Source: Chitinophagaceae bacterium UBA7600
GTDB lineage: Bacteria > Bacteroidota > Bacteroidia > Chitinophagales > Chitinophagaceae
Reading direction: 5' to 3'
DNA: 64,000 nucleotides
Assembly: GCA_002478885.1 (NCBI GenBank)
Contig: DLKC01000043.1
Location: 48,641-112,640, forward strand
Below the pieces are notes generated by a model. It saw only the letters and a list, made by a program, of their open reading frames with translations, did not search any database and had not been told where the DNA came from. Shown here one piece after another: positions 1 through 64,000 of this stretch. How positions within the stretch are numbered: position 1 is the first letter of the stretch; each line of letters begins with the position of its first letter. The translations under genes and the position numbers were made by a program.

Positions 1-1266
1 CAACAATACTTTTTCGCCGACAGAGCTTAATTTGCCTTTTAATGAATCAACAGATTTTAATGACGACAACACGAAGGCCGGGTATATGCCTGCAATAAAA
101 CCAACACCAACAGTCAACAGCAATGGAAATAAAATAAAGTATGGTGGAAAGTCTGTAATTGCCGGAATTTCTTTACCCAATACATTACTGAATATTGGTC
201 TTGCCAGGATAGCTATCAATACAGCAAGCAATGTTGCAAAGAAAACCAATATTACCGATTCTATAAGAAACTGTGCAATGAGTTGTTTTTTTAACCCACC
301 CAATACTTTCCGTATGCCGATCTCTTTCATTCTTGCAGCAGAACGGCTTACAGAAAGATTAATGAAATTAATAACAGCCATCAATAAAATAAAAAACGCA
401 ATACCGGAAAGTGTGTATAGCATTTTTCTTACAAGATCATTATTGGCAGAGAGATAATATTCTTTTAAAGGAACAAGATAGGGCTTCATTCCTGCTGCAA
501 CCTGTGGTTGTGCGTTTTCATTAACGAGGTACTGCATGGGCTTTTCAAGATCCTTTGGCGTTACACCTTTTTGCAATTGTACATAGCTGGCGATATATTG
601 ATTTTGCCATGCTTCCATTACCCTTCCGAAATAACTTATGTTTTGCGAAGCAATATAAAACTGGTTATTATTATCATCTGTAAGATAAGTTGCAGAATTT
701 TTTGCAGGCATCTTCATCACACCTGTTATAATAAAATCATGTTTTGAACCGGAAAAATTTTCTATGGTTAATGTTTGCCCAACTACATCTTTCTTGCCAA
801 AGTATTTAACGGCTTTATCTTCTGTAATCACAACTGAGAAAGGGCCATCAAAAGCCGTTGCAGCATTGCCATATAGTAAAGTAAAGCCATACATCGTAAA
901 CATGGTGCTGTCACAAATCTGTATGCCCTCCCTGAAACTTCTATCAGCCTTTGAAACGTTGGAAGTAACACCATCCCACCTGTAATAATTGGCCACAAGA
1001 TCAGGGTATTTTTCTTTTAGTTGTTTTGCCAGCGGGCCAAGCGATGTTAACTCGATGCCCTGGTTTGGGTCTTTCCATTTGCTTTGTATAATGTACTGGT
1101 CATCCGCATTTTTAAGATTGCGGTTTACCTGCAATTCGCTCCATACATACGATGCGATGATAAGTGTAAACGCAATGCCTGCAGCAAGCCCAATGATCTT
1201 TACCATTGAATAAAAACGGCTCTTAATAATATTGCGCCATGCAATTTTGAAATAATTTTTTATCAT
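1..1266 (-). CDS. MacB/FtsX-type ABC transporter permease, C-terminus beyond window
   Basis: This frame is open from an ATG at 1264-1266 to the left edge with no stop, giving 422 residues of an expected ~800. The N-terminus (MIKNYFKIAWRNI, then a hydrophobic segment) matches the membrane-anchor start of the three permeases next to it. A periplasmic MacB-like core domain follows. Near residues 285-400 comes the first FtsX membrane bundle with the cytoplasmic signature ARMKEIGIRKVLGG. The family exports substrates or transmits mechanical signals together with a separate ATPase, which is not in this window. It is the last visible gene of a minus-strand permease run and is separated from its neighbour by a copy of the dispersed inverted repeat. 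The substrate is unknown. The family call is firm. Confidence 0.9.
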   Translation of the reverse strand, partial: MIKNYFKIAWRNIIKSRFYSMVKIIGLAAGIAFTLIIASYVWSELQVNRNLKNADDQYIIQSKWKDPNQGIELTSLGPLAKQLKEKYPDLVANYYRWDGVTSNVSKADRSFREGIQICDSTMFTMYGFTLLYGNAATAFDGPFSVVITEDKAVKYFGKKDVVGQTLTIENFSGSKHDFIITGVMKMPAKNSATYLTDDNNNQFYIASQNISYFGRVMEAWQNQYIASYVQLQKGVTPKDLEKPMQYLVNENAQPQVAAGMKPYLVPLKEYYLSANNDLVRKMLYTLSGIAFFILLMAVINFINLSVSRSAARMKEIGIRKVLGGLKKQLIAQFLIESVILVFFATLLAVLIAILARPIFSNVLGKEIPAITDFPPYFILFPLLLTVGVGFIAGIYPAFVLSSLKSVDSLKGKLSSVGEKVLL

Positions 1267-1316
1267 GTCTTATGTATGATTGCTTTAAACTTAGCTTTTT
1301 GTTCCTATCTCATCTT

Positions 1317-1383
1317 CGTTGTGTCACTCACTTGCACTTTCAGATCATTAATGAACAAACCGTACAAGAGTGCGACGCAACAA
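1317..1383. repeat. Dispersed inverted repeat family A, two-armed copy
   Basis: The left arm GTTGTGTCACTCACTTGCAC and the right arm GTACAAGAGTGCGACGCAAC face each other across a short spacer that contains the small palindrome CATTAATG. The transcript could fold into one long imperfect hairpin. The copy lies between two permease genes. Confidence 0.85.
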
Positions 1384-1456
1384 TGCTTAATTCATATACT
1401 ACAGTCCGGCTAAAAAAATCAAAAATCAAACATTAAAAAATCGGGCATCTGACATC

Positions 1457-3916
1457 TCATTCTGTTCTCAAGCTCTTCACCGGGTTGGCAACTGCAGCTT
1501 TTATTGCCTGGAAACTGATGGTCGCCAAAGCAATAAACATGGCCAGCAAACCCGCCGAAATAAAGATCCATATATTGATGTCTGTCCTGTAAGCAAAATC
1601 GTTGAGCCAGCTATGCATGATATACCACGCAACGGGCGATGCAATTACAAACGCGATCAACACGAGTTTGATAAAATCTTTTGAAAGCAACAGGATGATG
1701 TTTGAGACAGAGGCGCCCAGCACTTTGCGTACGCCGATTTCTTTTGTGCGCTGCGCAGTTGCAAATAAGGAAAGCCCGAGTAGCCCAAGACATGCAATGA
1801 AAATGGCGAAGCCGGAAAATATGCCAAACACTTTTCCAAAGAGTTGATCACTTGCGTATTGCTCATTGAATTTTTCATCAATGAAATAATAATCAAATAA
1901 ATTACCCGGGAAGAACGCATCGTATTTTGCTTTTATGGCCGCAATGCTGGCTTTTACATCCTGCGTATTGATCTTTACCGATATCGGGTTAGAAGTGCCA
2001 TAAGTTGGAAACATTACCGTTGGCTCTAACGGGTAACGAAGCGATTTTTGATGAAAATCATTGATCACACCGACGATATCCCAATTAGAACCAAACACAG
2101 AAATGGTTTTACCGATAGCATCTTCTTTTGATTTAAAACCAAGCAGTTTTACCGCAGTTTCATTGATCAGCATGTTATGCAACTTCCTGAAATCAGGATC
2201 GTAATCAGTGGCTGTAAAATCGCGCCCCGCAAGAATTTTTATTCCGTATAGTTCATTGTAACCAATACTTACACCCATATTGCGCATACTAAAATGATCT
2301 TTGGAATCAACATCAGTTCTGTGTACATCAAATGCTCTTCCCAGTTCACTGCCGGCAACCCTGCTTGCTGTGGATGCGCCTAAAACCGAGGGTATGGTTT
2401 TTAGTTCAGCAGTTAGTGTATTTTCTTTCTCAATAAAAGTGGAATCGAATGAAGAAAGCTGTGGCGGTTTAATAATGAGTATTTGGGAAAGGTTAAATCC
2501 GAGGTTCTGATCATTCACAAATTGTATTTGCTTATAAACAACAACTGACCCGATGATCAGCGCAACTGTAATGGCAAATTGACCTACGACGAGCGCTTTG
2601 CGTAACACAATTCCCTTTGTTGATGCAGCAAATTTTCCTTTCAATACAAGAATGGGTGTAAAGGAAGAGAGCACAAATGCGGGATAGAAACCTGAGCAGA
2701 ACACGCCAAAAACGATCAAACCTGCTAATGCTGCAGAAATATTAAGACCGTTCAATCCTTTTTCAAATAAATAGTTTAACGACAGATCATGCTGAACAAG
2801 ATTATTGAAGCTGCTTTGGACAAGGGTAACCGTCAATATTGCCAAACCCAAAGCGATCGTGTTAATAATTACAGATTCGGTAAGAAACTGTTTAATAAGT
2901 TGCGTCTTTGTTGCGCCGGAAACTTTTCTTATGCCAACTTCTTTTGCACGCTCCATCGATTTTGCTGTAGCGAGATTTACATAATTGACCCAGGCTATAA
3001 CAATGATCAATACGGCAATAATAAGCAAACCCCAAATCACGGTAGCGTTTGCAGTGTCACCAATTTCGTATTCAAAGTCAGAATACAGGTGCGCTTTTGA
3101 TAGCGGTTGCAAATAGAATTTTTCTACACTTCCCGAAACTTTATTACCCTGGAAATATCTCTCGCTGAATGCAGGCAACTTTGCTTCCAGCGCTTTATAA
3201 TCCGTGCCATGTTTTAACTGGATATAATGCCAGAAGTCAGAATCGGTGAAATCATAATCTGCCTGCGTATACGGACTTGGCCCGGAGAGCATAGTAACGT
3301 ATGACGCAAGAATATCAAAATGCAAATGAGAGTTTTGAGGAACATCCCGGCATACACCGGTTACCTTATAGGGCAACGAATCTTTGCCCATTGTAAAAAC
3401 CTTGCCCACAACAGTGGAAAAATCATGATCTCTTACTCCAAAGATCTTTCTCGCAGATGTCTCTGAAAGCACTGCTGTATAAGGTTCTTTCAAAGCCGTT
3501 TGCATGTCGCCGGCAATAAACGCGTAAGAAAACATCGTAAGAAAGGAATTGTCAACGGCCAGCACTTCTTCTTCCCCGATCCGTTGGTCATCTCTCGTAA
3601 TGATCAACTTGCCGGCTGGCTCTACCCGTGCATGATTCACTACTTCGGGAAAGTCATGCTGCATGGCTTTTCCAATTGCCGAATAAGTAATGGTGCCATG
3701 TTGTATCAACTTCCCGTTTTGATAGCGGTCATTGTATACCCGATAAATATCTGTTACATTTTTGTTGAACTGGTCAAAGCTCAATTCAAAACTTACATAT
3801 TGCAGGATCAGCAGGCAGGCAGCCATGCCAATACAAAGACCCGCGATATTGATGATGGAAAAAGTTTTATTCTTCACCAGGTTGCGCCATGCCGCCTTAA
3901 AATAATTTGTAAGCAT
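1457..3916 (-). CDS. MacB/FtsX-type ABC transporter permease (819 aa)
   Basis: This is an inner-membrane permease of the MacB/FtsX type with the doubled architecture common in Bacteroidota. It has an N-terminal transmembrane helix (about residues 20-42), a periplasmic MacB core domain, and a first FtsX bundle with the signature AKEVGIRKVSGA near residue 335. A second periplasmic domain and a second FtsX bundle follow, with TKEIGVRKVLGAS near residue 725. It ends in NPVKSLRTE, the same tail as the next two upstream paralogues. Such permeases work with a MacB-like ATPase and sometimes a periplasmic adaptor; neither is encoded here. It belongs to the run reading from 9158 to 1, which is probably transcribed from the sigma-54-like promoter at 9462-9478. 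The substrate cannot be read from the sequence. Confidence 0.93.
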   Translation of the reverse strand: MLTNYFKAAWRNLVKNKTFSIINIAGLCIGMAACLLILQYVSFELSFDQFNKNVTDIYRVYNDRYQNGKLIQHGTITYSAIGKAMQHDFPEVVNHARVEPAGKLIITRDDQRIGEEEVLAVDNSFLTMFSYAFIAGDMQTALKEPYTAVLSETSARKIFGVRDHDFSTVVGKVFTMGKDSLPYKVTGVCRDVPQNSHLHFDILASYVTMLSGPSPYTQADYDFTDSDFWHYIQLKHGTDYKALEAKLPAFSERYFQGNKVSGSVEKFYLQPLSKAHLYSDFEYEIGDTANATVIWGLLIIAVLIIVIAWVNYVNLATAKSMERAKEVGIRKVSGATKTQLIKQFLTESVIINTIALGLAILTVTLVQSSFNNLVQHDLSLNYLFEKGLNGLNISAALAGLIVFGVFCSGFYPAFVLSSFTPILVLKGKFAASTKGIVLRKALVVGQFAITVALIIGSVVVYKQIQFVNDQNLGFNLSQILIIKPPQLSSFDSTFIEKENTLTAELKTIPSVLGASTASRVAGSELGRAFDVHRTDVDSKDHFSMRNMGVSIGYNELYGIKILAGRDFTATDYDPDFRKLHNMLINETAVKLLGFKSKEDAIGKTISVFGSNWDIVGVINDFHQKSLRYPLEPTVMFPTYGTSNPISVKINTQDVKASIAAIKAKYDAFFPGNLFDYYFIDEKFNEQYASDQLFGKVFGIFSGFAIFIACLGLLGLSLFATAQRTKEIGVRKVLGASVSNIILLLSKDFIKLVLIAFVIASPVAWYIMHSWLNDFAYRTDINIWIFISAGLLAMFIALATISFQAIKAAVANPVKSLRTE

Positions 3917-4130
3917 AATCCGTTTTTTTCTTTTTCAATATTGTTTTGCGGTTAAGACTGGGAACAATATTTTTTATGATTATCTTTCTGTTCTCTGCCC
4001 TAAGACAGTTGTGCCGTGCTGTTAGCTTTCCCGGATCTCCGCGCTGTATACTTTGTTCATTGTTTTTTTGAACCAGGCAATACCAAATAGATTCAATACA
4101 CCAGGCATCAGGCATCAGGCATCCGCCATT

Positions 4131-6575
4131 TTATTCCGTTCTCAAACTCTTTACCGGGTTCATAACAACGACCTTCAATACTTGTATGCTTATAGTCGCA
4201 ACGGCAATAATGAGCGCTGCAATACCGGCAAAAGCAAATACCCACCAGCCAATATTTACACGGTATGCATAGTCCTGCAACCATTCAGTCATTACATACC
4301 AGCCGACAGGTATGGCAAGAAAGAATGAAAGCAAAACGAGTTTTATAAAGTCTTTTGATAACAGGATTAATATGCTTTGCACGGAAGCTCCCAATACTTT
4401 TCGGATGCCGATTTCTTTTGTGCGCTGCAAAACATTATAAGCAGAGAGGCCAAGTAATCCAAAACATGCGATAAGTATGGCAAGAAATGCAAAAACTCCA
4501 AACACTTTCCCAAAAAGTATATCGGCACTATACTGGTTGCCAAACGATTCGTCAAGGAAAAAATAATCAAAAGGGTCCTTTGGAAAATACCTGTTCCACG
4601 ATGTTTTGAGTGAAGCAATTGTTTGCTGTGCTTTCCCGGGCTCAATCTTAACCGAATAAAATCTTCCGGCATTTGGTCTTAGAACAATGATCATAGGATC
4701 AATAGTTTTCTGCAAACCCAACTGGTGAAAATTTGATGTGACGCCTATTATAGTAACGCTGTCAGAACCTCCTCTTAATAATGTTTGATTGATGGCGCTT
4801 GCTGCATCTTTAAAACCGAGTAATTTTGCTGCGTTCTCATTTAATATTACTGCTCGCTGATCTGTGCCAAATTGCTGGGAAAAATTTCTGCCTGCAATCA
4901 TTTTAATATCATATGAGGGAATAAAATCGTAATCAATGCCAAGGTTATAAAGTGTGACAGCACTTTGATCGGCACCCGGTCTTTTTGATCCGTTTGTCCA
5001 GTATATTTCATCTCCCATTACATTGGTTGATGCGGTAATGCTTTTTACGGATGCCTGCTGCAGCACTTCAGACTTGAATGGTTGATAAATGCCCTGGTAC
5101 AACGAATCTGGCAATGTTTGCGGACCTTTAAGCACAATCGTTTGATCAAGATTTGCACCAATGCTTTGGCTGCGCATATAATTGACCTGTTGGTAAACAA
5201 TGACAGTCCCTGCAATCAATACAACCGAAATAACAAATTGAACAACGATTAAACTTTTGCGAAGCAGCAATCCACTGGATGTGTTTTTAAATGCTCCTTT
5301 CAAAACAACAATAGGTTTGAAACCTGAGAGTACAAATGCGGGATATAAACCAGACAGCACCGTTCCTGCCACAAATAACACAGAAAATAGAACCCAGTAA
5401 TTTCCGGTTAGCGCTATACCGGTATAAGTATTTCTTCCCGTAAAACTGTCAAACGGATGAAGAAGAATAAAAAATAGGAGGAGAGAAAGAGTCAGTGATA
5501 TAAGATTCAATACAAGACTTTCCGTCATAAACTGCCTTATCAGGTTACTGCGCGCAGCGCCTAAGACTTTGCGTACGCCTACCTCTTTTGCACGTTCTAC
5601 AGACCTTGCCGTAGCAAGATTTATATAGTTGATCCATGCAATGCAGATGATAAATATGGCGATCAAAAAAAGGAATGATACAGCCTGCCCATTTCCGTTT
5701 ACTTCTGCTTCCTGGTTATAGTTGGAATAAAGATGTATGTCGTTTAGTGGGATAAGATGCAATTCATCACGTACATTATTTTTCTTTCTCCACTCGTCCG
5801 AATTAATGTATTTATCAGTGAAAGCGGGCATTTTGGCTTCCAGTTGCCGGTAGTCAATCCCCGGTTTTAATTGAACATAAACATAGTAATCATACCATCC
5901 CCACGCTGTCTCACTCGCGTTAGAACTGTCACCTCCTAAAAGCAATTCTTTTGCAAGTGTTGAATACGACACGAGGTAATCCAAAATCAAATGAGAGTTG
6001 CCCGGAAAATCTTTATATATACCTGTTACTTCAAATGGTTGTATATGTTCCCCGTTTCTGTTGACCAATGTTTTACCCAGGGGGTCTTCATTGCCAAAAT
6101 ATTTTTTTGCAGTGGATTCAGACAGGATAATCTTGTCTGGTGCACCCAAAGCAGTGTGAGGATTGCCTTTTGTGAAATGAAGCCCGAACATATCTACTGA
6201 AGCCGGGTCTGCATAATACCCTTTCTTTTCTGAAAATTTTTTATCCTGCGTATCGTTCGACAACAACAGTTCATCATCAATGAGTCTGCAAAAATTTTCT
6301 ACTTCAGGGAAATCTCTTTTAAGTGTTGGCCCGATTGCGGGATAGGATGTTGCTGACTTATATGCAAGCACACCTTTCTGGTAACTGTCAAGCCTTACAC
6401 GAACAATTTGACCCGGCGCCTGTTCAAAATCATCATAACTTTTTTCATACGACACGTAGTGGAATATCAGGAGGCAACAGCTCATGCCGATTGTAAGACC
6501 TGCAATATTCAGTAAAGTATATCCTCTTTTTTTGAAGATACTGCGAAAAGCCATTTTGAAATAATTGCTAATCAT
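4131..6575 (-). CDS. MacB/FtsX-type ABC transporter permease (814 aa)
   Basis: This is a paralogue of the flanking permeases with the same order of parts: N-terminal transmembrane helix (about residues 18-42), periplasmic MacB core, FtsX bundle with AKEVGVRKVLGAAR near residue 330, second periplasmic domain, and second FtsX bundle with TKEIGIRKVLGAS near residue 720. The C-terminus is NPVKSLRTE. Full length for the doubled FtsX family is about 800 residues, so the protein is intact. The 214-bp gap downstream (3917-4130) has no recognisable repeat-A copy but carries three tandem CAGGCAT heptamers close to this gene's stop codon. The four paralogues probably arose by tandem duplication. Whether they form heteromeric or alternative transporters is unknown. 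Confidence 0.93.
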   Translation of the reverse strand: MISNYFKMAFRSIFKKRGYTLLNIAGLTIGMSCCLLIFHYVSYEKSYDDFEQAPGQIVRVRLDSYQKGVLAYKSATSYPAIGPTLKRDFPEVENFCRLIDDELLLSNDTQDKKFSEKKGYYADPASVDMFGLHFTKGNPHTALGAPDKIILSESTAKKYFGNEDPLGKTLVNRNGEHIQPFEVTGIYKDFPGNSHLILDYLVSYSTLAKELLLGGDSSNASETAWGWYDYYVYVQLKPGIDYRQLEAKMPAFTDKYINSDEWRKKNNVRDELHLIPLNDIHLYSNYNQEAEVNGNGQAVSFLFLIAIFIICIAWINYINLATARSVERAKEVGVRKVLGAARSNLIRQFMTESLVLNLISLTLSLLLFFILLHPFDSFTGRNTYTGIALTGNYWVLFSVLFVAGTVLSGLYPAFVLSGFKPIVVLKGAFKNTSSGLLLRKSLIVVQFVISVVLIAGTVIVYQQVNYMRSQSIGANLDQTIVLKGPQTLPDSLYQGIYQPFKSEVLQQASVKSITASTNVMGDEIYWTNGSKRPGADQSAVTLYNLGIDYDFIPSYDIKMIAGRNFSQQFGTDQRAVILNENAAKLLGFKDAASAINQTLLRGGSDSVTIIGVTSNFHQLGLQKTIDPMIIVLRPNAGRFYSVKIEPGKAQQTIASLKTSWNRYFPKDPFDYFFLDESFGNQYSADILFGKVFGVFAFLAILIACFGLLGLSAYNVLQRTKEIGIRKVLGASVQSILILLSKDFIKLVLLSFFLAIPVGWYVMTEWLQDYAYRVNIGWWVFAFAGIAALIIAVATISIQVLKVVVMNPVKSLRTE

Positions 6576-6613
6576 GTTATTATTTTTATACCTGCATTTT
6601 GTTCTTTACTCAT

Positions 6614-6702
6614 CTTCGTTGTGTCACTCACTTATACTTTTAGTTCATCAATGAACAAAGCGTGCAATGGAGATGCCGGGTAATCCGGCTCTATCGCGCA
6701 AC
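6614..6702. repeat. Dispersed repeat family A, degenerate copy
   Basis: The left arm GTTGTGTCACTCACTTATAC is clear and is followed by the loop palindrome TTCATCAATGAAC. The right arm is broken by extra bases containing a short hairpin (GCCGGGTAATCCGGC) before resuming as CGCAACGATGC. The flanks beyond the right arm match those of the copy at 1317-1383. Confidence 0.75.
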
Positions 6703-6761
6703 GATGCTCAATTCATATCCTGCAGTCCGCCAAAAAACACCAGGTATCGGCATCAGCCATC

Positions 6762-9158
6762 TTATTCCGTTCTCAAACTCTTCACCGGGTTAGCTATCGC
6801 TGCTTTAATTGCCTGCACGCTTACAGCCAAAACCGCTATAAGAATGGCAAGGCAGCCCGCAAATAAGAATATCCATACGGTAAGATCAATGCGGTACGCG
6901 AAATCCTGCAGCCAGGCTTGCATTGCCCACCAGGCAATTGGCGATGCAATTACGATGGCGATCATCACCAGCAGTATAAACTCCTTTGAAAGCAACCCCG
7001 TGATCTGTTGTACAGAGGCACCCAACACCTTTCGTATGCCAATTTCTTTTGTGCGCCGCTCTGCCGTAAATGCAGCGAGACCAAACAGGCCAAGCGCAGC
7101 AATAATGATGGCGATAAGCGAGAATACAAACATGAGTTGCGCTGTTTTTATATCGGTTTTATAAAGCGTGTTAAAGCTGTCGTCGAGAAAATGGTAATTA
7201 AAGGGCTGGTTGGGAACATATTTGGCCCACACGCTTTCTGCGGCGCCGATGGCTTTGGAAATATTCGCCGGTACGGTCTTGGCGAAAATATAAGAACTGT
7301 AACTATCGCCATTCATCAATACCATCGGGCCAATGGCTTCATGCATACTCTTGTAATGAAAATCTTTTACAATGCCTATTACCTGCCCGGTATCTCCGCC
7401 CCAGGTAAAACGTTGCCCGATAACCGGGGCATGCATATTGAATTCCCGGGCGGCGGTCTCATTGATGATATAGTTGTGCTCATCTTCCTTGCCACCGCGG
7501 AACCAACGGCCGGAAGCCATCTTAACCTGGAACATCTTTTGAAAGCCATCATCCACTGTAAGCCTTGCGATGCTTGGGTTATAGGTCGTGTCGCGGCCAT
7601 CCCAATCCGCGTTGCCACTGCTCATACCCTCAACATTTACAATCTCTGAACTGCCTCTGCACACAAACCCAATGCTGCTCTGCGATTGCAGGTCATGTTT
7701 GAAATTTTCAAAGAAGCTGGCCTTTGCCTGCTCATCAAGTGCATCGTAAGCGTCGTAGGGAATTTGCAGCGACATAACCTGTGCAACATCGTAACCAGGG
7801 TTTGCCGTTTGAACATATTGCAGCTGTTTGTAAATAACGGTTGCGCCAACAATCAACAGCATCGACAGGGCAAACTGGAAAACAACAAGCCCTTTGCGTA
7901 CGGATGCATCTTTAACGCTGATACTCCTGCCGCGAAATACATTAATTGGTTTGAAGGAGGAGAGTAGTACCGCAGGGTAAATGCCATTTAAGATCGTAGC
8001 GAATAGCAGGGTGCCGGTTAATATCTGCCACATAACAACCGATGTAATGGGTAACTCAAAATGTTTCTCCGTTACAGCGTTAAATGCCGGCAGGCATATC
8101 TGAATAATGATTACCGTTACAATAAGGGCAAGCAAACTTACCACGAGCGATTCCATCATGAATTGCATAAACAGGCTGCTGCGCCCTCCGCCAACGATCT
8201 TTCTTACACTTACTTCTTTGGCACGCAGGCTGGCTTTTGCCGTGGTAAGATTTACATAATTGATACAGGCAGTTATAAGCAACAGCAAGCCAAGCAGGCT
8301 GAAAATATAGCTGGTCTTTTGATTGCCGTGCGGCATATCAGATGACTGTAGATCATCTTCAAAATACATCTTGCTCAGGGGTGTAAGGCTTACCTTATCA
8401 TTACTTTTTGTGCGGTTCCTGTCTATAAGCCCGTTGATCTTTGTTGCAACGGCAGCGCTATTGGCATTGGGCTGTAACTGCAGGAACGTGATATACCCGA
8501 AATTATTCCAACTCTTATCGTTTTTGTAGGTCTGCGGATTGGCGAGCCGGCCGTCCATTTGCATCAGCACATCAAACTGGAAACTGGAATTGATTGGGTT
8601 ATCTTTTATAACTGCCTGCACCGTGTAATTCACCGTATCTACCCTTATAACCTGGCCAACAGCATTCGCATCTCCGAAATACTTTTTTGCTTTCGACTCG
8701 GTAAGAATAATACTGAAAGGGTCTTTGGCAAAAGCAATGGCATTGCCTGCGATAAAATCATAGTGAAACATATTGAACCAGCTTTTATCAACATAGGCGC
8801 TGGTTTTTTCGGTAAACAGTTTATGGTCTACGTTTAAAACGGGTCCACCCCAGGAGTTGATAATAACCCGCGACGATTTTTGTACTTCTGGTATTTCTTT
8901 AACGGCAGATGCTGCCAGCAGCATCGGCGACGATTCCCAAACCCACGCTTCGTTATCGCTTACCTGTATCGAGTTGGTGATACGGTAAATATTTTCTTTG
9001 CCCGGCTGGTCACTATCAAAGCTTACCTCGTTCTGTACCCACAGGAAAATAAATACTGCGGCGCTCATGCCGATAGACAATCCAAAGAGATTAATAAAAC
9101 CGGTGGCTTTATTATTCCAAAAATTCCTGAAAGCGGTTTTGAAATAGTTTTTAAACAT
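6762..9158 (-). CDS. MacB/FtsX-type ABC transporter permease (798 aa)
   Basis: This is the first gene of the minus-strand permease run and has the same doubled MacB-core/FtsX architecture. The start is MFKNYFKTAFRNFWNNK followed by a membrane helix. The first FtsX bundle carries AKEVSVRKIVGGGR near residue 315 and the second carries TKEIGIRKVLGAS near residue 705. The end is ANPVKSLRTE. The first cytoplasmic signature is less canonical than in its neighbours (VSVRKIVGG). The 5' leader back to the proposed sigma-54 promoter is about 290 nt and contains a two-armed repeat-A copy. The partner ATPase must be encoded elsewhere. The family is certain; the substrate is unknown. Confidence 0.93.
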   Translation of the reverse strand: MFKNYFKTAFRNFWNNKATGFINLFGLSIGMSAAVFIFLWVQNEVSFDSDQPGKENIYRITNSIQVSDNEAWVWESSPMLLAASAVKEIPEVQKSSRVIINSWGGPVLNVDHKLFTEKTSAYVDKSWFNMFHYDFIAGNAIAFAKDPFSIILTESKAKKYFGDANAVGQVIRVDTVNYTVQAVIKDNPINSSFQFDVLMQMDGRLANPQTYKNDKSWNNFGYITFLQLQPNANSAAVATKINGLIDRNRTKSNDKVSLTPLSKMYFEDDLQSSDMPHGNQKTSYIFSLLGLLLLITACINYVNLTTAKASLRAKEVSVRKIVGGGRSSLFMQFMMESLVVSLLALIVTVIIIQICLPAFNAVTEKHFELPITSVVMWQILTGTLLFATILNGIYPAVLLSSFKPINVFRGRSISVKDASVRKGLVVFQFALSMLLIVGATVIYKQLQYVQTANPGYDVAQVMSLQIPYDAYDALDEQAKASFFENFKHDLQSQSSIGFVCRGSSEIVNVEGMSSGNADWDGRDTTYNPSIARLTVDDGFQKMFQVKMASGRWFRGGKEDEHNYIINETAAREFNMHAPVIGQRFTWGGDTGQVIGIVKDFHYKSMHEAIGPMVLMNGDSYSSYIFAKTVPANISKAIGAAESVWAKYVPNQPFNYHFLDDSFNTLYKTDIKTAQLMFVFSLIAIIIAALGLFGLAAFTAERRTKEIGIRKVLGASVQQITGLLSKEFILLVMIAIVIASPIAWWAMQAWLQDFAYRIDLTVWIFLFAGCLAILIAVLAVSVQAIKAAIANPVKSLRTE

Positions 9159-9303
9159 AAACTGGTCGTTTCTTTTTGTACCTGTGTTTTGTTTTTAACG
9201 CTTCACCTGTTGAGCTTTAATACCGGCTTATAAGCCATCAATTACCCATGCGATTGGCTTATTATTTTTTGTGCCCCGCAGCAGAATTTGAGTTCAGCTT
9301 ATC

Positions 9304-9365
9304 TTGCGTCGCACACTTGTACGTTCAGCTCAATATTGTACAAGTGTACAGTAGTGCGACGCAAC
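9304..9365. repeat. Dispersed inverted repeat family A, two-armed copy
   Basis: The left arm TTGCGTCGCACACTTGTAC (9304-9322) is perfect, and the right arm GTACAGTAGTGCGACGCAAC ends at 9365. An extra GTACAAGT lies between them. The copy sits in the probable 5' leader of the permease run. Confidence 0.88.
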
Positions 9366-9461
9366 CATGTATCATGCTTGTACAACAGCCCGGCTCATGA
9401 AATGCTTCTTCCCGGATAATCTTGCCTTTCTATCCCGCCATGCGCAGCACCGGGAAACGGA

Positions 9462-9478
9462 CTCAACTGGTATGCCAA
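9462..9478 (-). promoter_or_regulatory. Sigma-54-like -24/-12 promoter for the permease run
   Basis: Read on the minus strand this is TTGGCATACCAGTTGAG. It matches the sigma-54 consensus TGGCAYRN4TTGCW except for A in place of C after TTG, with correct GG-to-GC spacing. It points toward the permease genes and lies about 50-110 bp downstream of the phased dyads, the usual arrangement for an RpoN promoter with upstream activator sites. Motif match only; no rpoN or activator gene is in the window. Confidence 0.55.
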
Positions 9479-9528
9479 TATGCAAAGCCAATACAGGAAA
9501 GCGTTTGAGGGAAATGAGGCTGGTCAAC

Positions 9529-9586
9529 TGTTCGTTTTCGGACACCGGTTGTTCGCAGGCGTGCGCTAATTGTTCGCTGGCGGACA
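9529..9586. promoter_or_regulatory. Three helically phased 16-bp dyads, probable activator sites
   Basis: The sites have the form TGTTCG-N4-CGGACA: 9529-9544 (perfect halves, spacer TTTT), 9550-9565 (left half perfect, right half CGTGCG) and 9571-9586 (perfect halves, spacer CTGG). Their centres are exactly 21 bp apart, two helical turns, so a protein would be presented on one DNA face. The position upstream of a -24/-12 element suggests binding by a sigma-54 enhancer protein. Confidence 0.65.
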
Positions 9587-9815
9587 AAAATCAATCTTCG
9601 CTGTAACGCAGAAAAAGTAAAACATGGACATTTTCGGCTGGCCGATAAATATTGCAGGTTCCATAAAATGAACAGGCATTTTTTGGAAAGCAGTAATGCA
9701 AAAACAAATTGGAACAACGTTTGACACATTAACTATATCCCGGCCCAAAACCTTGTATGCCAGATCAAAAACGAAAATCGCTTTCATTTCAATTGACAAA
9801 CCAAAAAGTATAACC

Positions 9816-11885
9816 ATGAAAAAAAACGAAAGGGAAATTAAAGGCGGCGAAACACACCAGTCCGCAGATAAACAGCACGGCGTGCTCACGACCAACCAGG
9901 GCATGCATATCTCCGATAACCAGAACAGTTTAAAGTCCGGCCAGCGTGGCCCTGTGCTGCTGGAAGATTTTGTGCTGAGGGAAAAAATATTCCACTTCGA
10001 TCATGAACGTATTCCCGAACGCATTGTACATGCACGTGGCTCTGCCGCTCACGGTTATTTTGAACTGTACGAATCGCTATCTGCAATTACCAAAGCAGAC
10101 ATATTTCAGCGTGCGGGGGAAAAAACCCCTTTGTTTACCAGGTTCTCTACAGTGGCTGGCGGCGCAGGTTCGGTAGACACACCACGGGATGTACGTGGGT
10201 TCGCCGTAAAGTTTTATACAAAAGAAGGCAATTGGGACCTGGTGGGAAATAACATACCCGTTTTCTTTATACAAGATGCCATCAAATTCCCCGACCTGGT
10301 GCACGCGGTGAAAATGGAAGCCGACAGGGCCTATCCGCAGGCTGCCAGTGCGCATGATACTTTCTGGGATTTTGTTTCGCTGATGCCGGAGACATCGCAT
10401 ATGATCATGTGGGCAATGAGCGACCGCGCCATTCCGCGTTCCCTGAGAATGATCGAGGGGTTTGCTGTTCACACGTTCAGGCTGGTGAACGCGGAAGGTC
10501 AATCGACTTTCGTAAAATTTCACTGGAAGCCAAAGCTGGGTTTGCAGTCAACCGTGTGGGACGAAGCGTTGAAATTGCAGGCGGCTGACAACGATTACCA
10601 CCGCCGCGACCTGCATGAGGCGATTGAACGGGGCGATTTTCCGGAATGGGAGCTGGGCTTACAGTTGTTTGACCAAAAGCTTGCAGATGCGCTGCCCTAT
10701 GATGTGCTTGACGCAACGAAACTTATTCCCGAAGAACTGGTGCCCATAAAAATTGTGGGCCGCATGGTACTCGACCGCAACCCCGACAATTTTTTTGCCG
10801 AAACAGAACAGGTGGCCTACTGCCCGGCCAATATCGTACCGGGTATTGATTTTACCAATGACCCGCTGCTTCAGGGAAGGTTGTTCAGCTATCTGGACAC
10901 CCAAAAATCAAGGCTTGGAACGGCCAACTTTCACCAGATCCCCGTTAACGCACCCAAATGCCCGGTAATGAATTTGCAGCGGGATGGAATGATGCAGACC
11001 GCCGTGATCAAGGGACGCGCCAACTACGAGCCAAACAGTCTCGATCTGGCAGGGGAGGAGGCAGGCCCAAGGGAATGCCCGGTGACTGGCTTCAGCAGTT
11101 TTCGCGGACGTCCCGAAATGCAGGAACAGGGTGATAAACTGCGGGTGCGTCCCGAATCATTTGCCGATCATTATAGCCAGGCACGCCTGTTTTTTAATTC
11201 CCAAACAGCTAGCGAACAGGCCCATATTGCTTCGGCTATCGTATTTGAATTGTCAAAGGTCAACCTTCAGCATGTGCCGGAAAAGATTGTGGCCAACTTC
11301 CGTAATATTTCGGAAGACCTTGCAGCCCGCATTGCCAATGGCCTGGGTATAGCAATGCCAGCCAAAGCACCCGCCGCAAAACAGCCACAGGATCTGGAAA
11401 TATCACCGGCCTTGTCTATTCAGAAAAACTGGAAAGAAACATTGCAGGGGCGCTGTATCGGGGTGCTTGTTTCTGACGGATCAGATGCTGCAGCCATAGA
11501 TAAGCTGAGAACAGCGATAGCAAAAAAGGGTGCCATCACAAGACTGGTAGCGCCAAAATTGAACGGGATAACCTTATCCGATGGTACAACCATCACCGCC
11601 AACGGGCAGCTTGCCGGAACGCCATCGCAGTTGTTCGACGCGGTGGCTGTAATACTTTCCGCCGATGCCACAGCCATGCTGGTAAAAGAAGCCGCAGCCG
11701 TTCAGTGGGTTATGGATGCGTTTGGGCATTTAAAAGCGATCGGCTATAATAAGGAAGCACAGCCATTGCTCGACAAAGCCGGCATTGTAAAAGATGAGGG
11801 CGTAACAGATTTGGGTAAGCAGTTTATTGCTGCTGCCGCCAAACGCTATTGGGAACGGGAGCCTTCCCTGCGCACACTTGCATAG
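9816..11885 (+). CDS. katE: Large-subunit (clade 2) heme catalase, KatE-like
   Basis: Decomposes hydrogen peroxide to water and oxygen with a heme cofactor. The chosen ATG gives 689 aa; an in-frame ATG at 9696 would add 40 residues with no catalase similarity. Visible active-site parts are the distal His72 in VHARG, Asn145 in VGNN, and the proximal heme-ligand Tyr359 in RLFSYLDTQ. After about residue 545 comes the extra flavodoxin/class-I amidotransferase-like domain (starting [10 protein letters not shown]) that defines large-subunit catalases such as E. coli HPII. No signal peptide is seen, so it is probably cytoplasmic. It is transcribed divergently from the permeases and ends just before a strong terminator. 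A role in peroxide or stationary-phase defence is inferred from the family. Confidence 0.95.
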
Positions 11886-11922
11886 ATTATAACAGCACTT
11901 ATATAAATATAGCTTTTATTGT

Positions 11923-11957
11923 AGCCCGGCATTACCTTCCTGGTGCCGGGCTTTTTA
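11923..11957 (+). terminator. Rho-independent terminator of catalase gene
   Basis: Perfect 9-bp stem AGCCCGGCA / TGCCGGGCT with a 12-nt loop, followed by TTTTTAT, 37 nt after the catalase stop codon. Confidence 0.9.
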
Positions 11958-11984
11958 TAGCAGCATGTTGATGCGTCGGGTTCA

Positions 11985-14594
11985 TTATTCATGAAAAAGT
12001 TTTATCCGCTGTGTCTGTTTGCCGGTTGTTTTGAGAGACAGTATGTACAGTCCCTTAGGCAATTGATCACCAACATTAAACTGTAAAGAAATCCCGGCGT
12101 CGGTATAAACGGTTTCTTTAATTTTTCTTCCAGAAATATCTGTGAGGGTAACCATCGTTTTGCCGGTGATGATTTTATTGAACTTTATGAAAATATTTTT
12201 GCCAAATGGATTGCTCGCGGTAGCCAAATCGGTTATTGTTCCGGTCTCTTTTTTCAGTTCAGTTGGGGTGGTTGAAGATACAGAATAGGCAATGATGTGC
12301 TGCTGTAAAAACTTTCCTTTTAACAACGCAAGCGCACCGGAAAGCTTACTTGGTGGTAAGCCAACAGTGGCAATGATATCTCCCTTGCCGTCGCCATCAA
12401 AATCAGCAAAGAATGGTGCCGCAGTATTGTAATACAAACCGTATCGCATTGGGAAACTGAAGCCGCCATTTCCATTATTCAGGTAGATCGAAATATCATT
12501 CGAAGCATAATTGCCAACCATCAGGTCTATATCACCATCGCCATCGATATCGCCGGATGTAATACCAGATTCATTGCGAAGATCAGGCGAATAGGCACCA
12601 TCATAGTTTTGTGCCGGTTGAAATGTGCCGTCGCCATTTCCAAGAATTACACTCATCCCCTCTGCATTATATTCCGTGCATGTAGCAATATCAGGATTTC
12701 CATCACCATTCAGGTCTCTTACAATAATATCATAAGGCGACTTGTTTAATGCGATCTTTAAAGGCGCCAGAAAGTCGCCTGTACCGATCCCCCGGTGCAC
12801 ATCTATTGAAAGTGAATGACCGGTAACAATATCGATCTTCCCGTCGTTATTAAAATCTCCGCCAGCCAGGCAACTCGGACCCGGGTCTATGGTTTTGATG
12901 AAGGGGGCAGCAAATACCCCGTGGCCATTATTCTTACTTATATATAACCGTTTCCCACCATCGGTAGAGCCAAAACATCCCAGCCATTCTGCTGCAACAA
13001 CATCAAGGTCACCATCATTGTCCAGGTCAAACGCATCGATATCACTCCAGCCACAGGAATTCATGCTCCATGTCTGCACAGGACCGAAGGTTCCATCGCC
13101 TTTATTAAGCGCAGTATGAAAATCATAGGGAGCAGCATTGATGGCAGTCGCATATAAAAGGTCAGCCCTGCCATCTCCGTTTAGGTCGCGGAACTTAACC
13201 TGCACGCCACCTGTTCTTACAGAATAATCAACAGCCATCGCAAATGTTCCGTCTCCATTATTTTTTTGAACCATCACTCTTATCCCGGTGGCTGCAATGC
13301 CGGAACCGGAAGTAGCCACATCAGGATAACCATCGCCATCAATATCTGCCGCATCAAGCGCGCCCGGCACAATACTGTTTGTCTCAAACAGCGCCGGCGT
13401 TGGAAAAACGGCATTGCCAAAATTGCGGTGTACCGTAACCTGTAAGGAATAAAAATCTGAGCTAACGATATCTGTGGTATGATTATTATCAACATCAGCA
13501 GTAGTAATGGATTCAATACTTTCCCCTGCAGTATGTTTCTTTAACGATTGAAAATTGTCATTACCGTTATTCAGTACAACATTAAACCCAGCCGGTCCAT
13601 AGCTTGCGGCTACAATATCCGGTCTGCCATCGTCATTGAAATCTCCAACAGAAATCAACCCGCCGCCACTGTCATTTTTTAATGGAATTGGTGTGTATGC
13701 TCCGAAGATGCCATTGCCGTTATTTTTAAACCACGCGACAATCCCACCAGTTGCATCGCCCGTATAGGCACTGGAATACAGGATGTCATTGTCAGCATCA
13801 TTGTCCATGTCTGCTACCTGCACATTTTCCAGGGTGTTTCCCGATGACGTGTTCAACGACACCGAAAGTTCTTTCCGGGTAGAGAAATCATTATTGCCGC
13901 TGTTAAAAAGAATGTTCACTTTCTGGTTCTCATTGGCTACCACAAGATCTGGCAATGTGTCGTTATTGATCCTTGCCGCAACTATTTTAAAAGGCGTTAT
14001 ACCAGACGTAAATGATGCGGCGGCATTAAATGAGCCATCGCCTTTATTGATCAATACAGATACTGTGCCCCCGGGAGCCCTGTAATTCGTGACTGCCAGG
14101 TCAATATCGCCATCCTGGTCTAAATCTGACGCAGTGATCCCGGTAGGGCCTTTACCCACAATAACATTACCGGGCGTTGTAAAACGGCCTTTTCCACGAT
14201 TCATAAAAACAGAAACACTGTTACCGGTAAACGCCTGCCCTGTGTTGGTAACGGCCACATCTTTAAGGCCATCGTTATTAAAATCTGCGACAACAATATC
14301 TTTTGCTGCAGCAGGGGAATGATATGTCACAGGCGCAGCATAGAATCCTTTCTTCAGGTTTTTTAACATCACAAAACCATTGGAGAAATTCTGTTGTGCC
14401 ACAACAAGATCAGAATCGCCATCGTTATCAAGGTCTGCTGCCCTTACAACAGACGGGCTCTGCCCCTGCGGGTATACCCCGGTATTAAATCCGTAGTGAG
14501 TGCTGTCAAAAAGCGGTTTGGCTACCTGGGCATTCGCTGAAAACAAAATAAAGCTGCACACCGGCAGCAACAAATGTGTGGAGAACGGTTTCAT
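11985..14594 (-). CDS. Secreted FG-GAP/VCBS repeat protein with T9SS sorting domain
   Basis: An 869-aa exported protein with a signal peptide at residues 1-22 ending in ANAQ. The body (about 35-770) is a run of roughly a dozen FG-GAP/VCBS units carrying Ca-binding-type loops such as DLDNDGDSDL, DFNNDGLKDV and DLDQDGDIDL. Such units build an integrin-like beta-propeller. The last ~80 residues have the features of a T9SS type A sorting domain (SNPFGKNIFIKF, then LPKGLYILSL and the end QRIKLFHE). That predicts outer-membrane translocation and surface attachment or release. The gene is convergent with the catalase gene. The ligand or adhesive target is not recognisable. Confidence 0.9.
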   Translation of the reverse strand: MKPFSTHLLLPVCSFILFSANAQVAKPLFDSTHYGFNTGVYPQGQSPSVVRAADLDNDGDSDLVVAQQNFSNGFVMLKNLKKGFYAAPVTYHSPAAAKDIVVADFNNDGLKDVAVTNTGQAFTGNSVSVFMNRGKGRFTTPGNVIVGKGPTGITASDLDQDGDIDLAVTNYRAPGGTVSVLINKGDGSFNAAASFTSGITPFKIVAARINNDTLPDLVVANENQKVNILFNSGNNDFSTRKELSVSLNTSSGNTLENVQVADMDNDADNDILYSSAYTGDATGGIVAWFKNNGNGIFGAYTPIPLKNDSGGGLISVGDFNDDGRPDIVAASYGPAGFNVVLNNGNDNFQSLKKHTAGESIESITTADVDNNHTTDIVSSDFYSLQVTVHRNFGNAVFPTPALFETNSIVPGALDAADIDGDGYPDVATSGSGIAATGIRVMVQKNNGDGTFAMAVDYSVRTGGVQVKFRDLNGDGRADLLYATAINAAPYDFHTALNKGDGTFGPVQTWSMNSCGWSDIDAFDLDNDGDLDVVAAEWLGCFGSTDGGKRLYISKNNGHGVFAAPFIKTIDPGPSCLAGGDFNNDGKIDIVTGHSLSIDVHRGIGTGDFLAPLKIALNKSPYDIIVRDLNGDGNPDIATCTEYNAEGMSVILGNGDGTFQPAQNYDGAYSPDLRNESGITSGDIDGDGDIDLMVGNYASNDISIYLNNGNGGFSFPMRYGLYYNTAAPFFADFDGDGKGDIIATVGLPPSKLSGALALLKGKFLQQHIIAYSVSSTTPTELKKETGTITDLATASNPFGKNIFIKFNKIITGKTMVTLTDISGRKIKETVYTDAGISLQFNVGDQLPKGLYILSLKTTGKQTQRIKLFHE

Positions 14595-15227
14595 AGATTA
14601 GCTGTTAATTGGTTTCAAATCAGGTTATCACAAAATAATAGGTGTCTTTTTGTTAGTGTTATTGAAAATAGGTGTCGTAACCCGGTGAGTCAAAATAAAA
14701 TTACTCAAACCATCAAATAGGCTTCCGGGAAATAAGTTTTGCCTGCCGAACTTCCAGGCGCAAAAAACATGCAATTAGTTTATGCTGCAAGCTATCCGGA
14801 GGAAAAAATCATCAACGCTGCAATGTTGCACATAAAAGTGCTTTGGATCATCTTCTATGGCCAGGTCGTATAGAGGGAAATAAAGTTTTTGTCCCGGCAG
14901 CATCACGCTGTTAAGCTGCTGATGCGTCGCACACTTGAACAGTTGAATACAAATTGTAAACACCAAAGTTCAAAAGGCAGGATAAATGTTATCATTGCGG
15001 AATTGGTTTTCGGCCTTTTCGTCTTCGCTGACTTTCCGATAAAGTGCCTGGTTGAAGGTTTTCACACAATGATGTTCTCACCACAAATTGGAAAAGACAC
15101 TTATTTTTACAAAATTCGTATTGCATCAATAACGGTAAATGACCGCTGGAAAAATGGCCGCACGGGCAACTGCACTTTACTACGCGACAAAACGCAATGG
15201 AGGGAACACGATTAATCTATACTGTAT
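14595..15227. other. Intergenic region with half repeat-A and a direct repeat
   Basis: No supported gene. AATAGGTGTC occurs twice (14637-14646 and 14667-14676) close upstream of the VCBS gene, which is transcribed leftward. A single left arm of repeat A lies at 14926-14942. An open frame at 14889-15215 starts inside the repeat and looks like no known protein. Confidence 0.6.
14926..14942. repeat. Dispersed repeat family A, single left arm
   Basis: GCGTCGCACACTTGAAC matches the left arm with one change (GAAC for GTAC). No facing right arm was found nearby. Confidence 0.75.
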
Positions 15228-15656
15228 ATGAGCATCTCCGAACAGATCAAAACCTATATTACCGGCCAGCCTGAACCAAAACGCAGTGAAATGCAGAACC
15301 TGCACCAGCTGATAATCCAGGTCTCACCCGGCTGTAAAGTATGGTTCCTCGATGGTAAAAACAGCGAAGGCAAAACCGTTTCAAATCCTAACATTGGCTA
15401 CGGATCATACACCATCAAATATGCAAACGGCACAACCGCTGAGTTTTACCAGGTTGGCATGAGTGCAAATACAACAGGTATCTCGGTCTATATCATGGGC
15501 CTGGAAGATAAAACCTACCTGGCTGAAACGTATGGAAAAAAGATAGGCAAGGCCAGTGTCACCGGGTACTGCATTAAATTCAAAACACTGAAAGAGCTCA
15601 ATATCGAAGTACTGGAAGCAGCGATCAGGTATGGACTTGAACAGGCAGCGCACTAA
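15228..15656 (+). CDS. DUF1801 (YdhG-like) small protein
   Basis: A 142-aa soluble protein with no signal peptide. The layout fits the DUF1801/YdhG-like fold: an amphipathic N-terminal helix (EQIKTYITGQPEPKRSEMQ), then LHQLIIQVSPGCKVWFLDG, a beta-rich core containing GYGSYTIKYANG and GISVYIMG, and a C-terminal LEAAIRYGLEQ helix. The molecular role of the family is not established. The gene stands alone between a repeat-bearing gap and the convergent histidine kinase gene, so context offers no function. Confidence 0.75.
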   Translation: MSISEQIKTYITGQPEPKRSEMQNLHQLIIQVSPGCKVWFLDGKNSEGKTVSNPNIGYGSYTIKYANGTTAEFYQVGMSANTTGISVYIMGLEDKTYLAETYGKKIGKASVTGYCIKFKTLKELNIEVLEAAIRYGLEQAAH

Positions 15657-15795
15657 ATATAATTGGCTCAATGCTGCTTCACAACAAGGTTCCCGGGGGC
15701 ATCCGGCGCAAAAACATTGGTTTAATTTCAGGCAGATTCATGAGTGTCGGTTCGTTTAAGTTATCCGGGCCCACGTAAAAACTGTATCAGCCGTT

Positions 15796-18700
15796 TTAAT
15801 ACGGAATATCAATACTTGTTTTGCAGCCTTTGCCCGGGGTGCTTTCTATCCTGATAGCCCCGTCAAAAGATTCAACCCTGTTGATAATATTGGATATGCC
15901 GATCCCGTTTCGCTTTTTAGTTGTGTCAAATCCTTTTCCGTCATCGGTCACTGTAATGTTAATGTGGCGCTCATTTATTTCTACAATAACCGTTACATTT
16001 TCCGCGTCTGCATGTTTAAGGATGTTATTCACCAGTTCCTGCACGATCCTGTAAATATTTAGCTGAAGCTCTTCAGAAACTATTCCATCCGGAACGGTAT
16101 AAACATAATCTGTTTTTATTTTTTCGGTTTGCTGCAATTTAGTGATTAGGTCTCCCAGCAATTCCTGCAGGTGAATATTATTAAGCGGGGTCACCATATC
16201 GTGGCACAGAGAACGGATCTCTTTAATGGAAGCATCGATCAGTTCCATCGGGTATTGGATCACTTCTTTCACTTCTTTATTTTTATGGCCTGCAAGGCTC
16301 AGGTATATTTTTGTGCCGGTTAGCAGTTGGTTGATGTTGTCATGAAGCTCCCTGCCGATATGGTTTCGCTCTCTTTCCTGCCCGGTGAGTATTGCTTTGG
16401 TAATTATTCTTTGCTCCTCTTTTTTTGCATGCAGTCTTTCCTGTTCCATTACCCGCAATTGCGTTACATCGATGTGCATTACAACGGCCCCGGCATATGC
16501 TTTGTCTTGCAGCGCTGTTGCTATCATCCTGGACCATCTTTTTGTTTCGTGCAAATGGCAGGCATACTCAAATACAAATTCTTGTTTTTTGTGTCGGAGA
16601 ATGGCTTCTAACCCTTCGGCTACTGCTCCACTGTCTTCTGCTGCACCTCCAAACGATTTTCTGAAGATGTCAATATAATTTGCCCCAATACAACTGCTGG
16701 CGGCTTCAAATCCGTTTTCTTCGGCAAATTTTCGCCAGGAATCATTTACTTCTAAGATATTGCCCCCGGAATCAAGCAAAGCGATATTGGCAGGCAAAGT
16801 GTTCAGGATGGCCGACAATTTTAAAGCCAATGCCTGCTTCTCGTCAAAACTTCGCTTGAGCGCCTGTTCTGATTTTTTCTTTTCCGTAATGTTGCGGGAG
16901 TAACAGGCAGTTCCAATAACAGATCGGCCTTCATAAATAGGATAGAAGGATATCTCTGACCAGAAATTGGCCTGTTCATCATGTTCTGTTACCGTAAACG
17001 TTTCGCCGGAAAAAGCGCGCAGGTAATAATGCTTATGCCTTTCCTTTACCCGGTTACTCAATGCAGGGTAAAAGACATTGCGGTTTTTTTGGGGCTTTTT
17101 TCCGGTAATCCGGTAAACCAGCTTGTCAAAAGCTTCATTGGAGGTAATTAAGTTAAAGTTGCAGTCTACGCTCCATATCAGGTCATGGGTGTTATTGATA
17201 AGGGCCGACAAATTTTTCTGGTCAAATTCTTTTTGTTGCTCTGCTAACTTTTTGGCAGTAATATCAAGCTGAAACCCATCCCAGACAACCTGGCCATTGT
17301 TCAGCTTTCTTGGCGTGGAAATATTATTCAGCCAATGTAGGTTGCCTTTATAGTCCCTGCAGCGGATTTCAACGTTAAAGGGCGCTATTGCGTTGAAGCT
17401 TTCCAACTCAGCTGCTATCATCCCGGGTAAATCTTCTGCGGCTATCAGGCTGTAAAGAATAGCAGGGTCGGCGAGCACTTCTGCTGCTGTTTTTCCTGTT
17501 AATTGTGTAACACTGTCGCTTAGATACGTAAACCTCCTGTTTTCAAATGAATCGCCGGTTATTTGATAAAACATCATTCCCGGAATATGATCACTCAGCG
17601 TTTTAAGTTGCAGGTTTTGCTCATTTATTTTATCTTCTGTTACTTTTCTTTCTGTAACATCCGATATCACACCGTGCCACAATACGCTGCCGTCTGCTTC
17701 CCTTATCGGGATGGAATTCCCTTCCAGCCATACAATACCTTTTTTGGGGTGGTTGTACCTGAACTGTAGGTGCCATGGCGACAAATCCCTTGCTGATGCG
17801 GCGATGCTGGAAAGTAAAATTTCCTTATCGGGCTGATGGAATGCATTAATGATCAACTCAACATTATTGGCCGCCTGTTCATAAGGTACGCCAAACAGTT
17901 GATCAAATACATCACTGGCCCATGGGAACGACATAACGCCATCGGAAGCCATTCTGAAAGAATAGATCAGGCCGGGGGAAATAGCTGCTACTTTGGTGAA
18001 TTTTAACCGCTCTTCTTCCAGGGTTTTTTCTGCGTCGATTCTTTTAGTGGCATCATGGAAATTAAATACAATGCTTTTAACGTAGTTATCGGACAACAGG
18101 TTGGTAAAGGTTCCTTCTATCCACAGATAGTGACCTTTTTTATGCTGCATCCGGAATTTCACACCAATCACTTTTCCAGGGTTTGCCAATATCTCCTTTA
18201 CCGTTTCTGCTGCAGCTGCTTTGTCGTCAGGATGGATATTTTTTGTTGCTATGGCCCCAAGCATCTCTTCATTGGTCCAGCCCGTAACTTTGGCGGCAGC
18301 GGGGCTACGGTAAACAAGTTTAAACGAGTCATCCATCAGCGTAACGATGTCATCGCTGTTTTCAATCAGGGCCCGGAAAAGGCTCTCGCTTGTCGCTAAC
18401 TTTGTTTCCGCATCGATTCGGCCCGTTACATCCCGGAAATTGAAGAGGATGGCCTGCACCGTGTCATCATGAAGCAGGTTGATCGCAACGCCCTCAAGCC
18501 ATAAATAATGCCCCAATTTATGACGGCTCCTGCACCGGCATTCAACCGGCTTTCCGGGATTTGCCATCACTTCGCTCGTAATTTTGGCAATTTTGTCCTT
18601 GTCTTCCGGGTGTACGTTATTGGTAACATTTTCAAATAACACATCCTCGTCCGTCCAGCCGGTGATACGGGTCGATGAAGGGCTGCGATAGATGATTCTT

Positions 18701-20007
18701 AAAGACGAATCGATTAACGCAATAATGTCATGGTTGTTTTCAATTAAAGTCCGGAAACGTTTTTCTTTTTTCACAACATCTTCCGTTCTTTCCTTTATCT
18801 CCGCTTCCAGCTTTTCATTGTTGCTTTTTAACTGTTCCTCCAGCTGTTTATGTAAGCTAATATCCTTTATGATAAAAACGATAGATTTAGCCCCGTTTTG
18901 CTCATGCTGTATGGCATTCGCAGTAACAGTGGCCAAAAAGGAGGAGCCGTTTTTGGGATAAAATCGTCTTTCAAAAGTCCAGTTCTCATTTTCAAATATA
19001 TGCTTCTCAGTCTCTGCCACTACTGAATCGTTAGCCCTGATTATGCCCAGGTCTCTGACCGTTTTACCAATGGCTTCTTCCCTGCCATAACCGAAAAGGC
19101 GTTCTGCCCCTTTGTTCCAACTGATGATCCGTTGATCGAGGTCCCTTGATATAATTGCTTCAGACGTTTGGTCTGCAATATCGGCAAGATGGGTTATTTG
19201 ATCCTTCAGTTGCTTTTGCGGGCCGATGTCAAAGCTGACGCCCATAAACCCTGTAACTACGTCATTTTCATCTTTCACAACCGAAATGGAGGATCTTACA
19301 TAAATATCTTTGCCGTATTTTGTTTTAATTGTCTTTTCGCCGATCCAATAACCATTTTCATCAAGATCGCTCTGCACAATGGCAAGGTTCTTTTGGGTTG
19401 ATTGCGGCGATTGGAGGATGTCTTTTACTTTCTGGCCGATTGCTTCCTTTTTGCTGTATCCATAAAGCTTTTCAGCTCCCTTGTTCCAGCTTATAATGTT
19501 TCGATTGGTATCTGTCGAAAAAATAGCATCAATGGCTTGATCGACCTGCCGTGACAAAGTTTCCGGCGGTGACTGGCTTTTTTTTCTTTCCGTAATATCT
19601 TCCGGTTTCCCACTCCTTTCATCTAGCAAACTGTGAATGATGTATGCAACTTTATGTTGTTGATCGAACACAGCTGTATTCAATACTGCCCAATATCGTT
19701 CCACCATCAATCCGCCGGGTTTCCCGACAGCATATTTCCGGGCATGCATTTTATGCGGCTGGCCTGACTTCAACACGGTATTTAACGAATCGGCTAAACC
19801 TGCCGCGACTGAAATGGTTTTATCAACAGGATAATAAGGTGCTACATCAATGAAGTTTCGGCCCAGTAACAATGGCCTTTCAGTCATCGTGGCCTCCAGG
19901 TAACTGTCACTCACTGCGATAATCGTAAAACCGGGAGTTAAGATAAGGTATTGCCCGGGCAAGGATTCAAATATGACCCCAAAGTCAATTGCAGGCATTG
20001 TGTTCAC
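15796..20007 (-). CDS. Multi-PAS soluble sensor histidine kinase (NarL/HisKA_3 type)
   Basis: A 1403-aa protein with no signal peptide or clear membrane helix, so a cytoplasmic sensor. About nine PAS/PAC-like modules fill residues 1-1190. Modules 2 and 3 share the motif IISWNKGAE. Modules 4 and 5 share FR(T/A)LIEN...YRSP...TGW...HP(E/D)DK. These look like recent internal duplications. Then come a HisKA_3 dimerisation/phosphoacceptor region (ERERNHIGRELHDNINQLLTG, phosphoacceptor His in RELHDN) and a HATPase_c domain with VQELVNNILKHA, DDGKGFD and GIGISNI. Kinases of this class phosphorylate LuxR/NarL-type response regulators, but none is adjacent, so this is an orphan kinase. The signal is unknown; PAS modules may bind heme, flavin or small ligands. 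Confidence 0.93.
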   Translation of the reverse strand: MNTMPAIDFGVIFESLPGQYLILTPGFTIIAVSDSYLEATMTERPLLLGRNFIDVAPYYPVDKTISVAAGLADSLNTVLKSGQPHKMHARKYAVGKPGGLMVERYWAVLNTAVFDQQHKVAYIIHSLLDERSGKPEDITERKKSQSPPETLSRQVDQAIDAIFSTDTNRNIISWNKGAEKLYGYSKKEAIGQKVKDILQSPQSTQKNLAIVQSDLDENGYWIGEKTIKTKYGKDIYVRSSISVVKDENDVVTGFMGVSFDIGPQKQLKDQITHLADIADQTSEAIISRDLDQRIISWNKGAERLFGYGREEAIGKTVRDLGIIRANDSVVAETEKHIFENENWTFERRFYPKNGSSFLATVTANAIQHEQNGAKSIVFIIKDISLHKQLEEQLKSNNEKLEAEIKERTEDVVKKEKRFRTLIENNHDIIALIDSSLRIIYRSPSSTRITGWTDEDVLFENVTNNVHPEDKDKIAKITSEVMANPGKPVECRCRSRHKLGHYLWLEGVAINLLHDDTVQAILFNFRDVTGRIDAETKLATSESLFRALIENSDDIVTLMDDSFKLVYRSPAAAKVTGWTNEEMLGAIATKNIHPDDKAAAAETVKEILANPGKVIGVKFRMQHKKGHYLWIEGTFTNLLSDNYVKSIVFNFHDATKRIDAEKTLEEERLKFTKVAAISPGLIYSFRMASDGVMSFPWASDVFDQLFGVPYEQAANNVELIINAFHQPDKEILLSSIAASARDLSPWHLQFRYNHPKKGIVWLEGNSIPIREADGSVLWHGVISDVTERKVTEDKINEQNLQLKTLSDHIPGMMFYQITGDSFENRRFTYLSDSVTQLTGKTAAEVLADPAILYSLIAAEDLPGMIAAELESFNAIAPFNVEIRCRDYKGNLHWLNNISTPRKLNNGQVVWDGFQLDITAKKLAEQQKEFDQKNLSALINNTHDLIWSVDCNFNLITSNEAFDKLVYRITGKKPQKNRNVFYPALSNRVKERHKHYYLRAFSGETFTVTEHDEQANFWSEISFYPIYEGRSVIGTACYSRNITEKKKSEQALKRSFDEKQALALKLSAILNTLPANIALLDSGGNILEVNDSWRKFAEENGFEAASSCIGANYIDIFRKSFGGAAEDSGAVAEGLEAILRHKKQEFVFEYACHLHETKRWSRMIATALQDKAYAGAVVMHIDVTQLRVMEQERLHAKKEEQRIITKAILTGQERERNHIGRELHDNINQLLTGTKIYLSLAGHKNKEVKEVIQYPMELIDASIKEIRSLCHDMVTPLNNIHLQELLGDLITKLQQTEKIKTDYVYTVPDGIVSEELQLNIYRIVQELVNNILKHADAENVTVIVEINERHINITVTDDGKGFDTTKKRNGIGISNIINRVESFDGAIRIESTPGKGCKTSIDIPY

Positions 20008-20499
20008 GACAGTATTGATTTAGATCCAGGGTACAAGCTGTAATTCCCGGCAATAATACGGGTTATTTCGCGCCGCTCTTATGATGCAGGTCAACCACTG
20101 CCAACCGTTTAATAATTAACCCCGGTTAAGCCATGCTGTAATCATCGTATACCCGGCATCAGCGGAGGTTTGGCAGCAGCGCATCGTTTGTCAGCCAGGC
20201 CTCTGCCTGTTCGTTACATGGTGTGAAGTTTGTTTATTTTATTATTTTATAAAGCCCTCATTGTTCTTAATACAATCAGCAGCTTATGGGCTGCCGGATA
20301 GTAGTGGAAAGCCCGGTGAAGATATGTGCATGGATCCGGTGCCGGACTTGTAACGATAGCCGGGACCGCTGCCGGGAATATTTCAAAAGCTGGGAGCCCC
20401 GTAACATTTCTGCCTGCTGTTTATTCGGAAATTTTTCTGTTTGCTGCTTTGATCAACAAGAACAATCGCCGGGTGGCCGATTACTTGCTGAAAAAGGAA
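20008..20499. other. Intergenic region, nothing recognised
   Basis: 492 bp between the start of the histidine kinase gene (leftward) and the 3' end of the phosphatase gene. Short open frames here show no protein-like features. The kinase promoter should lie near 20010-20120, but no confident motif is visible. Confidence 0.5.
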
Positions 20500-21750
20500 C
20501 TACCTGACGGCGGTATCTTTCATAACCCACCTGTTTAAATAATTATGAGGGGCTTCCAATACAATTTTATAAAAAGGAGAAACGGGAATGCTTTTCAGAT
20601 CAATGCTAAAAGCTCCTTTTGCAACCGGCAATTCCGCTATAAGCCGATAATCATCCTGGCCGCCTGTGTTGTAGCTATTGGTCGTGGCGAGCCAGATTTT
20701 TGCGCTTCCTTTTTTGTCAATGGCCTTCCAGCTCAACCGGATCTTATCATCATCGATTGTCGCCTGCATAGACTCAGCGGAAAGCTGGCCCGTGAAGGAA
20801 ACCCCGTCAATTTCCATCAATTGTTCGCGTGGAATTTTCACACCAAGAAACGAAGCAATGGTGGGCATAATATCAACGATTCCGGGTTGCTGTTTAAAAT
20901 GCGCATTCAGGTTTTGAGCATTGGTAACGATCCAGGTGTTCCGCTCCCTGTCTGACTGGCCGCCATGGTCCCTGCCGGTTTCCTGGTTGCGCCCATGGTC
21001 TGTTGTGATAAATATTTCCCAGTCTTCATTAAAATTTGCTTGCCTGTATTGTATCGCTTTCCACAAACGGCCTATTTGCGCATCCATGATTTCAACTGCA
21101 TCGTAAAACTGTTTGCTGTCGCCATAACGGTGGCCCATTTCATCGGTATACTCCAGATAAACCCAGGTAAGATCAGGTGATTGATCTTGTATAAAAGCAG
21201 CTGCACTATCCACAACCGCATCATCTATACGATGATAAAAATTGCCGTCGTTATCATGTGGGAAAAGAACGGTATCAAGTTCCATTCCGTCAAAATGATG
21301 ATCGGGCTGAATATTGCCGGTTGCAGCAAGGCCTTCGCCAATAAGCTTGGTGCGGTTGTCAACCCAGGTAGAAAAAATGGCAATCTTTCTTTGCGGTTGC
21401 TGTGTTTTGAGTAACCGGAAAATCGTTGGATAATAATAATTGGGTGCCTGTATATCATTGTCCCATACATTGTGTTTGTTCACCCATGTACCTGTAAGCA
21501 GGCTGTTATAGCCAACCGCAGAAATGGTAGGTGTTTGAGTGTAGGCATTTTTTTCGCCACCCACATGTGCCCTTGTATAACCACCCACTTTCGCGATAAC
21601 GTCAAGGGAAGGCGTCGGCAGCTTTTCAATGACATCAGCAGGAATGCCATCGGCAATCACAAACAATGCTTTTTTCGTCCTGTTTTGCGCATGAATGACA
21701 GTAACAGCCAAAACACAAAGCCCCAGGCAAATAATTTTTTGCAACCTCAT
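20500..21750 (-). CDS. Secreted nucleotide pyrophosphatase/phosphodiesterase-like alkaline phosphatase superfamily protein
   Basis: The start at 21750 gives 416 aa with a clean signal peptide ([22 protein letters not shown]); an upstream in-frame start would put 19 polar residues before it. The catalytic domain fits the type I phosphodiesterase/nucleotide pyrophosphatase group. The first metal-site Asp is in [11 protein letters not shown], the nucleophile region is [15 protein letters not shown], the second-site Asp/His are in [12 protein letters not shown], and further ligands are in [16 protein letters not shown]. The C-terminal ~90 residues form a beta-sandwich-like tail. It should hydrolyse phosphodiester or phosphomonoester substrates in the periplasm or outside. 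The exact substrate is not deducible. No T9SS domain is apparent. Confidence 0.88.
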
Positions 21751-21998
21751 TTTTTCAGCTTGATTGATAGATACAGGCATAGGCACCTGTGCGCATAAAT
21801 ATAACAAGATTTTATTTGCTGATTCAGTAGCAATGCAGGGTCTTTAAGGCTTTTAGCACCATTACCAGTGCAAAAATTAAACTTGCCAGGATCATCAAAA
21901 CAACGGTGATGCGTTGCGCTGGCCGGACCAATGCGCGGAGCCCCTGCGTGACGCCGTCAGGCAGGGATCATGTGGTCCTTGATTTTTTAACCTGCAAA

Positions 21999-22781
21999 TT
22001 AATATTGCTGAAAATTAGCCTTCAACCTGAACCTTCCATTTGTCAGGCGAATAACATGCCCGCTATCATCATACAGGTTGCATTGAAAACTGGCGGTAAT
22101 AAGCGTGCTTTCAGTATAGTCAGCATACCCGGTTAGGAAAGTAAACGGGAGCGAAATATTGTCGGTAACGGTAAAAAAACTATTGGCCTGGTCTCCGATG
22201 CCCTTTGTGGTTTGCCAGAGAATACCCCTGCTGTCAACCCAACTGAGTTGCATACCGCTGCCAAGTAATTTTCTCGTCACAGGATCTGAAAAAGGAGTAA
22301 AGCTAAAACTGGTGTCTTTAGACATACCGGCAGCATAACCATAATTGCCTGGCTGGAAAAAACTATCGATAAAACTTTTCTTGACCAAAGGCGTCCACCA
22401 TTGTTTTGAATTGATATACGCTTCAAGGCTTAATCCATAACTGTTTTTAAGAAAATAGAAGGCCGGTACAGCAGTCGTGTCACCATTCTTCAACCCGCTT
22501 TTAAGGCTGCTTAGCGGGTAATACAGCGAGTCTGGAAATTCAAAATTCCCGGGAGAACTTACCGGGTACCAGTTCCAGTTGGAATGGGCGGCAGCAGTAG
22601 TGCTGCTGATTTCAAAAATGCGGTCCCCGTTTAAGGTAATATCGATGAATTGTGTGGTATCGGTAATGGTAGAATCAATTGTTGGGAGATCCTCCCTGTT
22701 TCCAATCCCTTTCTGGCAGGAAGTAAAACCAACTATCAGTAACAGGAATAATACAGGCAGAAGAGACAAATAGATTTTCAT
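21999..22781 (-). CDS. Hypothetical lipoprotein
   Basis: A 260-aa protein whose first ~22 residues form a lipoprotein signal with lipobox GFTSC, so it is probably acylated and membrane anchored. The mature part is beta-rich, aromatic and low in cysteine, with a repeated 'strand-turn-strand' feel (SFSFTPFSDPV, FTVTDNISLPFTFLTG, ITASFQCNLYDDSG). This resembles the Bacteroidota lipoproteins of unknown function found near surface proteins. It is the last of three co-oriented exported-protein genes (26.9 to 22.0 kb). No function is assigned. Confidence 0.75.
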   Translation of the reverse strand: MKIYLSLLPVLFLLLIVGFTSCQKGIGNREDLPTIDSTITDTTQFIDITLNGDRIFEISSTTAAAHSNWNWYPVSSPGNFEFPDSLYYPLSSLKSGLKNGDTTAVPAFYFLKNSYGLSLEAYINSKQWWTPLVKKSFIDSFFQPGNYGYAAGMSKDTSFSFTPFSDPVTRKLLGSGMQLSWVDSRGILWQTTKGIGDQANSFFTVTDNISLPFTFLTGYADYTESTLITASFQCNLYDDSGHVIRLTNGRFRLKANFQQY

Positions 22782-22985
22782 ATGCAGACTTTCACTTTTA
22801 AGACAAATCTACCGGGCAAATTGCTGCTTAAATCCGGTTATTGATTCCTCAAACCCAGCCGCGCAGGATAAGTACAACGAAAAGAGCAGGGCAGCATGTA
22901 AGGTCAATGCTTTCCCTGCTCCTCCCTGCCTGTCGGATGAAGCTTTATCCGGTTGTTGCAGGACTGTTATTTTACAAGTCTTCAC

Positions 22986-24686
22986 TTACTGTGCCAGCAT
23001 CATCATTTGTTTTGTAGCAACAATTTTCCCGTCCAGTACCAGCGAATAGCTATACGTTCCGGACGCCAGGTTAGATGCATCAAGATTAATGCTGCCCTTG
23101 CCTGCTCCTGAAATCGTCACCTGTTTTATAAGTTGACCGGCCTTATCTGTAAAAATGATCTGTGCCGAACTGAATTTCTGTGGCAGTGTATATTGTATGG
23201 TTGTACCATTATTAAATGGGTTCGGTGCATTCTGTTCAAGTCTTGCAGAAGAAAGCGTAATACTGCTTATTGATGATGCGTTGCTCAATGCAGAACCCTG
23301 TACAATTGCCTTCAGCGCATTAAGCTGGTTTTGAAGATCATCCAGCTTTGCATCTTTCGCAGCAAGTTCTTTTTGCAACGTGGCTATTTTGGAATCTTTA
23401 TCATCACTTGACCTGGAAAGTTCCTGCACCGCCTTTACAAGGGGCACAACAAAGTTGTCATATCGCAGGCCGTAAAGCCCATCTTTTGTTTGAGGTTTGT
23501 CTACACCGCTAAAATCAAAATTTAATTTGTTAGCTGCCGCTTCTACTTCCTGTGCTATAAAGCCACTGTAGATTACTTTTGATGCTGCGTTGTCAGATTT
23601 TGCCATTTCTGCATTTACACCACCCGTATTACCTGCTGCCGTTTTGCTGTCTGACTGTGAAAAATATCCGTTCAGGCTTTTTGTATCAACGGTATAGGTT
23701 ATTGGTCGCAGGCTGTTGATAAAAGAAAGTCCTTTTACATCTTCCTTTATATTCTTTTTATAACGGCCATCAGAGAAAATACTCCAGCCAACCTGGCCGC
23801 CAATAGAAGTGACAGCGGTATTCCCTATTCTTACTTTGTTGGATGCATCTACTCTTGCATTAAAGCCTATTGCCGTTGCGTTGTTAAGATTGCTGGACGT
23901 TACATCTGCACTATCGCCGATACCCGTGTTATTATTTCCGGTGTTCAGGTTGTACAGCGAATATTTACCCACGGCGGTATTGCCATAACCATGAGAAACC
24001 CAGAGAGACCAATCGCCCACCGCTACGTTATTTGAACCGGTTGAATTGGAGTTCAGGGAAAAATGGCCAATGGCTACATTCGCAAAGCCGGAAACATTTG
24101 CCGGCAATGCACGTGTACCGATTGCGGTATTGTTATATCCCGTTGTGTTCCCATAAAGGGCTATTTCACCTACGGCAACATTCCCATATCCATCAGTGTT
24201 GCTGTAAAGCCCATAATTTCCTACGGCAACATTTTCTACTTGGTTAATGTTTTTATAAAGCGCAAATGCACCTACTCCAATATTCGACGTGCCATTCTTA
24301 TTGCTGTAAAGTGCATTATACCCCAACGCAGTATTTAGATTTCCTTTTAGGTTGGTATAAAGTGCCTGGTAACCGGTCCCGGTATTGCCATTACCAATGC
24401 TGTTGCTAAACCCTGCATTTGCGCCGGCATACAGGTTAAACAATGCCTTGTTGGAACGGAACACCCTCACACTATCCGTATAAAGGGCGCCGTTAAAATA
24501 GACATTGTTCCACGCCGCACTGCTACTGCCAAGATTAAGTTTCCCGGTTACACCCGGCAGCAGGTGCTGGTTTACGGCGGTTGGTGAACTAAGGTTGGAT
24601 AAATTTAAATTGGCCTGGGCAACCGATGTTTGGCTTATGATGCAAAAAATTGTTGTCACCACAAGCAGCGTAAGCGTTGTTTTCAT
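22986..24686 (-). CDS. YadA-head-like repeat protein with peptidase S74 domain and T9SS sorting domain
   Basis: A 566-aa exported protein with a signal peptide at residues 1-24. Residues ~95-260 are about ten 14-24 residue repeats of the type GNxNTAxGxxALY, like the left-handed beta-roll of trimeric adhesin (YadA) heads. An S74 intramolecular-chaperone/autoprotease domain begins near 300; its S-D-x-R-x-K dyad is intact (Ser305 and Lys310 in FSDGRYKKN). A coiled coil covers ~430-465 (KIATLQKELAAKDAKLDDLQNQ, written here in part). A T9SS sorting domain follows from ~485 (NAPNPFNNGTTIQYTL, ending KQMMMLAQ). Probably a trimeric surface fibre or adhesin. Oddly, the sorting domain lies beyond the autoprotease. 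Confidence 0.88.
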   Translation of the reverse strand: MKTTLTLLVVTTIFCIISQTSVAQANLNLSNLSSPTAVNQHLLPGVTGKLNLGSSSAAWNNVYFNGALYTDSVRVFRSNKALFNLYAGANAGFSNSIGNGNTGTGYQALYTNLKGNLNTALGYNALYSNKNGTSNIGVGAFALYKNINQVENVAVGNYGLYSNTDGYGNVAVGEIALYGNTTGYNNTAIGTRALPANVSGFANVAIGHFSLNSNSTGSNNVAVGDWSLWVSHGYGNTAVGKYSLYNLNTGNNNTGIGDSADVTSSNLNNATAIGFNARVDASNKVRIGNTAVTSIGGQVGWSIFSDGRYKKNIKEDVKGLSFINSLRPITYTVDTKSLNGYFSQSDSKTAAGNTGGVNAEMAKSDNAASKVIYSGFIAQEVEAAANKLNFDFSGVDKPQTKDGLYGLRYDNFVVPLVKAVQELSRSSDDKDSKIATLQKELAAKDAKLDDLQNQLNALKAIVQGSALSNASSISSITLSSARLEQNAPNPFNNGTTIQYTLPQKFSSAQIIFTDKAGQLIKQVTISGAGKGSINLDASNLASGTYSYSLVLDGKIVATKQMMMLAQ

Positions 24687-24888
24687 ACTTTTTTGATTTA
24701 GTTAAAGGAAGTGATAAAAAAATATGGAGGCTTGCCTGAATTACCATTTTTAAAAAGTAACAGGCAATAATACGCTGTCCCGCACACAGGTCTCATTAAT
24801 GCAATTCAGTTTCACCGTTCCAACGCGATCACTGCTTGAATCCAGGTTTTTAGCAGCGATTGAAATAACGCTTTGTCACCAATGCATT

Positions 24889-26925
24889 TTATTCTTTAAA
24901 CATTTTTAGCTGCAACTTTTCCTGCCGGGTCATCACATTGATAATATACATACCCGCATTGTACCGGCTTACATCAATCGGGATACTGTTCGTGCCCGCG
25001 CTTAGGCTGACTGCTTTTCGCAGCAGTAATTTTCCATTCAGGTCCAGCACTTCGATCCTGCACGCTGATTGTTGCTTTGTATAAAAACTGATTGTTGCTG
25101 TTGTCCGGGCGGGATTTGGAAATACTTGCGCGTTGTTGCTGCTGATTGGCAATTCAGCAACGTCACTCGTAATAATGCTGATGCCGGGCTTGATGCCAAC
25201 ATTCAGGATTTTTCTTGCCGATGTGCCGCAGGCATTGGAGGCATTTACCGAAATACTCCCCGCCGACACACCCCAATTCACGGTGATGCTCGCAGTGCCC
25301 TGTCCTGAGGCAATTACCGCTCCGGCAGGAACAGCCCAGTTATAAACATTGTTATGATTGTTATCATTCACACTGTAGGTAACATTGGTTTGGTTGGCGA
25401 AGACTTTCTGCGGGCCTGCGATCCTGGCCGGCATGGAGGGTTTGCCCTGCAACTGGACGGAATCTGCAGCGCCTGTTCCGCAATAATTCGTGCCTCTCGC
25501 AGCAAGCAATCCTCTCGAAAAGCCTGCAGGAACGCTGATAATAATGCTGTCATTTTTATTGGCTACAAGGCTGCAGGAAGCTGGTATCTTCCATGCATAA
25601 TTGGTAATGTCATCCCAGGCAAAAACATAAAAACTATCAATGCCCCCTTCGCAAAGATTGCCCCTGCCGCCCGGTTGCACAGGATAGATCTGCGGCCTTG
25701 CAGGAATAGCATTTACGGCAACCGCGCTGCTTTGTGCCGTGCACCCGCTTTTGAACACAGCTTTCACCGTGTAAGAACCGGTTTGCGCAGGAATAAATTT
25801 GTTATCAACAACACCGTTGCTGGGAATATATTTTTGCACCCTTGGATTATAAGTGCCATCAAGCACATAAATAGCGCCATTGCTCAATGCAACGCCGGTT
25901 GGATAGCTCAGCACATCCCATCCGCTGCTATGCCCGCCCGCTACAGTAGCGCCAACGCCTGTCCCTGGTAACCATTTTTGTACACGGCTTACAGGCGTAC
26001 CGCTAACACCATTGTCCGTTGTGTAAAGCGTGCCGTCTGGCGAAACATAAATAGCCAGCAGGTAACCAAACTGGCCGCTGCCACCTGCAACGGTAATGCC
26101 GCTGACCGCACCGGGTGCCCATCGCTGTACACGATGATAGTCGGAACTTTCAGTGTTGATGTCCGCCACATAAATGTTCTTTGCCGCATCAAGATATACA
26201 TCCACAGGATAGTTAAACTGGTTGGCGCCTGTGCCAAAACCATTGCCACCTGCAACAGTAACGCCGCTTGTTGCACCGGGCGCCCATTTTTGAACGCGGT
26301 AATTATACTTGTCCGCAACATAAACATTGCCCTGTTCATCTGCATAAACGCCTTCCGGTGCATTAAACTGGTCGGCCCCGGAACCACCTCCGTTCCCGCC
26401 GGCAACAGTTACGCCACTGCTTGCGCCAGGTGACCATTTTTGAATGCGTTCGTTGTTTTCATCAGCGATATACAGGTTGCCTGCACCATCCACAAATACA
26501 TCTTTTGGCCGGTTGAGTTGATTGGCTGCATTGCCCGCACCATGGCCACCGGCTACTGTAACACCTTCCGCTGCACCCGGCGCCCATTTTTGTATCCGGT
26601 TGTTCTCAGCATCTGCCACGTAAACATTGCCTGCGGCATCCACGGCAATGCCTCCTGCGGGAAACCCAAACTGGTTGGAACCGTTGCCGCTGCTATGGTT
26701 ACCGGCAACGACAGCGATGCTGTTGGGCGAACTCACGGTGTCCGCACCAAACACATTAACGGTAGACGCATACCAGTTCAGGCTGCTCAACGCTCCGCCC
26801 GTTGTGGTAGCGGTTAGCTGACTGCGCACACAACTGGTACCACTGATAGCTACACTGCAATTCTGCGCATTGGTATAAAAAATAAGAAATAAGCTAAGGC
26901 CAGTAAAGAGTAGGTTTTTTTTCAT
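24889..26925 (-). CDS. Secreted NHL-repeat beta-propeller protein with T9SS sorting domain
   Basis: A 678-aa exported protein with a signal peptide at residues 1-20 (ending TNAQ). Residues ~70-370 contain six NHL-type blades, each with the pattern (D)xxGNVYVAD...NRxQKWAPGA...VTVAGG, enough for a closed six-bladed propeller. Ig/PKD-like segments follow (~385-590). A type A T9SS sorting domain ends the protein (VFPNPARTTATISFY through LQLKMFKE). Neighbours on the same strand are also exported. NHL propellers bind proteins, peptides or glycans; the ligand here is unknown. Four consecutive blades are very similar at the residue level, suggesting recent duplication. Confidence 0.9.
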   Translation of the reverse strand: MKKNLLFTGLSLFLIFYTNAQNCSVAISGTSCVRSQLTATTTGGALSSLNWYASTVNVFGADTVSSPNSIAVVAGNHSSGNGSNQFGFPAGGIAVDAAGNVYVADAENNRIQKWAPGAAEGVTVAGGHGAGNAANQLNRPKDVFVDGAGNLYIADENNERIQKWSPGASSGVTVAGGNGGGSGADQFNAPEGVYADEQGNVYVADKYNYRVQKWAPGATSGVTVAGGNGFGTGANQFNYPVDVYLDAAKNIYVADINTESSDYHRVQRWAPGAVSGITVAGGSGQFGYLLAIYVSPDGTLYTTDNGVSGTPVSRVQKWLPGTGVGATVAGGHSSGWDVLSYPTGVALSNGAIYVLDGTYNPRVQKYIPSNGVVDNKFIPAQTGSYTVKAVFKSGCTAQSSAVAVNAIPARPQIYPVQPGGRGNLCEGGIDSFYVFAWDDITNYAWKIPASCSLVANKNDSIIISVPAGFSRGLLAARGTNYCGTGAADSVQLQGKPSMPARIAGPQKVFANQTNVTYSVNDNNHNNVYNWAVPAGAVIASGQGTASITVNWGVSAGSISVNASNACGTSARKILNVGIKPGISIITSDVAELPISSNNAQVFPNPARTTATISFYTKQQSACRIEVLDLNGKLLLRKAVSLSAGTNSIPIDVSRYNAGMYIINVMTRQEKLQLKMFKE

Positions 26926-27109
26926 ACAGCAAGGGTGTTATCGGTTAATTAACTAACAACAAATTAGAACAATTAAGTCAAAGCAGCGACCTCGTCCCTG
27001 ATTAAATTTTTCCAGTAAATACCTGGTGATTTGTTGTGCCGTATCTTTTTAGTTAAGGAATGGATGGTAGATATTTTTGGACCGGGCTTTTGTTCCATGT
27101 TGCATCTTC

Positions 27110-27129
27110 GTTGCGTCGCACACTTGTAC
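27110..27129. repeat. Dispersed repeat family A, single left arm
   Basis: GTTGCGTCGCACACTTGTAC, a perfect consensus left arm preceded by CATCTTC as in the copy at 1317. No right arm was found nearby. Confidence 0.85.
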
Positions 27130-27278
27130 GCCTGCACCCGGTCCCGGCAACAAAACTTATGATGAACCATGACAACCGGTCTGTCTGGGCGATCGCCTTT
27201 GGGTTGTAGGTTGAATGGAAAAAGATAAGCAGTAATAGCAAGGTGATTAACTAATACTTCACTGGTACTATAGGGTAA

Positions 27279-27369
27279 GTGTAACCGTGGTTCCTTCGTT
27301 CATCCTTCGCTCATCCTTCGTTTATCTTTCGTCTTTTTCGAAGGTATTTACGCCCACGGTTGTTGACAC
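27279..27369. repeat. Four 11-bp tandem repeats inside an inverted repeat
   Basis: The units CCTTCGTTCAT, CCTTCGCTCAT, CCTTCGTTTAT and CTTTCGTCTTT run from 27293 to 27336 and are followed by TTCGAAGG. The whole is bracketed by AACCGTGG (27283-27290) and CCACGGTT (27354-27361), with outer GTGT/GACAC. It could be a small non-autonomous element or a regulatory array. Confidence 0.75.
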
Positions 27370-27641
27370 CGGATCAGCAAAACGCCACTTCTTCAAATAT
27401 AAAAAATGCTTTCTTTCTAACAACAGCCACGGGATATATTTTTCAACCAATACATCTGCCAGGTGCATTACCGGGTTCCGGCATACGCATGGCTTTGTTA
27501 CAGCGGCTCAGGGCCTGGCTTGTTTTTCAACTTTTCTTTCGACGGACTTGCATCTTTTTTCATGCTTGGTGGCGACCATGATGGCGCATGACAGTTTAAA
27601 AGAATGCCGGCAATACATTTGAAAATTCAAACTTGTCATTC

Positions 27642-30600
27642 ATGAAAAAATTACTGCTGTTTTCTCTTGCAACGGCCTTATCTGTTTCAGCTTTTTCGCA
27701 GGTAACCACTTCCTCAAACGACCCGGTATATAAAGGCTTCGTCAATCCCCCGAATGCTGCGCAGCCCCGCGTCTGGTGGCATTGGATGAATGGCAATATC
27801 AGCAAGGATGGTATCCGTAAAGATCTCGAATGGATGCACCGTGTTGGCATCGGCGGCTTCCAGAATTTTGATGCTGCACTTGCAACACCTCAAATTGTGG
27901 AAAAGCGGCTGACCTATATGACCCCTGGATGGAAAGATGCTTTCCGGTTTACAACAAAGCTGGCAGATTCCCTGCACCTTGAAATGGCTATTGCAGGTTC
28001 ACCGGGCTGGAGTGAAAGCGGTGGTCCATGGGTAAAACCCGCGGATGGCATGAAGAAGATCGTATGGACAGAAACACGGGTAAAAGGCGGTGCTTCCAAT
28101 ATTGTTGTACCTAAACGTGCCGGCGTAACCGGACCTTACCAAAACATTCCAAAGTCAACAGATTTTGGTGAGACTGAAGAAAGCCTGAAGCAAAATGATT
28201 TTTATAAAGACATTGCGGTCATTGCTTACAAATTACCCGCGGCAGATAAATCATTGAGTGACCTGGGTGCTGTGGTTACTTCAAGCGGTGGCAATTTTAC
28301 GTTGCAGCAATTGACCGACGGCGACCTGGGCAACACCAACCTTTTGCCACGGGATTCCGCTACAGGTTATGGCTGGATAAGGTTTGCCTTTCCACAGCCA
28401 CAAACAATCAAGGCGGTGACAATGGTGGGTGGCGGCAACCCCGGCGTTTTCGGAATGGGTGCCGACGCAAAAGATGGCCGCAGGCTCGAGGCCAGCGACG
28501 ATGGTATTAATTACAGGTTCATCTGTCTCATAACCCCCGGTGCGGTGTTGCAGCAAACCATCAGCATACCCGCAACCACCGCAAAATATTTTCGTGTTAC
28601 AGTAAAGAACCCGCCAAAACCGGTGAACCTGGGCGCAGCCTTTGGTCTCGGCGGAACGCCCGATCCAAAAGACCCCGGGGGTACGGCCATTGCCGAGATC
28701 GTGTTGCATCCGGCCGACCGCATTAATATGATTGAAGAGAAAGCGGCATTTGCTCCCGTCGGCGACCTGGATAAAAAAACAACCACAACAGCAAATGATA
28801 TTGTGGCCACAAACGATATCATTGATCTCACCGGCAAACTCAATGCAGATGGAACATTGAACTGGACAGCTCCTGCGGGTGAATGGAACGTAGTGCGTTT
28901 TGGTTATTCTTTGATGGGTATCAACAACCATCCTGCTTCTCCGGAGGCGACAGGACTCGAAGTTGATAAGCTCGACCCTGTGGCCATCAAAAACTATTTT
29001 GAGAACTATCTCTCCCAGTACAATAATGCAACCGGCGGCTTAATGGGTGCAAAAGGTGGGCTGCAATTCATGGTTACCGACAGTTGGGAAGCCGGCGCCC
29101 AGAACTGGACTGCCAACCTCCCCGCTGAATTTCAAAAACGCCGCGGCTATAGCATGCTTCCGTGGCTGCCCGTGCTCACAGGCCAGGTGATTAAAAGCGC
29201 ACAGGCAAGTGAACAATTCCTGTTCGATTTCAGGCATACCTTAAGCGAAATGGTTTCAGACTATCACTATGATGGCCTTACAAAAATTCTTGCAGCGCAT
29301 GGCATGAAACGTTATTCCGAATCGCATGAAGATGGCCGCGCAATAATTGCAGATGGCATGGAAGTGAAAAGAACAGCCGCCATACCAATGGCCGCATTAT
29401 GGACACCGAATATATACATGAACCAAAACGACCAGACAAAATATACCGCAGACATTCGTGAGTCTGCATCCGTAGCACATATTTATGGACAAAATCTGGT
29501 GGCTGCCGAAAGCCTTACCGCGCTTGGCATTGGAGGGACGGCCTGGTCATACTCACCTGAAAATCTAAAACCGAGTGTTGATCTCGAAATGGCGAACGGC
29601 CTTAACAGGTTTGTGATTCATTGCTCCCCGCATCAGCCGGTTGACGATAAAATCCCGGGCCTTGGCCTCGGGCCATTTGGTCAGTGGTACACGCGTCACG
29701 AAACCTGGGCAGAACAGGCCGTTGCATGGAATGCTTATCTCTCTAGAAGCAGCTACATGCTGCAGCAAGGCAAATTTGTTGCGGATGTCGTATATTATTA
29801 CGGTGAAGACAACAACATCACTAACCTCTACCGTTTTGGATTACCTGCAATACCGGAAGGCTACAACTTCGATTTTATTAATGCAGACGCGCTCATCAAT
29901 ATGCTTTCCGTAAAAGATGGCAAACTGGTTACAACAAGCGGCATGGCCTACCGCGTGTTGGTGCTCGACAGTAATGCAACAAAAATGTCGTTACCTGTAT
30001 TACGTAAAATAAGTTCACTGGTAAAAGCAGGTGCTACCGTTACAGGAGTTAAACCAACTACAGTAACCGGGCTTGCCGATGACCAGGCCGAATTCAATAA
30101 GCTCGTTAACGAAATATGGTCTTCCGCCAATACAAAAGTTTTGGAAGGCAAATCATTAAAAGAAGTACTCAATATTACGCCCGATTTTACCTATACAAAA
30201 GCGAACGGCAATACAAAGCTGCTTTATGTGCACCGCAAAACAAATGACCGCGATATCTATTGGGTCAACAGCCGCACAGGTGATGTGCAGGATATCGAAG
30301 CAACATTTCGCGTGGATGGCAAAGTGCCTGAACTGTGGTTTGCAGAAACAGGTAAAACAGAACCACTTTCCTACAGCATCGCCAATGGCGTTACAAAAGT
30401 TAAACTGCACATGGAACCAAATGATGCCTTGTTCGTGATCTTTAAAAATAAGGCAACAACCAACACGCTTGAGTTGCCGGCAGTAAACGCTAATGAACTC
30501 GCCACTGTTGACGGTTCATGGAACGTAAGCTTTCAGAAAGACCGCGGCGCACCTGCAGCGGCGACTTTCGATAAGCTCGCCTCTTTTACAGAAAATGCTG

Positions 30601-30986
30601 ACGCGGGAATAAAATATTTCTCGGGCACTGCTGCTTATACGAAAACGGTCAACGCGCCTGCAAGCTGGTTTACCAAAGATGCAGAGCTATGGCTCAACCT
30701 CGGAGAGGTAAAAAATATTGCGGAGGTAAGCGTCAATGGAAAATCACTCGGCATTCTCTGGAAAAAACCTTTCCGCGTCAATGTCACCGGCGCATTAAAG
30801 CAGGGCGACAACACAATAGAAATAAAAGTTACCGACCTCTGGGTTAACCGGCTCATCGGCGATGCACAACCTGGGGTTACCAATAAAATCACCTATACAA
30901 CCATGCCTTTTTACCAGGCGAATTCAAAATTGTTGCCGGCAGGTTTGTTGGGGCCGGTGCAGGTAATGTCTGTTAACAGGAAATAG
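27642..30986 (+). CDS. GH106-like alpha-L-rhamnosidase, secreted
   Basis: The ATG start gives 1114 aa with a signal peptide (MKKLLLFSLATALSVSAFSQ); a TTG three codons earlier is less likely. The N-terminal motif PRVWWHWMNGNIS followed by DLEWMHRVGIGGF is characteristic of GH106 rhamnosidases. A discoidin-like insertion lies around residues 205-350. The catalytic barrel continues to ~830, and a C-terminal beta-sandwich contains LWLNLGEVKNIAEVSVNG and KVTDLWVNR. It should release terminal L-rhamnose from plant or microbial glycans in the periplasm or outside. It is the first gene of the rhamnose island, with RhaT, RhaEW, RhaM, RhaI and RhaB downstream, which supports the rhamnose specificity. 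Confidence 0.9.
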   Translation: MKKLLLFSLATALSVSAFSQVTTSSNDPVYKGFVNPPNAAQPRVWWHWMNGNISKDGIRKDLEWMHRVGIGGFQNFDAALATPQIVEKRLTYMTPGWKDAFRFTTKLADSLHLEMAIAGSPGWSESGGPWVKPADGMKKIVWTETRVKGGASNIVVPKRAGVTGPYQNIPKSTDFGETEESLKQNDFYKDIAVIAYKLPAADKSLSDLGAVVTSSGGNFTLQQLTDGDLGNTNLLPRDSATGYGWIRFAFPQPQTIKAVTMVGGGNPGVFGMGADAKDGRRLEASDDGINYRFICLITPGAVLQQTISIPATTAKYFRVTVKNPPKPVNLGAAFGLGGTPDPKDPGGTAIAEIVLHPADRINMIEEKAAFAPVGDLDKKTTTTANDIVATNDIIDLTGKLNADGTLNWTAPAGEWNVVRFGYSLMGINNHPASPEATGLEVDKLDPVAIKNYFENYLSQYNNATGGLMGAKGGLQFMVTDSWEAGAQNWTANLPAEFQKRRGYSMLPWLPVLTGQVIKSAQASEQFLFDFRHTLSEMVSDYHYDGLTKILAAHGMKRYSESHEDGRAIIADGMEVKRTAAIPMAALWTPNIYMNQNDQTKYTADIRESASVAHIYGQNLVAAESLTALGIGGTAWSYSPENLKPSVDLEMANGLNRFVIHCSPHQPVDDKIPGLGLGPFGQWYTRHETWAEQAVAWNAYLSRSSYMLQQGKFVADVVYYYGEDNNITNLYRFGLPAIPEGYNFDFINADALINMLSVKDGKLVTTSGMAYRVLVLDSNATKMSLPVLRKISSLVKAGATVTGVKPTTVTGLADDQAEFNKLVNEIWSSANTKVLEGKSLKEVLNITPDFTYTKANGNTKLLYVHRKTNDRDIYWVNSRTGDVQDIEATFRVDGKVPELWFAETGKTEPLSYSIANGVTKVKLHMEPNDALFVIFKNKATTNTLELPAVNANELATVDGSWNVSFQKDRGAPAAATFDKLASFTENADAGIKYFSGTAAYTKTVNAPASWFTKDAELWLNLGEVKNIAEVSVNGKSLGILWKKPFRVNVTGALKQGDNTIEIKVTDLWVNRLIGDAQPGVTNKITYTTMPFYQANSKLLPAGLLGPVQVMSVNRK

Positions 30987-31030
30987 CAAATGATGATGAA
31001 CCCGGCTGCATTGCATGCAGGAGGCTTTAC

Positions 31031-31167
31031 TTGCGTCGCACTCTTGTGCTGCATAACGCAACTGTGCAAAACGAAAGCCCGGGAAATAATAACCAGTGCC
31101 TGAAAAAGGCTATTCTTGATCGTGAGCTTGCCGGCTCATATTATGCCGTACAAGTGTGCGACGCAAC
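31031..31167. repeat. Dispersed repeat family A, widely spaced arms
   Basis: The left arm TTGCGTCGCACTCTTGTGC (31031-31049) and the right arm GTACAAGTGTGCGACGCAAC (31148-31167) are separated by about 98 bp instead of the usual 20-30. The copy lies between the GH106 and esterase genes. Confidence 0.85.
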
Positions 31168-31234
31168 AGGTGCTGACAAGCGGTTTGCAGCCCGGTAAAT
31201 AATCAATATCTTCCGTCTTGTAAAATCAACGATC

Positions 31235-32110
31235 ATGAAAATACGGTCATTTGTTGCCTTTGTATTACTACTCTGCCTCAATGAAAATATACATGCCCAG
31301 AAAGTTATTCAACTGTACAATGGCGCGGCGCCCGGCTCTGAAAAGTGGAACTGGCAAGAGCAGCAGGTAAAGGTCGACATCGGGTCGATTGCATCAGATG
31401 TATCGCAACCTACGATAACGGCTTATGTCCCGGCAAAACCAAACGGCACCGCGGTGGTCATCGCCCCTGGCGGCGCATTTCATGTGCTTGCATTCGATCT
31501 TGAAGGAACGGAAGTGGCGAAGCGTTTGAATGCAAAAGGCATCACCGCTTTTGTCTTAAAATACCGCGTGGTGCATACCGATCCTGCACATCCTGAAAAC
31601 AGCATCGGCAACTTGTTTGCAACAAAGAATTTTAAAAAACTTGATTCGCTGAATGCGCCTGTTGTACCGCTGGCCATGCAGGATGGATTAACGGCGGTTA
31701 AATATGTTCGTGAGCATGCCGCAGACTACCAGGTAGATCCCAACAAAATTGGCTTCATGGGTTTCTCCGCAGGTGGCACGGTAACTATGTGTGTTGCATA
31801 CAATGCGACAGAGGAAAACCGCCCGAACTTTCTCGCACCCATTTATGCATACGAAGGTGCCATCATTGGCTCAACAGTGCCTTCGGTGCAGACGCCCATA
31901 TTTATTACTGCAGCCAGCGACGATGATCTCGGACTCGCTACACACAGTGTTCATATTTACCTGAAATGGCTCGGGGCAAACCAGCCTGCAGAACTGCACA
32001 TGTATGAAAAAGGCAAGCATGGCTTTGGTACCAAAACACAAGGCCTGCCGGTGGATTCATGGATGGACAGGTTCTCGGAATGGTTAACCATGCACGGGTT
32101 GATACAATAA
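31235..32110 (+). CDS. Secreted alpha/beta-hydrolase, acetyl-xylan-esterase-like
   Basis: A 291-aa protein with a signal peptide at residues 1-22 (ending IHAQ). The alpha/beta-hydrolase parts are an oxyanion-hole motif APGGAFH (78-83), the nucleophile elbow GFSAGG with Ser178, an acidic residue in AASDDD (229-231) and His262 in KHGFG. This is the BD-FAE/acetyl-esterase type often linked to glycan breakdown. In this locus it would remove acetyl or related esters that block the rhamnosidase or GH39 enzyme. It follows the GH106 gene in the same direction across a repeat-A copy. The true acyl substrate is unknown. Confidence 0.88.
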   Translation: MKIRSFVAFVLLLCLNENIHAQKVIQLYNGAAPGSEKWNWQEQQVKVDIGSIASDVSQPTITAYVPAKPNGTAVVIAPGGAFHVLAFDLEGTEVAKRLNAKGITAFVLKYRVVHTDPAHPENSIGNLFATKNFKKLDSLNAPVVPLAMQDGLTAVKYVREHAADYQVDPNKIGFMGFSAGGTVTMCVAYNATEENRPNFLAPIYAYEGAIIGSTVPSVQTPIFITAASDDDLGLATHSVHIYLKWLGANQPAELHMYEKGKHGFGTKTQGLPVDSWMDRFSEWLTMHGLIQ

Positions 32111-32170
32111 AAAAATCATTGGCCGGTGATGTACACAGCACTGTTGCCAACTTTTAAAAACATAATATAA

Positions 32171-32467
32171 ATGATTCGTCATTCTGTCATTTTTACATTA
32201 AAATCATCGGTAGACGCTGCAGGAGTAAAAGCGTTCTTTGAAGCGGCACATAAACTTGCCGCTATTCCGGGTGTGCAGCATTTTGAAAGCCTGAAACAGG
32301 TCAGCAAAAAAAATGGCTACGGGTTTGGCCTGTCAATGGAGTTTGCCGATGAAGCTTTGTATGAACAGTACAATAACCATCCGTTGCATGTGCAGTTTAT
32401 ACAGGATCATTGGTTGCCTGCTGTTGCTGAGTTTATGGAGATTGATTACCTGCCCTACGAACAATAG
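32171..32467 (+). CDS. Dabb-family (stress-responsive A/B barrel) protein
   Basis: A 98-aa protein that starts MIRHSVIFTLK and matches the dimeric alpha/beta-barrel (Dabb) fold: HSVIFTLK, then AHKLAAIPGVQHFE, YGFGLSMEFADEALYEQYNNHP, and the ending DHWLPAVAEFMEIDY. There is no signal peptide. Family members are small ferredoxin-like barrels, some of them enzymes and some of unknown role. It begins 60 nt after the esterase stop and is probably co-transcribed. Its job in the rhamnose island is unclear; a sugar- or ester-related accessory role is inference only. Confidence 0.85.
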   Translation: MIRHSVIFTLKSSVDAAGVKAFFEAAHKLAAIPGVQHFESLKQVSKKNGYGFGLSMEFADEALYEQYNNHPLHVQFIQDHWLPAVAEFMEIDYLPYEQ

Positions 32468-32490
32468 CCGATAGATGGACAAGGCCCCGA

Positions 32491-32510
32491 AGGGAGTGAC
32501 ACAACGAAGT
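32491..32510. repeat. Dispersed repeat family A, right arm only
   Basis: AGGGAGTGACACAACGAAGT is the reverse-complement counterpart of the TTGTGTCACTCCCTT arm seen at 61483. It lies between the Dabb and oxidase genes. Confidence 0.65.
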
Positions 32511-32558
32511 TGAACAGTGTTACATAAGCCGGCAACATATAAAGCATTAAACAGGATT

Positions 32559-33704
32559 ATGGAAATAAAATATAACAGCGCTTATCCATCTATTGATGAC
32601 CTGAAGAAACAGGCACGCAGGAAGATTCCCCGCTTTGCTTTCGAATACCTCGACGGCGGCTGTAATGAAGATGTGAACCTTTATAAAAATACTGCCGAGT
32701 TAAGACAGGTTGAATTAAAGCCATACTATCTCGATAACTACAGCGCGCCTGATATGCGCACGGCATTATTTGGCCATGTATACGATGCGCCATTTGGTGT
32801 TGCGCCGGTCGGGCTTCAAGGCCTCATTTGGCCCGGTGCGCCTGAAATACTTGCCAGGGCTGCATTTGATCATAACATACCATTTATACTAAGCACAGTC
32901 TCCACATCATCCATCGAAACGATCGGGGAAATAACGGAAGGCAGGGCCTGGTTTCAATTGTACCATCCCGCGGAGCCGGAGATAAGGGACAGCGTTATCA
33001 AACGCGCAGCCGCCGCAAATTATCCGGTCCTTGTTTTGCTCTGCGACGTGCCTGCCTTTGGTTTCAGGCCAAGAGACATCCGCAACGGTTTGGCCATGCC
33101 GCCGCGCATGACCGCTAAAAACATATGGCAGATTATGGGCAGGCCGGAATGGGCCTTGCGCACATTATTCCATGGACAGCCGGAGTTCGCAACAATGAAA
33201 CCCTATATGCCAAAAGGCCTCAACATGAAACGGCTTGGCTTGTTCATGAACAAAACATTTTCGGGAAGGCTGAATGCCGAAAGAATAAAACCGATCCGCG
33301 ATATGTGGAAAGGCAAGATCGTTTTAAAAGGTGTGGCGAGCGAAGAAGATACAGAAATGGCACTATCGCTTGGATTGGATGGCATCATCGTTTCCAATCA
33401 TGGCGGCAGGCAACTGGATGCGGGGCAGTCAACAATAAAGACATTGCCGCCGATCGTTGAAAAATACAAGGGCAAACTCACGATCATGATGGATAGTGGT
33501 GTGCGCTCAGGCCCCGATGTGGCGAGGGTTTTAGCGAGTGGCGCTGATTTCGCCTTTATGGGCCGGTCTTTTATGTACGGTGTTGCGGCACTTGGCAAAG
33601 ACGGAGGCAACCATACCATTTCTATTTTAAAAGCACAATTGAAACAGGTGATGGAACAGGTGTGCTGCGCAAAGGTCAGCGATTTGCCAAAGCATATCAT
33701 CTAA
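32559..33704 (+). CDS. FMN-dependent alpha-hydroxyacid oxidase/dehydrogenase (LldD-like)
   Basis: The ATG at 32559, preceded by ACAGGA, gives 381 aa; an upstream GTG would add 14 residues overlapping intergenic sequence. The protein is a TIM barrel of the glycolate oxidase/L-lactate dehydrogenase family: N-terminal FAFEYLDGGCNED, substrate strand AWFQLYHP, RPRDIRNGLAMPP, KGVASEEDTEMALSLG, the catalytic His in SNHGGRQLD, and FMN-phosphate binding DSGVRSGPDVARVLASGA. It has no signal peptide. It likely oxidises L-lactate or a related 2-hydroxyacid to the 2-oxoacid. In this island that fits conversion of the L-lactate formed from lactaldehyde by RhaEW into pyruvate. Substrate choice is inferred from context. 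Confidence 0.88.
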   Translation: MEIKYNSAYPSIDDLKKQARRKIPRFAFEYLDGGCNEDVNLYKNTAELRQVELKPYYLDNYSAPDMRTALFGHVYDAPFGVAPVGLQGLIWPGAPEILARAAFDHNIPFILSTVSTSSIETIGEITEGRAWFQLYHPAEPEIRDSVIKRAAAANYPVLVLLCDVPAFGFRPRDIRNGLAMPPRMTAKNIWQIMGRPEWALRTLFHGQPEFATMKPYMPKGLNMKRLGLFMNKTFSGRLNAERIKPIRDMWKGKIVLKGVASEEDTEMALSLGLDGIIVSNHGGRQLDAGQSTIKTLPPIVEKYKGKLTIMMDSGVRSGPDVARVLASGADFAFMGRSFMYGVAALGKDGGNHTISILKAQLKQVMEQVCCAKVSDLPKHII

Positions 33705-33750
33705 GCTTATTGGCGTTGCTTTGCCAGGCTGTTGTTGAAATAAAGCATAC

Positions 33751-33771
33751 AGCACAAGGGTGCGACGCAAG
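33751..33771. repeat. Dispersed repeat family A, right arm only
   Basis: AGCACAAGGGTGCGACGCAAG matches the right arm. The bases after it (AAAAGCTCAATAGTATTACTGGC) resemble those following other right arms, so the element extends beyond the core. Confidence 0.75.
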
Positions 33772-33819
33772 AAAAGCTCAATAGTATTACTGGCTTATGG
33801 TCAACAAATCAATTGAATT

Positions 33820-35247
33820 ATGGCAAAAGCATCTGCGCTGAAAATTGGATTATTTGGAATCGGCCTCGATACCTATTGGCCACAGTTTGAAGGATTGAAA
33901 GAACGCCTTGAAGGCTACCTGCATGTTGTTCACGAAAAGCTGGCCGCTATTCATCCTGCCGTGATCAATGCAGGGCTTATTGATACAACAGATAAAGCAT
34001 TTGAGGCGGGTCGTCTTTTCAGGCAACAGGATGTTGACATTGTCTTTTTATATGTAAGCACTTACGCATTATCGTCGACTGTTCTGCCGGTCGTTCAAAA
34101 GGCAAAGGTTCCGGTAATTATTTTAAATCTTGCTCCCGCGGAAAGTATAGATTATGCCGTGTTCAATGCAATGGGCAACCGGACAAAAATGACCGGCGAA
34201 TGGCTGGCCTTTTGCAATGCCTGTCCTGTTCCCGAGATCGCCAATGTGTTTACCCGAACCGGTATAAAATTTCAACAGGTAACCGGTATGCTGCATGATC
34301 CGGCATGCTGGAAAGAGATAAGCGGGTGGGTGGAAGCCGCAGCAGTGGCGAACATCATGCAAAACAACCGCCTTGGCTGCATGGGGCATTATTACAGTGG
34401 TATGCTGGATATTTATACAGACCTGACCGAACAATATGCTTATTTCGGTGGGCATATCGAACTGCTCGAAGTGGAAGAACTCGCAGCCTTGCGTAAACAG
34501 GTAACCATTGAAGCGGTAAAAGGAAGACTCAAACTTTTTGCTGAAACATTTGATGTGCAGCCTGATTGCCCGGCAGGTGAACTGGAAAAAGCTGCCGTCA
34601 CTGCTGTCGCCCTTGATAAACTCGTTGAACAATACCAGCTCGGTTCCATGGCTTATTATTACAAAGGCACAGGTAATAAAGAAAATGAAGAAGCTATCAG
34701 CTCAATTATCCTTGGTAACTCAATGCTTACTGCAAGAGGCATTCCTGTCGCAGGGGAATACGAGATAAAAAATGCACAGGCGATGAAGATCATGGACAGC
34801 TTTGAAGCCGGCGGTTCTTTTACCGAATACTATGCAATGGATTTTAAAGACGACGTGGTATTGATGGGGCATGATGGTCCCGGCCACATAGCCATTGCAG
34901 AGGGCAAAACAAAAGTGCGCCCGCTAAAAGTATATCATGGCAAAGTAGGGCAGGGGCTGTCCGTGGAAATGTCTGTCAAGAATGGCCCGGTAACTTTATT
35001 AAGTGTAGTCGAGCAAAAGGATAAATTAATATTGCTGCTTGCAGAAGCGGAAGCTGTTTCCGGCCCTATTCTCGAAATAGGCAACACAAATAGCCGCTAT
35101 AGATTCCCAATAGGCGCCAGGAAATTTGTAAACAATTGGAACAGTCAGGGGCCTGCACACCATTGCGCGGTGGGCGTTGGCCATATCAGTTCGAAGATTG
35201 AGAAGCTGGGACAGTTACTCGATATGGATGTAATCAAAGTTTGCTGA
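33820..35247 (+). CDS. L-fucose/L-arabinose isomerase-family protein
   Basis: A 475-aa cytoplasmic protein related to AraA/FucI-type isomerases. The N-terminal Rossmann-like half contains GIGLDTYWPQFEGL and GRLFRQQDVDIVFLYVSTYA. Probable Mn-site residues are seen in the C-terminal half: Glu in VAGEYEIKNA, Glu in FTEYYAMDF, His in MGHDGPGH and His in PAHHCAVGVGH, in the order expected from AraA. It would interconvert an aldose and a ketose. Since the rhamnose step already has RhaI, this enzyme probably handles another sugar freed by the neighbouring hydrolases; that is an inference. It is followed after 19 nt by the GH39-like gene, suggesting co-expression. Confidence 0.82.
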   Translation: MAKASALKIGLFGIGLDTYWPQFEGLKERLEGYLHVVHEKLAAIHPAVINAGLIDTTDKAFEAGRLFRQQDVDIVFLYVSTYALSSTVLPVVQKAKVPVIILNLAPAESIDYAVFNAMGNRTKMTGEWLAFCNACPVPEIANVFTRTGIKFQQVTGMLHDPACWKEISGWVEAAAVANIMQNNRLGCMGHYYSGMLDIYTDLTEQYAYFGGHIELLEVEELAALRKQVTIEAVKGRLKLFAETFDVQPDCPAGELEKAAVTAVALDKLVEQYQLGSMAYYYKGTGNKENEEAISSIILGNSMLTARGIPVAGEYEIKNAQAMKIMDSFEAGGSFTEYYAMDFKDDVVLMGHDGPGHIAIAEGKTKVRPLKVYHGKVGQGLSVEMSVKNGPVTLLSVVEQKDKLILLLAEAEAVSGPILEIGNTNSRYRFPIGARKFVNNWNSQGPAHHCAVGVGHISSKIEKLGQLLDMDVIKVC

Positions 35248-35266
35248 ATACAATAATCAAAGCCAC

Positions 35267-36751
35267 ATGAAAAGAGACTTGCGTTTTATTTACAGGCATT
35301 TGCTCACGCTGACAACCGCTGCGTTATTTATGACAGCCATTCCTGCACAGGAAAACAAGCTCATTGTCGACTGGAATAAAGTGGAGCATGTCTCCAAGAC
35401 AACCGCCACCTTACAGGTGGTAGAAAATCCCATGGTAAGGCCGCCTTCACCGATTCACCAGGGAACATTTAAAGCGTTGAAAAACCTGGGCGCCGACTAT
35501 GTTCGTTATGTGCCCTGGTTCCCTTATCCAAAGATGGCTGTTGCCGAATTAAAACCTCCAACCAAAACAGAAACCTTTTGGGATTTTACTTATGCAGACA
35601 GCACAATGGAAGCAATCATGAACGCAACTGCAGGCCACTCTGCCGTCATCAATTTCAGTACAACGCCGGCATGGATGTGGAAGACAGAAAAACCTGTTAC
35701 CTACCCGGAAGACGCTTACCAGGTCTGGTGGGATTATAACCAGGGAGAGGTGCTCAGGGATGAAACTGCAAAAGAACTGGCAGGCTATTATGCAAGAATG
35801 TTAAGCTGGTATACAAAAGGGGGCTTCACCGACGAACTGGGCGTTTTTCATCAGTCAAATCACCACTACAATATATCTTACTGGGAAGTGTTGAACGAGC
35901 CCGATCTCGAGCACAATCTTTCTCCAAAGGATTATACAAAAATCTATGATGCAGTTGTCTCTGAGATGAAGAAAGTATCGCCTGCAACTAAATTCATTGG
36001 CATATCGGTTGCATTTGAAAGCAACCCGGAATACTTCGAATATTTTCTTAATCCCAAAAACCATAAAGCAGGCGTTCCGCTCGATGGTATTTCTTACCAC
36101 TTTTATGGTACACCCTCTTTTGGCGGGCAAAAGATCCAGGACCTGCAATATGTATTCTTTGAAAAGGCCAACTACTTTTTGGATCGCGTACGGTATATTG
36201 AAAATATCCGGAAACGTCTTTCGCCAAATACGATCACGACCATCAATGAAATCGGCACGATCATCAATGCAAAAACGGGCAGCGATATTCCCAAGGGCTA
36301 TTGGAATTTGTCAGGCGCCATGTATGCTTATCTTTTGCTCGAGCTTACCAAACTCGGCATAGAAGTGGCCGGCGAATCGCAACTCGTCGGCTATCCCTCT
36401 CAATACCCCGATGTGAGTATGATGAACTGGGAAACAGCGCAGCCCAATCCGCGTTACTGGGTACTCAAATTATTAAAAGACAATTTCGGGCCCGGTGATA
36501 AACTCGTCAGCACATCACTCAGTGGAAGCGACGTCATTAGCCAGGCATTTATTACCGCAACCGGAAAGAAAATATTATTCATTAACCCACGCAACAGCGA
36601 AGTAAAGATCGCATTACCTGCCGAAGCCAACGGCGCCGGCCTTGCTGTTACCGATATCAGTACCGGCGACAATGAGGCAACCAAATCTACATTGCCCGCT
36701 GCATCTCTTACGCTTAAGCCTTTTGCTGTTGCCGTTGTTCAGTTAAAGTAA
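35267..36751 (+). CDS. GH39-like glycoside hydrolase, secreted
   Basis: A 494-aa protein with a signal peptide at about residues 1-27 (ending IPAQ). The catalytic barrel is a clan GH-A type close to GH39 (beta-xylosidase/iduronidase-like). It has the general acid/base Glu in WEVLNEPDLE and a candidate nucleophile Glu in TTINEIGTI, with the GH39-like N-terminal region RYVPWFPYPKMAVAEL. A short beta-sandwich closes the C-terminus (FAVAVVQLK). It follows the isomerase gene closely and is ended by a strong terminator. It probably trims xylose-like or other side chains from rhamnose-bearing glycans. The precise specificity is uncertain. Confidence 0.82.
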   Translation: MKRDLRFIYRHLLTLTTAALFMTAIPAQENKLIVDWNKVEHVSKTTATLQVVENPMVRPPSPIHQGTFKALKNLGADYVRYVPWFPYPKMAVAELKPPTKTETFWDFTYADSTMEAIMNATAGHSAVINFSTTPAWMWKTEKPVTYPEDAYQVWWDYNQGEVLRDETAKELAGYYARMLSWYTKGGFTDELGVFHQSNHHYNISYWEVLNEPDLEHNLSPKDYTKIYDAVVSEMKKVSPATKFIGISVAFESNPEYFEYFLNPKNHKAGVPLDGISYHFYGTPSFGGQKIQDLQYVFFEKANYFLDRVRYIENIRKRLSPNTITTINEIGTIINAKTGSDIPKGYWNLSGAMYAYLLLELTKLGIEVAGESQLVGYPSQYPDVSMMNWETAQPNPRYWVLKLLKDNFGPGDKLVSTSLSGSDVISQAFITATGKKILFINPRNSEVKIALPAEANGAGLAVTDISTGDNEATKSTLPAASLTLKPFAVAVVQLK

Positions 36752-36760
36752 TTTTTTGGG

Positions 36761-36792
36761 GCCGGGCCACAATGCTTTGCCCGGCTTTTCTT
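36761..36792 (+). terminator. Rho-independent terminator of the GH39-like gene
   Basis: Perfect 7-bp stem GCCGGGC / GCCCGGC with an 11-nt loop and a TTTTCTT tail, 9 nt after the stop codon. The tail runs directly into repeat A. Confidence 0.88.
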
Positions 36793-36809
36793 GCGTCGCA
36801 CACTTGTAC
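36791..36809. repeat. Dispersed repeat family A, left arm
   Basis: TTGCGTCGCACACTTGTAC, perfect consensus, abutting the terminator tail. Confidence 0.88.
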
Positions 36810-36916
36810 GGCAGCAAACAATCGGCTTTTAGTTACAGGCTTGCTTTTTATGCCCTGGGGTTACCCAGGTTTACCCAAAAACCAGGTGCTCATGTTTCGC
36901 CGCTCACGGTGATGCA

Positions 36917-36960
36917 GTACAAGAATGCGATCCCGGATCGTTGCTCCCGGAACAAGCGCT
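36917..36960. repeat. Long-form right arm of repeat family A
   Basis: It begins AGTACAAGAATGCGA like a normal right arm, but a segment of about 26 bp (TCCCGGATCGTTGCTCCCGG and AACAAG) is inserted before CGCTG. The insert can pair TCCCGG-type ends into a small hairpin. Confidence 0.75.
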
Positions 36961-37092
36961 GTATAAGCCGTACGATCAAACAAATGCCGGGCGCAAAAAA
37001 TAAATATCATGACAGACCATGATGGTTGTGAGGACAACGCTGGCTACTTTTACATAAGCTTATTCATTGCCATATAGAAAAATCAAAAGAAC

Positions 37093-38181
37093 ATGCAGGC
37101 TATACTAGGAGTCTTTTTTCATTTCATCGGAGGTTTTGCATCGGGCAGTTTTTACATGCCCTATAAAAAAGTAAAGGGCTGGCATTGGGAAAGTTTCTGG
37201 ATCGTTGGCGGGCTCTTTTCCTGGCTTATTGTTCCGCCGCTTGCGGCATACCTCACTATCCCCGGCTTCGCAGACATTATACGTGGCGCAGGTCCATCAA
37301 CACTGGGTATTACTTTTCTTTTTGGTGTGCTCTGGGGAATAGGTGGCTTAACATATGGACTTGGTGTTCGCTATCTCGGTGTGTCGCTTGGCAGTAGTAT
37401 CATCCTTGGGTTGTGCATGGTCTTCGGCGCATTGATTCCATCGATCTATTACGACCTCTTTCCCAAAGAAGGTAAAGACACTTTCAGCATGCTCACAGGC
37501 TCTGATTGGGGACTGACTGTTTTAACCGGTTTGGTTATCTGTATCATCGGCATCATCATTTGCGGCAAAGCCGGTATGATGAAAGAAAAGCAACTGGCAA
37601 CGGAGGCGACCGATCCACATGGCATGGAAACAAAGACCGAATATAAATTTGCGTTGGGCATGTTTGTATCTATTGTATCCGGTGTACTCAGTGCCTGTTT
37701 CAATTTTGGCCTCGAAGCAGGCAAGCCAATGGCCGAACTCGCCAACCATTTATGGCAGGCCGCCAATCCCAACCAGGGTAATTTTTTGTACCAGAACAAT
37801 GTTACATACGTGGTAGTGTTGTGGGGCGGGCTAACAACCAATTTCATCTGGTGTATGATATTGAATGCGCGCAATAAAACATTCGGTGATTACACAAACA
37901 GGAAAACACCATTGGTTGCCAATTATATTTTCTCGGCACTGGCCGGCACTACATGGTTTCTGCAATTCTTTTTCTATGGAATGGGCGAAAGCAAACTCGG
38001 CAACGGTGCAAGTTCATGGATACTGCATATGGCATTCATCATACTAACGGCAAATATGTGGGGACTTGTGTTGAAAGAGTGGAAAGCTGCAAACAGAAAG
38101 ACCATTAGCACCATTGTGCTTGGAATTATTACCATCATCATTTCTGTACTGGTGGTTGGTTATGGCAATTCAATAAAATAA
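37093..38181 (+). CDS. rhaT: L-rhamnose/proton symporter RhaT
   Basis: A 362-aa inner-membrane protein with about ten hydrophobic segments, collinear with the RhaT family. The start ILGVFFHFIGGFASGSFYMPYKKVKGWHWE is the recognisable signature (quoted in part here as FIGGFASGSFYMPYKKV). Conserved pieces also include GLTYGLGVRYLGVSLGSS and SGVLSACFNFGLEAGKP. It imports L-rhamnose driven by a proton gradient. It is followed by rhaEW, rhaM, rhaI and rhaB and preceded by secreted glycosidases, which fits uptake of released rhamnose. No dedicated regulator gene lies nearby. Confidence 0.95.
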   Translation: MQAILGVFFHFIGGFASGSFYMPYKKVKGWHWESFWIVGGLFSWLIVPPLAAYLTIPGFADIIRGAGPSTLGITFLFGVLWGIGGLTYGLGVRYLGVSLGSSIILGLCMVFGALIPSIYYDLFPKEGKDTFSMLTGSDWGLTVLTGLVICIIGIIICGKAGMMKEKQLATEATDPHGMETKTEYKFALGMFVSIVSGVLSACFNFGLEAGKPMAELANHLWQAANPNQGNFLYQNNVTYVVVLWGGLTTNFIWCMILNARNKTFGDYTNRKTPLVANYIFSALAGTTWFLQFFFYGMGESKLGNGASSWILHMAFIILTANMWGLVLKEWKAANRKTISTIVLGIITIIISVLVVGYGNSIK

Positions 38182-38252
38182 GGGTTGCTGTATAGGTTTT
38201 TGTGGGCCATTTAAAGGGTAAACATAGTCTTTTCTATAGCGCCTGGTCGCGT

Positions 38253-38266
38253 ACCTGCACGCAGGT
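38253..38266. promoter_or_regulatory. Perfect 14-bp palindrome upstream of rhaEW
   Basis: ACCTGCACGCAGGT, two 6-bp halves around AC, lies 81 bp before the rhaEW start in the 165-bp rhaT-rhaEW gap. It could be an operator or an RNA hairpin; no other copy was noticed. Confidence 0.35.
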
Positions 38267-38346
38267 GATGAAGGGTAACACTGCATTATTGCACAAAAGG
38301 AAATGAACAAAAAGCAAAAGTCTTACAATAAAAAATATTAATAGCT

Positions 38347-40467
38347 ATGAGCACAGCGACAATAAAATTTAAACATGTAAGCTACCTGTGGGATGAGGCG
38401 AAAGCTGCAGAACTGGCGGGCGATGAAGTAGCCTTACTGGTATACCGTTCGAATTTATTAGGTGCGGATTTGCGCCTGACAAATTATGGCGGTGGCAACA
38501 CATCGTGTAAAGCGTTGGCAAAAGATCCGTTGACGGGCAAAGAAACAGAAGTGATGTGGGTGAAAGGCAGCGGCGGCGATCTCGGCACTATGAAACGCAG
38601 CGGACTCGCTGCTTTGTATGTTGACAGGTTACGCAGCCTCAAAAATATTTACCGCGGCCTTGAGTTTGAAGATGAAATGGTAGAGCTGTTTAATCACTGC
38701 ATTTATGATCTTGCATCAAAAGCACCGTCGATCGATACACCGCTGCATGGCTTTCTTCCATTCAAACATATCGATCACCTGCACCCCGATGCTGCTATTG
38801 CCATTGCTGCAGCAAAAGATGGTGAGCGCATAACAAAGGAGTTGTTCAACGGAACAATCGGTTGGGTTAAATGGCAAAAGCCTGGATTTGAATTAGGCTT
38901 GATGCTCAGGCAATGTCTTGATGAAAATCCCGGCATTCGTGGCATTATGCTGGGATCACATGGATTGTTCACCTGGGGCGATACGGCATATGAGAGTTAT
39001 ATGAACACACTTGAGGTTATTGAGATATGCGCTCAATACCTCGAAGACAATTATGGAAAGAAAGGTCCTGTTTTCGGTGGACAAAAAATAGTGTCATTAC
39101 CAAAAGAAGATCGGCTCGCAAAGGCCGCGACACTGGCCCCGATATTGCGTGGCTTCTGCTCCTCCCAAACAAAAATGATCGGTCACTTTACAGATGATGA
39201 CCGCGTATTGCAATTCATCAATTCCAACGACCTCGGGCGGTTGGCGCCTTTGGGGACAAGCTGTCCCGATCACTTTTTGCGTACAAAGATTTCTCCGCTG
39301 GTATTAAATCTTTCAACACAGGAAGATGTTACGAACACCGCGGCCATCAAAGAAAAGATTGCTCCATTGTTTGAAGCATATCGCAAAATGTATGCAGACT
39401 ATTACAATAATTGCAAACATCCCAACAGTCCGGCCATGCGGGATGCAAACCCGGTAATTATTCTATATCCCGGTGTTGGTATGTTTTCATTTGCCAAAGA
39501 CAAACAAACAACAAGAGTAGCAAGTGAATTTTATATCAATGCCATCAATGTAATGCGGGGCGCAGAAGCCGTGAGTGAGTACACTTCGTTACCAAGACAG
39601 GAAGCATTCAACATAGAATACTGGCTGTTGGAAGAAGCGAAGTTGCAACGCATGCCCAGGCCTAAATCATTAAGCGGCCGTATCGCTTTAATTACCGGTA
39701 GTGCAGGCGGTATTGGTAAAGCCATAGCGAAAAAGTTTGCAGAAGAAGGCGCCTGCGTGATCATCAACGACATCAATGAAGAGCGCATGCAGGGTGCCAT
39801 GGAAGAATTTCAAAAGCAGTTTGGAAGGGATGCTGCAGCCTCAACATTGCTTAATGTTACAGACAGTGCGTCTATTGAAAAAGCATTTGTAAATGCAGCA
39901 CTTGCTTTTGGTGGTGTCGATATCGTGGTAAACAATGCCGGGATCAGCATTTCGAAACCTGTTGCCGATCATTCGATAGAAGACTGGGATAAACTGTATG
40001 ATATTTTGGTGAAAGGGCAGTTTCTTGTATCAAAGCTGGGCGTTGAAGTAATGCGTAAACAAGGGTTTGGCGGCGACATCATTAACATTGTTTCAAAGAA
40101 TAGCGTTGTCTCAGGCCCGAATAATGCAGGCTATGGTTCTGCAAAAGCGGCGCAGGCACACCTGTCACGTTTGCTCGCTGCGGAGCTTGGACCTGACAAG
40201 ATACGCGTAAACAGTGTCAACCCCGATGCGGTTATTGCAAATAGCAATATCTGGGCCGGCGGTTGGGCCGAAGGCCGTGCGAAAGCTTATGGCATCACCG
40301 TTGAAGAGTTGCCTGCTTATTATGCAAAACGCACATTGCTCAACGAGACGATTTTGCCTGAAGATATTGCCAACGCCTGTTATGCTTTCGTCGGTGGGCT
40401 GCTCAATAAGTCAACCGGCAACACATTAAATGTTGATGGCGGTGTGGCAATGGCCTTTTTGCGATAG
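38347..40467 (+). CDS. rhaEW: Bifunctional rhamnulose-1-phosphate aldolase / lactaldehyde dehydrogenase
   Basis: A 706-aa cytoplasmic fusion. Residues ~1-420 are a class II aldolase of the AraD/FucA type, with metal-site histidines in FKHIDHLHPDAA and a GSHGLFTWG segment. Residues ~435-706 are a short-chain dehydrogenase with the NAD-binding glycine motif TGSAGGIGKA, the NNAG motif and the catalytic Tyr-x3-Lys in GYGSAKAA. This fusion (RhaEW/YuxG type in Bacillus) splits L-rhamnulose-1-phosphate into dihydroxyacetone phosphate and L-lactaldehyde and oxidises the lactaldehyde to L-lactate. The next genes supply the mutarotase, isomerase and kinase, so pathway membership is strong. Confidence 0.93.
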   Translation: MSTATIKFKHVSYLWDEAKAAELAGDEVALLVYRSNLLGADLRLTNYGGGNTSCKALAKDPLTGKETEVMWVKGSGGDLGTMKRSGLAALYVDRLRSLKNIYRGLEFEDEMVELFNHCIYDLASKAPSIDTPLHGFLPFKHIDHLHPDAAIAIAAAKDGERITKELFNGTIGWVKWQKPGFELGLMLRQCLDENPGIRGIMLGSHGLFTWGDTAYESYMNTLEVIEICAQYLEDNYGKKGPVFGGQKIVSLPKEDRLAKAATLAPILRGFCSSQTKMIGHFTDDDRVLQFINSNDLGRLAPLGTSCPDHFLRTKISPLVLNLSTQEDVTNTAAIKEKIAPLFEAYRKMYADYYNNCKHPNSPAMRDANPVIILYPGVGMFSFAKDKQTTRVASEFYINAINVMRGAEAVSEYTSLPRQEAFNIEYWLLEEAKLQRMPRPKSLSGRIALITGSAGGIGKAIAKKFAEEGACVIINDINEERMQGAMEEFQKQFGRDAAASTLLNVTDSASIEKAFVNAALAFGGVDIVVNNAGISISKPVADHSIEDWDKLYDILVKGQFLVSKLGVEVMRKQGFGGDIINIVSKNSVVSGPNNAGYGSAKAAQAHLSRLLAAELGPDKIRVNSVNPDAVIANSNIWAGGWAEGRAKAYGITVEELPAYYAKRTLLNETILPEDIANACYAFVGGLLNKSTGNTLNVDGGVAMAFLR

Positions 40468-40510
40468 CATTTTTTTATGTAGTCAACATTAGTGCTTTAT
40501 GCATCGTTCC

Positions 40511-40529
40511 TTGCGTCGCACACTTGTAC
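40511..40529. repeat. Dispersed repeat family A, left arm
   Basis: TTGCGTCGCACACTTGTAC, perfect consensus, in the gap between rhaEW and rhaM. Confidence 0.88.
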
Positions 40530-40598
40530 TGCATAATGTCAAGCAGCAATTGTGTAAAGCACGATTCCTGTAGTTCAAAACCAAAAGTCAATAAACAT

Positions 40599-40913
40599 AT
40601 GCAGCGTGTCGCATTTAGAATGAAACTCTTTAAAGGGTGTGAGGCCGAATATAAAAAGCGCCACAACGAGATATGGCCCGAGCTGAAAGACTTACTGAAG
40701 CAGGCAGGAATAAAAGACTATTCCATCTTTTTAGACGAAGAGACAAACACGCTGTTTGGATATTTAACAATAACCAACAAAACAAAGCTGGATGAGTTGC
40801 CGGATGAGCCCATAATGAAAAAGTGGTGGGCATATATGAAAGACATTATGGAAACCAATGACGATCATTCACCTGTTAATATACCATTGAAAGAATTATT
40901 TTATCTGCCATAA
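40599..40913 (+). CDS. rhaM: L-rhamnose mutarotase
   Basis: The ATG at 40599 gives 104 aa, the usual family length; an upstream TTG frame would read through the repeat-A arm. The sequence follows RhaM: MQRVAFRMKLFKGCEAEYKKRH (in part), with the active-site His in RHNEIWPEL, Tyr in IKDYSIFLDEE, and Trp-Trp in MKKWWAYMKDIME. It interconverts alpha- and beta-L-rhamnopyranose so that the isomerase and transporter see the right anomer. The stop codon lies 4 nt before the rhaI start, so the two are translationally linked. Confidence 0.95.
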   Translation: MQRVAFRMKLFKGCEAEYKKRHNEIWPELKDLLKQAGIKDYSIFLDEETNTLFGYLTITNKTKLDELPDEPIMKKWWAYMKDIMETNDDHSPVNIPLKELFYLP

Positions 40914-40917
40914 AAAG

Positions 40918-42198
40918 ATGGATATGCAAATCGAAAAGATTAAAATAGAAGAACACAATCAAGAGCTGCTTAAAGCACATCAAAGAAAATTTGATTTTAT
41001 TGCTGCAGATGTAAAAGATGTGGATGAACTGCTGCAAAAGCTTATCGATTTCCAGGTGGCTATTCCAAGCTGGGCGCTCGGTACGGGCGGAACACGCTTT
41101 GCCCGTTTCGGCGGTGGCGGCGAACCACGCAACCTCGAAGAGAAGATTGAAGATATTGGTTTGCTGCATGCATTGAATAAAAGCAGCGGAGCCATCTCGT
41201 TACATATTCCGTGGGATATACCGGAAAATGCTTCGCACATAAAAGCGTTGGCTGCACAAAACGGTTTGAAGTTCGACGCCATGAATTCAAATACTTTCCA
41301 GGACCAGCCAGGCCAGGAATGGAGTTATAAGTTTGGAAGCATGCAGCATGTGAACAAGGCGGTGCGCAGGCAGGCTGTTGAGCACAATATTGAAGTAATC
41401 AGGCATGGCATTGAGCTGGGTTCAGAATCACTCACTGTGTGGCTGAGTGACGGCTCCTGTTTTCCCGGCCAGTTGAATTTCAGAAAGGCATTTCAACATA
41501 CGTTGGAGAGCCTGCAGGAAGTGTATGAGGCCCTGCCTGCAGATTGGAAAATGTTTGTAGAATATAAGGCATACGAGCCTAACTTTTATTCCACCACCGT
41601 AGGCGATTGGGGGCAGTCGCTGCTGTATGCGAACAAACTTGGCGATAAAGCTTACACATTGGTTGACCTTGGACATCATTTGCCTAACGCAAACATAGAG
41701 CAGATTGTTTCCCTGCTATTAATGGAAGGAAAGTTGGGTGGATTTCATTTCAACGATTCAAAGTATGGCGATGATGACCTTACCGTTGGCAGTATAAAAC
41801 CTTACCAGCTCTTTCTCATCTTTAATGAATTGATCGAAGGCATGGATGCCAAAGGCATGAACCATGCGACCAGTCTCGGCTGGATGATCGACGCCAGTCA
41901 TAATGTAAAAGACCCGCTGGAAGACCTGCTGCAATCTGTTGAGGCGATCATGGTCACGTATGCACAGGCGCTGTTGGTTGACAGGGCACAGCTTGCCGCG
42001 GCACAGGATAATAATGATGTGGTAACTGCACAGGAATTGTTGCAACAGGCTTTTCGTACCGATGTACGCCCATTGGTTGCAGAAGCCCGACGCCGGTGCG
42101 GTGCTGCACTTAATCCGCTGGGATTGTTCCGCAGTGAAAAAGTAAGGGAAAACCTCGTAAGGCAAAGAGGGTCGAAAACAGTTGCAACTGGCTTATAA
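40918..42198 (+). CDS. rhaI: L-rhamnose isomerase, RhaI type
   Basis: A 426-aa TIM-barrel isomerase of the Pseudomonas-type RhaI family, unrelated in sequence detail to E. coli RhaA. Landmarks are IPSWALGTGGTRFARFGGGGEP (quoted in part), the metal-ligand Glu in FVEYKAYEPNFYS, Asp-His in LVDLGHHLPNANIE, and Asp/His in GGFHFNDSKYGDDDL. It converts L-rhamnose to L-rhamnulose with a divalent metal. Two start codons occur close together (40918 and 40924); the first leaves only 4 nt after rhaM. The rhamnulokinase gene follows across a repeat copy. Confidence 0.94.
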   Translation: MDMQIEKIKIEEHNQELLKAHQRKFDFIAADVKDVDELLQKLIDFQVAIPSWALGTGGTRFARFGGGGEPRNLEEKIEDIGLLHALNKSSGAISLHIPWDIPENASHIKALAAQNGLKFDAMNSNTFQDQPGQEWSYKFGSMQHVNKAVRRQAVEHNIEVIRHGIELGSESLTVWLSDGSCFPGQLNFRKAFQHTLESLQEVYEALPADWKMFVEYKAYEPNFYSTTVGDWGQSLLYANKLGDKAYTLVDLGHHLPNANIEQIVSLLLMEGKLGGFHFNDSKYGDDDLTVGSIKPYQLFLIFNELIEGMDAKGMNHATSLGWMIDASHNVKDPLEDLLQSVEAIMVTYAQALLVDRAQLAAAQDNNDVVTAQELLQQAFRTDVRPLVAEARRRCGAALNPLGLFRSEKVRENLVRQRGSKTVATGL

Positions 42199-42252
42199 TT
42201 AATTTGATAACTTGCAGGAGAAAGGTAGGTTGGAAAGAAGCGCTGAACGTTG

Positions 42253-42292
42253 ATAGTACGAACCCGAATCGTTACTCCCCGAATAGGCGCAT
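42253..42292. repeat. Long-form right arm of repeat family A
   Basis: TAGTACGAACCCGAATCGTT then ACTCCCCGAATAGGCGCATC: a diverged copy of the long form between rhaI and rhaB. Bases just after it (ATTATAGTAGTAAAATAGACCGG) match the extended right flank of the family. Confidence 0.65.
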
Positions 42293-42329
42293 CAGAAGCA
42301 TTATAGTAGTAAAATAGACCGGACGATAT

Positions 42330-43700
42330 ATGCCTAAACTTCCTGTCGCCGCCATCTTTGATGTTGGCAAAACCAATAAAAAGCTCTTGCTGTTCAATGA
42401 ACAGTATGAAGTTGTTCATGAAGCCATCCGGCAAATACCCGAGACAACTGATGAAGATGGATTTGCATGTGAAGATGTGCATGCGCTTACGCAATGGGTG
42501 CAAACATCCTTTTACGCTGCTGCAAATGATGAACGTTTTGAGATCAAAGCGGTGAATTTTTCCGGCTATGGCGCAAGTTTCGTTTACCTGGATAAGCATG
42601 ACCGTGTTATTCCGCCCCTGTATAATTACCTGAAACTTTATCCTGAAAACCTGCGGTCGCAATTCTATCAAAAGTATGGCGGCGAAAGCCTTTTCTCGAA
42701 GCAGACCGCTTCACCGATGCTCGGAAATCTCAATTCGGGCATGCAGCTATACAGGATGAAATACGAGCAGCCGGAAACTTTTTCCAGCATTGCCTTTGCG
42801 CTGCACCTGCCGCAATATTTAAGCTTCATCCTTACTGGTAAATCAACGACAGATATTACCAGCATTGGCTGTCATACCAACCTGTGGAATTTTGAAGCAG
42901 CAACTTATCATCATTGGGTGGTTGATGAAGGAATTGACCGCCTGTTTGCGCCACTGCTTCCTTATGATACCACAGTGCCTTTTGTGTTTGATGGGAAGGA
43001 ATATGTTTCAGGTATTGGTTTGCACGACAGTTCGGCTGCGCTTATCCCTTACCTGTCTGCAGGCAGTGAGCCGTTTTTATTACTTTCTACCGGGACATGG
43101 TGCATAAGCCTGAACCCTTTTAACCATGCAGCACTGAGCGACCGGGAACTCCACAATGATTGCCTCTGTTATTTATCGTATAAAGGTAAACCGGTAAAAG
43201 CAGCGCGTTTGTTTTCGGGCCACGAACATGAGCAGCAGGTAAAAAGGCTCGCTGATCATTTCCAGAAGCCCATCGATTATTTCACGACCCTGGCCTATGA
43301 TAAAGCTATCGCCAGCCATTTGATTCCCTCCGATCCGCTGCCTGCCGCCGCAAAGTCAGGATTGCTTCAATCACATTTTGCCGGGCGCAGTATTCATTTA
43401 TTTGGCCGTTACGAAAATGCCTATCACCAGCTGATGAGTGATATTGTCGCATTGCAGGTTTTCTCTGCCGGCTTAATACTCAATGATTCTCCTGTGAAAA
43501 AGATCTTTGTGGATGGGGGCTTCAGCAAGAACAATATTTACATGTCGCTGCTCGCAGCTGCTTTCCCCGATGTTGAAGTGTATGCTGCAACGGTAGCGCA
43601 GGCATCGGCGTTGGGTGCTGCATTGGCTATTCACAACAGTTGGAACAGCCAGCCACTGGTAGCTGACCTGATCAGTTTAAAGCGATTTGGTGCAGCATAG
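42330..43700 (+). CDS. rhaB: L-rhamnulokinase-type FGGY carbohydrate kinase
   Basis: A 456-aa FGGY-family sugar kinase. It has the N-terminal ATPase-fold strand AAIFDVGKTNKK, NFSGYGASFVYLD, a catalytic-base region GIGLHDSSAALIPY, the nucleotide-phosphate loop LLSTGTWCISLNPF and the C-terminal GGFSKN segment. It should phosphorylate L-rhamnulose to rhamnulose-1-phosphate, the substrate of RhaEW; this is inferred from its place directly after rhaI. The sequence belongs to a divergent branch rather than the E. coli RhaB type. No membrane features are present. Confidence 0.88.
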   Translation: MPKLPVAAIFDVGKTNKKLLLFNEQYEVVHEAIRQIPETTDEDGFACEDVHALTQWVQTSFYAAANDERFEIKAVNFSGYGASFVYLDKHDRVIPPLYNYLKLYPENLRSQFYQKYGGESLFSKQTASPMLGNLNSGMQLYRMKYEQPETFSSIAFALHLPQYLSFILTGKSTTDITSIGCHTNLWNFEAATYHHWVVDEGIDRLFAPLLPYDTTVPFVFDGKEYVSGIGLHDSSAALIPYLSAGSEPFLLLSTGTWCISLNPFNHAALSDRELHNDCLCYLSYKGKPVKAARLFSGHEHEQQVKRLADHFQKPIDYFTTLAYDKAIASHLIPSDPLPAAAKSGLLQSHFAGRSIHLFGRYENAYHQLMSDIVALQVFSAGLILNDSPVKKIFVDGGFSKNNIYMSLLAAAFPDVEVYAATVAQASALGAALAIHNSWNSQPLVADLISLKRFGAA

Positions 43701-43805
43701 CCATATCTCTGGCATCAAATATTTTCGTCTCCTTTAAAAGAATATGAGTAGATTTATCTGCTCAATCTAAGTCATCATTCATTTTGTCACTACAAAAATT
43801 AAGTT

Positions 43806-44183
43806 ATGAAAAAGACGCTTATTGGTTTTTCCCGGCTTGCCACCCTGTTTGCATTCTTTATGCTGGTTTTTTCCTTTGCCTCCACTGCACAGGACAATAA
43901 ATCAATTACCGGAGAAGTGCTTGATATGAATTGCTACATTGGTCATGGAGCCCATGGCGATGATCATATGTCTTGCGCAACAGCGTGTATCAAAGGTGGT
44001 GCCCCGATGGGATTGCTTACCAGTGATGGAAAAGTTTACCTGTTGGTAGCCGATCATTCCAAAAAGGATGTGTACGAAGAAGTGAAAAAATATGCAGGCG
44101 GACAGGTGACCATTACCGGCGCAGTTTCTGAAAAAGATGGCATCAAAGGCATCGTGGTTACAGAAGTGAAAGCAAAGAGCTGA
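43806..44183 (+). CDS. Small secreted Cys/His-rich protein of unknown function
   Basis: A 125-aa protein with a signal peptide at residues 1-29 (ending STAQ). The mature part starts with a beta-strand pair (ITGEVLDMNCYIG) and continues with a tight cluster of possible ligands: Cys43, His47, His50, His54, Cys57 and Cys61 in NCYIGHGAHGDDHMSCATAC. It ends in an OB-like strand set (GQVTITGAVSEKDGIKGIVVTEV). The cluster could bind a metal or heme or form a disulfide. I do not recognise a named family. It lies just after rhaB but has its own terminator, so a link to rhamnose use is not shown. Confidence 0.75.
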   Translation: MKKTLIGFSRLATLFAFFMLVFSFASTAQDNKSITGEVLDMNCYIGHGAHGDDHMSCATACIKGGAPMGLLTSDGKVYLLVADHSKKDVYEEVKKYAGGQVTITGAVSEKDGIKGIVVTEVKAKS

Positions 44184-44213
44184 TAAGCTTCAAACCCCGA
44201 AATCTTCTTATAT

Positions 44214-44243
44214 AAAAGCTGCAATAAATGCGGCTTTTTATTT
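44214..44243 (+). terminator. Rho-independent terminator after the small Cys/His-rich gene
   Basis: AAAAGC-T-GCA / ATAAA / TGC-G-GCTTTT stem followed by TTATTT, about 30 nt after the stop codon. One mismatch interrupts the stem. Confidence 0.75.
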
Positions 44244-44260
44244 GCCCGGCATTGATAAGG

Positions 44261-44280
44261 CGTTGAAGTGTGCGACGCAA
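44261..44280. repeat. Dispersed repeat family A, right arm
   Basis: CGTTGAAGTGTGCGACGCAA matches the right arm core. It starts about 18 bp beyond the terminator. Confidence 0.8.
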
Positions 44281-44373
44281 GGAACGGCGCCCGGAGCGTT
44301 GAAGCAGGGCACACAAAGAAAATATTCACAGACGCCATTTATACACTTACTACATTCACCCAAAAAAATAACG

Positions 44374-45255
44374 ATGAAACAATTTGCCTTTTTACTTTTA
44401 GCCGCCTCTTTAATTTTCGCAGCCTGCAACAATGGCCAGCAGGCAACTGCCGCGGCCGACACTTCTTCGACCACTGTGACTGTTGACCCCGCGAAAGATT
44501 GGAGGTTTGGTATTGCGTTATGGACATTCCATACCGTAAACTTCCCATTGTCGCTCGACAAAGTTGATTCCGCTAAACTCACGTATATCGAGCCCAATAC
44601 TTTTCACAGTGCGGGGCCTGAATTTAAAGACAGCATTATTGGCCAGCTTTCAATGGAAGGCATTGCAAAGCTAAAGGACATGATCGCCGCAAAAGGGTTG
44701 AAGGTCGAATCTGTTTATATTGTCGGCGATTCAACGCTTGCCTCGTGGGTACACCAGTTTGATATTGCCAAAGCGCTCGGCGTGCAGTTTGTAACAACGG
44801 AGCCACCACTGAATATGTGGAACAGCATCGACAGCCTTGCCGGCGCATACGGCATCAAGGTTGCCATTCATGAGCATTGGAAAGGCTTCAGCCATTACTG
44901 GAATACCGATACCACTTTAATGGCATTGCAGGGCCATCCCAACTTTGCCGTGTGTGCCGATCTTGGCCATTGGCCCAAGAGTGGTGTTGATCCATTGGAT
45001 GCGGTTAAAAAGCTTAGCGGCCACATAATCGCGGTGCACCTGAAAGATATCGCTGGCTATAATGATCCCACGATGAAAGATGTGGTTGTAGGTACCGGTG
45101 TGGTAAAGTTTCCCGAGATTTTTGCTGAGTTGAAGAAGCAGAACTTTAACGGCCACATTTACATTGAAAGAGATTCTGTGGAGCCTACCGGTAATCTTTC
45201 TTCTGTGCTGCAGGAGGTAAAATATTATAACGACCAGGTGTCGAAAATACCATAG
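44374..45255 (+). CDS. Lipoprotein of the xylose-isomerase-like TIM-barrel family
   Basis: The ATG at 44374 gives 293 aa with a lipoprotein signal (MKQFAFLLLAASLIFAAC, lipobox FAAC); upstream in-frame starts would cover the repeat. The mature domain is a sugar phosphate isomerase/epimerase (AP-endonuclease-2 fold) barrel. Its metal-site candidates are in YIEPNTF, VTTEPPL, IHEHWKG, ADLGHWPK, VHLKDI and IYIERDS. Its location outside the cytoplasm argues against a phosphorylated substrate; oxidised or free sugars are more likely. A terminator follows directly. The activity is unproven. Confidence 0.87.
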   Translation: MKQFAFLLLAASLIFAACNNGQQATAAADTSSTTVTVDPAKDWRFGIALWTFHTVNFPLSLDKVDSAKLTYIEPNTFHSAGPEFKDSIIGQLSMEGIAKLKDMIAAKGLKVESVYIVGDSTLASWVHQFDIAKALGVQFVTTEPPLNMWNSIDSLAGAYGIKVAIHEHWKGFSHYWNTDTTLMALQGHPNFAVCADLGHWPKSGVDPLDAVKKLSGHIIAVHLKDIAGYNDPTMKDVVVGTGVVKFPEIFAELKKQNFNGHIYIERDSVEPTGNLSSVLQEVKYYNDQVSKIP

Positions 45256-45275
45256 TCAAATTGTTCAAGATCAGG

Positions 45276-45304
45276 GCCCGCATCAGCATGCGGGCTTTTT
45301 TGTT
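45276..45304 (+). terminator. Rho-independent terminator of the TIM-barrel lipoprotein gene
   Basis: Perfect 8-bp stem GCCCGCAT / ATGCGGGC with loop CAGC and a TTTTTTGTT tail, 21 nt after the stop codon. Confidence 0.92.
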
Positions 45305-45340
45305 TTATGGGCCCGACGTAAGTACAGGGGGGCAGCTTCC

Positions 45341-45360
45341 GTTGCGTCGCACACTTGTGC
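45341..45360. repeat. Dispersed repeat family A, left arm
   Basis: GTTGCGTCGCACACTTGTGC, one change from consensus, between two convergent genes and about 37 bp after the terminator. Confidence 0.85.
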
Positions 45361-45385
45361 TGCAACAACCCGGGGGGCGCTGCTG

Positions 45386-46180
45386 TTAATTGCTGGTATA
45401 TAATTCCGGCTTAAATCTCCCGGCCAGTTTACCGGTTGCCTGCGTGGTGTCTATATCTGCAACAACAACAACCGCCTTGCCATAATCCTGGTAAGCAATA
45501 CAACTGCCGTCAGGGGCAATGATGGAAGAGGCGGATTCCTGGAATTTGGTGGCATAGTTGGCGCTGGCGAAGTAAATCGTGTTTTCCAGGGAACGCATCA
45601 TCATTGCCTGTTCGTAATAAGGATTTTTGTTGCTCCTGTACTCGGTAAGCTGCACGCCAATGGTATTGCTGCCGCTAAAATGCGGATGAAAAACGATGGC
45701 AGCGCCGTTTCTTGCTGCCCATCTTACAGACTCAGGGTAACGAAAGCCCTCATGGCAAATGGTGATGCCAAACTTTACCCCATCAATTTCAAAAAGCCTG
45801 CGCTTTGTGCCGGCCTGCCAGGTATTGTCTTCCGACGGATCTAACTGGTTTTTTGATTGGTAGCCTAAAACTGTTCCATCCGGAGCAATAACCTGTGCAA
45901 CATTCAGGAACTTATCCTCATCAAACCAGTCCATCGGCAGTATAACCGCGATATGATATTTTTTTGCAACATCGCATGCCTGTTGCAACGCAGCCTCCAT
46001 GTTTTCTTTTGTTGATCTCTCTATATTGAATTCTGCAGATGGATAACCGGGTATATAAGATTCAGGAAAGCAGATGATCCTTGCCTGTTGCGCTGCCGCA
46101 GTTTTTACCAACTCTTCCAGTTGAGACAAGCCGTTTTGGATTGAGGTCGGGAACAGGGGTGATGCAATAGCTATTTTCAT
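45386..46180 (-). CDS. Carbon-nitrogen hydrolase (nitrilase superfamily)
   Basis: The start at 46180 gives 264 aa beginning MKIAIASPLFPTS, the normal beta-strand start of this superfamily; 15 extra residues from an upstream ATG look spurious. The Glu-Lys-Cys triad is visible as Glu40 in FPESYIPGYP, Lys110 in YQSKNQLDP and Cys142 in ITICHEGFRYPE. It should cleave an amide or nitrile C-N bond in the cytoplasm. The branch and substrate (amidase, carbamoylase or other) cannot be fixed from motifs. It stands alone and is convergent with the preceding plus-strand gene. Confidence 0.9.
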   Translation of the reverse strand: MKIAIASPLFPTSIQNGLSQLEELVKTAAAQQARIICFPESYIPGYPSAEFNIERSTKENMEAALQQACDVAKKYHIAVILPMDWFDEDKFLNVAQVIAPDGTVLGYQSKNQLDPSEDNTWQAGTKRRLFEIDGVKFGITICHEGFRYPESVRWAARNGAAIVFHPHFSGSNTIGVQLTEYRSNKNPYYEQAMMMRSLENTIYFASANYATKFQESASSIIAPDGSCIAYQDYGKAVVVVADIDTTQATGKLAGRFKPELYTSN

Positions 46181-46281
46181 GCGCAAGGAATTATCGGATG
46201 AAGATAAGTTAGATTTTTGTTGCAATGCCTGTTAGAGCAGTCCGGTCAACAACATTCCCGGTGTTATTATTATCGTGCTGG

Positions 46282-46539
46282 TCATTCCTCCGGCGCAGCA
46301 CTCAAGAGCTCGAAATCGAATATGCCCTTTATTTGTTTGTTGAGAAATGTCCCCTTACTTTTTGCCTTGGTGAAGCCGGTGTACACGTGTAAGGGCACAT
46401 CGAGGTATTGGTAAACCGCCCCTGAAGTATAAACGATTTTCAGAATGTTGTTTACGGCATCGTATCTGAATGATTGAACAACAGTAGAAGGCAAAGTCCG
46501 GTGTTTGTTGTTTTGCACACAAATGTTATGCCTTAGCAT
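46282..46539 (-). CDS. KTSC-domain small protein
   Basis: An 85-aa protein. The core STVVQSFRYDAVNNILKIVY followed by GAVYQYLDVP, then FTKAKSKGTFLNKQIKGIF, matches the KTSC domain (S..v...Yd....L.i.F..G.vY.Y..VP...A.SkG..Fn..I). The domain is found alone or fused to lysyl-tRNA synthetases, nucleases and other proteins, and its function is unknown. The gene lies 101 bp upstream of the nitrilase gene on the same strand. A long-form repeat copy sits directly upstream of its start. Confidence 0.8.
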   Translation of the reverse strand: MLRHNICVQNNKHRTLPSTVVQSFRYDAVNNILKIVYTSGAVYQYLDVPLHVYTGFTKAKSKGTFLNKQIKGIFDFELLSAAPEE

Positions 46540-46546
46540 TTGGTGC

Positions 46547-46580
46547 CATCCCGAATCGTTGCTCCGCGGACGGGCGCATG
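46547..46580. repeat. Long-form repeat insert (family A variant)
   Basis: CATCCCGAATCGTTGCTCCG then CGGACGGGCGCATG, matching the inserted-hairpin part of the long form. It is followed by GATGCTATTGATACTTTAGCCGGG, similar to other right flanks. Confidence 0.65.
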
Positions 46581-46713
46581 AGGTGATGCTATTGATACTT
46601 TAGCCGGGATAAAAACAAATGGCAGACAAAGACTTTTTACCGTTAATGTCATTTTCCGGTACGGGCATTAAAAACGGGCATAATATTTAATGCGGTATTT
46701 GTAAAGCAAACGC

Positions 46714-49425
46714 ATGAGCTTATCCTTATACCGCAAGAAAAGAAGTTTTACCAAAACGCCCGAGCCAACGGGTGGCAAGTCAACAGATGACGCATTACTT
46801 TTCGTGATACAAAAGCATGATGCCTCACATTTGCACTATGATTTTCGCCTGGAGATGGCTGGCGTTCTTAAAAGCTGGGCGGTGCCCAAGGGCCCTTCTA
46901 CTGATCCGTCGGTAAAGCGGCTTGCCATGATGGTGGAAGACCATCCATTCGATTACAGGACTTTTGAAGGCGTTATTCCAAAGGGACAGTATGGCGGCGG
47001 CACGGTGATGGTATGGGATGAGGGCACTTACGAGCCCATGAACGAATATGCTTCAAAGAAAGAAGCCGAGAAGGATTTGTTGAAACAATTGCACAAAGGC
47101 AAGATCATGTTTCAGCTTCACGGGAAAAAACTGAAAGGAGCGTTCGCCCTGGTGAAATCATCATACCAGGGTGAAAACAGCTGGCTACTGATGAAAGCAA
47201 AAGATAAATATGCCAAAGAAACAGATATCACCAAAAAAGAAAAGTCGGTACAGTCGGGCAGGTCGTTGTCGCAGATAGAAAAAGACCCAGAACGTATTTA
47301 CGGCCAGAAGACCATAAAACCAGGCAGCACAGCAAAAAAAGCTGCCGCGAAAAAAAGCCCGGTAACCAAAGCCGGCACAGCTAAAAAAAAAGCGGTAGCG
47401 GCACCCGCTGATCCCGCCATGGCAACAGCCGGCAGGAAGGAACCATTCCCGCTGAACATAGCGCCTATGCTGGCCACATTGGTTGACAAGCCATTTGATG
47501 CGGAAGGCTGGCTGTATGAAATAAAATGGGATGGCTACCGTGCATTGGCTTATCTTAATAGAGGGGAAGTGGAGATAAAGTCACGCAACAATAAATCATT
47601 CAATGAAAAGTTTTACCCGGTATATGATGCTTTAAAAAAACTTGACATGAATGCTGTGCTCGATGGCGAGATCATAGTAGCAGGTGAGAATGGGATCTCC
47701 AACTTTGGTAACCTGCAAAACTGGAGAAGCGAGGCCGACGGGGAGTTGCTGTATTATGTGTTTGACCTGCTTTGGTATCACGGGTATTCACTGATGGGCC
47801 TGCCTCTTTCGGAAAGAAGAGCAAAGCTGGTTGAGCTGCTGCCCGAGAGTGAAGTAATAAGAATCAGCCAGGCCTATGCAACCAGTGGTACCGAATTTTT
47901 TGAAGCTGCCGGTAAGCTAAACCTCGAAGGCATTATGGCAAAAAAGGAAGACGCTGTTTATGTGCCGGGGGCAAGATCAAAAGAGTGGCTAAAGATAAAG
48001 GCTAATAAGCGCCACGAGGTAGTGATCGGCGGGTATACAATCAATGAAGATACTTCCAAGTTATTCAGTGCGTTGCTGGTGGGCGTATTTGAGAAAGGCA
48101 AGTTGCACTATACGGGCAAGGTGGGTACGGGCTTTAATGAAAAGATACAGCAGGAAATAATGCAGGCTTTCGGTCCGCTTGAACAAAAGGAAATACCATT
48201 TGATGAAGTTCCCGATGTGAACAAGCCATCGAGGTTCAGGCCCAATCCGCCCCATGCAACAGTGGTGTGGCTGAAACCACAACTGGTATGCGAGGTGGCG
48301 TATGCCGAAATAACCAGCGATGGCGTGATGCGCCATCCATCGTTTAAGGGTATGCGGGAAGATAAAAAAGCAAAAGATGTGCATACAGAAAAAGCCGTAG
48401 CGGTGGAGAAAGCAGTCAAGCAGGATGCGTCACTTATTGAAAAGAATAAAATGATCAAACCCGTGAAAACAGGCCGCAAGACACTACTTAATCCGGGTGA
48501 CGAAACACAGGTCCGCGTCATTAACAGGCATGAGTTGAAATTCACCAATCTCAGTAAGATATTCTGGCCAAAGGAAAAGATCAGCAAAAGAGACCTGATC
48601 AACTATTATTACCAGGTGGCCCCGGTGATGTTGCCTTATCTGAAAGACAGGCCGCAATCGCTCAACCGGCATCCCAATGGCATAGCAGGAGAGAGCTTTT
48701 ACCAGAAAGATGTTACGGGCAAGGTGCCGGAATGGATCGATACCTTTCCTTACCATAGCGAAGCGGATGACAAAGACAGGAATTTTATGGTATGTACCGA
48801 TGAATCAAGCCTGCTATATATCGCCTCCCTTGGCTGCATAGAGATGAATCCCTGGAGCAGCACGATACAGTCACCTGATAAACCAGACTGGTGTATCATC
48901 GATCTTGATCCGGACAACAATACGTTTGACAGCGTAATAGAGGCTGCGCTGGTTACAAAGGATGTGCTTGACAGCGTGGGTGTTCCCTCTTACCCGAAAA
49001 CATCGGGATCAACGGGCATGCATATTTATATTCCGCTTGCCGCGAAATATACTTACGAGCAGTCAAAAGAGTTTGCGCGGGTGATCGTAAAGCTGGTGTA
49101 TGCGCAAATACCTTCGTTTACGAGCATAGAACGCGCTACCAGGCTGAGAAAGGGAAAACTGTACCTGGACTTCCTGCAAAACCGCCCCCAGGCGACCCTT
49201 GCTGCACCCTATTCAGTGAGGCCAAAGCCGGGGGCCACCGTTTCTGCGCCATTAAGTTGGGATGAAGTAAAGCCTGGCCTTAAAATGAAAGACTTCAATA
49301 TTTTTACTATGACGGAAAGGTTGCAAACAAAAGGTGACCTGTTTAAGCCTGTACTGGGTAAAGGGATTAACATGAATGCCGCGTTAAAGAAATTATCTGC
49401 ATTGGTGGAGCAGGAGGAAGAATAG
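46714..49425 (+). CDS. ligD: DNA ligase D (PE-LIG-POL)
   Basis: A 903-aa multifunctional enzyme of bacterial non-homologous end joining. Residues ~25-165 are the 3'-phosphoesterase domain (HDASHLHYDFRLE with His41 and Asp43; WAVPKGPS). A Lys/Ala-rich linker follows (~200-240). Residues ~245-535 are the ATP-dependent ligase with adenylated Lys271 in YEIKWDGYRA and motifs DGEI, EGIMAKK and WLKIK, plus an OB fold. Residues ~615-890 are the primase-like polymerase with the catalytic pair in CIIDLDPD and the segment KTSGSTGMHIY. The order PE-LIG-POL differs from mycobacterial POL-PE-LIG. It needs a Ku protein, which is not in this window. Confidence 0.95.
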   Translation: MSLSLYRKKRSFTKTPEPTGGKSTDDALLFVIQKHDASHLHYDFRLEMAGVLKSWAVPKGPSTDPSVKRLAMMVEDHPFDYRTFEGVIPKGQYGGGTVMVWDEGTYEPMNEYASKKEAEKDLLKQLHKGKIMFQLHGKKLKGAFALVKSSYQGENSWLLMKAKDKYAKETDITKKEKSVQSGRSLSQIEKDPERIYGQKTIKPGSTAKKAAAKKSPVTKAGTAKKKAVAAPADPAMATAGRKEPFPLNIAPMLATLVDKPFDAEGWLYEIKWDGYRALAYLNRGEVEIKSRNNKSFNEKFYPVYDALKKLDMNAVLDGEIIVAGENGISNFGNLQNWRSEADGELLYYVFDLLWYHGYSLMGLPLSERRAKLVELLPESEVIRISQAYATSGTEFFEAAGKLNLEGIMAKKEDAVYVPGARSKEWLKIKANKRHEVVIGGYTINEDTSKLFSALLVGVFEKGKLHYTGKVGTGFNEKIQQEIMQAFGPLEQKEIPFDEVPDVNKPSRFRPNPPHATVVWLKPQLVCEVAYAEITSDGVMRHPSFKGMREDKKAKDVHTEKAVAVEKAVKQDASLIEKNKMIKPVKTGRKTLLNPGDETQVRVINRHELKFTNLSKIFWPKEKISKRDLINYYYQVAPVMLPYLKDRPQSLNRHPNGIAGESFYQKDVTGKVPEWIDTFPYHSEADDKDRNFMVCTDESSLLYIASLGCIEMNPWSSTIQSPDKPDWCIIDLDPDNNTFDSVIEAALVTKDVLDSVGVPSYPKTSGSTGMHIYIPLAAKYTYEQSKEFARVIVKLVYAQIPSFTSIERATRLRKGKLYLDFLQNRPQATLAAPYSVRPKPGATVSAPLSWDEVKPGLKMKDFNIFTMTERLQTKGDLFKPVLGKGINMNAALKKLSALVEQEEE

Positions 49426-49435
49426 CGGCTTGTGC

Positions 49436-50527
49436 GGGTTTCGGAACCTCATAGGCCTGAACCGGGATTTCCGGGCTTTAAAAAAGATGGGAGGGATGGA
49501 ACAATTTTGCGGTACTGTGAATTCATTAATCTTTTGCATATTGATTATGATCGTAGTGAGCATACGAAGAATGGGAACCACATAGGCACATAGGTTTGCC
49601 TGAAGCAGGATTTAAGGATGGGAGGATGGAGCAAGTTTTCGATGCTGCGAATTCATTAATCTTTCGCATGCTGATGCTGATGGTAGTGTGCATACGAAGA
49701 ACGGGAACCACATAGGCACATAGGTTTGCCTGAACCGGGGTTTCCGGGCTTTAAAGATGGGAGGGATGGAACAATTTTGCGGTACTGTGAATTCATTAAT
49801 CTTTTGCATGTTGATTCTGATCGTAGTGAGCATACGAAGAATGGGAACCACATAGGCACATAGGTTTGCCTGAAGCAGGATTTCCGGGCTTTACAGATGG
49901 GAGAAGATGAAACAAGTTTGCGGTACTGTGAATACATTAGTCTTTTGCATGTTGATTCTGATAGTAGTGAGCATACGAAGAATGGGAACCACATAGGCAC
50001 ATAGGTTTGTCTAAACCGGGATTTCCGGGCTTTAAAGATGGGAGGGATGGAGCAAGTATGTGGTACTGTGAATACATTAGTCTTTTGCATGTTGATTCTG
50101 ATGGTAGTGTGCATACGAAGAATGGGAACCACATAGGCACAGAGGCTTGCCTGAAGGGAGGATTTCCGGGCTTTACAGATGGGAGAAGATGGAACAAGTT
50201 TGCGGTACTGTAAATACATTAGTCTTTTGCATGTTGATTCTGATAGTAGTGAGCACACGAAGAATGGGAAGCACATAGGCACATAGGTTTGCCTGAAAAT
50301 GGATTTCCGCGCTTTAAAAATGTGGGGATGGAACAAGCTTGCGGTACTGTAAATACATTAGTCTTTTGCATGTTGATTCTGATAGTAGTGAGCACACGAA
50401 GAATGGGAACCACATAGGCACATAGGTTTGTCTAAACCGGGATTTCCGGGCTTTAAAGATTAACAGGATGCAATTGTGTTATACTATCCTGCAAATCCTT
50501 AAATCTTTTTCATCCTGATTCTGACAA
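49436..50527. repeat. Tandem array of eight 130-142 bp palindromic units
   Basis: Units begin near 49443, 49574, 49704, 49844, 49985, 50125, 50267 and 50406, each with GGAACCACATAGGCACATAG or a variant (the first is shortened). Each unit has a forward arm (CTGAACCGGGATTTCCGGGC) and, about 50 bp later, a roughly inverted arm ending TGTTGATTCTGAT. The last unit ends in CATCCTGATTCTGAC. The array sits between the converging 3' ends of ligD and the TIR gene. Minus-strand frames through it are repetitive and not real genes. Confidence 0.92.
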
Positions 50528-50547
50528 TGGCGAATAGCGAGACAGCC

Positions 50548-50596
50548 GTGCAAGTGAGTGATCCCGAATCGTTCCTCCCGGGACAAGCGCAACGGA
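50548..50596. repeat. Long-form right arm of repeat family A
   Basis: GTGCAAGTGAGTGATCCCGA then ATCGTTCCTCCCGGGACAAG then CGCAACGG. It shows the normal arm start, the inserted TCCCG...CGGGA hairpin, then the normal CGCAAC arm end. Confidence 0.8.
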
Positions 50597-50660
50597 AGTC
50601 TAATAGTAGTACTGCTGCCTGGATCATAATTCTACTGGTTTAAAGATCAACAGGGTGAAG

Positions 50661-50708
50661 TTAAATGAGCGATCCCGAATCTTTCCTCTCGGGACAGGCG
50701 CAACGAAA
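50661..50708. repeat. Long-form right arm of repeat family A, second copy
   Basis: TTAAATGAGCGATCCCGAAT then CTTTCCTCTCGGGACAGG then CGCAACGAAAG, about 110 bp from the previous copy, just beyond the 3' end of the TIR gene. Confidence 0.75.
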
Positions 50709-50753
50709 GCCCAATGGTAGCGCTTACAGCCGGGCACATGTAAAAACCACCGT

Positions 50754-53700
50754 TTATTCCCTGGCGAAATATTCTCCGGATGATTTTATGTAATCGATCA
50801 ATTGCTGCACGGAGTTATTTCCCGGATCCAGTTGCTGCGCGCTTTCGAGGGCAGCCAGTGCATACTTCATTTGCGATAACTGGTAGTGGGCTATTCCCTT
50901 CATGAACCAATATTCTGCATACTGATCATTGATCCGGAGCGCATTTTCTTCAGCAGCAATAGCTTCTTCGTAACGTTGCAGTTTTATCAGGCAACTTGCT
51001 TTTAAATTGTAATGGTCCGGGTTAGCGGGCGCCAGTGAGATGAGTACCTCTATGTCAAGGATTGCGTTTTCAAAATCGTCAGTTTCGTAAAAATGCCAAG
51101 CTCTTTTATACAAAGCCTGGTAGTGTTTTGCCTCTATTTTAATAGCCGAACACAGATCGTTGAAGAAGGCTTGTTTATCGGTATTTTCATAGCAAAGGGC
51201 CCGATAATAATATGCGTCGCTGAATGCAGCATTAAGCTCGATTGTTTTTGCCAGGTCGGCGATTGCTTTGTCAAATTGCTGCGTATGATAAAGAGCGAGG
51301 CCACGCCACCAGTAGCTGTTCACAACAACCGGGTGTTCGGGCCTTACGCGGATCATAGAACCAGCGATACGTATCACTGCTTCATGGTTACCCTGGTCCT
51401 GCAGTTGATGCACTTTGTTTGTAAGAACAAACAGGGCATTGCGGACACTCATAATTTCATCGATGGCAATGCTAAGTTTTGATTCATCCTGCCCGTCTAT
51501 AACTTGCGAAATGAGCGGTTCATACAGGTCCGGGCGTGCCTTTCCGCCTTCCATATTTGCTACCAGACTAAGGGAACCGTCCTCCTCCATGATCTGTATG
51601 CCGGCAGGAGGTTGTTCAAACTCATGAATGTAAACAAGCAGCGCCCTGATATGATTTCTGTAGGTTGCCGTATCACTTTGCAACAGCGCGCTTAATATGT
51701 TACCTGCGACCTCTTTATCTTCATGAGCAGCGAGCGCTTTTGCGGCTTTATCCCGCACTGATTCTTCCGGGTCATCCAACGCCAGGGGCAACAACATGCT
51801 GATCACATGCTCCGCTTTCCAACCACCGGCGGTCCAACTATTGCCAAAAACTTCCAATATACTTCCCAATATGGTTGCCAGCATTTTTCTATGTAATGCA
51901 CCGGGTTGTTCCATTAAAAAATGCGCAACAGACGACAACAGCGCCCGTAAACCGTTTCCCCTCCCATGTCTCAGCAGTTCACCAAATGCCAGGCTATTGT
52001 TTTCAACAATGTTTTTATTTGTTTCTTTCATTAATGCCTGCAGGAAAGGTTCAAGCAATATATCACCCCTTGATGAGTGGCTACATTGCACAAAGGCCTG
52101 CCACCTTACCAGGTCGCGTTTATCTTCAAACGCTCTCTTTAAGAATTCGGCGCCGCCTGCGCTATTATACAACCCGCTTGCTGTGCAGATCATATTTCTT
52201 GCAGCATTTTCGGAAGCCGTTTCGAATGTGTTAAGGAATATTTCGATCAAATCGGTATCACCCCCGATTGCATCCAGGAAATTAGCAGCCGTAAACCTTA
52301 AGCCCCGTCCTGTATCAAAGTCATCCTGTTTCCATTGTGCAAGAAAAATCCCTGTCTTTAAAGCGCGAGCTCTCAATGGTTCATCCTGCCCGGAGGAAAT
52401 TTTTGTTGCAAGTTTAGTGCTGAATACCCTGAATTGCCTTTCCGCCTGTGTCAATTCTTCTTTGCTGAGCGGCGTACTAAAAATTTTTTCAAACCACTCA
52501 CCCGTAAAGATGAAATCAGCAGCAGCAGAGTTTCCCTTTACATAACTTGCCGTAATGCGGTGCAATGAATATTGCCGTGCAGCAGGGTGTTTGGGATCCT
52601 CTGAAACATTTATCCAGCTCCGTTTTAAGAGTATCCCAAGATCGCGTTGCTCACAGCCCAGCAGCAATAATTTTTCCGGTACCGGTGCAACAGCGATTTG
52701 AGAAAGCGTTTTTAGCATACGGAATGCCTGGGCATAACTGCGCAGTGCCTCAAATGAAAAATGGAATAGTTCAGCGATACTTCTTACATAACCTTCGGCC
52801 ACTTCCTCTTTAATGCTATCCACTTCTTCATCAAGCGCTATGGCAGGTTCTTCTCCATTCACTTTCTTCATAAGCGTATCAGCGGAAAGATAATGGTCAC
52901 CCAAACTTGTGTGTAATATGCGTAAGGCCAGCGGCAGGTAACCAACCCATTTTGCCGTTTTTTTCCAGTTCTCTTCGCTAAGCCAATGTTCATCCACCGG
53001 TGGCTGAACCAGCAGGTCAACGGCCGCATCTTCGGTCAATTCCGTTAGCGCAATAATGGTATCTGCATCTTTTATTCCCGCCTGTCTTGATGTTCCCAGT
53101 AAACTGACTTTATTCCTTACGGGGCACCAATAATCCAGGCGTTTTGGTGATGTGCCTTTTCCTGGTTCGGGTATATTATCGACTACCCACAATATTTTTT
53201 TATCAGCCGGTATGGAGTTAAAGCATTGTTGCAGTTGTGTCGAAAGCTGTTGCAGTGTATTGGCGGGCTGAATGCCTTTTGACAAAGCCATGATCACTTC
53301 TTTAAACTGCGCGGCCAGTTGTTCCTCGTCACTGCCTGCATCAATCCAAACAATGCCACCTTCATAATAACGAAAACCATAACGCCACACATATTCTGCG
53401 GCTAATTGTGTTTTGCCCATGCCGGCGGAGGCCTCAATAACAACGGCGCGGTTTGCATCAGCCGCCGCTTTCAATTCCAGGCCATTATATATTTCCCATA
53501 ATTTTTCCGCACGGCCGATAAATTGTTCTTTCAACGATTCGGGCAACGAATAAAGATAATTTGGGACAGCGGTTGATTTTGACGCCCAGGGAACAAGCCC
53601 TCCATTCAGCAAGCTTTCAGTAAACGGATCATCAACTACAGTTAATTTATCCTTTGCTACAGCAGGCGCATTTAAGATCCCGAGTGCCATGGCTGCTGCT

Positions 53701-54101
53701 GCTTCTGTTTGATCTTCTTTTAGCCAGGACTTCACTGATAAAGGCGGCGGGAGCAATGCCGAAATTTTATCTATGGGGCCTGATGATGGTAATAAGATCA
53801 TTATCCTGTCGAGCAGCCCGCCTGCAGGTTTGCTTTTGTTAACTGAATTGCGGTAAGGCCCGAGCGCCGATTGAAATTCAAGCACACACCATGGCTTGCT
53901 GAAATAAGTTTCTGTTGCAAACACAATCACCATCCGTGATTCAACCAGTCCTTTTGCGAGGTGCCGGGGAAAAGTTGAGCCGCCAGGTATTTCATTTTCA
54001 TCAAAAAAAACACTACATCCTTTTTCGATAAGTTTATCACGCAAAGCTTTCGCCTCCTGCGCTGAGGAACTTCTTGCATACGAGATAAAGACATCATTCA
54101 T
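50754..54101 (-). CDS. TIR-NB-ARC (STAND) NTPase with HEAT- and TPR-like repeats
   Basis: A 1115-aa cytoplasmic protein with the domain logic of plant and animal NLR immune receptors. The TIR domain is residues 1-135 (MNDVFISYAR; candidate catalytic Glu75 in SKPWCVLEF). The NB-ARC-type ATPase is ~185-420: Walker A ASAGMGKT (224-231), Walker B ILWVVDN (Asp308), LLGTSR (334-339) and a GLPL-like GYLPLAL (387-393). A winged-helix/helical region leads to HEAT-like repeats (~600-850, for example VRDKAAKALAAHEDKEVA). At least four TPRs cover ~915-1105. Known relatives sense a phage product through the repeats, oligomerise, and use TIR to deplete NAD. It is a single gene with no obvious partner, flanked by repeats. 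Confidence 0.9.
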   Translation of the reverse strand: MNDVFISYARSSSAQEAKALRDKLIEKGCSVFFDENEIPGGSTFPRHLAKGLVESRMVIVFATETYFSKPWCVLEFQSALGPYRNSVNKSKPAGGLLDRIMILLPSSGPIDKISALLPPPLSVKSWLKEDQTEAAAAMALGILNAPAVAKDKLTVVDDPFTESLLNGGLVPWASKSTAVPNYLYSLPESLKEQFIGRAEKLWEIYNGLELKAAADANRAVVIEASAGMGKTQLAAEYVWRYGFRYYEGGIVWIDAGSDEEQLAAQFKEVIMALSKGIQPANTLQQLSTQLQQCFNSIPADKKILWVVDNIPEPGKGTSPKRLDYWCPVRNKVSLLGTSRQAGIKDADTIIALTELTEDAAVDLLVQPPVDEHWLSEENWKKTAKWVGYLPLALRILHTSLGDHYLSADTLMKKVNGEEPAIALDEEVDSIKEEVAEGYVRSIAELFHFSFEALRSYAQAFRMLKTLSQIAVAPVPEKLLLLGCEQRDLGILLKRSWINVSEDPKHPAARQYSLHRITASYVKGNSAAADFIFTGEWFEKIFSTPLSKEELTQAERQFRVFSTKLATKISSGQDEPLRARALKTGIFLAQWKQDDFDTGRGLRFTAANFLDAIGGDTDLIEIFLNTFETASENAARNMICTASGLYNSAGGAEFLKRAFEDKRDLVRWQAFVQCSHSSRGDILLEPFLQALMKETNKNIVENNSLAFGELLRHGRGNGLRALLSSVAHFLMEQPGALHRKMLATILGSILEVFGNSWTAGGWKAEHVISMLLPLALDDPEESVRDKAAKALAAHEDKEVAGNILSALLQSDTATYRNHIRALLVYIHEFEQPPAGIQIMEEDGSLSLVANMEGGKARPDLYEPLISQVIDGQDESKLSIAIDEIMSVRNALFVLTNKVHQLQDQGNHEAVIRIAGSMIRVRPEHPVVVNSYWWRGLALYHTQQFDKAIADLAKTIELNAAFSDAYYYRALCYENTDKQAFFNDLCSAIKIEAKHYQALYKRAWHFYETDDFENAILDIEVLISLAPANPDHYNLKASCLIKLQRYEEAIAAEENALRINDQYAEYWFMKGIAHYQLSQMKYALAALESAQQLDPGNNSVQQLIDYIKSSGEYFARE

Positions 54102-54208
54102 GTTGCATGAATTAGTGACGGACGATTAATCGTATGACAAGATAAATCTTTATCTTTTCCCCTGAACCGACACTTTTTGTTACAAACTTTATATCCTTCC
54201 CCGGCTTA

Positions 54209-54229
54209 GGTTGTGTCACTCACTTGTAC
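54209..54229. repeat. Dispersed repeat family A, left arm
   Basis: GGTTGTGTCACTCACTTGTAC, the TCACTCAC subtype also seen at 1317 and 6614, in the gap between the divergent TIR and TIM-barrel genes. Confidence 0.8.
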
Positions 54230-54360
54230 AGTTGCACGAATGTCATCTTAAAGAATAAAACTGCTAACCGGCAGCGTTCCAATCCGCGCTTGTTGGTTTT
54301 TTCCTATATCTTAGGATTGCGAATCTATCTACACAGATATTGTTCCATAAAAATTCAGAT

Positions 54361-55356
54361 ATGAAAACGTCCAGAAGAGTTTTTATTAAAAGGTCATCCA
54401 TGGCAGTAGCTGCAACAGGCTTAGCTTCAGCACTGCCTTCCGTGCTTCACGCCAACCCGGCAAAAAGTGAGTTGCCCTTCAAACTGGCCTTGTCACAATT
54501 TTCCCTGGCAGGGCAATTCTGGACAAAACAGTTAGACCCGCTTGATTTCCCCAAAAAGACCATTACGACCTTTGGTATCCCGGGCCTCGATTATTGCTCT
54601 ATGTTTTTTGCCGATAAAGCAAAAGACAACAGTTTTTTAAATGAATTAAAAAAGCGCTCAGCAGATAATGGCTGTTTTAACCTGCGTATTATGATCGATG
54701 GGGAAGGTGTATTAGGCGACCTCGATAAAAGTATAAGGGCAAAGGCTGTAGAAAATCACTACAAATGGATTGATGCCGCAGCAACACTTGGTTGCCCGAT
54801 GATACGTGTAAATGTGGAAGGAGAAGGCGACCCGGCTGAAGTAGCAAAAGCAGCTATAGAAAGCCTGCACACATTGATTGATTATGGAAGGAAAAGCGAT
54901 GTCGATGTAATAGTAGAGAATCATGTTGGCATTTCGTGCAATGGTGCATGGCTGGCCGCTGTAATGAAGGCGATGAATACCCCACATTGCGGCACGCTTG
55001 CAGACTTTGGCAATTTTTGCATTAACAGAACCAAGCCTCCCACAAATGATATTGCCGGATGGATGCAAACAAAATGCCTCGAAGAGTATGACCGCTACAA
55101 AGGAATTAAGGAACTGATGCCCTATGCGAAAGGAGTGCACGCAAAAACACATGTGTTTGATGCCGATGGTAATGATACGGAAACAGATTTTGCAAAGATG
55201 TTTATGATTATAAAGGAATCAGGCTTCAGCGGTTGGGTAAGCGTAGAGTATGAAGGAGGTTTGATAAAAATGTATAGTAAAGATGATAAATACCTGGATG
55301 ATGATGCAGGTGTGCTTGCGACAAAAAAACTCATTGAAAAAGTAGCAGCAGGTTAA
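54361..55356 (+). CDS. Tat-exported xylose-isomerase-like TIM-barrel protein
   Basis: The ATG at 54361 gives 331 aa and places the twin-arginine motif SRRVFIKRSS at residues 4-13, followed by a hydrophobic stretch and a cleavage site near VLHANP. A Tat signal implies export after folding, often with a bound metal. The barrel belongs to the sugar phosphate isomerase/epimerase family. Likely metal-site and substrate segments are GLDYCSMFF, IRVNVEGEGD, VIVENHVGIS, TLADFGNFC, GVHAKTHVFD and WVSVEYEGG. It probably acts on a free or oxidised sugar in the periplasm. A weak Bacteroidota-like promoter (TATCTTAG after a TTG-rich stretch) lies near 54290-54320. Confidence 0.9.
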   Translation: MKTSRRVFIKRSSMAVAATGLASALPSVLHANPAKSELPFKLALSQFSLAGQFWTKQLDPLDFPKKTITTFGIPGLDYCSMFFADKAKDNSFLNELKKRSADNGCFNLRIMIDGEGVLGDLDKSIRAKAVENHYKWIDAAATLGCPMIRVNVEGEGDPAEVAKAAIESLHTLIDYGRKSDVDVIVENHVGISCNGAWLAAVMKAMNTPHCGTLADFGNFCINRTKPPTNDIAGWMQTKCLEEYDRYKGIKELMPYAKGVHAKTHVFDADGNDTETDFAKMFMIIKESGFSGWVSVEYEGGLIKMYSKDDKYLDDDAGVLATKKLIEKVAAG

Positions 55357-55720
55357 CTGATCATGCAGAGGAGCCGATATCACCGGATTTCTCTTATGCT
55401 AAATGCCGCCCGGGAGCTGTATAGAAAAAAATACTTATTCGTGATTGGTAAAAGCAAATTGTTTAATTTCCGTGACCATTCGCATGGAAAGCAGCTTTCT
55501 GTAACCCTATGTTTTCCCTTTAGGAATTAATGCCGCATGGCTTAAGGTGATTTTAATAAAGCACGCAGTTAATACCGCTTATCTACCAAGTATCTATTAA
55601 GTATCTACCGGGTATCTATTGCTTTAGGGACAAGCAAAAGCTGCCCAGGTATATTGTTTTCCTTTTTTTTGTTTATTTGTCTCACCGGCAAAACTTAAGC
55701 CGGGGAACAATCACAACCAT
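55357..55720. other. Intergenic region with 11-bp repeat array
   Basis: 364 bp with no gene; it contains the array at 55557-55626 described separately. A T-rich stretch at 55662-55680 precedes the membrane-protein gene. Confidence 0.6.
55557..55626. repeat. Four 11-bp tandem repeats inside a 7-bp inverted repeat
   Basis: The units ATCTACCAAGT, ATCTATTAAGT, ATCTACCGGGT and ATCTATTGCTT run head to tail from 55581 to 55624. TAAAGCA (55557-55563) and its exact complement TGCTTTA (55620-55626) enclose them. The layout matches the unrelated array at 27279-27369. Confidence 0.8.
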
Positions 55721-56185
55721 ATGGCCATACAAACAACCGACAACAATTATTTCAAGTCACTTACTGTTTTATATACCGCTTTGCTGGCAGGGCAGGTGAT
55801 CTTTTTGCTGCTGTCTGTATTCCTTGTCTTTTCCGGCAATTTTGTCAACCGCATGCCGGAGCTGGAGAATATTTTCTTTATTGCGGTACCCGCGTCGATT
55901 ATTATTGCAAGGCTGGCAGGTAACCTGTTGTTTAAAAGAAAAGTGCAAGACGCGGTTAACATGACTTCCAACAGCGACAAACTAAATGCCTACCGGGCAG
56001 CATTTCTCACCCGTTGCGCATTGCTTGAATTTTCCACCCTTTTTGCCATCATCAGTTTTTTGCTGACCAACAGGATGGAGCTGCTTGTTTTTGCTGCAGG
56101 CGGCCTGTTTCTTTTTGTAACGCTGAAGCCTTCCAAAGAAAAAGTTGCCAATACTTTACAGGTAAGCGAGGCGGATATTTCGTAG
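55721..56185 (+). CDS. Small four-helix membrane protein of unknown function
   Basis: A 154-aa protein with four predicted transmembrane segments (about residues 14-38, 48-66, 90-112 and 116-134) and short polar loops; both ends are polar and probably cytoplasmic. There is no cleavable signal and no catalytic motif. The pattern (LYTALLAGQVIFLLLSV, then AVPASIIIARLAG) resembles small Bacteroidota integral membrane proteins without a named function. Neighbouring genes do not suggest a role. Confidence 0.8.
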   Translation: MAIQTTDNNYFKSLTVLYTALLAGQVIFLLLSVFLVFSGNFVNRMPELENIFFIAVPASIIIARLAGNLLFKRKVQDAVNMTSNSDKLNAYRAAFLTRCALLEFSTLFAIISFLLTNRMELLVFAAGGLFLFVTLKPSKEKVANTLQVSEADIS

Positions 56186-56378
56186 CTTTTTATACCACTA
56201 AAGATTCGCTGACAGCCATGCGTGGCGGTAGCGAAAACTCCTCCCGGTGTATTCATCCAAAAGTCCATACCAGTTATAAAAAATTGCTGTATAAAAACGC
56301 AGCATTCCGATAAAGCAACACCAGTTTATGTGTAGCTTTATCAAACAGGATTTTAATTAAGCTAACAAAACAACTATT

Positions 56379-57995
56379 ATGAAAAAACACCACAGCCTGC
56401 TGGCATTGGCCATGCTATTATCGTCCATTGCATTTACACAAAACAGTTTCCAGAAACAAATCAACGCCGTTGGCGGTTCTGTTTCCGATCCCAGGATGGC
56501 CGCTATTGACGGTGGCGGAACCATCATCACCGGTAGCTATGTTTCCAGCCGGGTTTCCCTTAACAAGGTAATGCTGGCAAAGCTTGACAAAGACGGGGAG
56601 CCCTTATGGGCAAGAGCCTTTGGGTCAGACAATGCCAACTATTACCCGCTTGCTGTAATACCTTGCCGCGACGGTGGATTCGTGGTAGCAGGGGAGTCGC
56701 TCGACGTTGGTTTTAATGTCTTTGTAGTAAAATATACCGGAACTGGCGTGTTGTCCTGGCAGCGTAAATTCAACTACAGTGCATCGGGTTACTATTCCAT
56801 GTATTTAAGGGCTGGCATTGCCGCTTCGGACAGCACTATATTACTTACAGGTACAACCAACCTGTCTTCGCTCGGCGATGCCTTTGTGCTGAATATGAAC
56901 CAGTCAGACGGCAATGTCAACTGGTTCAGGGCAGCAGGGACAGCCGGACTTAATGAAACCGGTTACAATATCAACAGAACACCTGATAACGGGTTTGTCA
57001 TTGGCGGCTGGTCAGGTTATCCCGGCAGCCTGGGCGACAACTTTCTCGTGGTAAAATATAACCGCAAGGGCAGGCCGGAGTGGAGCAAGACTTTCTGGAA
57101 TACCAATGCTACCGGTAATGACGAAATCACCGGCATTGCGGCGGCGCCTGATGGCGGTTACGTATTTACCGGCGATACCTATACCAGCAACAACAGTTAC
57201 GATCGCGTACTTGTAAAACTGGCTGCAGATGGCAGCCTGGAATGGGGCAGGCAATTGAAAATGCCTTCGTATGATGTAAGTGCGGATGTTATTAACACAA
57301 AAGACGGCAGTTATATCATTGGCGGTTCCAATGGCAACGGCAATGCGGTCGTCACCCGTTTTACGGCGGATGGGGATAGTGCTTTTACTACCAGGTTTGA
57401 TACCTTTCGTAATTATGGTTCGCTGATGCGGCAGGGCAAAAAAATATACAGCGTTACATCATCGGCTATCAGCGCAAGGTCGGCCATTGTTATTACCGGT
57501 TACGACAGCCTTGTGCAAACCTGTGATGCGGTAACGACCGTTGATACTGTATCCAATTTCCCGCTTAATACCATCAGCAGAACATACCACAGTGCCGACC
57601 TCACCGACTCGTTGATCAGTTATCCGAGCCTGCTGTCAGACACGGCTATCACACTGGTTACAAAATTGCTCTGCTGGGATAGCGTGCCGGTGCCCGTTAC
57701 CCAAAACGATGTTTCCGATATCACGGCTAAAGGCGCAACGGCTGTTGCTGTAAGCGTTTATCCAAACCCGGTTGCGGGTAGCAGCCTCCATATCCGGCTC
57801 AGTGGCTTTACGGGGCCCGTAACGGTGTTGATCAGTGATATGCAGGGCCGTGTGGTTGCACAGCAAAATATCCGATCTGATGCAGCGCTGTCAGCAACTA
57901 CCATCAACATAGGCCAGTTAACACCGGGCACTTATGCGCTTACCGTAACAGCTGCCGGGAGGAAAGGCGTCGTGAAATTTATAAAGATGCAGTAA
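56379..57995 (+). CDS. Secreted propeller-like protein with T9SS sorting domain
   Basis: A 538-aa exported protein with a signal peptide at residues 1-20 (ending AFTQ). Residues ~25-330 hold repeated units of the type DGGFVVAG...VKYxxxGxxxWxRxF, typical of WD40/YVTN-like delta-60 repeat beta-propellers. A poorly defined segment (~340-440) follows. A type A T9SS sorting domain closes the protein (VSVYPNPVAGSSLHIRL through LTPGTYALTVTA and KFIKMQ). It is probably displayed on the surface or released. The ligand or substrate is unknown. It is convergent with dnaE2, with a repeat-A arm between them. Confidence 0.88.
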   Translation: MKKHHSLLALAMLLSSIAFTQNSFQKQINAVGGSVSDPRMAAIDGGGTIITGSYVSSRVSLNKVMLAKLDKDGEPLWARAFGSDNANYYPLAVIPCRDGGFVVAGESLDVGFNVFVVKYTGTGVLSWQRKFNYSASGYYSMYLRAGIAASDSTILLTGTTNLSSLGDAFVLNMNQSDGNVNWFRAAGTAGLNETGYNINRTPDNGFVIGGWSGYPGSLGDNFLVVKYNRKGRPEWSKTFWNTNATGNDEITGIAAAPDGGYVFTGDTYTSNNSYDRVLVKLAADGSLEWGRQLKMPSYDVSADVINTKDGSYIIGGSNGNGNAVVTRFTADGDSAFTTRFDTFRNYGSLMRQGKKIYSVTSSAISARSAIVITGYDSLVQTCDAVTTVDTVSNFPLNTISRTYHSADLTDSLISYPSLLSDTAITLVTKLLCWDSVPVPVTQNDVSDITAKGATAVAVSVYPNPVAGSSLHIRLSGFTGPVTVLISDMQGRVVAQQNIRSDAALSATTINIGQLTPGTYALTVTAAGRKGVVKFIKMQ

Positions 57996-58044
57996 GAGAC
58001 TATTTGTAATGACTGGCCAAACAACTGCACGGGCAGCAGCTGTT

Positions 58045-58064
58045 GTTGCGTCGCACACTTGTAC
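58045..58064. repeat. Dispersed repeat family A, left arm
   Basis: GTTGCGTCGCACACTTGTAC, perfect consensus, between two convergent genes. Confidence 0.88.
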
Positions 58065-58155
58065 TGCAACAAGTAACGCTGCTTCTTTTCGTTGGAGTTA
58101 AAAATGGCCTTGCGAAAAAATACCGTAACCATGTCATCGAAAACTTTCCGGCTGC

Positions 58156-61100
58156 TTATTTAAAATTTCTGCCGTTTGGAAAATGTTCTTCCCCTGCAGT
58201 TTGCCGCACCTGTGTTGTCCTGTTTGCGGTTTCGAAGGGGAAGCCATTGTTTTCATCCCGTGGAGATAAAGTAAGAACCGGGAGGTTTTCTTTGTTTGCG
58301 GCAGTTAAGCCACGCAACAATTTTGTAAAGTCAGCACAGGTTTGCACGATCACATGAATCACTTCTCCTTCTTTCTGGAGTTTGCCTTCCACCATTATTA
58401 ATTTCGATTGCAGGATCTCTTTCCTGTAGGTAACTTCAAACAGGTTGCGGAAGATGACCAGGTTGGCTGTGCCGGTTTCATCTTCAATGGTCATAAAACA
58501 AATGCCGCCCGCGGTTCCAGGTCTTTGTCTTACCAGCACCAGTCCTGCCACCCTTACTATATCACCATTATTGCCTTTTGTTAAATCACTTGTTGGTATC
58601 ACGGAAAACAACTGCAGTTTTTCGCGTACAAAACTCACCGGGTGTGCTTTTAAAGAAAGCGCTGTTGCTGCATAATCCTGCACTACGTGTTCTGATAAAG
58701 TCATCAGCGGCAGTTGTATGTTTTTTTCTGTGGTGCTTTCTGATGGCTGCCCTTTGAATACCCCGGCAGGATTATCGTTTAAAGAAGTGATCTCCCACAA
58801 AGCCTGCCGCCTGTCGATACCAAGCGAGCGGAAAGCATCAGCATCTGCCAGTTTCTCCAATGCAGCAATGGATACACCTGCATCCAGTATTTGATTGATA
58901 CTTGTAAACATTTTGTTTCTTGCCGATACCAGTATCTCCATCTCTTCCATACGCAAGCCTTTCACCTGCCTGAAACCAAGTCTGAGTGCACAGTTGGCCT
59001 TTGAAGCTTTGTCCCCATCCGCTTCCCTTGCATGATCCGAAGTAGGGGGCAATGGTTCGAGTGTATTGTCCCAGTAAGCATGATTTACATCCACAGGCCT
59101 TATTTCAACGGCATGATTGCGGGCATCACTTACAATTTGTGCAGGGGCATAAAAGCCCATGGGCTGACTGTTTAATAAGCCACAGGCAAATACATCGGGA
59201 TAGTAACACTTGATCCATGCAGATACATATACCAGCAATGCAAAACTTGCCGCATGGCTTTCGGGAAAACCATAACTCCCAAAACCTTCGAGTTGTTTAA
59301 ATACCCTTTCCGCATATTCCTTGGTGTAACCGTTCTTCAGCATGCCATTGATCAGTTTTTCGTGGAATTGTGAAACAAGCCCTTTGGCTTTGAATGTGGC
59401 CATACTCCTGCGTAAGCCGTCTGCTTCTGCAGGGGTAAAGCCTGCTGCAACGATGGCAATGCGCATTGCCTGTTCCTGGAAGAGTGGCACGCCCAATGTG
59501 CGTTCCAGTATATCTTTCAGTTCCTGTGAAGGGTAGGTTACTTCTTCTTCGTTATTTCTACGCCTTAAATATGGATGTACCATGTCGCCCTGTATGGGTC
59601 CCGGCCTTACAATCGCCACTTCAATAACGAGGTCATAGAATTTTTGAGGCCTTAGTCTTGGTAACATGGATTGTTGTGCACGGCTTTCTATCTGGAATAC
59701 CCCAATGGTATCTGCATGGCTGATCATGTCGTATACTGCCTTATCATCCTGTGGAATGTTTGCCAGCGTAAGATCGAGGCCATAGTGTTTTTTTACTTCA
59801 TCAAAACATTTGCGGATACAGGTAAGCATACCGAGGGCAAGTACATCTATCTTCAAAAAGCCCAGCGCATCAATATCATCTTTGTTCCATTCTATGCAGG
59901 TCCGGTTTTCCATTCTTGCATTGAGTATGGGGCAGAGATGCGAAAGCTTTTGTTGTGTAATAACAAAGCCACCGGTATGCTGCCCGAGCTGCCTGGGGAA
60001 GCCAATGTATTGTTGGGTGAGTTGCAATACTTTTTTCAGATGCGCATTACCGGTATCAATGCCCTGCTCCTGCATGGCTTTATTGTCAAACGAGTCACCG
60101 GTAAATTCCCAAACAGATTTGGCAAGACGGTTTACGGTATCGGGTGATAAACCCATTGCTTTGGCTACATCCCGCACTGCACCTTTCTGGTGTTGTTGTG
60201 TAACGGTAGCAACAATTGCTGCCCTGTCACGCCCATATTTGTTGTAGATATATTGCATTACTTCTTCCCTGCGTTCGTGTTCGAAGTCAACATCTATATC
60301 AGGTGGCTCATTGCGTGCAGCAGAGAGAAACCTTTCAAACAACAGATCAAATTTTATTGGATCTACTGATGTAATACCCAGGCAATAGCAAACAGTGGAA
60401 TTGGCAGCAGAACCCCTGCCCTGGCAAAGAATGTTTTGCTGCCTTGCAAAACGCACAATATCGTGCACCGTAAGAAAGTAAGCGGCATAATTCATCTGTT
60501 CAATAAAAGCCAGTTCATGCTTTATTGTTGCGGATGTTTTTGCGGGTATTGTCTCCCCGAATTTTTCTTTTGCCCCTTCCCAGGTAAGCATGGTTAATTC
60601 TTCCTGTGCTGTTCTGCCCCCTGTCGTTATTTCTTCAGGGTATACGTATTTGAGGCTATCAAGACTAAAGCGACAGGCTTCCGCGATCTCCTGTGTGCGG
60701 TTTATGGCATCAGGGTACTGGCGAAACAGGCGTTGCATTTCCTCACCTGGTTTTAAATAGCGTTCCGCATTTTCATGCAAACGAAAACCCGCATTGTAGA
60801 TCGTACATTTTTCGCGGATGCATGTCAGCACATCCTGTAATTGCCGTCTCGACGGGTGATGATAGTGTACATCGTTTGTCGCAACCAATGGAATATGGAA
60901 GCGTTGTGCGAGTTGATCAAGGCGAAACAGTTTTTTAAAATCATCTCCCTGGTAAGTGCGTATAGCTCCGATGTACAGGTCCCTGCCAAAGGCTTCGTGG
61001 TATTCTGCTATTGTTTGTTTAAAGGGGTTATCAAAATCAAAAACAGGGTTTAAGGTAGCAGGGGGCACAATTATAAACTTCATGCCCTTTGCATGTTCAT

Positions 61101-61434
61101 ACACATCCGCTTTAAAGAGTTCGCATTGGCCTTTTTCCGTCCGCCTGTTTCCCTTTGTCAGCAGCATACAGAGTTGTGCATAGGCATCGTTATTGGTCGG
61201 GTATGCCAACAGGCTTACGCCATCAACCAGGTCAAGCCGGCAACCAATGATGATCCTGGTGCCTTTTGTTCTTGCGGCAGCGTGCGCACGAACCACTCCT
61301 GCCAGTGTGTTGCGGTCTGTGATCGCTATGTCGCGGTAACCATACCAATGCGCCTGCGCTACCAGCTCTTCAGGGTGTGCGCCACCGCGCAGAAAGCTGA
61401 AATTCGTTGTTACCTGTAGCTCGGTGTATTGCAT
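58156..61434 (-). CDS. dnaE2: Error-prone DNA polymerase III alpha subunit, DnaE2/ImuC
   Basis: A 1092-aa C-family polymerase of the DnaE2 (ImuC) type. It has an N-terminal PHP domain (ELQVTTNFSFLRGGAHPEELV; AITDRNTLAGVVRAH), then the catalytic core with GRGSAANSTVCYCLGIT and the acidic pair in PPDIDVDFEHERREE near residue 380. The fingers segment is FGSYGFPESHAASFALLVY. Helix-hairpin-helix and OB-fold regions (GDIVRVAGLVLVRQRPGT) complete it. It is shorter than replicative DnaE and lacks the long tau-binding tail, as usual for DnaE2. With ImuB and ImuA encoded just upstream on the same strand, it would perform translesion synthesis after DNA damage. Confidence 0.95.
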   Translation of the reverse strand: MQYTELQVTTNFSFLRGGAHPEELVAQAHWYGYRDIAITDRNTLAGVVRAHAAARTKGTRIIIGCRLDLVDGVSLLAYPTNNDAYAQLCMLLTKGNRRTEKGQCELFKADVYEHAKGMKFIIVPPATLNPVFDFDNPFKQTIAEYHEAFGRDLYIGAIRTYQGDDFKKLFRLDQLAQRFHIPLVATNDVHYHHPSRRQLQDVLTCIREKCTIYNAGFRLHENAERYLKPGEEMQRLFRQYPDAINRTQEIAEACRFSLDSLKYVYPEEITTGGRTAQEELTMLTWEGAKEKFGETIPAKTSATIKHELAFIEQMNYAAYFLTVHDIVRFARQQNILCQGRGSAANSTVCYCLGITSVDPIKFDLLFERFLSAARNEPPDIDVDFEHERREEVMQYIYNKYGRDRAAIVATVTQQHQKGAVRDVAKAMGLSPDTVNRLAKSVWEFTGDSFDNKAMQEQGIDTGNAHLKKVLQLTQQYIGFPRQLGQHTGGFVITQQKLSHLCPILNARMENRTCIEWNKDDIDALGFLKIDVLALGMLTCIRKCFDEVKKHYGLDLTLANIPQDDKAVYDMISHADTIGVFQIESRAQQSMLPRLRPQKFYDLVIEVAIVRPGPIQGDMVHPYLRRRNNEEEVTYPSQELKDILERTLGVPLFQEQAMRIAIVAAGFTPAEADGLRRSMATFKAKGLVSQFHEKLINGMLKNGYTKEYAERVFKQLEGFGSYGFPESHAASFALLVYVSAWIKCYYPDVFACGLLNSQPMGFYAPAQIVSDARNHAVEIRPVDVNHAYWDNTLEPLPPTSDHAREADGDKASKANCALRLGFRQVKGLRMEEMEILVSARNKMFTSINQILDAGVSIAALEKLADADAFRSLGIDRRQALWEITSLNDNPAGVFKGQPSESTTEKNIQLPLMTLSEHVVQDYAATALSLKAHPVSFVREKLQLFSVIPTSDLTKGNNGDIVRVAGLVLVRQRPGTAGGICFMTIEDETGTANLVIFRNLFEVTYRKEILQSKLIMVEGKLQKEGEVIHVIVQTCADFTKLLRGLTAANKENLPVLTLSPRDENNGFPFETANRTTQVRQTAGEEHFPNGRNFK

Positions 61435-61482
61435 TGTTTTTTATTTGCTGTTTTACCAGCTGTATGTTCGTAACTCATCTGC

Positions 61483-61548
61483 TGTTGTGTCACTCCCTTG
61501 TACTTCCTGTTCATTAAGGAGCAAAGCGCTGAAGAGTGCGACGCAACA
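61483..61548. repeat. Dispersed inverted repeat family A, two-armed copy inside the imu cassette
   Basis: The left arm GTTGTGTCACTCCCTTGTAC and the right arm GAAGAGTGCGACGCAAC enclose TTCATTAAGGAGC. It lies in the 164-bp gap between imuB and dnaE2, so it may form a hairpin within their mRNA. Confidence 0.85.
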
Positions 61549-61598
61549 AAAGCATTATTGATATTCTTTGCCGGGTACATAAAATATCCTCTTCCTGT

Positions 61599-63101
61599 TC
61601 ATGCAAAAAAGCCATGAATAAACCATCCAGGATCATTGTCTCCTTCATAATGCCCGGCCCTGAAAAGCCAGAAACGTTTTCCTTCTTCATCTTCCACCAC
61701 GTAGTAATCTCTCAGCAATGCAGGTTGTATCCACCATTCCGATTCGATGCGTTCCGGTCCATCTGCTTTTTTGATGATGTGCAATTTGTTATTGTACCTG
61801 AAATTCATCGGCGGATAATCAGGAATGGGCGCCGTAACCATCACCGGTTGTGGTTGTGGTAATAATTGTATCGGGCGGCGTTTATCGGCACGCCATTCAA
61901 TGGCCGGCCTTTCTTTTAAGGAACCCGCAAGTTTAACCGAACGCTCAGGCAAATGATGTTCATCGGGCAAATAGCGATGGGCGACCTGGCTGCCGAACCT
62001 GCTTTCGAGGTTGTCGAGCAGTTCGGCTATTTCGGTAGATTCAAGGCTGCTGTTGGCTGTCCAGAATGTCTGCTGAAAGGTTTGAAGGTCTTCCAGTTTT
62101 GGTGCTTCCAGTACAAACAATTCAATGCCCAGGGCAGGTTCGATGTATGGGATCTTTAATGCAAAAAGGCGGGACAGGTGACTGATGTTGTGCGACGGGT
62201 GGTTGGTGCTTACCTGTACCTGTTGCAGCTTGCCATCAATGCGATACCCTTTTAGTATGGCCACGCGCAAACCCTTTCCTTCTTTTTGTAACCTGCTGCA
62301 CAAGGCCTGCAAGAGTTGCTCCAGGGCGATCTCGATCCCAGTTGCTGCCTGGATCGGTTCTAAACAGGGCAACCGTTCACTGTATGGTTCGATCGGAAAA
62401 AGGGGTTCCCGGAACTCTTCTTTGATACCCAGGGCCTGGTCAATCCGTAATAATAAATCTTCTCCAAAACGGCGGCGCAGTGCTGAGCGTTGCATGTTCA
62501 TAAAATTGCCGGCATTGTGCAGGCCTAATTTCAGGAGGCGTTCCACTGTGCCGGGCTGTAATCTCAACGAGGCAGGCGGCAATGGCATTAATGCAGCTGC
62601 CTGTTCCCCTGGTTTTATGATGGCTTTTATTTTACCGAACCTGCATACTGCCCAGGCACAGCCGATGGTATCGGACATGGCCACCCGTATATGGTAGCCA
62701 AAGCCTTTTAGTTTGTTGCTGAGGTCGCGTAAATAATGCTCTTCACTGCCCCATAAATGTGTACAGCCTGTTACATCGAGTATTAAACCATCGGGTTCAT
62801 CCATCACAACAAAAGGCGTATAGCGGATGCACCAGAGCCCTAACTTTTTCAGCAGTTGTTCTGCATAACCTTGTTTATCATCAAATACTTGTAACACCGG
62901 AAGGATAATCCTTGCATCAGCCACGACCATTCCCGCATAAATACCTTTTGCTTTAGCCAGTGCGGCAGGTTCGGTTACCAGCATACGCCCATGATCAGGA
63001 AAGGCCAGTACAAAGGGCACCTCTTTCAACGCCTGTTGCCGACGGATCATAGTATCCGTCTTTAGGTGACGAAACCATATGGCTACGAACCGTTTGCCCA
63101 T
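61599..63101 (-). CDS. imuB: ImuB-like non-catalytic Y-family polymerase homologue
   Basis: The ATG at 63101 gives 500 aa starting MGKRFVAIWF and leaves one base after the imuA stop (TGATATG), implying coupled translation; the longer frame would overlap imuA. The Y-family fold is visible, including LILDVTGCTHLWGSEEHYL. The catalytic acidic residues of active Y polymerases are missing, starting with AIWFRH where active enzymes have a D-x-D type motif. A possible clamp-binding peptide, PIQLLPQP, lies near residue 425. ImuB bridges the sliding clamp, ImuA and DnaE2 in the mutasome. The following gene, dnaE2, is 164 bp downstream. Confidence 0.93.
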   Translation of the reverse strand: MGKRFVAIWFRHLKTDTMIRRQQALKEVPFVLAFPDHGRMLVTEPAALAKAKGIYAGMVVADARIILPVLQVFDDKQGYAEQLLKKLGLWCIRYTPFVVMDEPDGLILDVTGCTHLWGSEEHYLRDLSNKLKGFGYHIRVAMSDTIGCAWAVCRFGKIKAIIKPGEQAAALMPLPPASLRLQPGTVERLLKLGLHNAGNFMNMQRSALRRRFGEDLLLRIDQALGIKEEFREPLFPIEPYSERLPCLEPIQAATGIEIALEQLLQALCSRLQKEGKGLRVAILKGYRIDGKLQQVQVSTNHPSHNISHLSRLFALKIPYIEPALGIELFVLEAPKLEDLQTFQQTFWTANSSLESTEIAELLDNLESRFGSQVAHRYLPDEHHLPERSVKLAGSLKERPAIEWRADKRRPIQLLPQPQPVMVTAPIPDYPPMNFRYNNKLHIIKKADGPERIESEWWIQPALLRDYYVVEDEEGKRFWLFRAGHYEGDNDPGWFIHGFFA

Positions 63102-63102
63102 A

Positions 63103-63837
63103 TCATCCTGTTTGTTGTCTTTCGTGCTGTGTAATAGAAAAAACCGGTTGCTTTGTCCCCTGTAGCCGGTTATGTGACCATTCAAGGTCCCATTTGCCGG
63201 GCCTGCCATTGCGCACTTTGAGCAACTCCACCTGCCATTTGGGAAAACCAACACCGGGCAGTCCTTCACCGGGTTCACTTGGTAATGTGCTAATCCGCCA
63301 GCGCGAAACACAGGCTATAGTATTGATTAATCCCGGCTGGTGCCGTATGATAAAACCGGTAACCCTGCTTTGTTCCGCTGCCAGCTGTAACCTTCTTGAT
63401 TCTTTAAAACTTACCTGTTTTATTTCTCCCATTACAGCCGATAACCTTTTGCATTTCAATGCTTCTTCCACTGCATAAAAAACATCCCGTTCCTTTTTCA
63501 TGTCTATAAAAATGAGTTTGTCGGGAGCTATCCCATAGGATTTGAGCGCAGCGGGGAATAACGTTCTTGAGGCACTTATCCAGGCAGCGGCGCCATCCAG
63601 CTGCATCAGTTTGCTTAGCAATACAGATACAAAACCATTGGTAGCGGCTATGTCAGCCGGAGAGGCGCTAAGAAATTCATGTGTAGCGCCGATGGGGAAT
63701 TGCGCATGAGGGAATGCCTGTTCCATTGGGCGAAAACCAAGATTGATGGTATTGTCCGTGGTTAACAGTTTTAGGCCCTGGAAGGGTAAGATATCCCTTT
63801 CGAGGCGGGCAATAATATCCCTTTTGACCGCATCCAT
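63103..63837 (-). CDS. imuA: ImuA-like RecA-fold mutagenesis accessory protein
   Basis: A 244-aa protein of the ImuA/SulA-like group, a degraded RecA fold. It has FPIGATHEFLSASPADIAATNGFV (quoted in part) in place of a full Walker A, a core strand AAWISASRTLFPAALKSYGI, IFIDMKKERDVFYAVEEALKC and the C-terminal WQVELLKVRNGRPG segment shared by ImuA proteins. It is the first gene of the imuA-imuB-dnaE2 cassette and would help target the mutasome after DNA damage. An inverted repeat immediately before its start codon may be the operator. No lexA gene is in the window. Confidence 0.9.
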   Translation of the reverse strand: MDAVKRDIIARLERDILPFQGLKLLTTDNTINLGFRPMEQAFPHAQFPIGATHEFLSASPADIAATNGFVSVLLSKLMQLDGAAAWISASRTLFPAALKSYGIAPDKLIFIDMKKERDVFYAVEEALKCKRLSAVMGEIKQVSFKESRRLQLAAEQSRVTGFIIRHQPGLINTIACVSRWRISTLPSEPGEGLPGVGFPKWQVELLKVRNGRPGKWDLEWSHNRLQGTKQPVFSITQHERQQTG

Positions 63838-63840
63838 AAT

Positions 63841-63862
63841 GCTAAAATAGTTAGTATTTTGC
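63841..63862 (-). promoter_or_regulatory. Inverted repeat before imuA, possible damage-response operator
   Basis: GCTAAAAT and ATTTTGC form an interrupted dyad ending 3 bp before the imuA start codon; one base is offset. The position fits a repressor site covering the start of transcription or translation. No consensus for this phylum was available to compare. Confidence 0.35.
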
Positions 63863-63923
63863 TACCAATAAGGATTGAACAGTAAAAAAGCTATTAAAAA
63901 TCCTGCGGATGGGCAGGATAGAT

Positions 63924-64000
63924 TGCCTGAACCAGGATTTGCAGGATTTTAGGATTGGGAGGATGGAATTGTCTGAATCAGGATTTACAGGATTAAAGGA
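63924..64000. repeat. CAGGATT-type dispersed repeats at the right edge
   Basis: CTGAACCAGGATTTGCAGGA (from 63927) and CTGAATCAGGATTTACAGGA (from 63972) are direct copies, with TTGGGAGGATGGAA between them. The same CTGAACCGGGATTT...GGGAGGATGGAA order is found in the array at 49436-50527, so the two are related. The element runs past the window. Confidence 0.8.

Follow-up and report, generated by a model that had tools for sequence, protein, structure and literature searches.

The locus studied here raises the question whether one gene of a Chitinophagaceae bacterium encodes a complete NLR-like receptor of the anti-phage kind, and whether this gene is mobile, as the original prediction supposed. 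The gene occupies positions 50754-54101 on the minus strand of the window, by which we mean the whole stretch of 64,000 nucleotides that was analysed, and all its features given below lie on the same strand. It is a frame of 1115 aa with an ATG start and zero internal stops, and on combining the ORF, the family searches and a structure model of the whole protein (mean pLDDT 87.7) it reads as a TIR - NB-ARC - HEAT-like - beta-hairpin - TPR receptor, for which the Pfam models TIR_2, HEAT_2 and several TPR models are all above their curated cut-offs. At the level of sequence this architecture suggests an NLR-like receptor with a putative TIR NADase, and the gene is probably one of phage defence, of a kind known in general and in a sub-family that is small and unusual. 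Bacterial relatives of plant resistance proteins inform the origin of NLR immunity, and the gene is also a natural candidate for phage-defence screens: 12 PADLOC matches were found at E <= 1, all partial and mostly via the TIR, and no model among them covers the whole length of the protein. These include HEAT-ARM_XIII, which matches residues 770-947 (E 9.5e-5), and one weak match that runs through the P-loop; Avs-named models are absent from the 12.

Domain architecture and conserved motifs

The claim that a complete receptor is held in a single gene is borne out by the TIR, NB-ARC and sensor domains together with catalytic and switch residues that are invariant in all 24 family members (see below for the family). 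A TIR, a STAND module and C-terminal TPRs in one gene, the make-up by which TIR-NLR anti-phage systems are recognised, are all found. The residues that had been named beforehand (Glu75, Walker A at 224-231, Asp308 and GYLPLAL at 387-393) were also correctly placed.

The TIR domain (residues ~1-150; 53652-54101) is matched by TIR_2 with 60.9 bits at 4-81, the Pfam match ending at residue 81, and both Pfam TIR_2 and TIR match 24 of 24 members. Its closest sequence relatives in the PDB are plant Roq1 and the bacterial TIR 3h16. The putative catalytic glutamate, Glu75 (53877-53879), is E in all 24 members and in all 6 outgroup proteins, and its counterpart in the Roq1 chain is position 86, which we take to be the catalytic glutamate of Roq1. 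Bacterial TIR NADases are described as requiring a conserved glutamate (PMC10022894), and the presence of both a TIR domain and the catalytic Glu points to a putative NADase activity.

The switch (residues 189-530; 52512-53537) is an NB-ARC with HD1 and a winged helix, the last being part of the NB-ARC STAND definition. Walker A is ASAGMGKT at residues 224-231 (53409-53432), in which G227, G229 and K230 are present in 24 of 24 members and position 231 is T in 22 and S in 2. Asp308 of Walker B (LWVVDN; 53178-53180) is D in all 24, and G387 and P390 of the GLPL-like GYLPLAL, residues 387-393 (52923-52943), are equally invariant. A TSR motif of the RNBS-B / sensor 1 type is found at residues 337-339 (53085-53093; T in 24, S in 20 and R in 23 of the 24), and an MHD-like LHR at residues 513-515 (52557-52565), with His514 conserved in every one of the 24 members and the 6 outgroup proteins. 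It may be noted that the TSR and the MHD-like LHR are additions to what had been named earlier. Walker A, the Walker B Asp, TSR/TTR, GLPL, an MHD-like motif and the winged helix, which mark an NB-ARC (AP-ATPase) STAND protein, are all present, the motif list used for membership being that of PMC9806590.

The Pfam NB-ARC model (PF00931) is not matched by the window protein at E <= 0.1, so that motifs and fold carry the NB-ARC assignment. In the NTPase region of the protein Pfam gives AAA_22 and nSTAND_NTPase5 only, both below threshold. The NCBIfam model FxSxx_TPR (NF040586) gives 76.2 bits at 192-480 against a cut-off of 300, which places the protein outside the FxSxx-COOH system TPR proteins. 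This match below the cut-off, the Pfam NB-ARC matches of 5 of the 24 members at E <= 0.01, the invariant motifs and the structural matches of the switch (CED-4, Apaf-1, NRC4 and the TIR-NLRs RPP1, Roq1 and WRR4A) are together the basis of the assignment. Foldseek TM-scores are low when taken over the full model (0.13-0.27, normalised by query length, among the rows listed) because single domains match. The structural alignment tests only 178-563 and 989-1115 well, so that it gives little fold evidence for the TIR and HEAT-like parts, and these structural comparisons exclude no family.

Mean pairwise column identity over the 24 aligned rows is 0.42 for the TIR, 0.46 for the NB-ARC core, 0.37 for the winged-helix part and 0.20-0.27 for the solenoid stretches, i.e. 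the engine is conserved and the sensor is divergent, as repeat proteins often look anyway. A quicker-evolving repeat region is expected of any helical-repeat protein.

The sensor and its family

The sensor begins with a HEAT-like helical solenoid, residues ~531-832 (51606-52511), for which HEAT_2 gives 34.5 bits at 758-820 and the model shows helices. It is followed by a beta-hairpin of two strands in the model, residues 834-849 (51555-51602), and by a TPR solenoid, residues ~857-1114 (50760-51533), in which the best stretches of the Pfam TPR models fall between ~998 and 1097. On comparing the members, the middle region (531-832) is 243-310 aa long in 23 of the 24 rows and 113 aa in P0024, the one subgroup member that is without most of the HEAT-like part. 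The hairpin stretch (833-851) has 19-22 aa in 24 of 24 rows and is divergent in sequence, and the C-terminal part from alignment position 906, mostly TPR, varies from 98 to 300 residues among members.

The relatives were collected from ~5.8 billion proteins at E <= 1e-10 with the best ~8,000 candidates scored, which gave at least 30 matches; one is the window's own protein and 23 others are of the same family. P0002-P0005 share 47-52% identity with the window protein, and the other 19 members share 29-38% over 48-99% of its length. A profile search, again with the best ~8,000 candidates scored, gave zero further family members; its five new rows are a TIR-containing fragment (P0031) and four TPR proteins. 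P0023, P0025 and P0029, present in the first search, are absent from the profile search, and since relatives drop out when the best ~8,000 candidates are scored, the family size of 24 is a lower bound. The 24-row alignment consists of the window protein and P0002-P0024, P0001 (the window's own) being left out. P0025-P0029 and P0031 were used as an outgroup of six, and we dropped P0030 (a TPR protein, 16% covered) and P0032-P0035 (TPR proteins, 5-15% covered).

Residues invariant in the 24 rows include S7, F32, D34, G41, W71, C72, E75, G227, G229, K230, D308, N309, T337, G387, P390 and H514. On adding the outgroup (30 rows), 11 of 14 inspected positions are identical throughout (S7, C72, E75, G227, G229, K230, D308, T337, G387, P390 and H514), the remaining three being W71, T231 and R339. 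A maximum-likelihood tree of the TIR-NB-ARC part places the 24 members on one side of a 100/100 branch and P0025-P0029 and P0031 on the opposite side; "one side" is meant and not a rooted clade, and some of the separation between family and outgroup is built in because similarity to the window protein was the criterion for collecting the set. Well-supported inner branches number 12 of 27.

It had been proposed that the order HEAT then TPR may define a distinct subgroup. With the 24 members on one side of the 100/100 branch and a HEAT-like/hairpin/TPR sensor common among them, the idea holds up. At E <= 0.01 HEAT_2 is matched by 15 members of the 24 and by 0 of the 6 outgroup proteins, the five long ones of which have TPR_10/TPR_12 sensors. 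A bacterial TIR-NB-ARC-HEAT-TPR class was not found in a literature search by title and start of abstract, which is weak evidence as subscription journals are largely missing from it. A TIR-STAND receptor with a helical-repeat sensor is a published and tested kind, and it seems that the composite-sensor group is unnamed.

We offer tentatively, as a proposal that is somewhat doubtful, that these proteins form a distinct composite-sensor class of bacterial TIR-NLR, in which a conserved HEAT-like region and hairpin would relay binding to the switch and an exchangeable TPR tail of variable repeat number would set the ligand specificity. If true, one TIR-NLR scaffold would recognise different phage proteins via its TPR tail, and the group could separate the ligand-binding part from the part that relays to the switch.

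Genomic context

To the left of the gene are a rhamnose-use-like sugar-catabolism cluster (27633-45255), a carbon-nitrogen hydrolase, a KTSC protein and LigD, and to the right are an isomerase-like gene, a Por C-terminal tail protein, a DnaE-type DNA polymerase and an IMS/ImuB-like protein. The absence of a partner gene is upheld: the upstream neighbour is a divergent sugar-isomerase-like gene (54340-55356), and downstream is repeat DNA as far as the end of LigD at 49425, which we judged to be non-coding despite mechanical ORFs of 226 and 86 aa. The placing of the gene amid repeats stands for its 3′ side, where an array and other repeats occupy 49455-50720, and fails for the other side. The array has a 140-bp unit (49455-50460) and gives 5 match rows in the genome, all at its own locus, with its 16-base core occurring once more, on contig C99. 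Nearer the gene are two 58-nt elements (50552-50609 and 50663-50720) that are dispersed genome-wide. Counting the query itself, the gene-adjoining repeats give at least 41 genome rows from the 40 scored out of 97 candidates: 1 is the self match, 3 fall on ~50486-50531, and the two 58-nt elements account for 37.

It was also suggested that the setting is that expected of a mobile defence gene, and this finds no support in the locus. Mobility as read from the repeats was rejected, the 140-bp array being locus-specific and the nearer repeats dispersed genome-wide. ARAGORN finds no tRNA in the window, GC content is native, at 0.458 in the gene and 0.454 in the window, the scanned neighbours include no conspicuous transposase or integrase family, and 0 of 10 flanking proteins (42330-63311) match PADLOC at E <= 0.001. 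A mobile element or defence island, which is typical of such genes and not strictly defining, is thus not seen, and the neighbours are of metabolism or repair. The locus data remain compatible with an older or degraded island or an old transfer. Rfam gives 0 matches in 44000-64000. A 19-nt inverted repeat on either side of the gene (50543-50561 / 54216-54234, 84%) was considered as element ends and rejected, because a dispersed repeat overlaps its left arm and a rough calculation by hand gives about one pair of this sort by chance per 5.3 kb. The DnaE-type polymerase has one sub-threshold HTH_Tnp match.

In a comparison aimed at an empty insertion site, 4 of 18 other relatives have the isomerase-like neighbour, and in the four stretches (15-20 kb) around it no match at E <= 1e-8 was seen for 11 other window genes, among them LigD. 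A single contig of the relative G003 has LigD ~30 kb away from the DnaE-type/ImuB-like pair, a spacing too loose to give an insertion point, and the 40 kb examined there show no match to the receptor gene.

Distribution

The genome of origin, which has one copy, is the only carrier in samples of 294 (family), 396 (order), 395 (phylum) and 395 (class) genomes; these samples share genomes, the own genome being in every one of the four. For the family and order samples 2 first-look candidates were scored per listed genome, and for the phylum and class samples the query was the first 498 residues with up to 3 candidates scored. Matches of the TPR region only (positions ~898-1108), which account for 24 of 25 matching genomes in the family sample and 1 of 2 in the order sample, were not counted as carriers. 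No match was found among 72,556 plasmid records at E <= 1e-15, the two matches among 50,697 phage records are both of the TPR region only, and none was confirmed in viral contigs. As only the own genome carries it in these overlapping samples of 294-396, the gene is rare and patchy, and such an occurrence suits an accessory gene. A distant TIR/NB-ARC locus (L011) has 23% identity over residues 3-248.

Proposed mechanism and alternative explanations

The domains, the motifs, the invariance of the motifs and the predicted fold are directly seen, and from these we infer the ligand, oligomerisation, NADase activity, anti-phage role and everything dynamic. We consider it likely that the gene encodes a one-gene NLR-like receptor (STAND, NB-ARC class) with a predicted phage-triggered cleavage of NAD+ leading to growth stop or cell death. 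In the resting state an ADP-bound NB-ARC and the HEAT-like/TPR solenoid would keep the TIR domains apart. The composite solenoid would bind a ligand, most likely a phage protein, whereupon nucleotide exchange at the NB-ARC would let several copies form a ring via the NB-ARC. The clustered TIR domains may then cleave NAD+ via Glu75, and the infected cell would stop growing or die before the phage matures (abortive infection). It may be noted that, against an anti-phage reading, the flanks are of sugar catabolism, LigD and an error-prone polymerase pair, with no sign of mobility.

Of the other explanations, the best placed, and still an unlikely one, is that the TIR makes a messenger of the cyclic ADP-ribose type that acts on an unlinked effector in a Thoeris-like or plant-like manner, without NAD+ depletion of its own. 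Bacterial and plant TIR domains are described as making cADPR isomers (PMC10022894), and the TIR is in sequence closest to plant Roq1 and stand-alone bacterial TIRs. The PADLOC ThsB models and the NCBIfam model ThcB4 match it also, yet they fall short of a full-length match and are confined to the TIR domain; further, no effector gene is present among the scanned neighbours and the complete one-gene architecture needs no partner.

STAND proteins fill many roles, so that the same switch might also respond to a non-phage cue such as stress, self/non-self between cells or development, for which the location among metabolic and repair genes may be cited. This is improbable, as the active-site glutamate of the TIR is intact in 24 of 24 members, the patchy occurrence is unlike that of a housekeeping regulator and the closest tested architecture is described as anti-phage (PMC9122126). 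A decaying or inactive copy, to which the adjoining tandem repeat array and the rare, single-copy occurrence could point, is extremely improbable given the full-length open frame with intact motifs and the full-length relatives at 51-52% identity.

Comparison with known systems

Among tested systems, the NLR-like receptor favoured here is closest in its make-up to the TIR-NLR of P4-like satellites (Rousset et al. 2022, PMC9122126), described as a single gene with N-terminal TIR, central STAND NTPase and C-terminal TPR that, under its native promoter, makes E. coli resistant to phages. As described there it has TPRs only, whereas the window protein adds a HEAT-like region, the comparison being one with the description. 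The six outgroup proteins (TIR-NB-ARC-TPR; their names include FxSxx-COOH system TPR protein [Pyxidicoccus] and TIR protein [Archangium, Longimicrobium]) have the same invariant residues except W71. However, the five long ones have a TPR_10/TPR_12 sensor with no HEAT at E <= 0.01, P0031 being a fragment. AP-ATPases that carry a TIR at the N-terminus and TPRs at the C-terminus have been described in the vicinity of peptide-processing systems (PMC7159879), and as regards FxSxx-type systems no radical-SAM match is present among the scanned window proteins.

Plant TNP/TIR-NLRs (Roq1, RPP1, WRR4A) likewise have TIR and NB-ARC with Walker A, TSR/TTR, GLPL and MHD-like motifs, and the predicted TIR and NB-ARC folds are the same as in the window protein, but their sensor is LRR or TPR and the identity in structural alignments to the TIR-NLRs is 16-18%. 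The domain arrangement differs from that of RPP1, since the domains match at rmsd ~19. Avs / AVAST proteins have a STAND switch, a helical-repeat sensor and an N-terminal effector, all of which the window protein shares; unlike them it is of the NB-ARC class with an MHD-like motif. A maize TIR-NB-ARC-TPR is described as killing cells in dependence on its NADase site and P-loop (PMC9806590).

Genomic context of the receptor gene

Counting the receptor gene itself, 9 TIR_2 matches were found in the genome, and loci L001 and L003-L008 (with open frames examined in L001, L003, L006 and L007 only) are present on contigs C104, C5, C50 and C65. Contig C104 carries three of the matches inside 7 kb and contig C5 carries two, and a TIR-rich defence region elsewhere in the genome is possible.

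The receptor gene has one arm of an imperfect 19-nt inverted repeat on each side (50543-50561 and 54216-54234), which may represent the edges of a dispersed 58-nt repeat or may be due to chance. This dispersed repeat is present in two copies (50552-50609 and 50663-50720), and the scored candidates from the rest of the genome included at least 37 that match it in part. Between the convergent LigD (46714-49425) and receptor genes lies a tandem array of about 7 copies of a 140-bp unit (49455-50460; copies 71-92% to the reference copy). This array is apparently non-coding, and a search of the genome found nothing else that matches it, apart from a single occurrence of its 16-base core, on contig C99.

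Within the window, 9 kb separate LigD from a DnaE-type polymerase and an IMS/ImuB-like protein (58156-63311), which together form a possible mutagenesis cassette. In one relative (G003), homologues of LigD and of the polymerase pair were found on one contig, about 30 kb apart. At 1457-9158, three MacB/FtsX-type permease genes follow in succession, all on the same strand.
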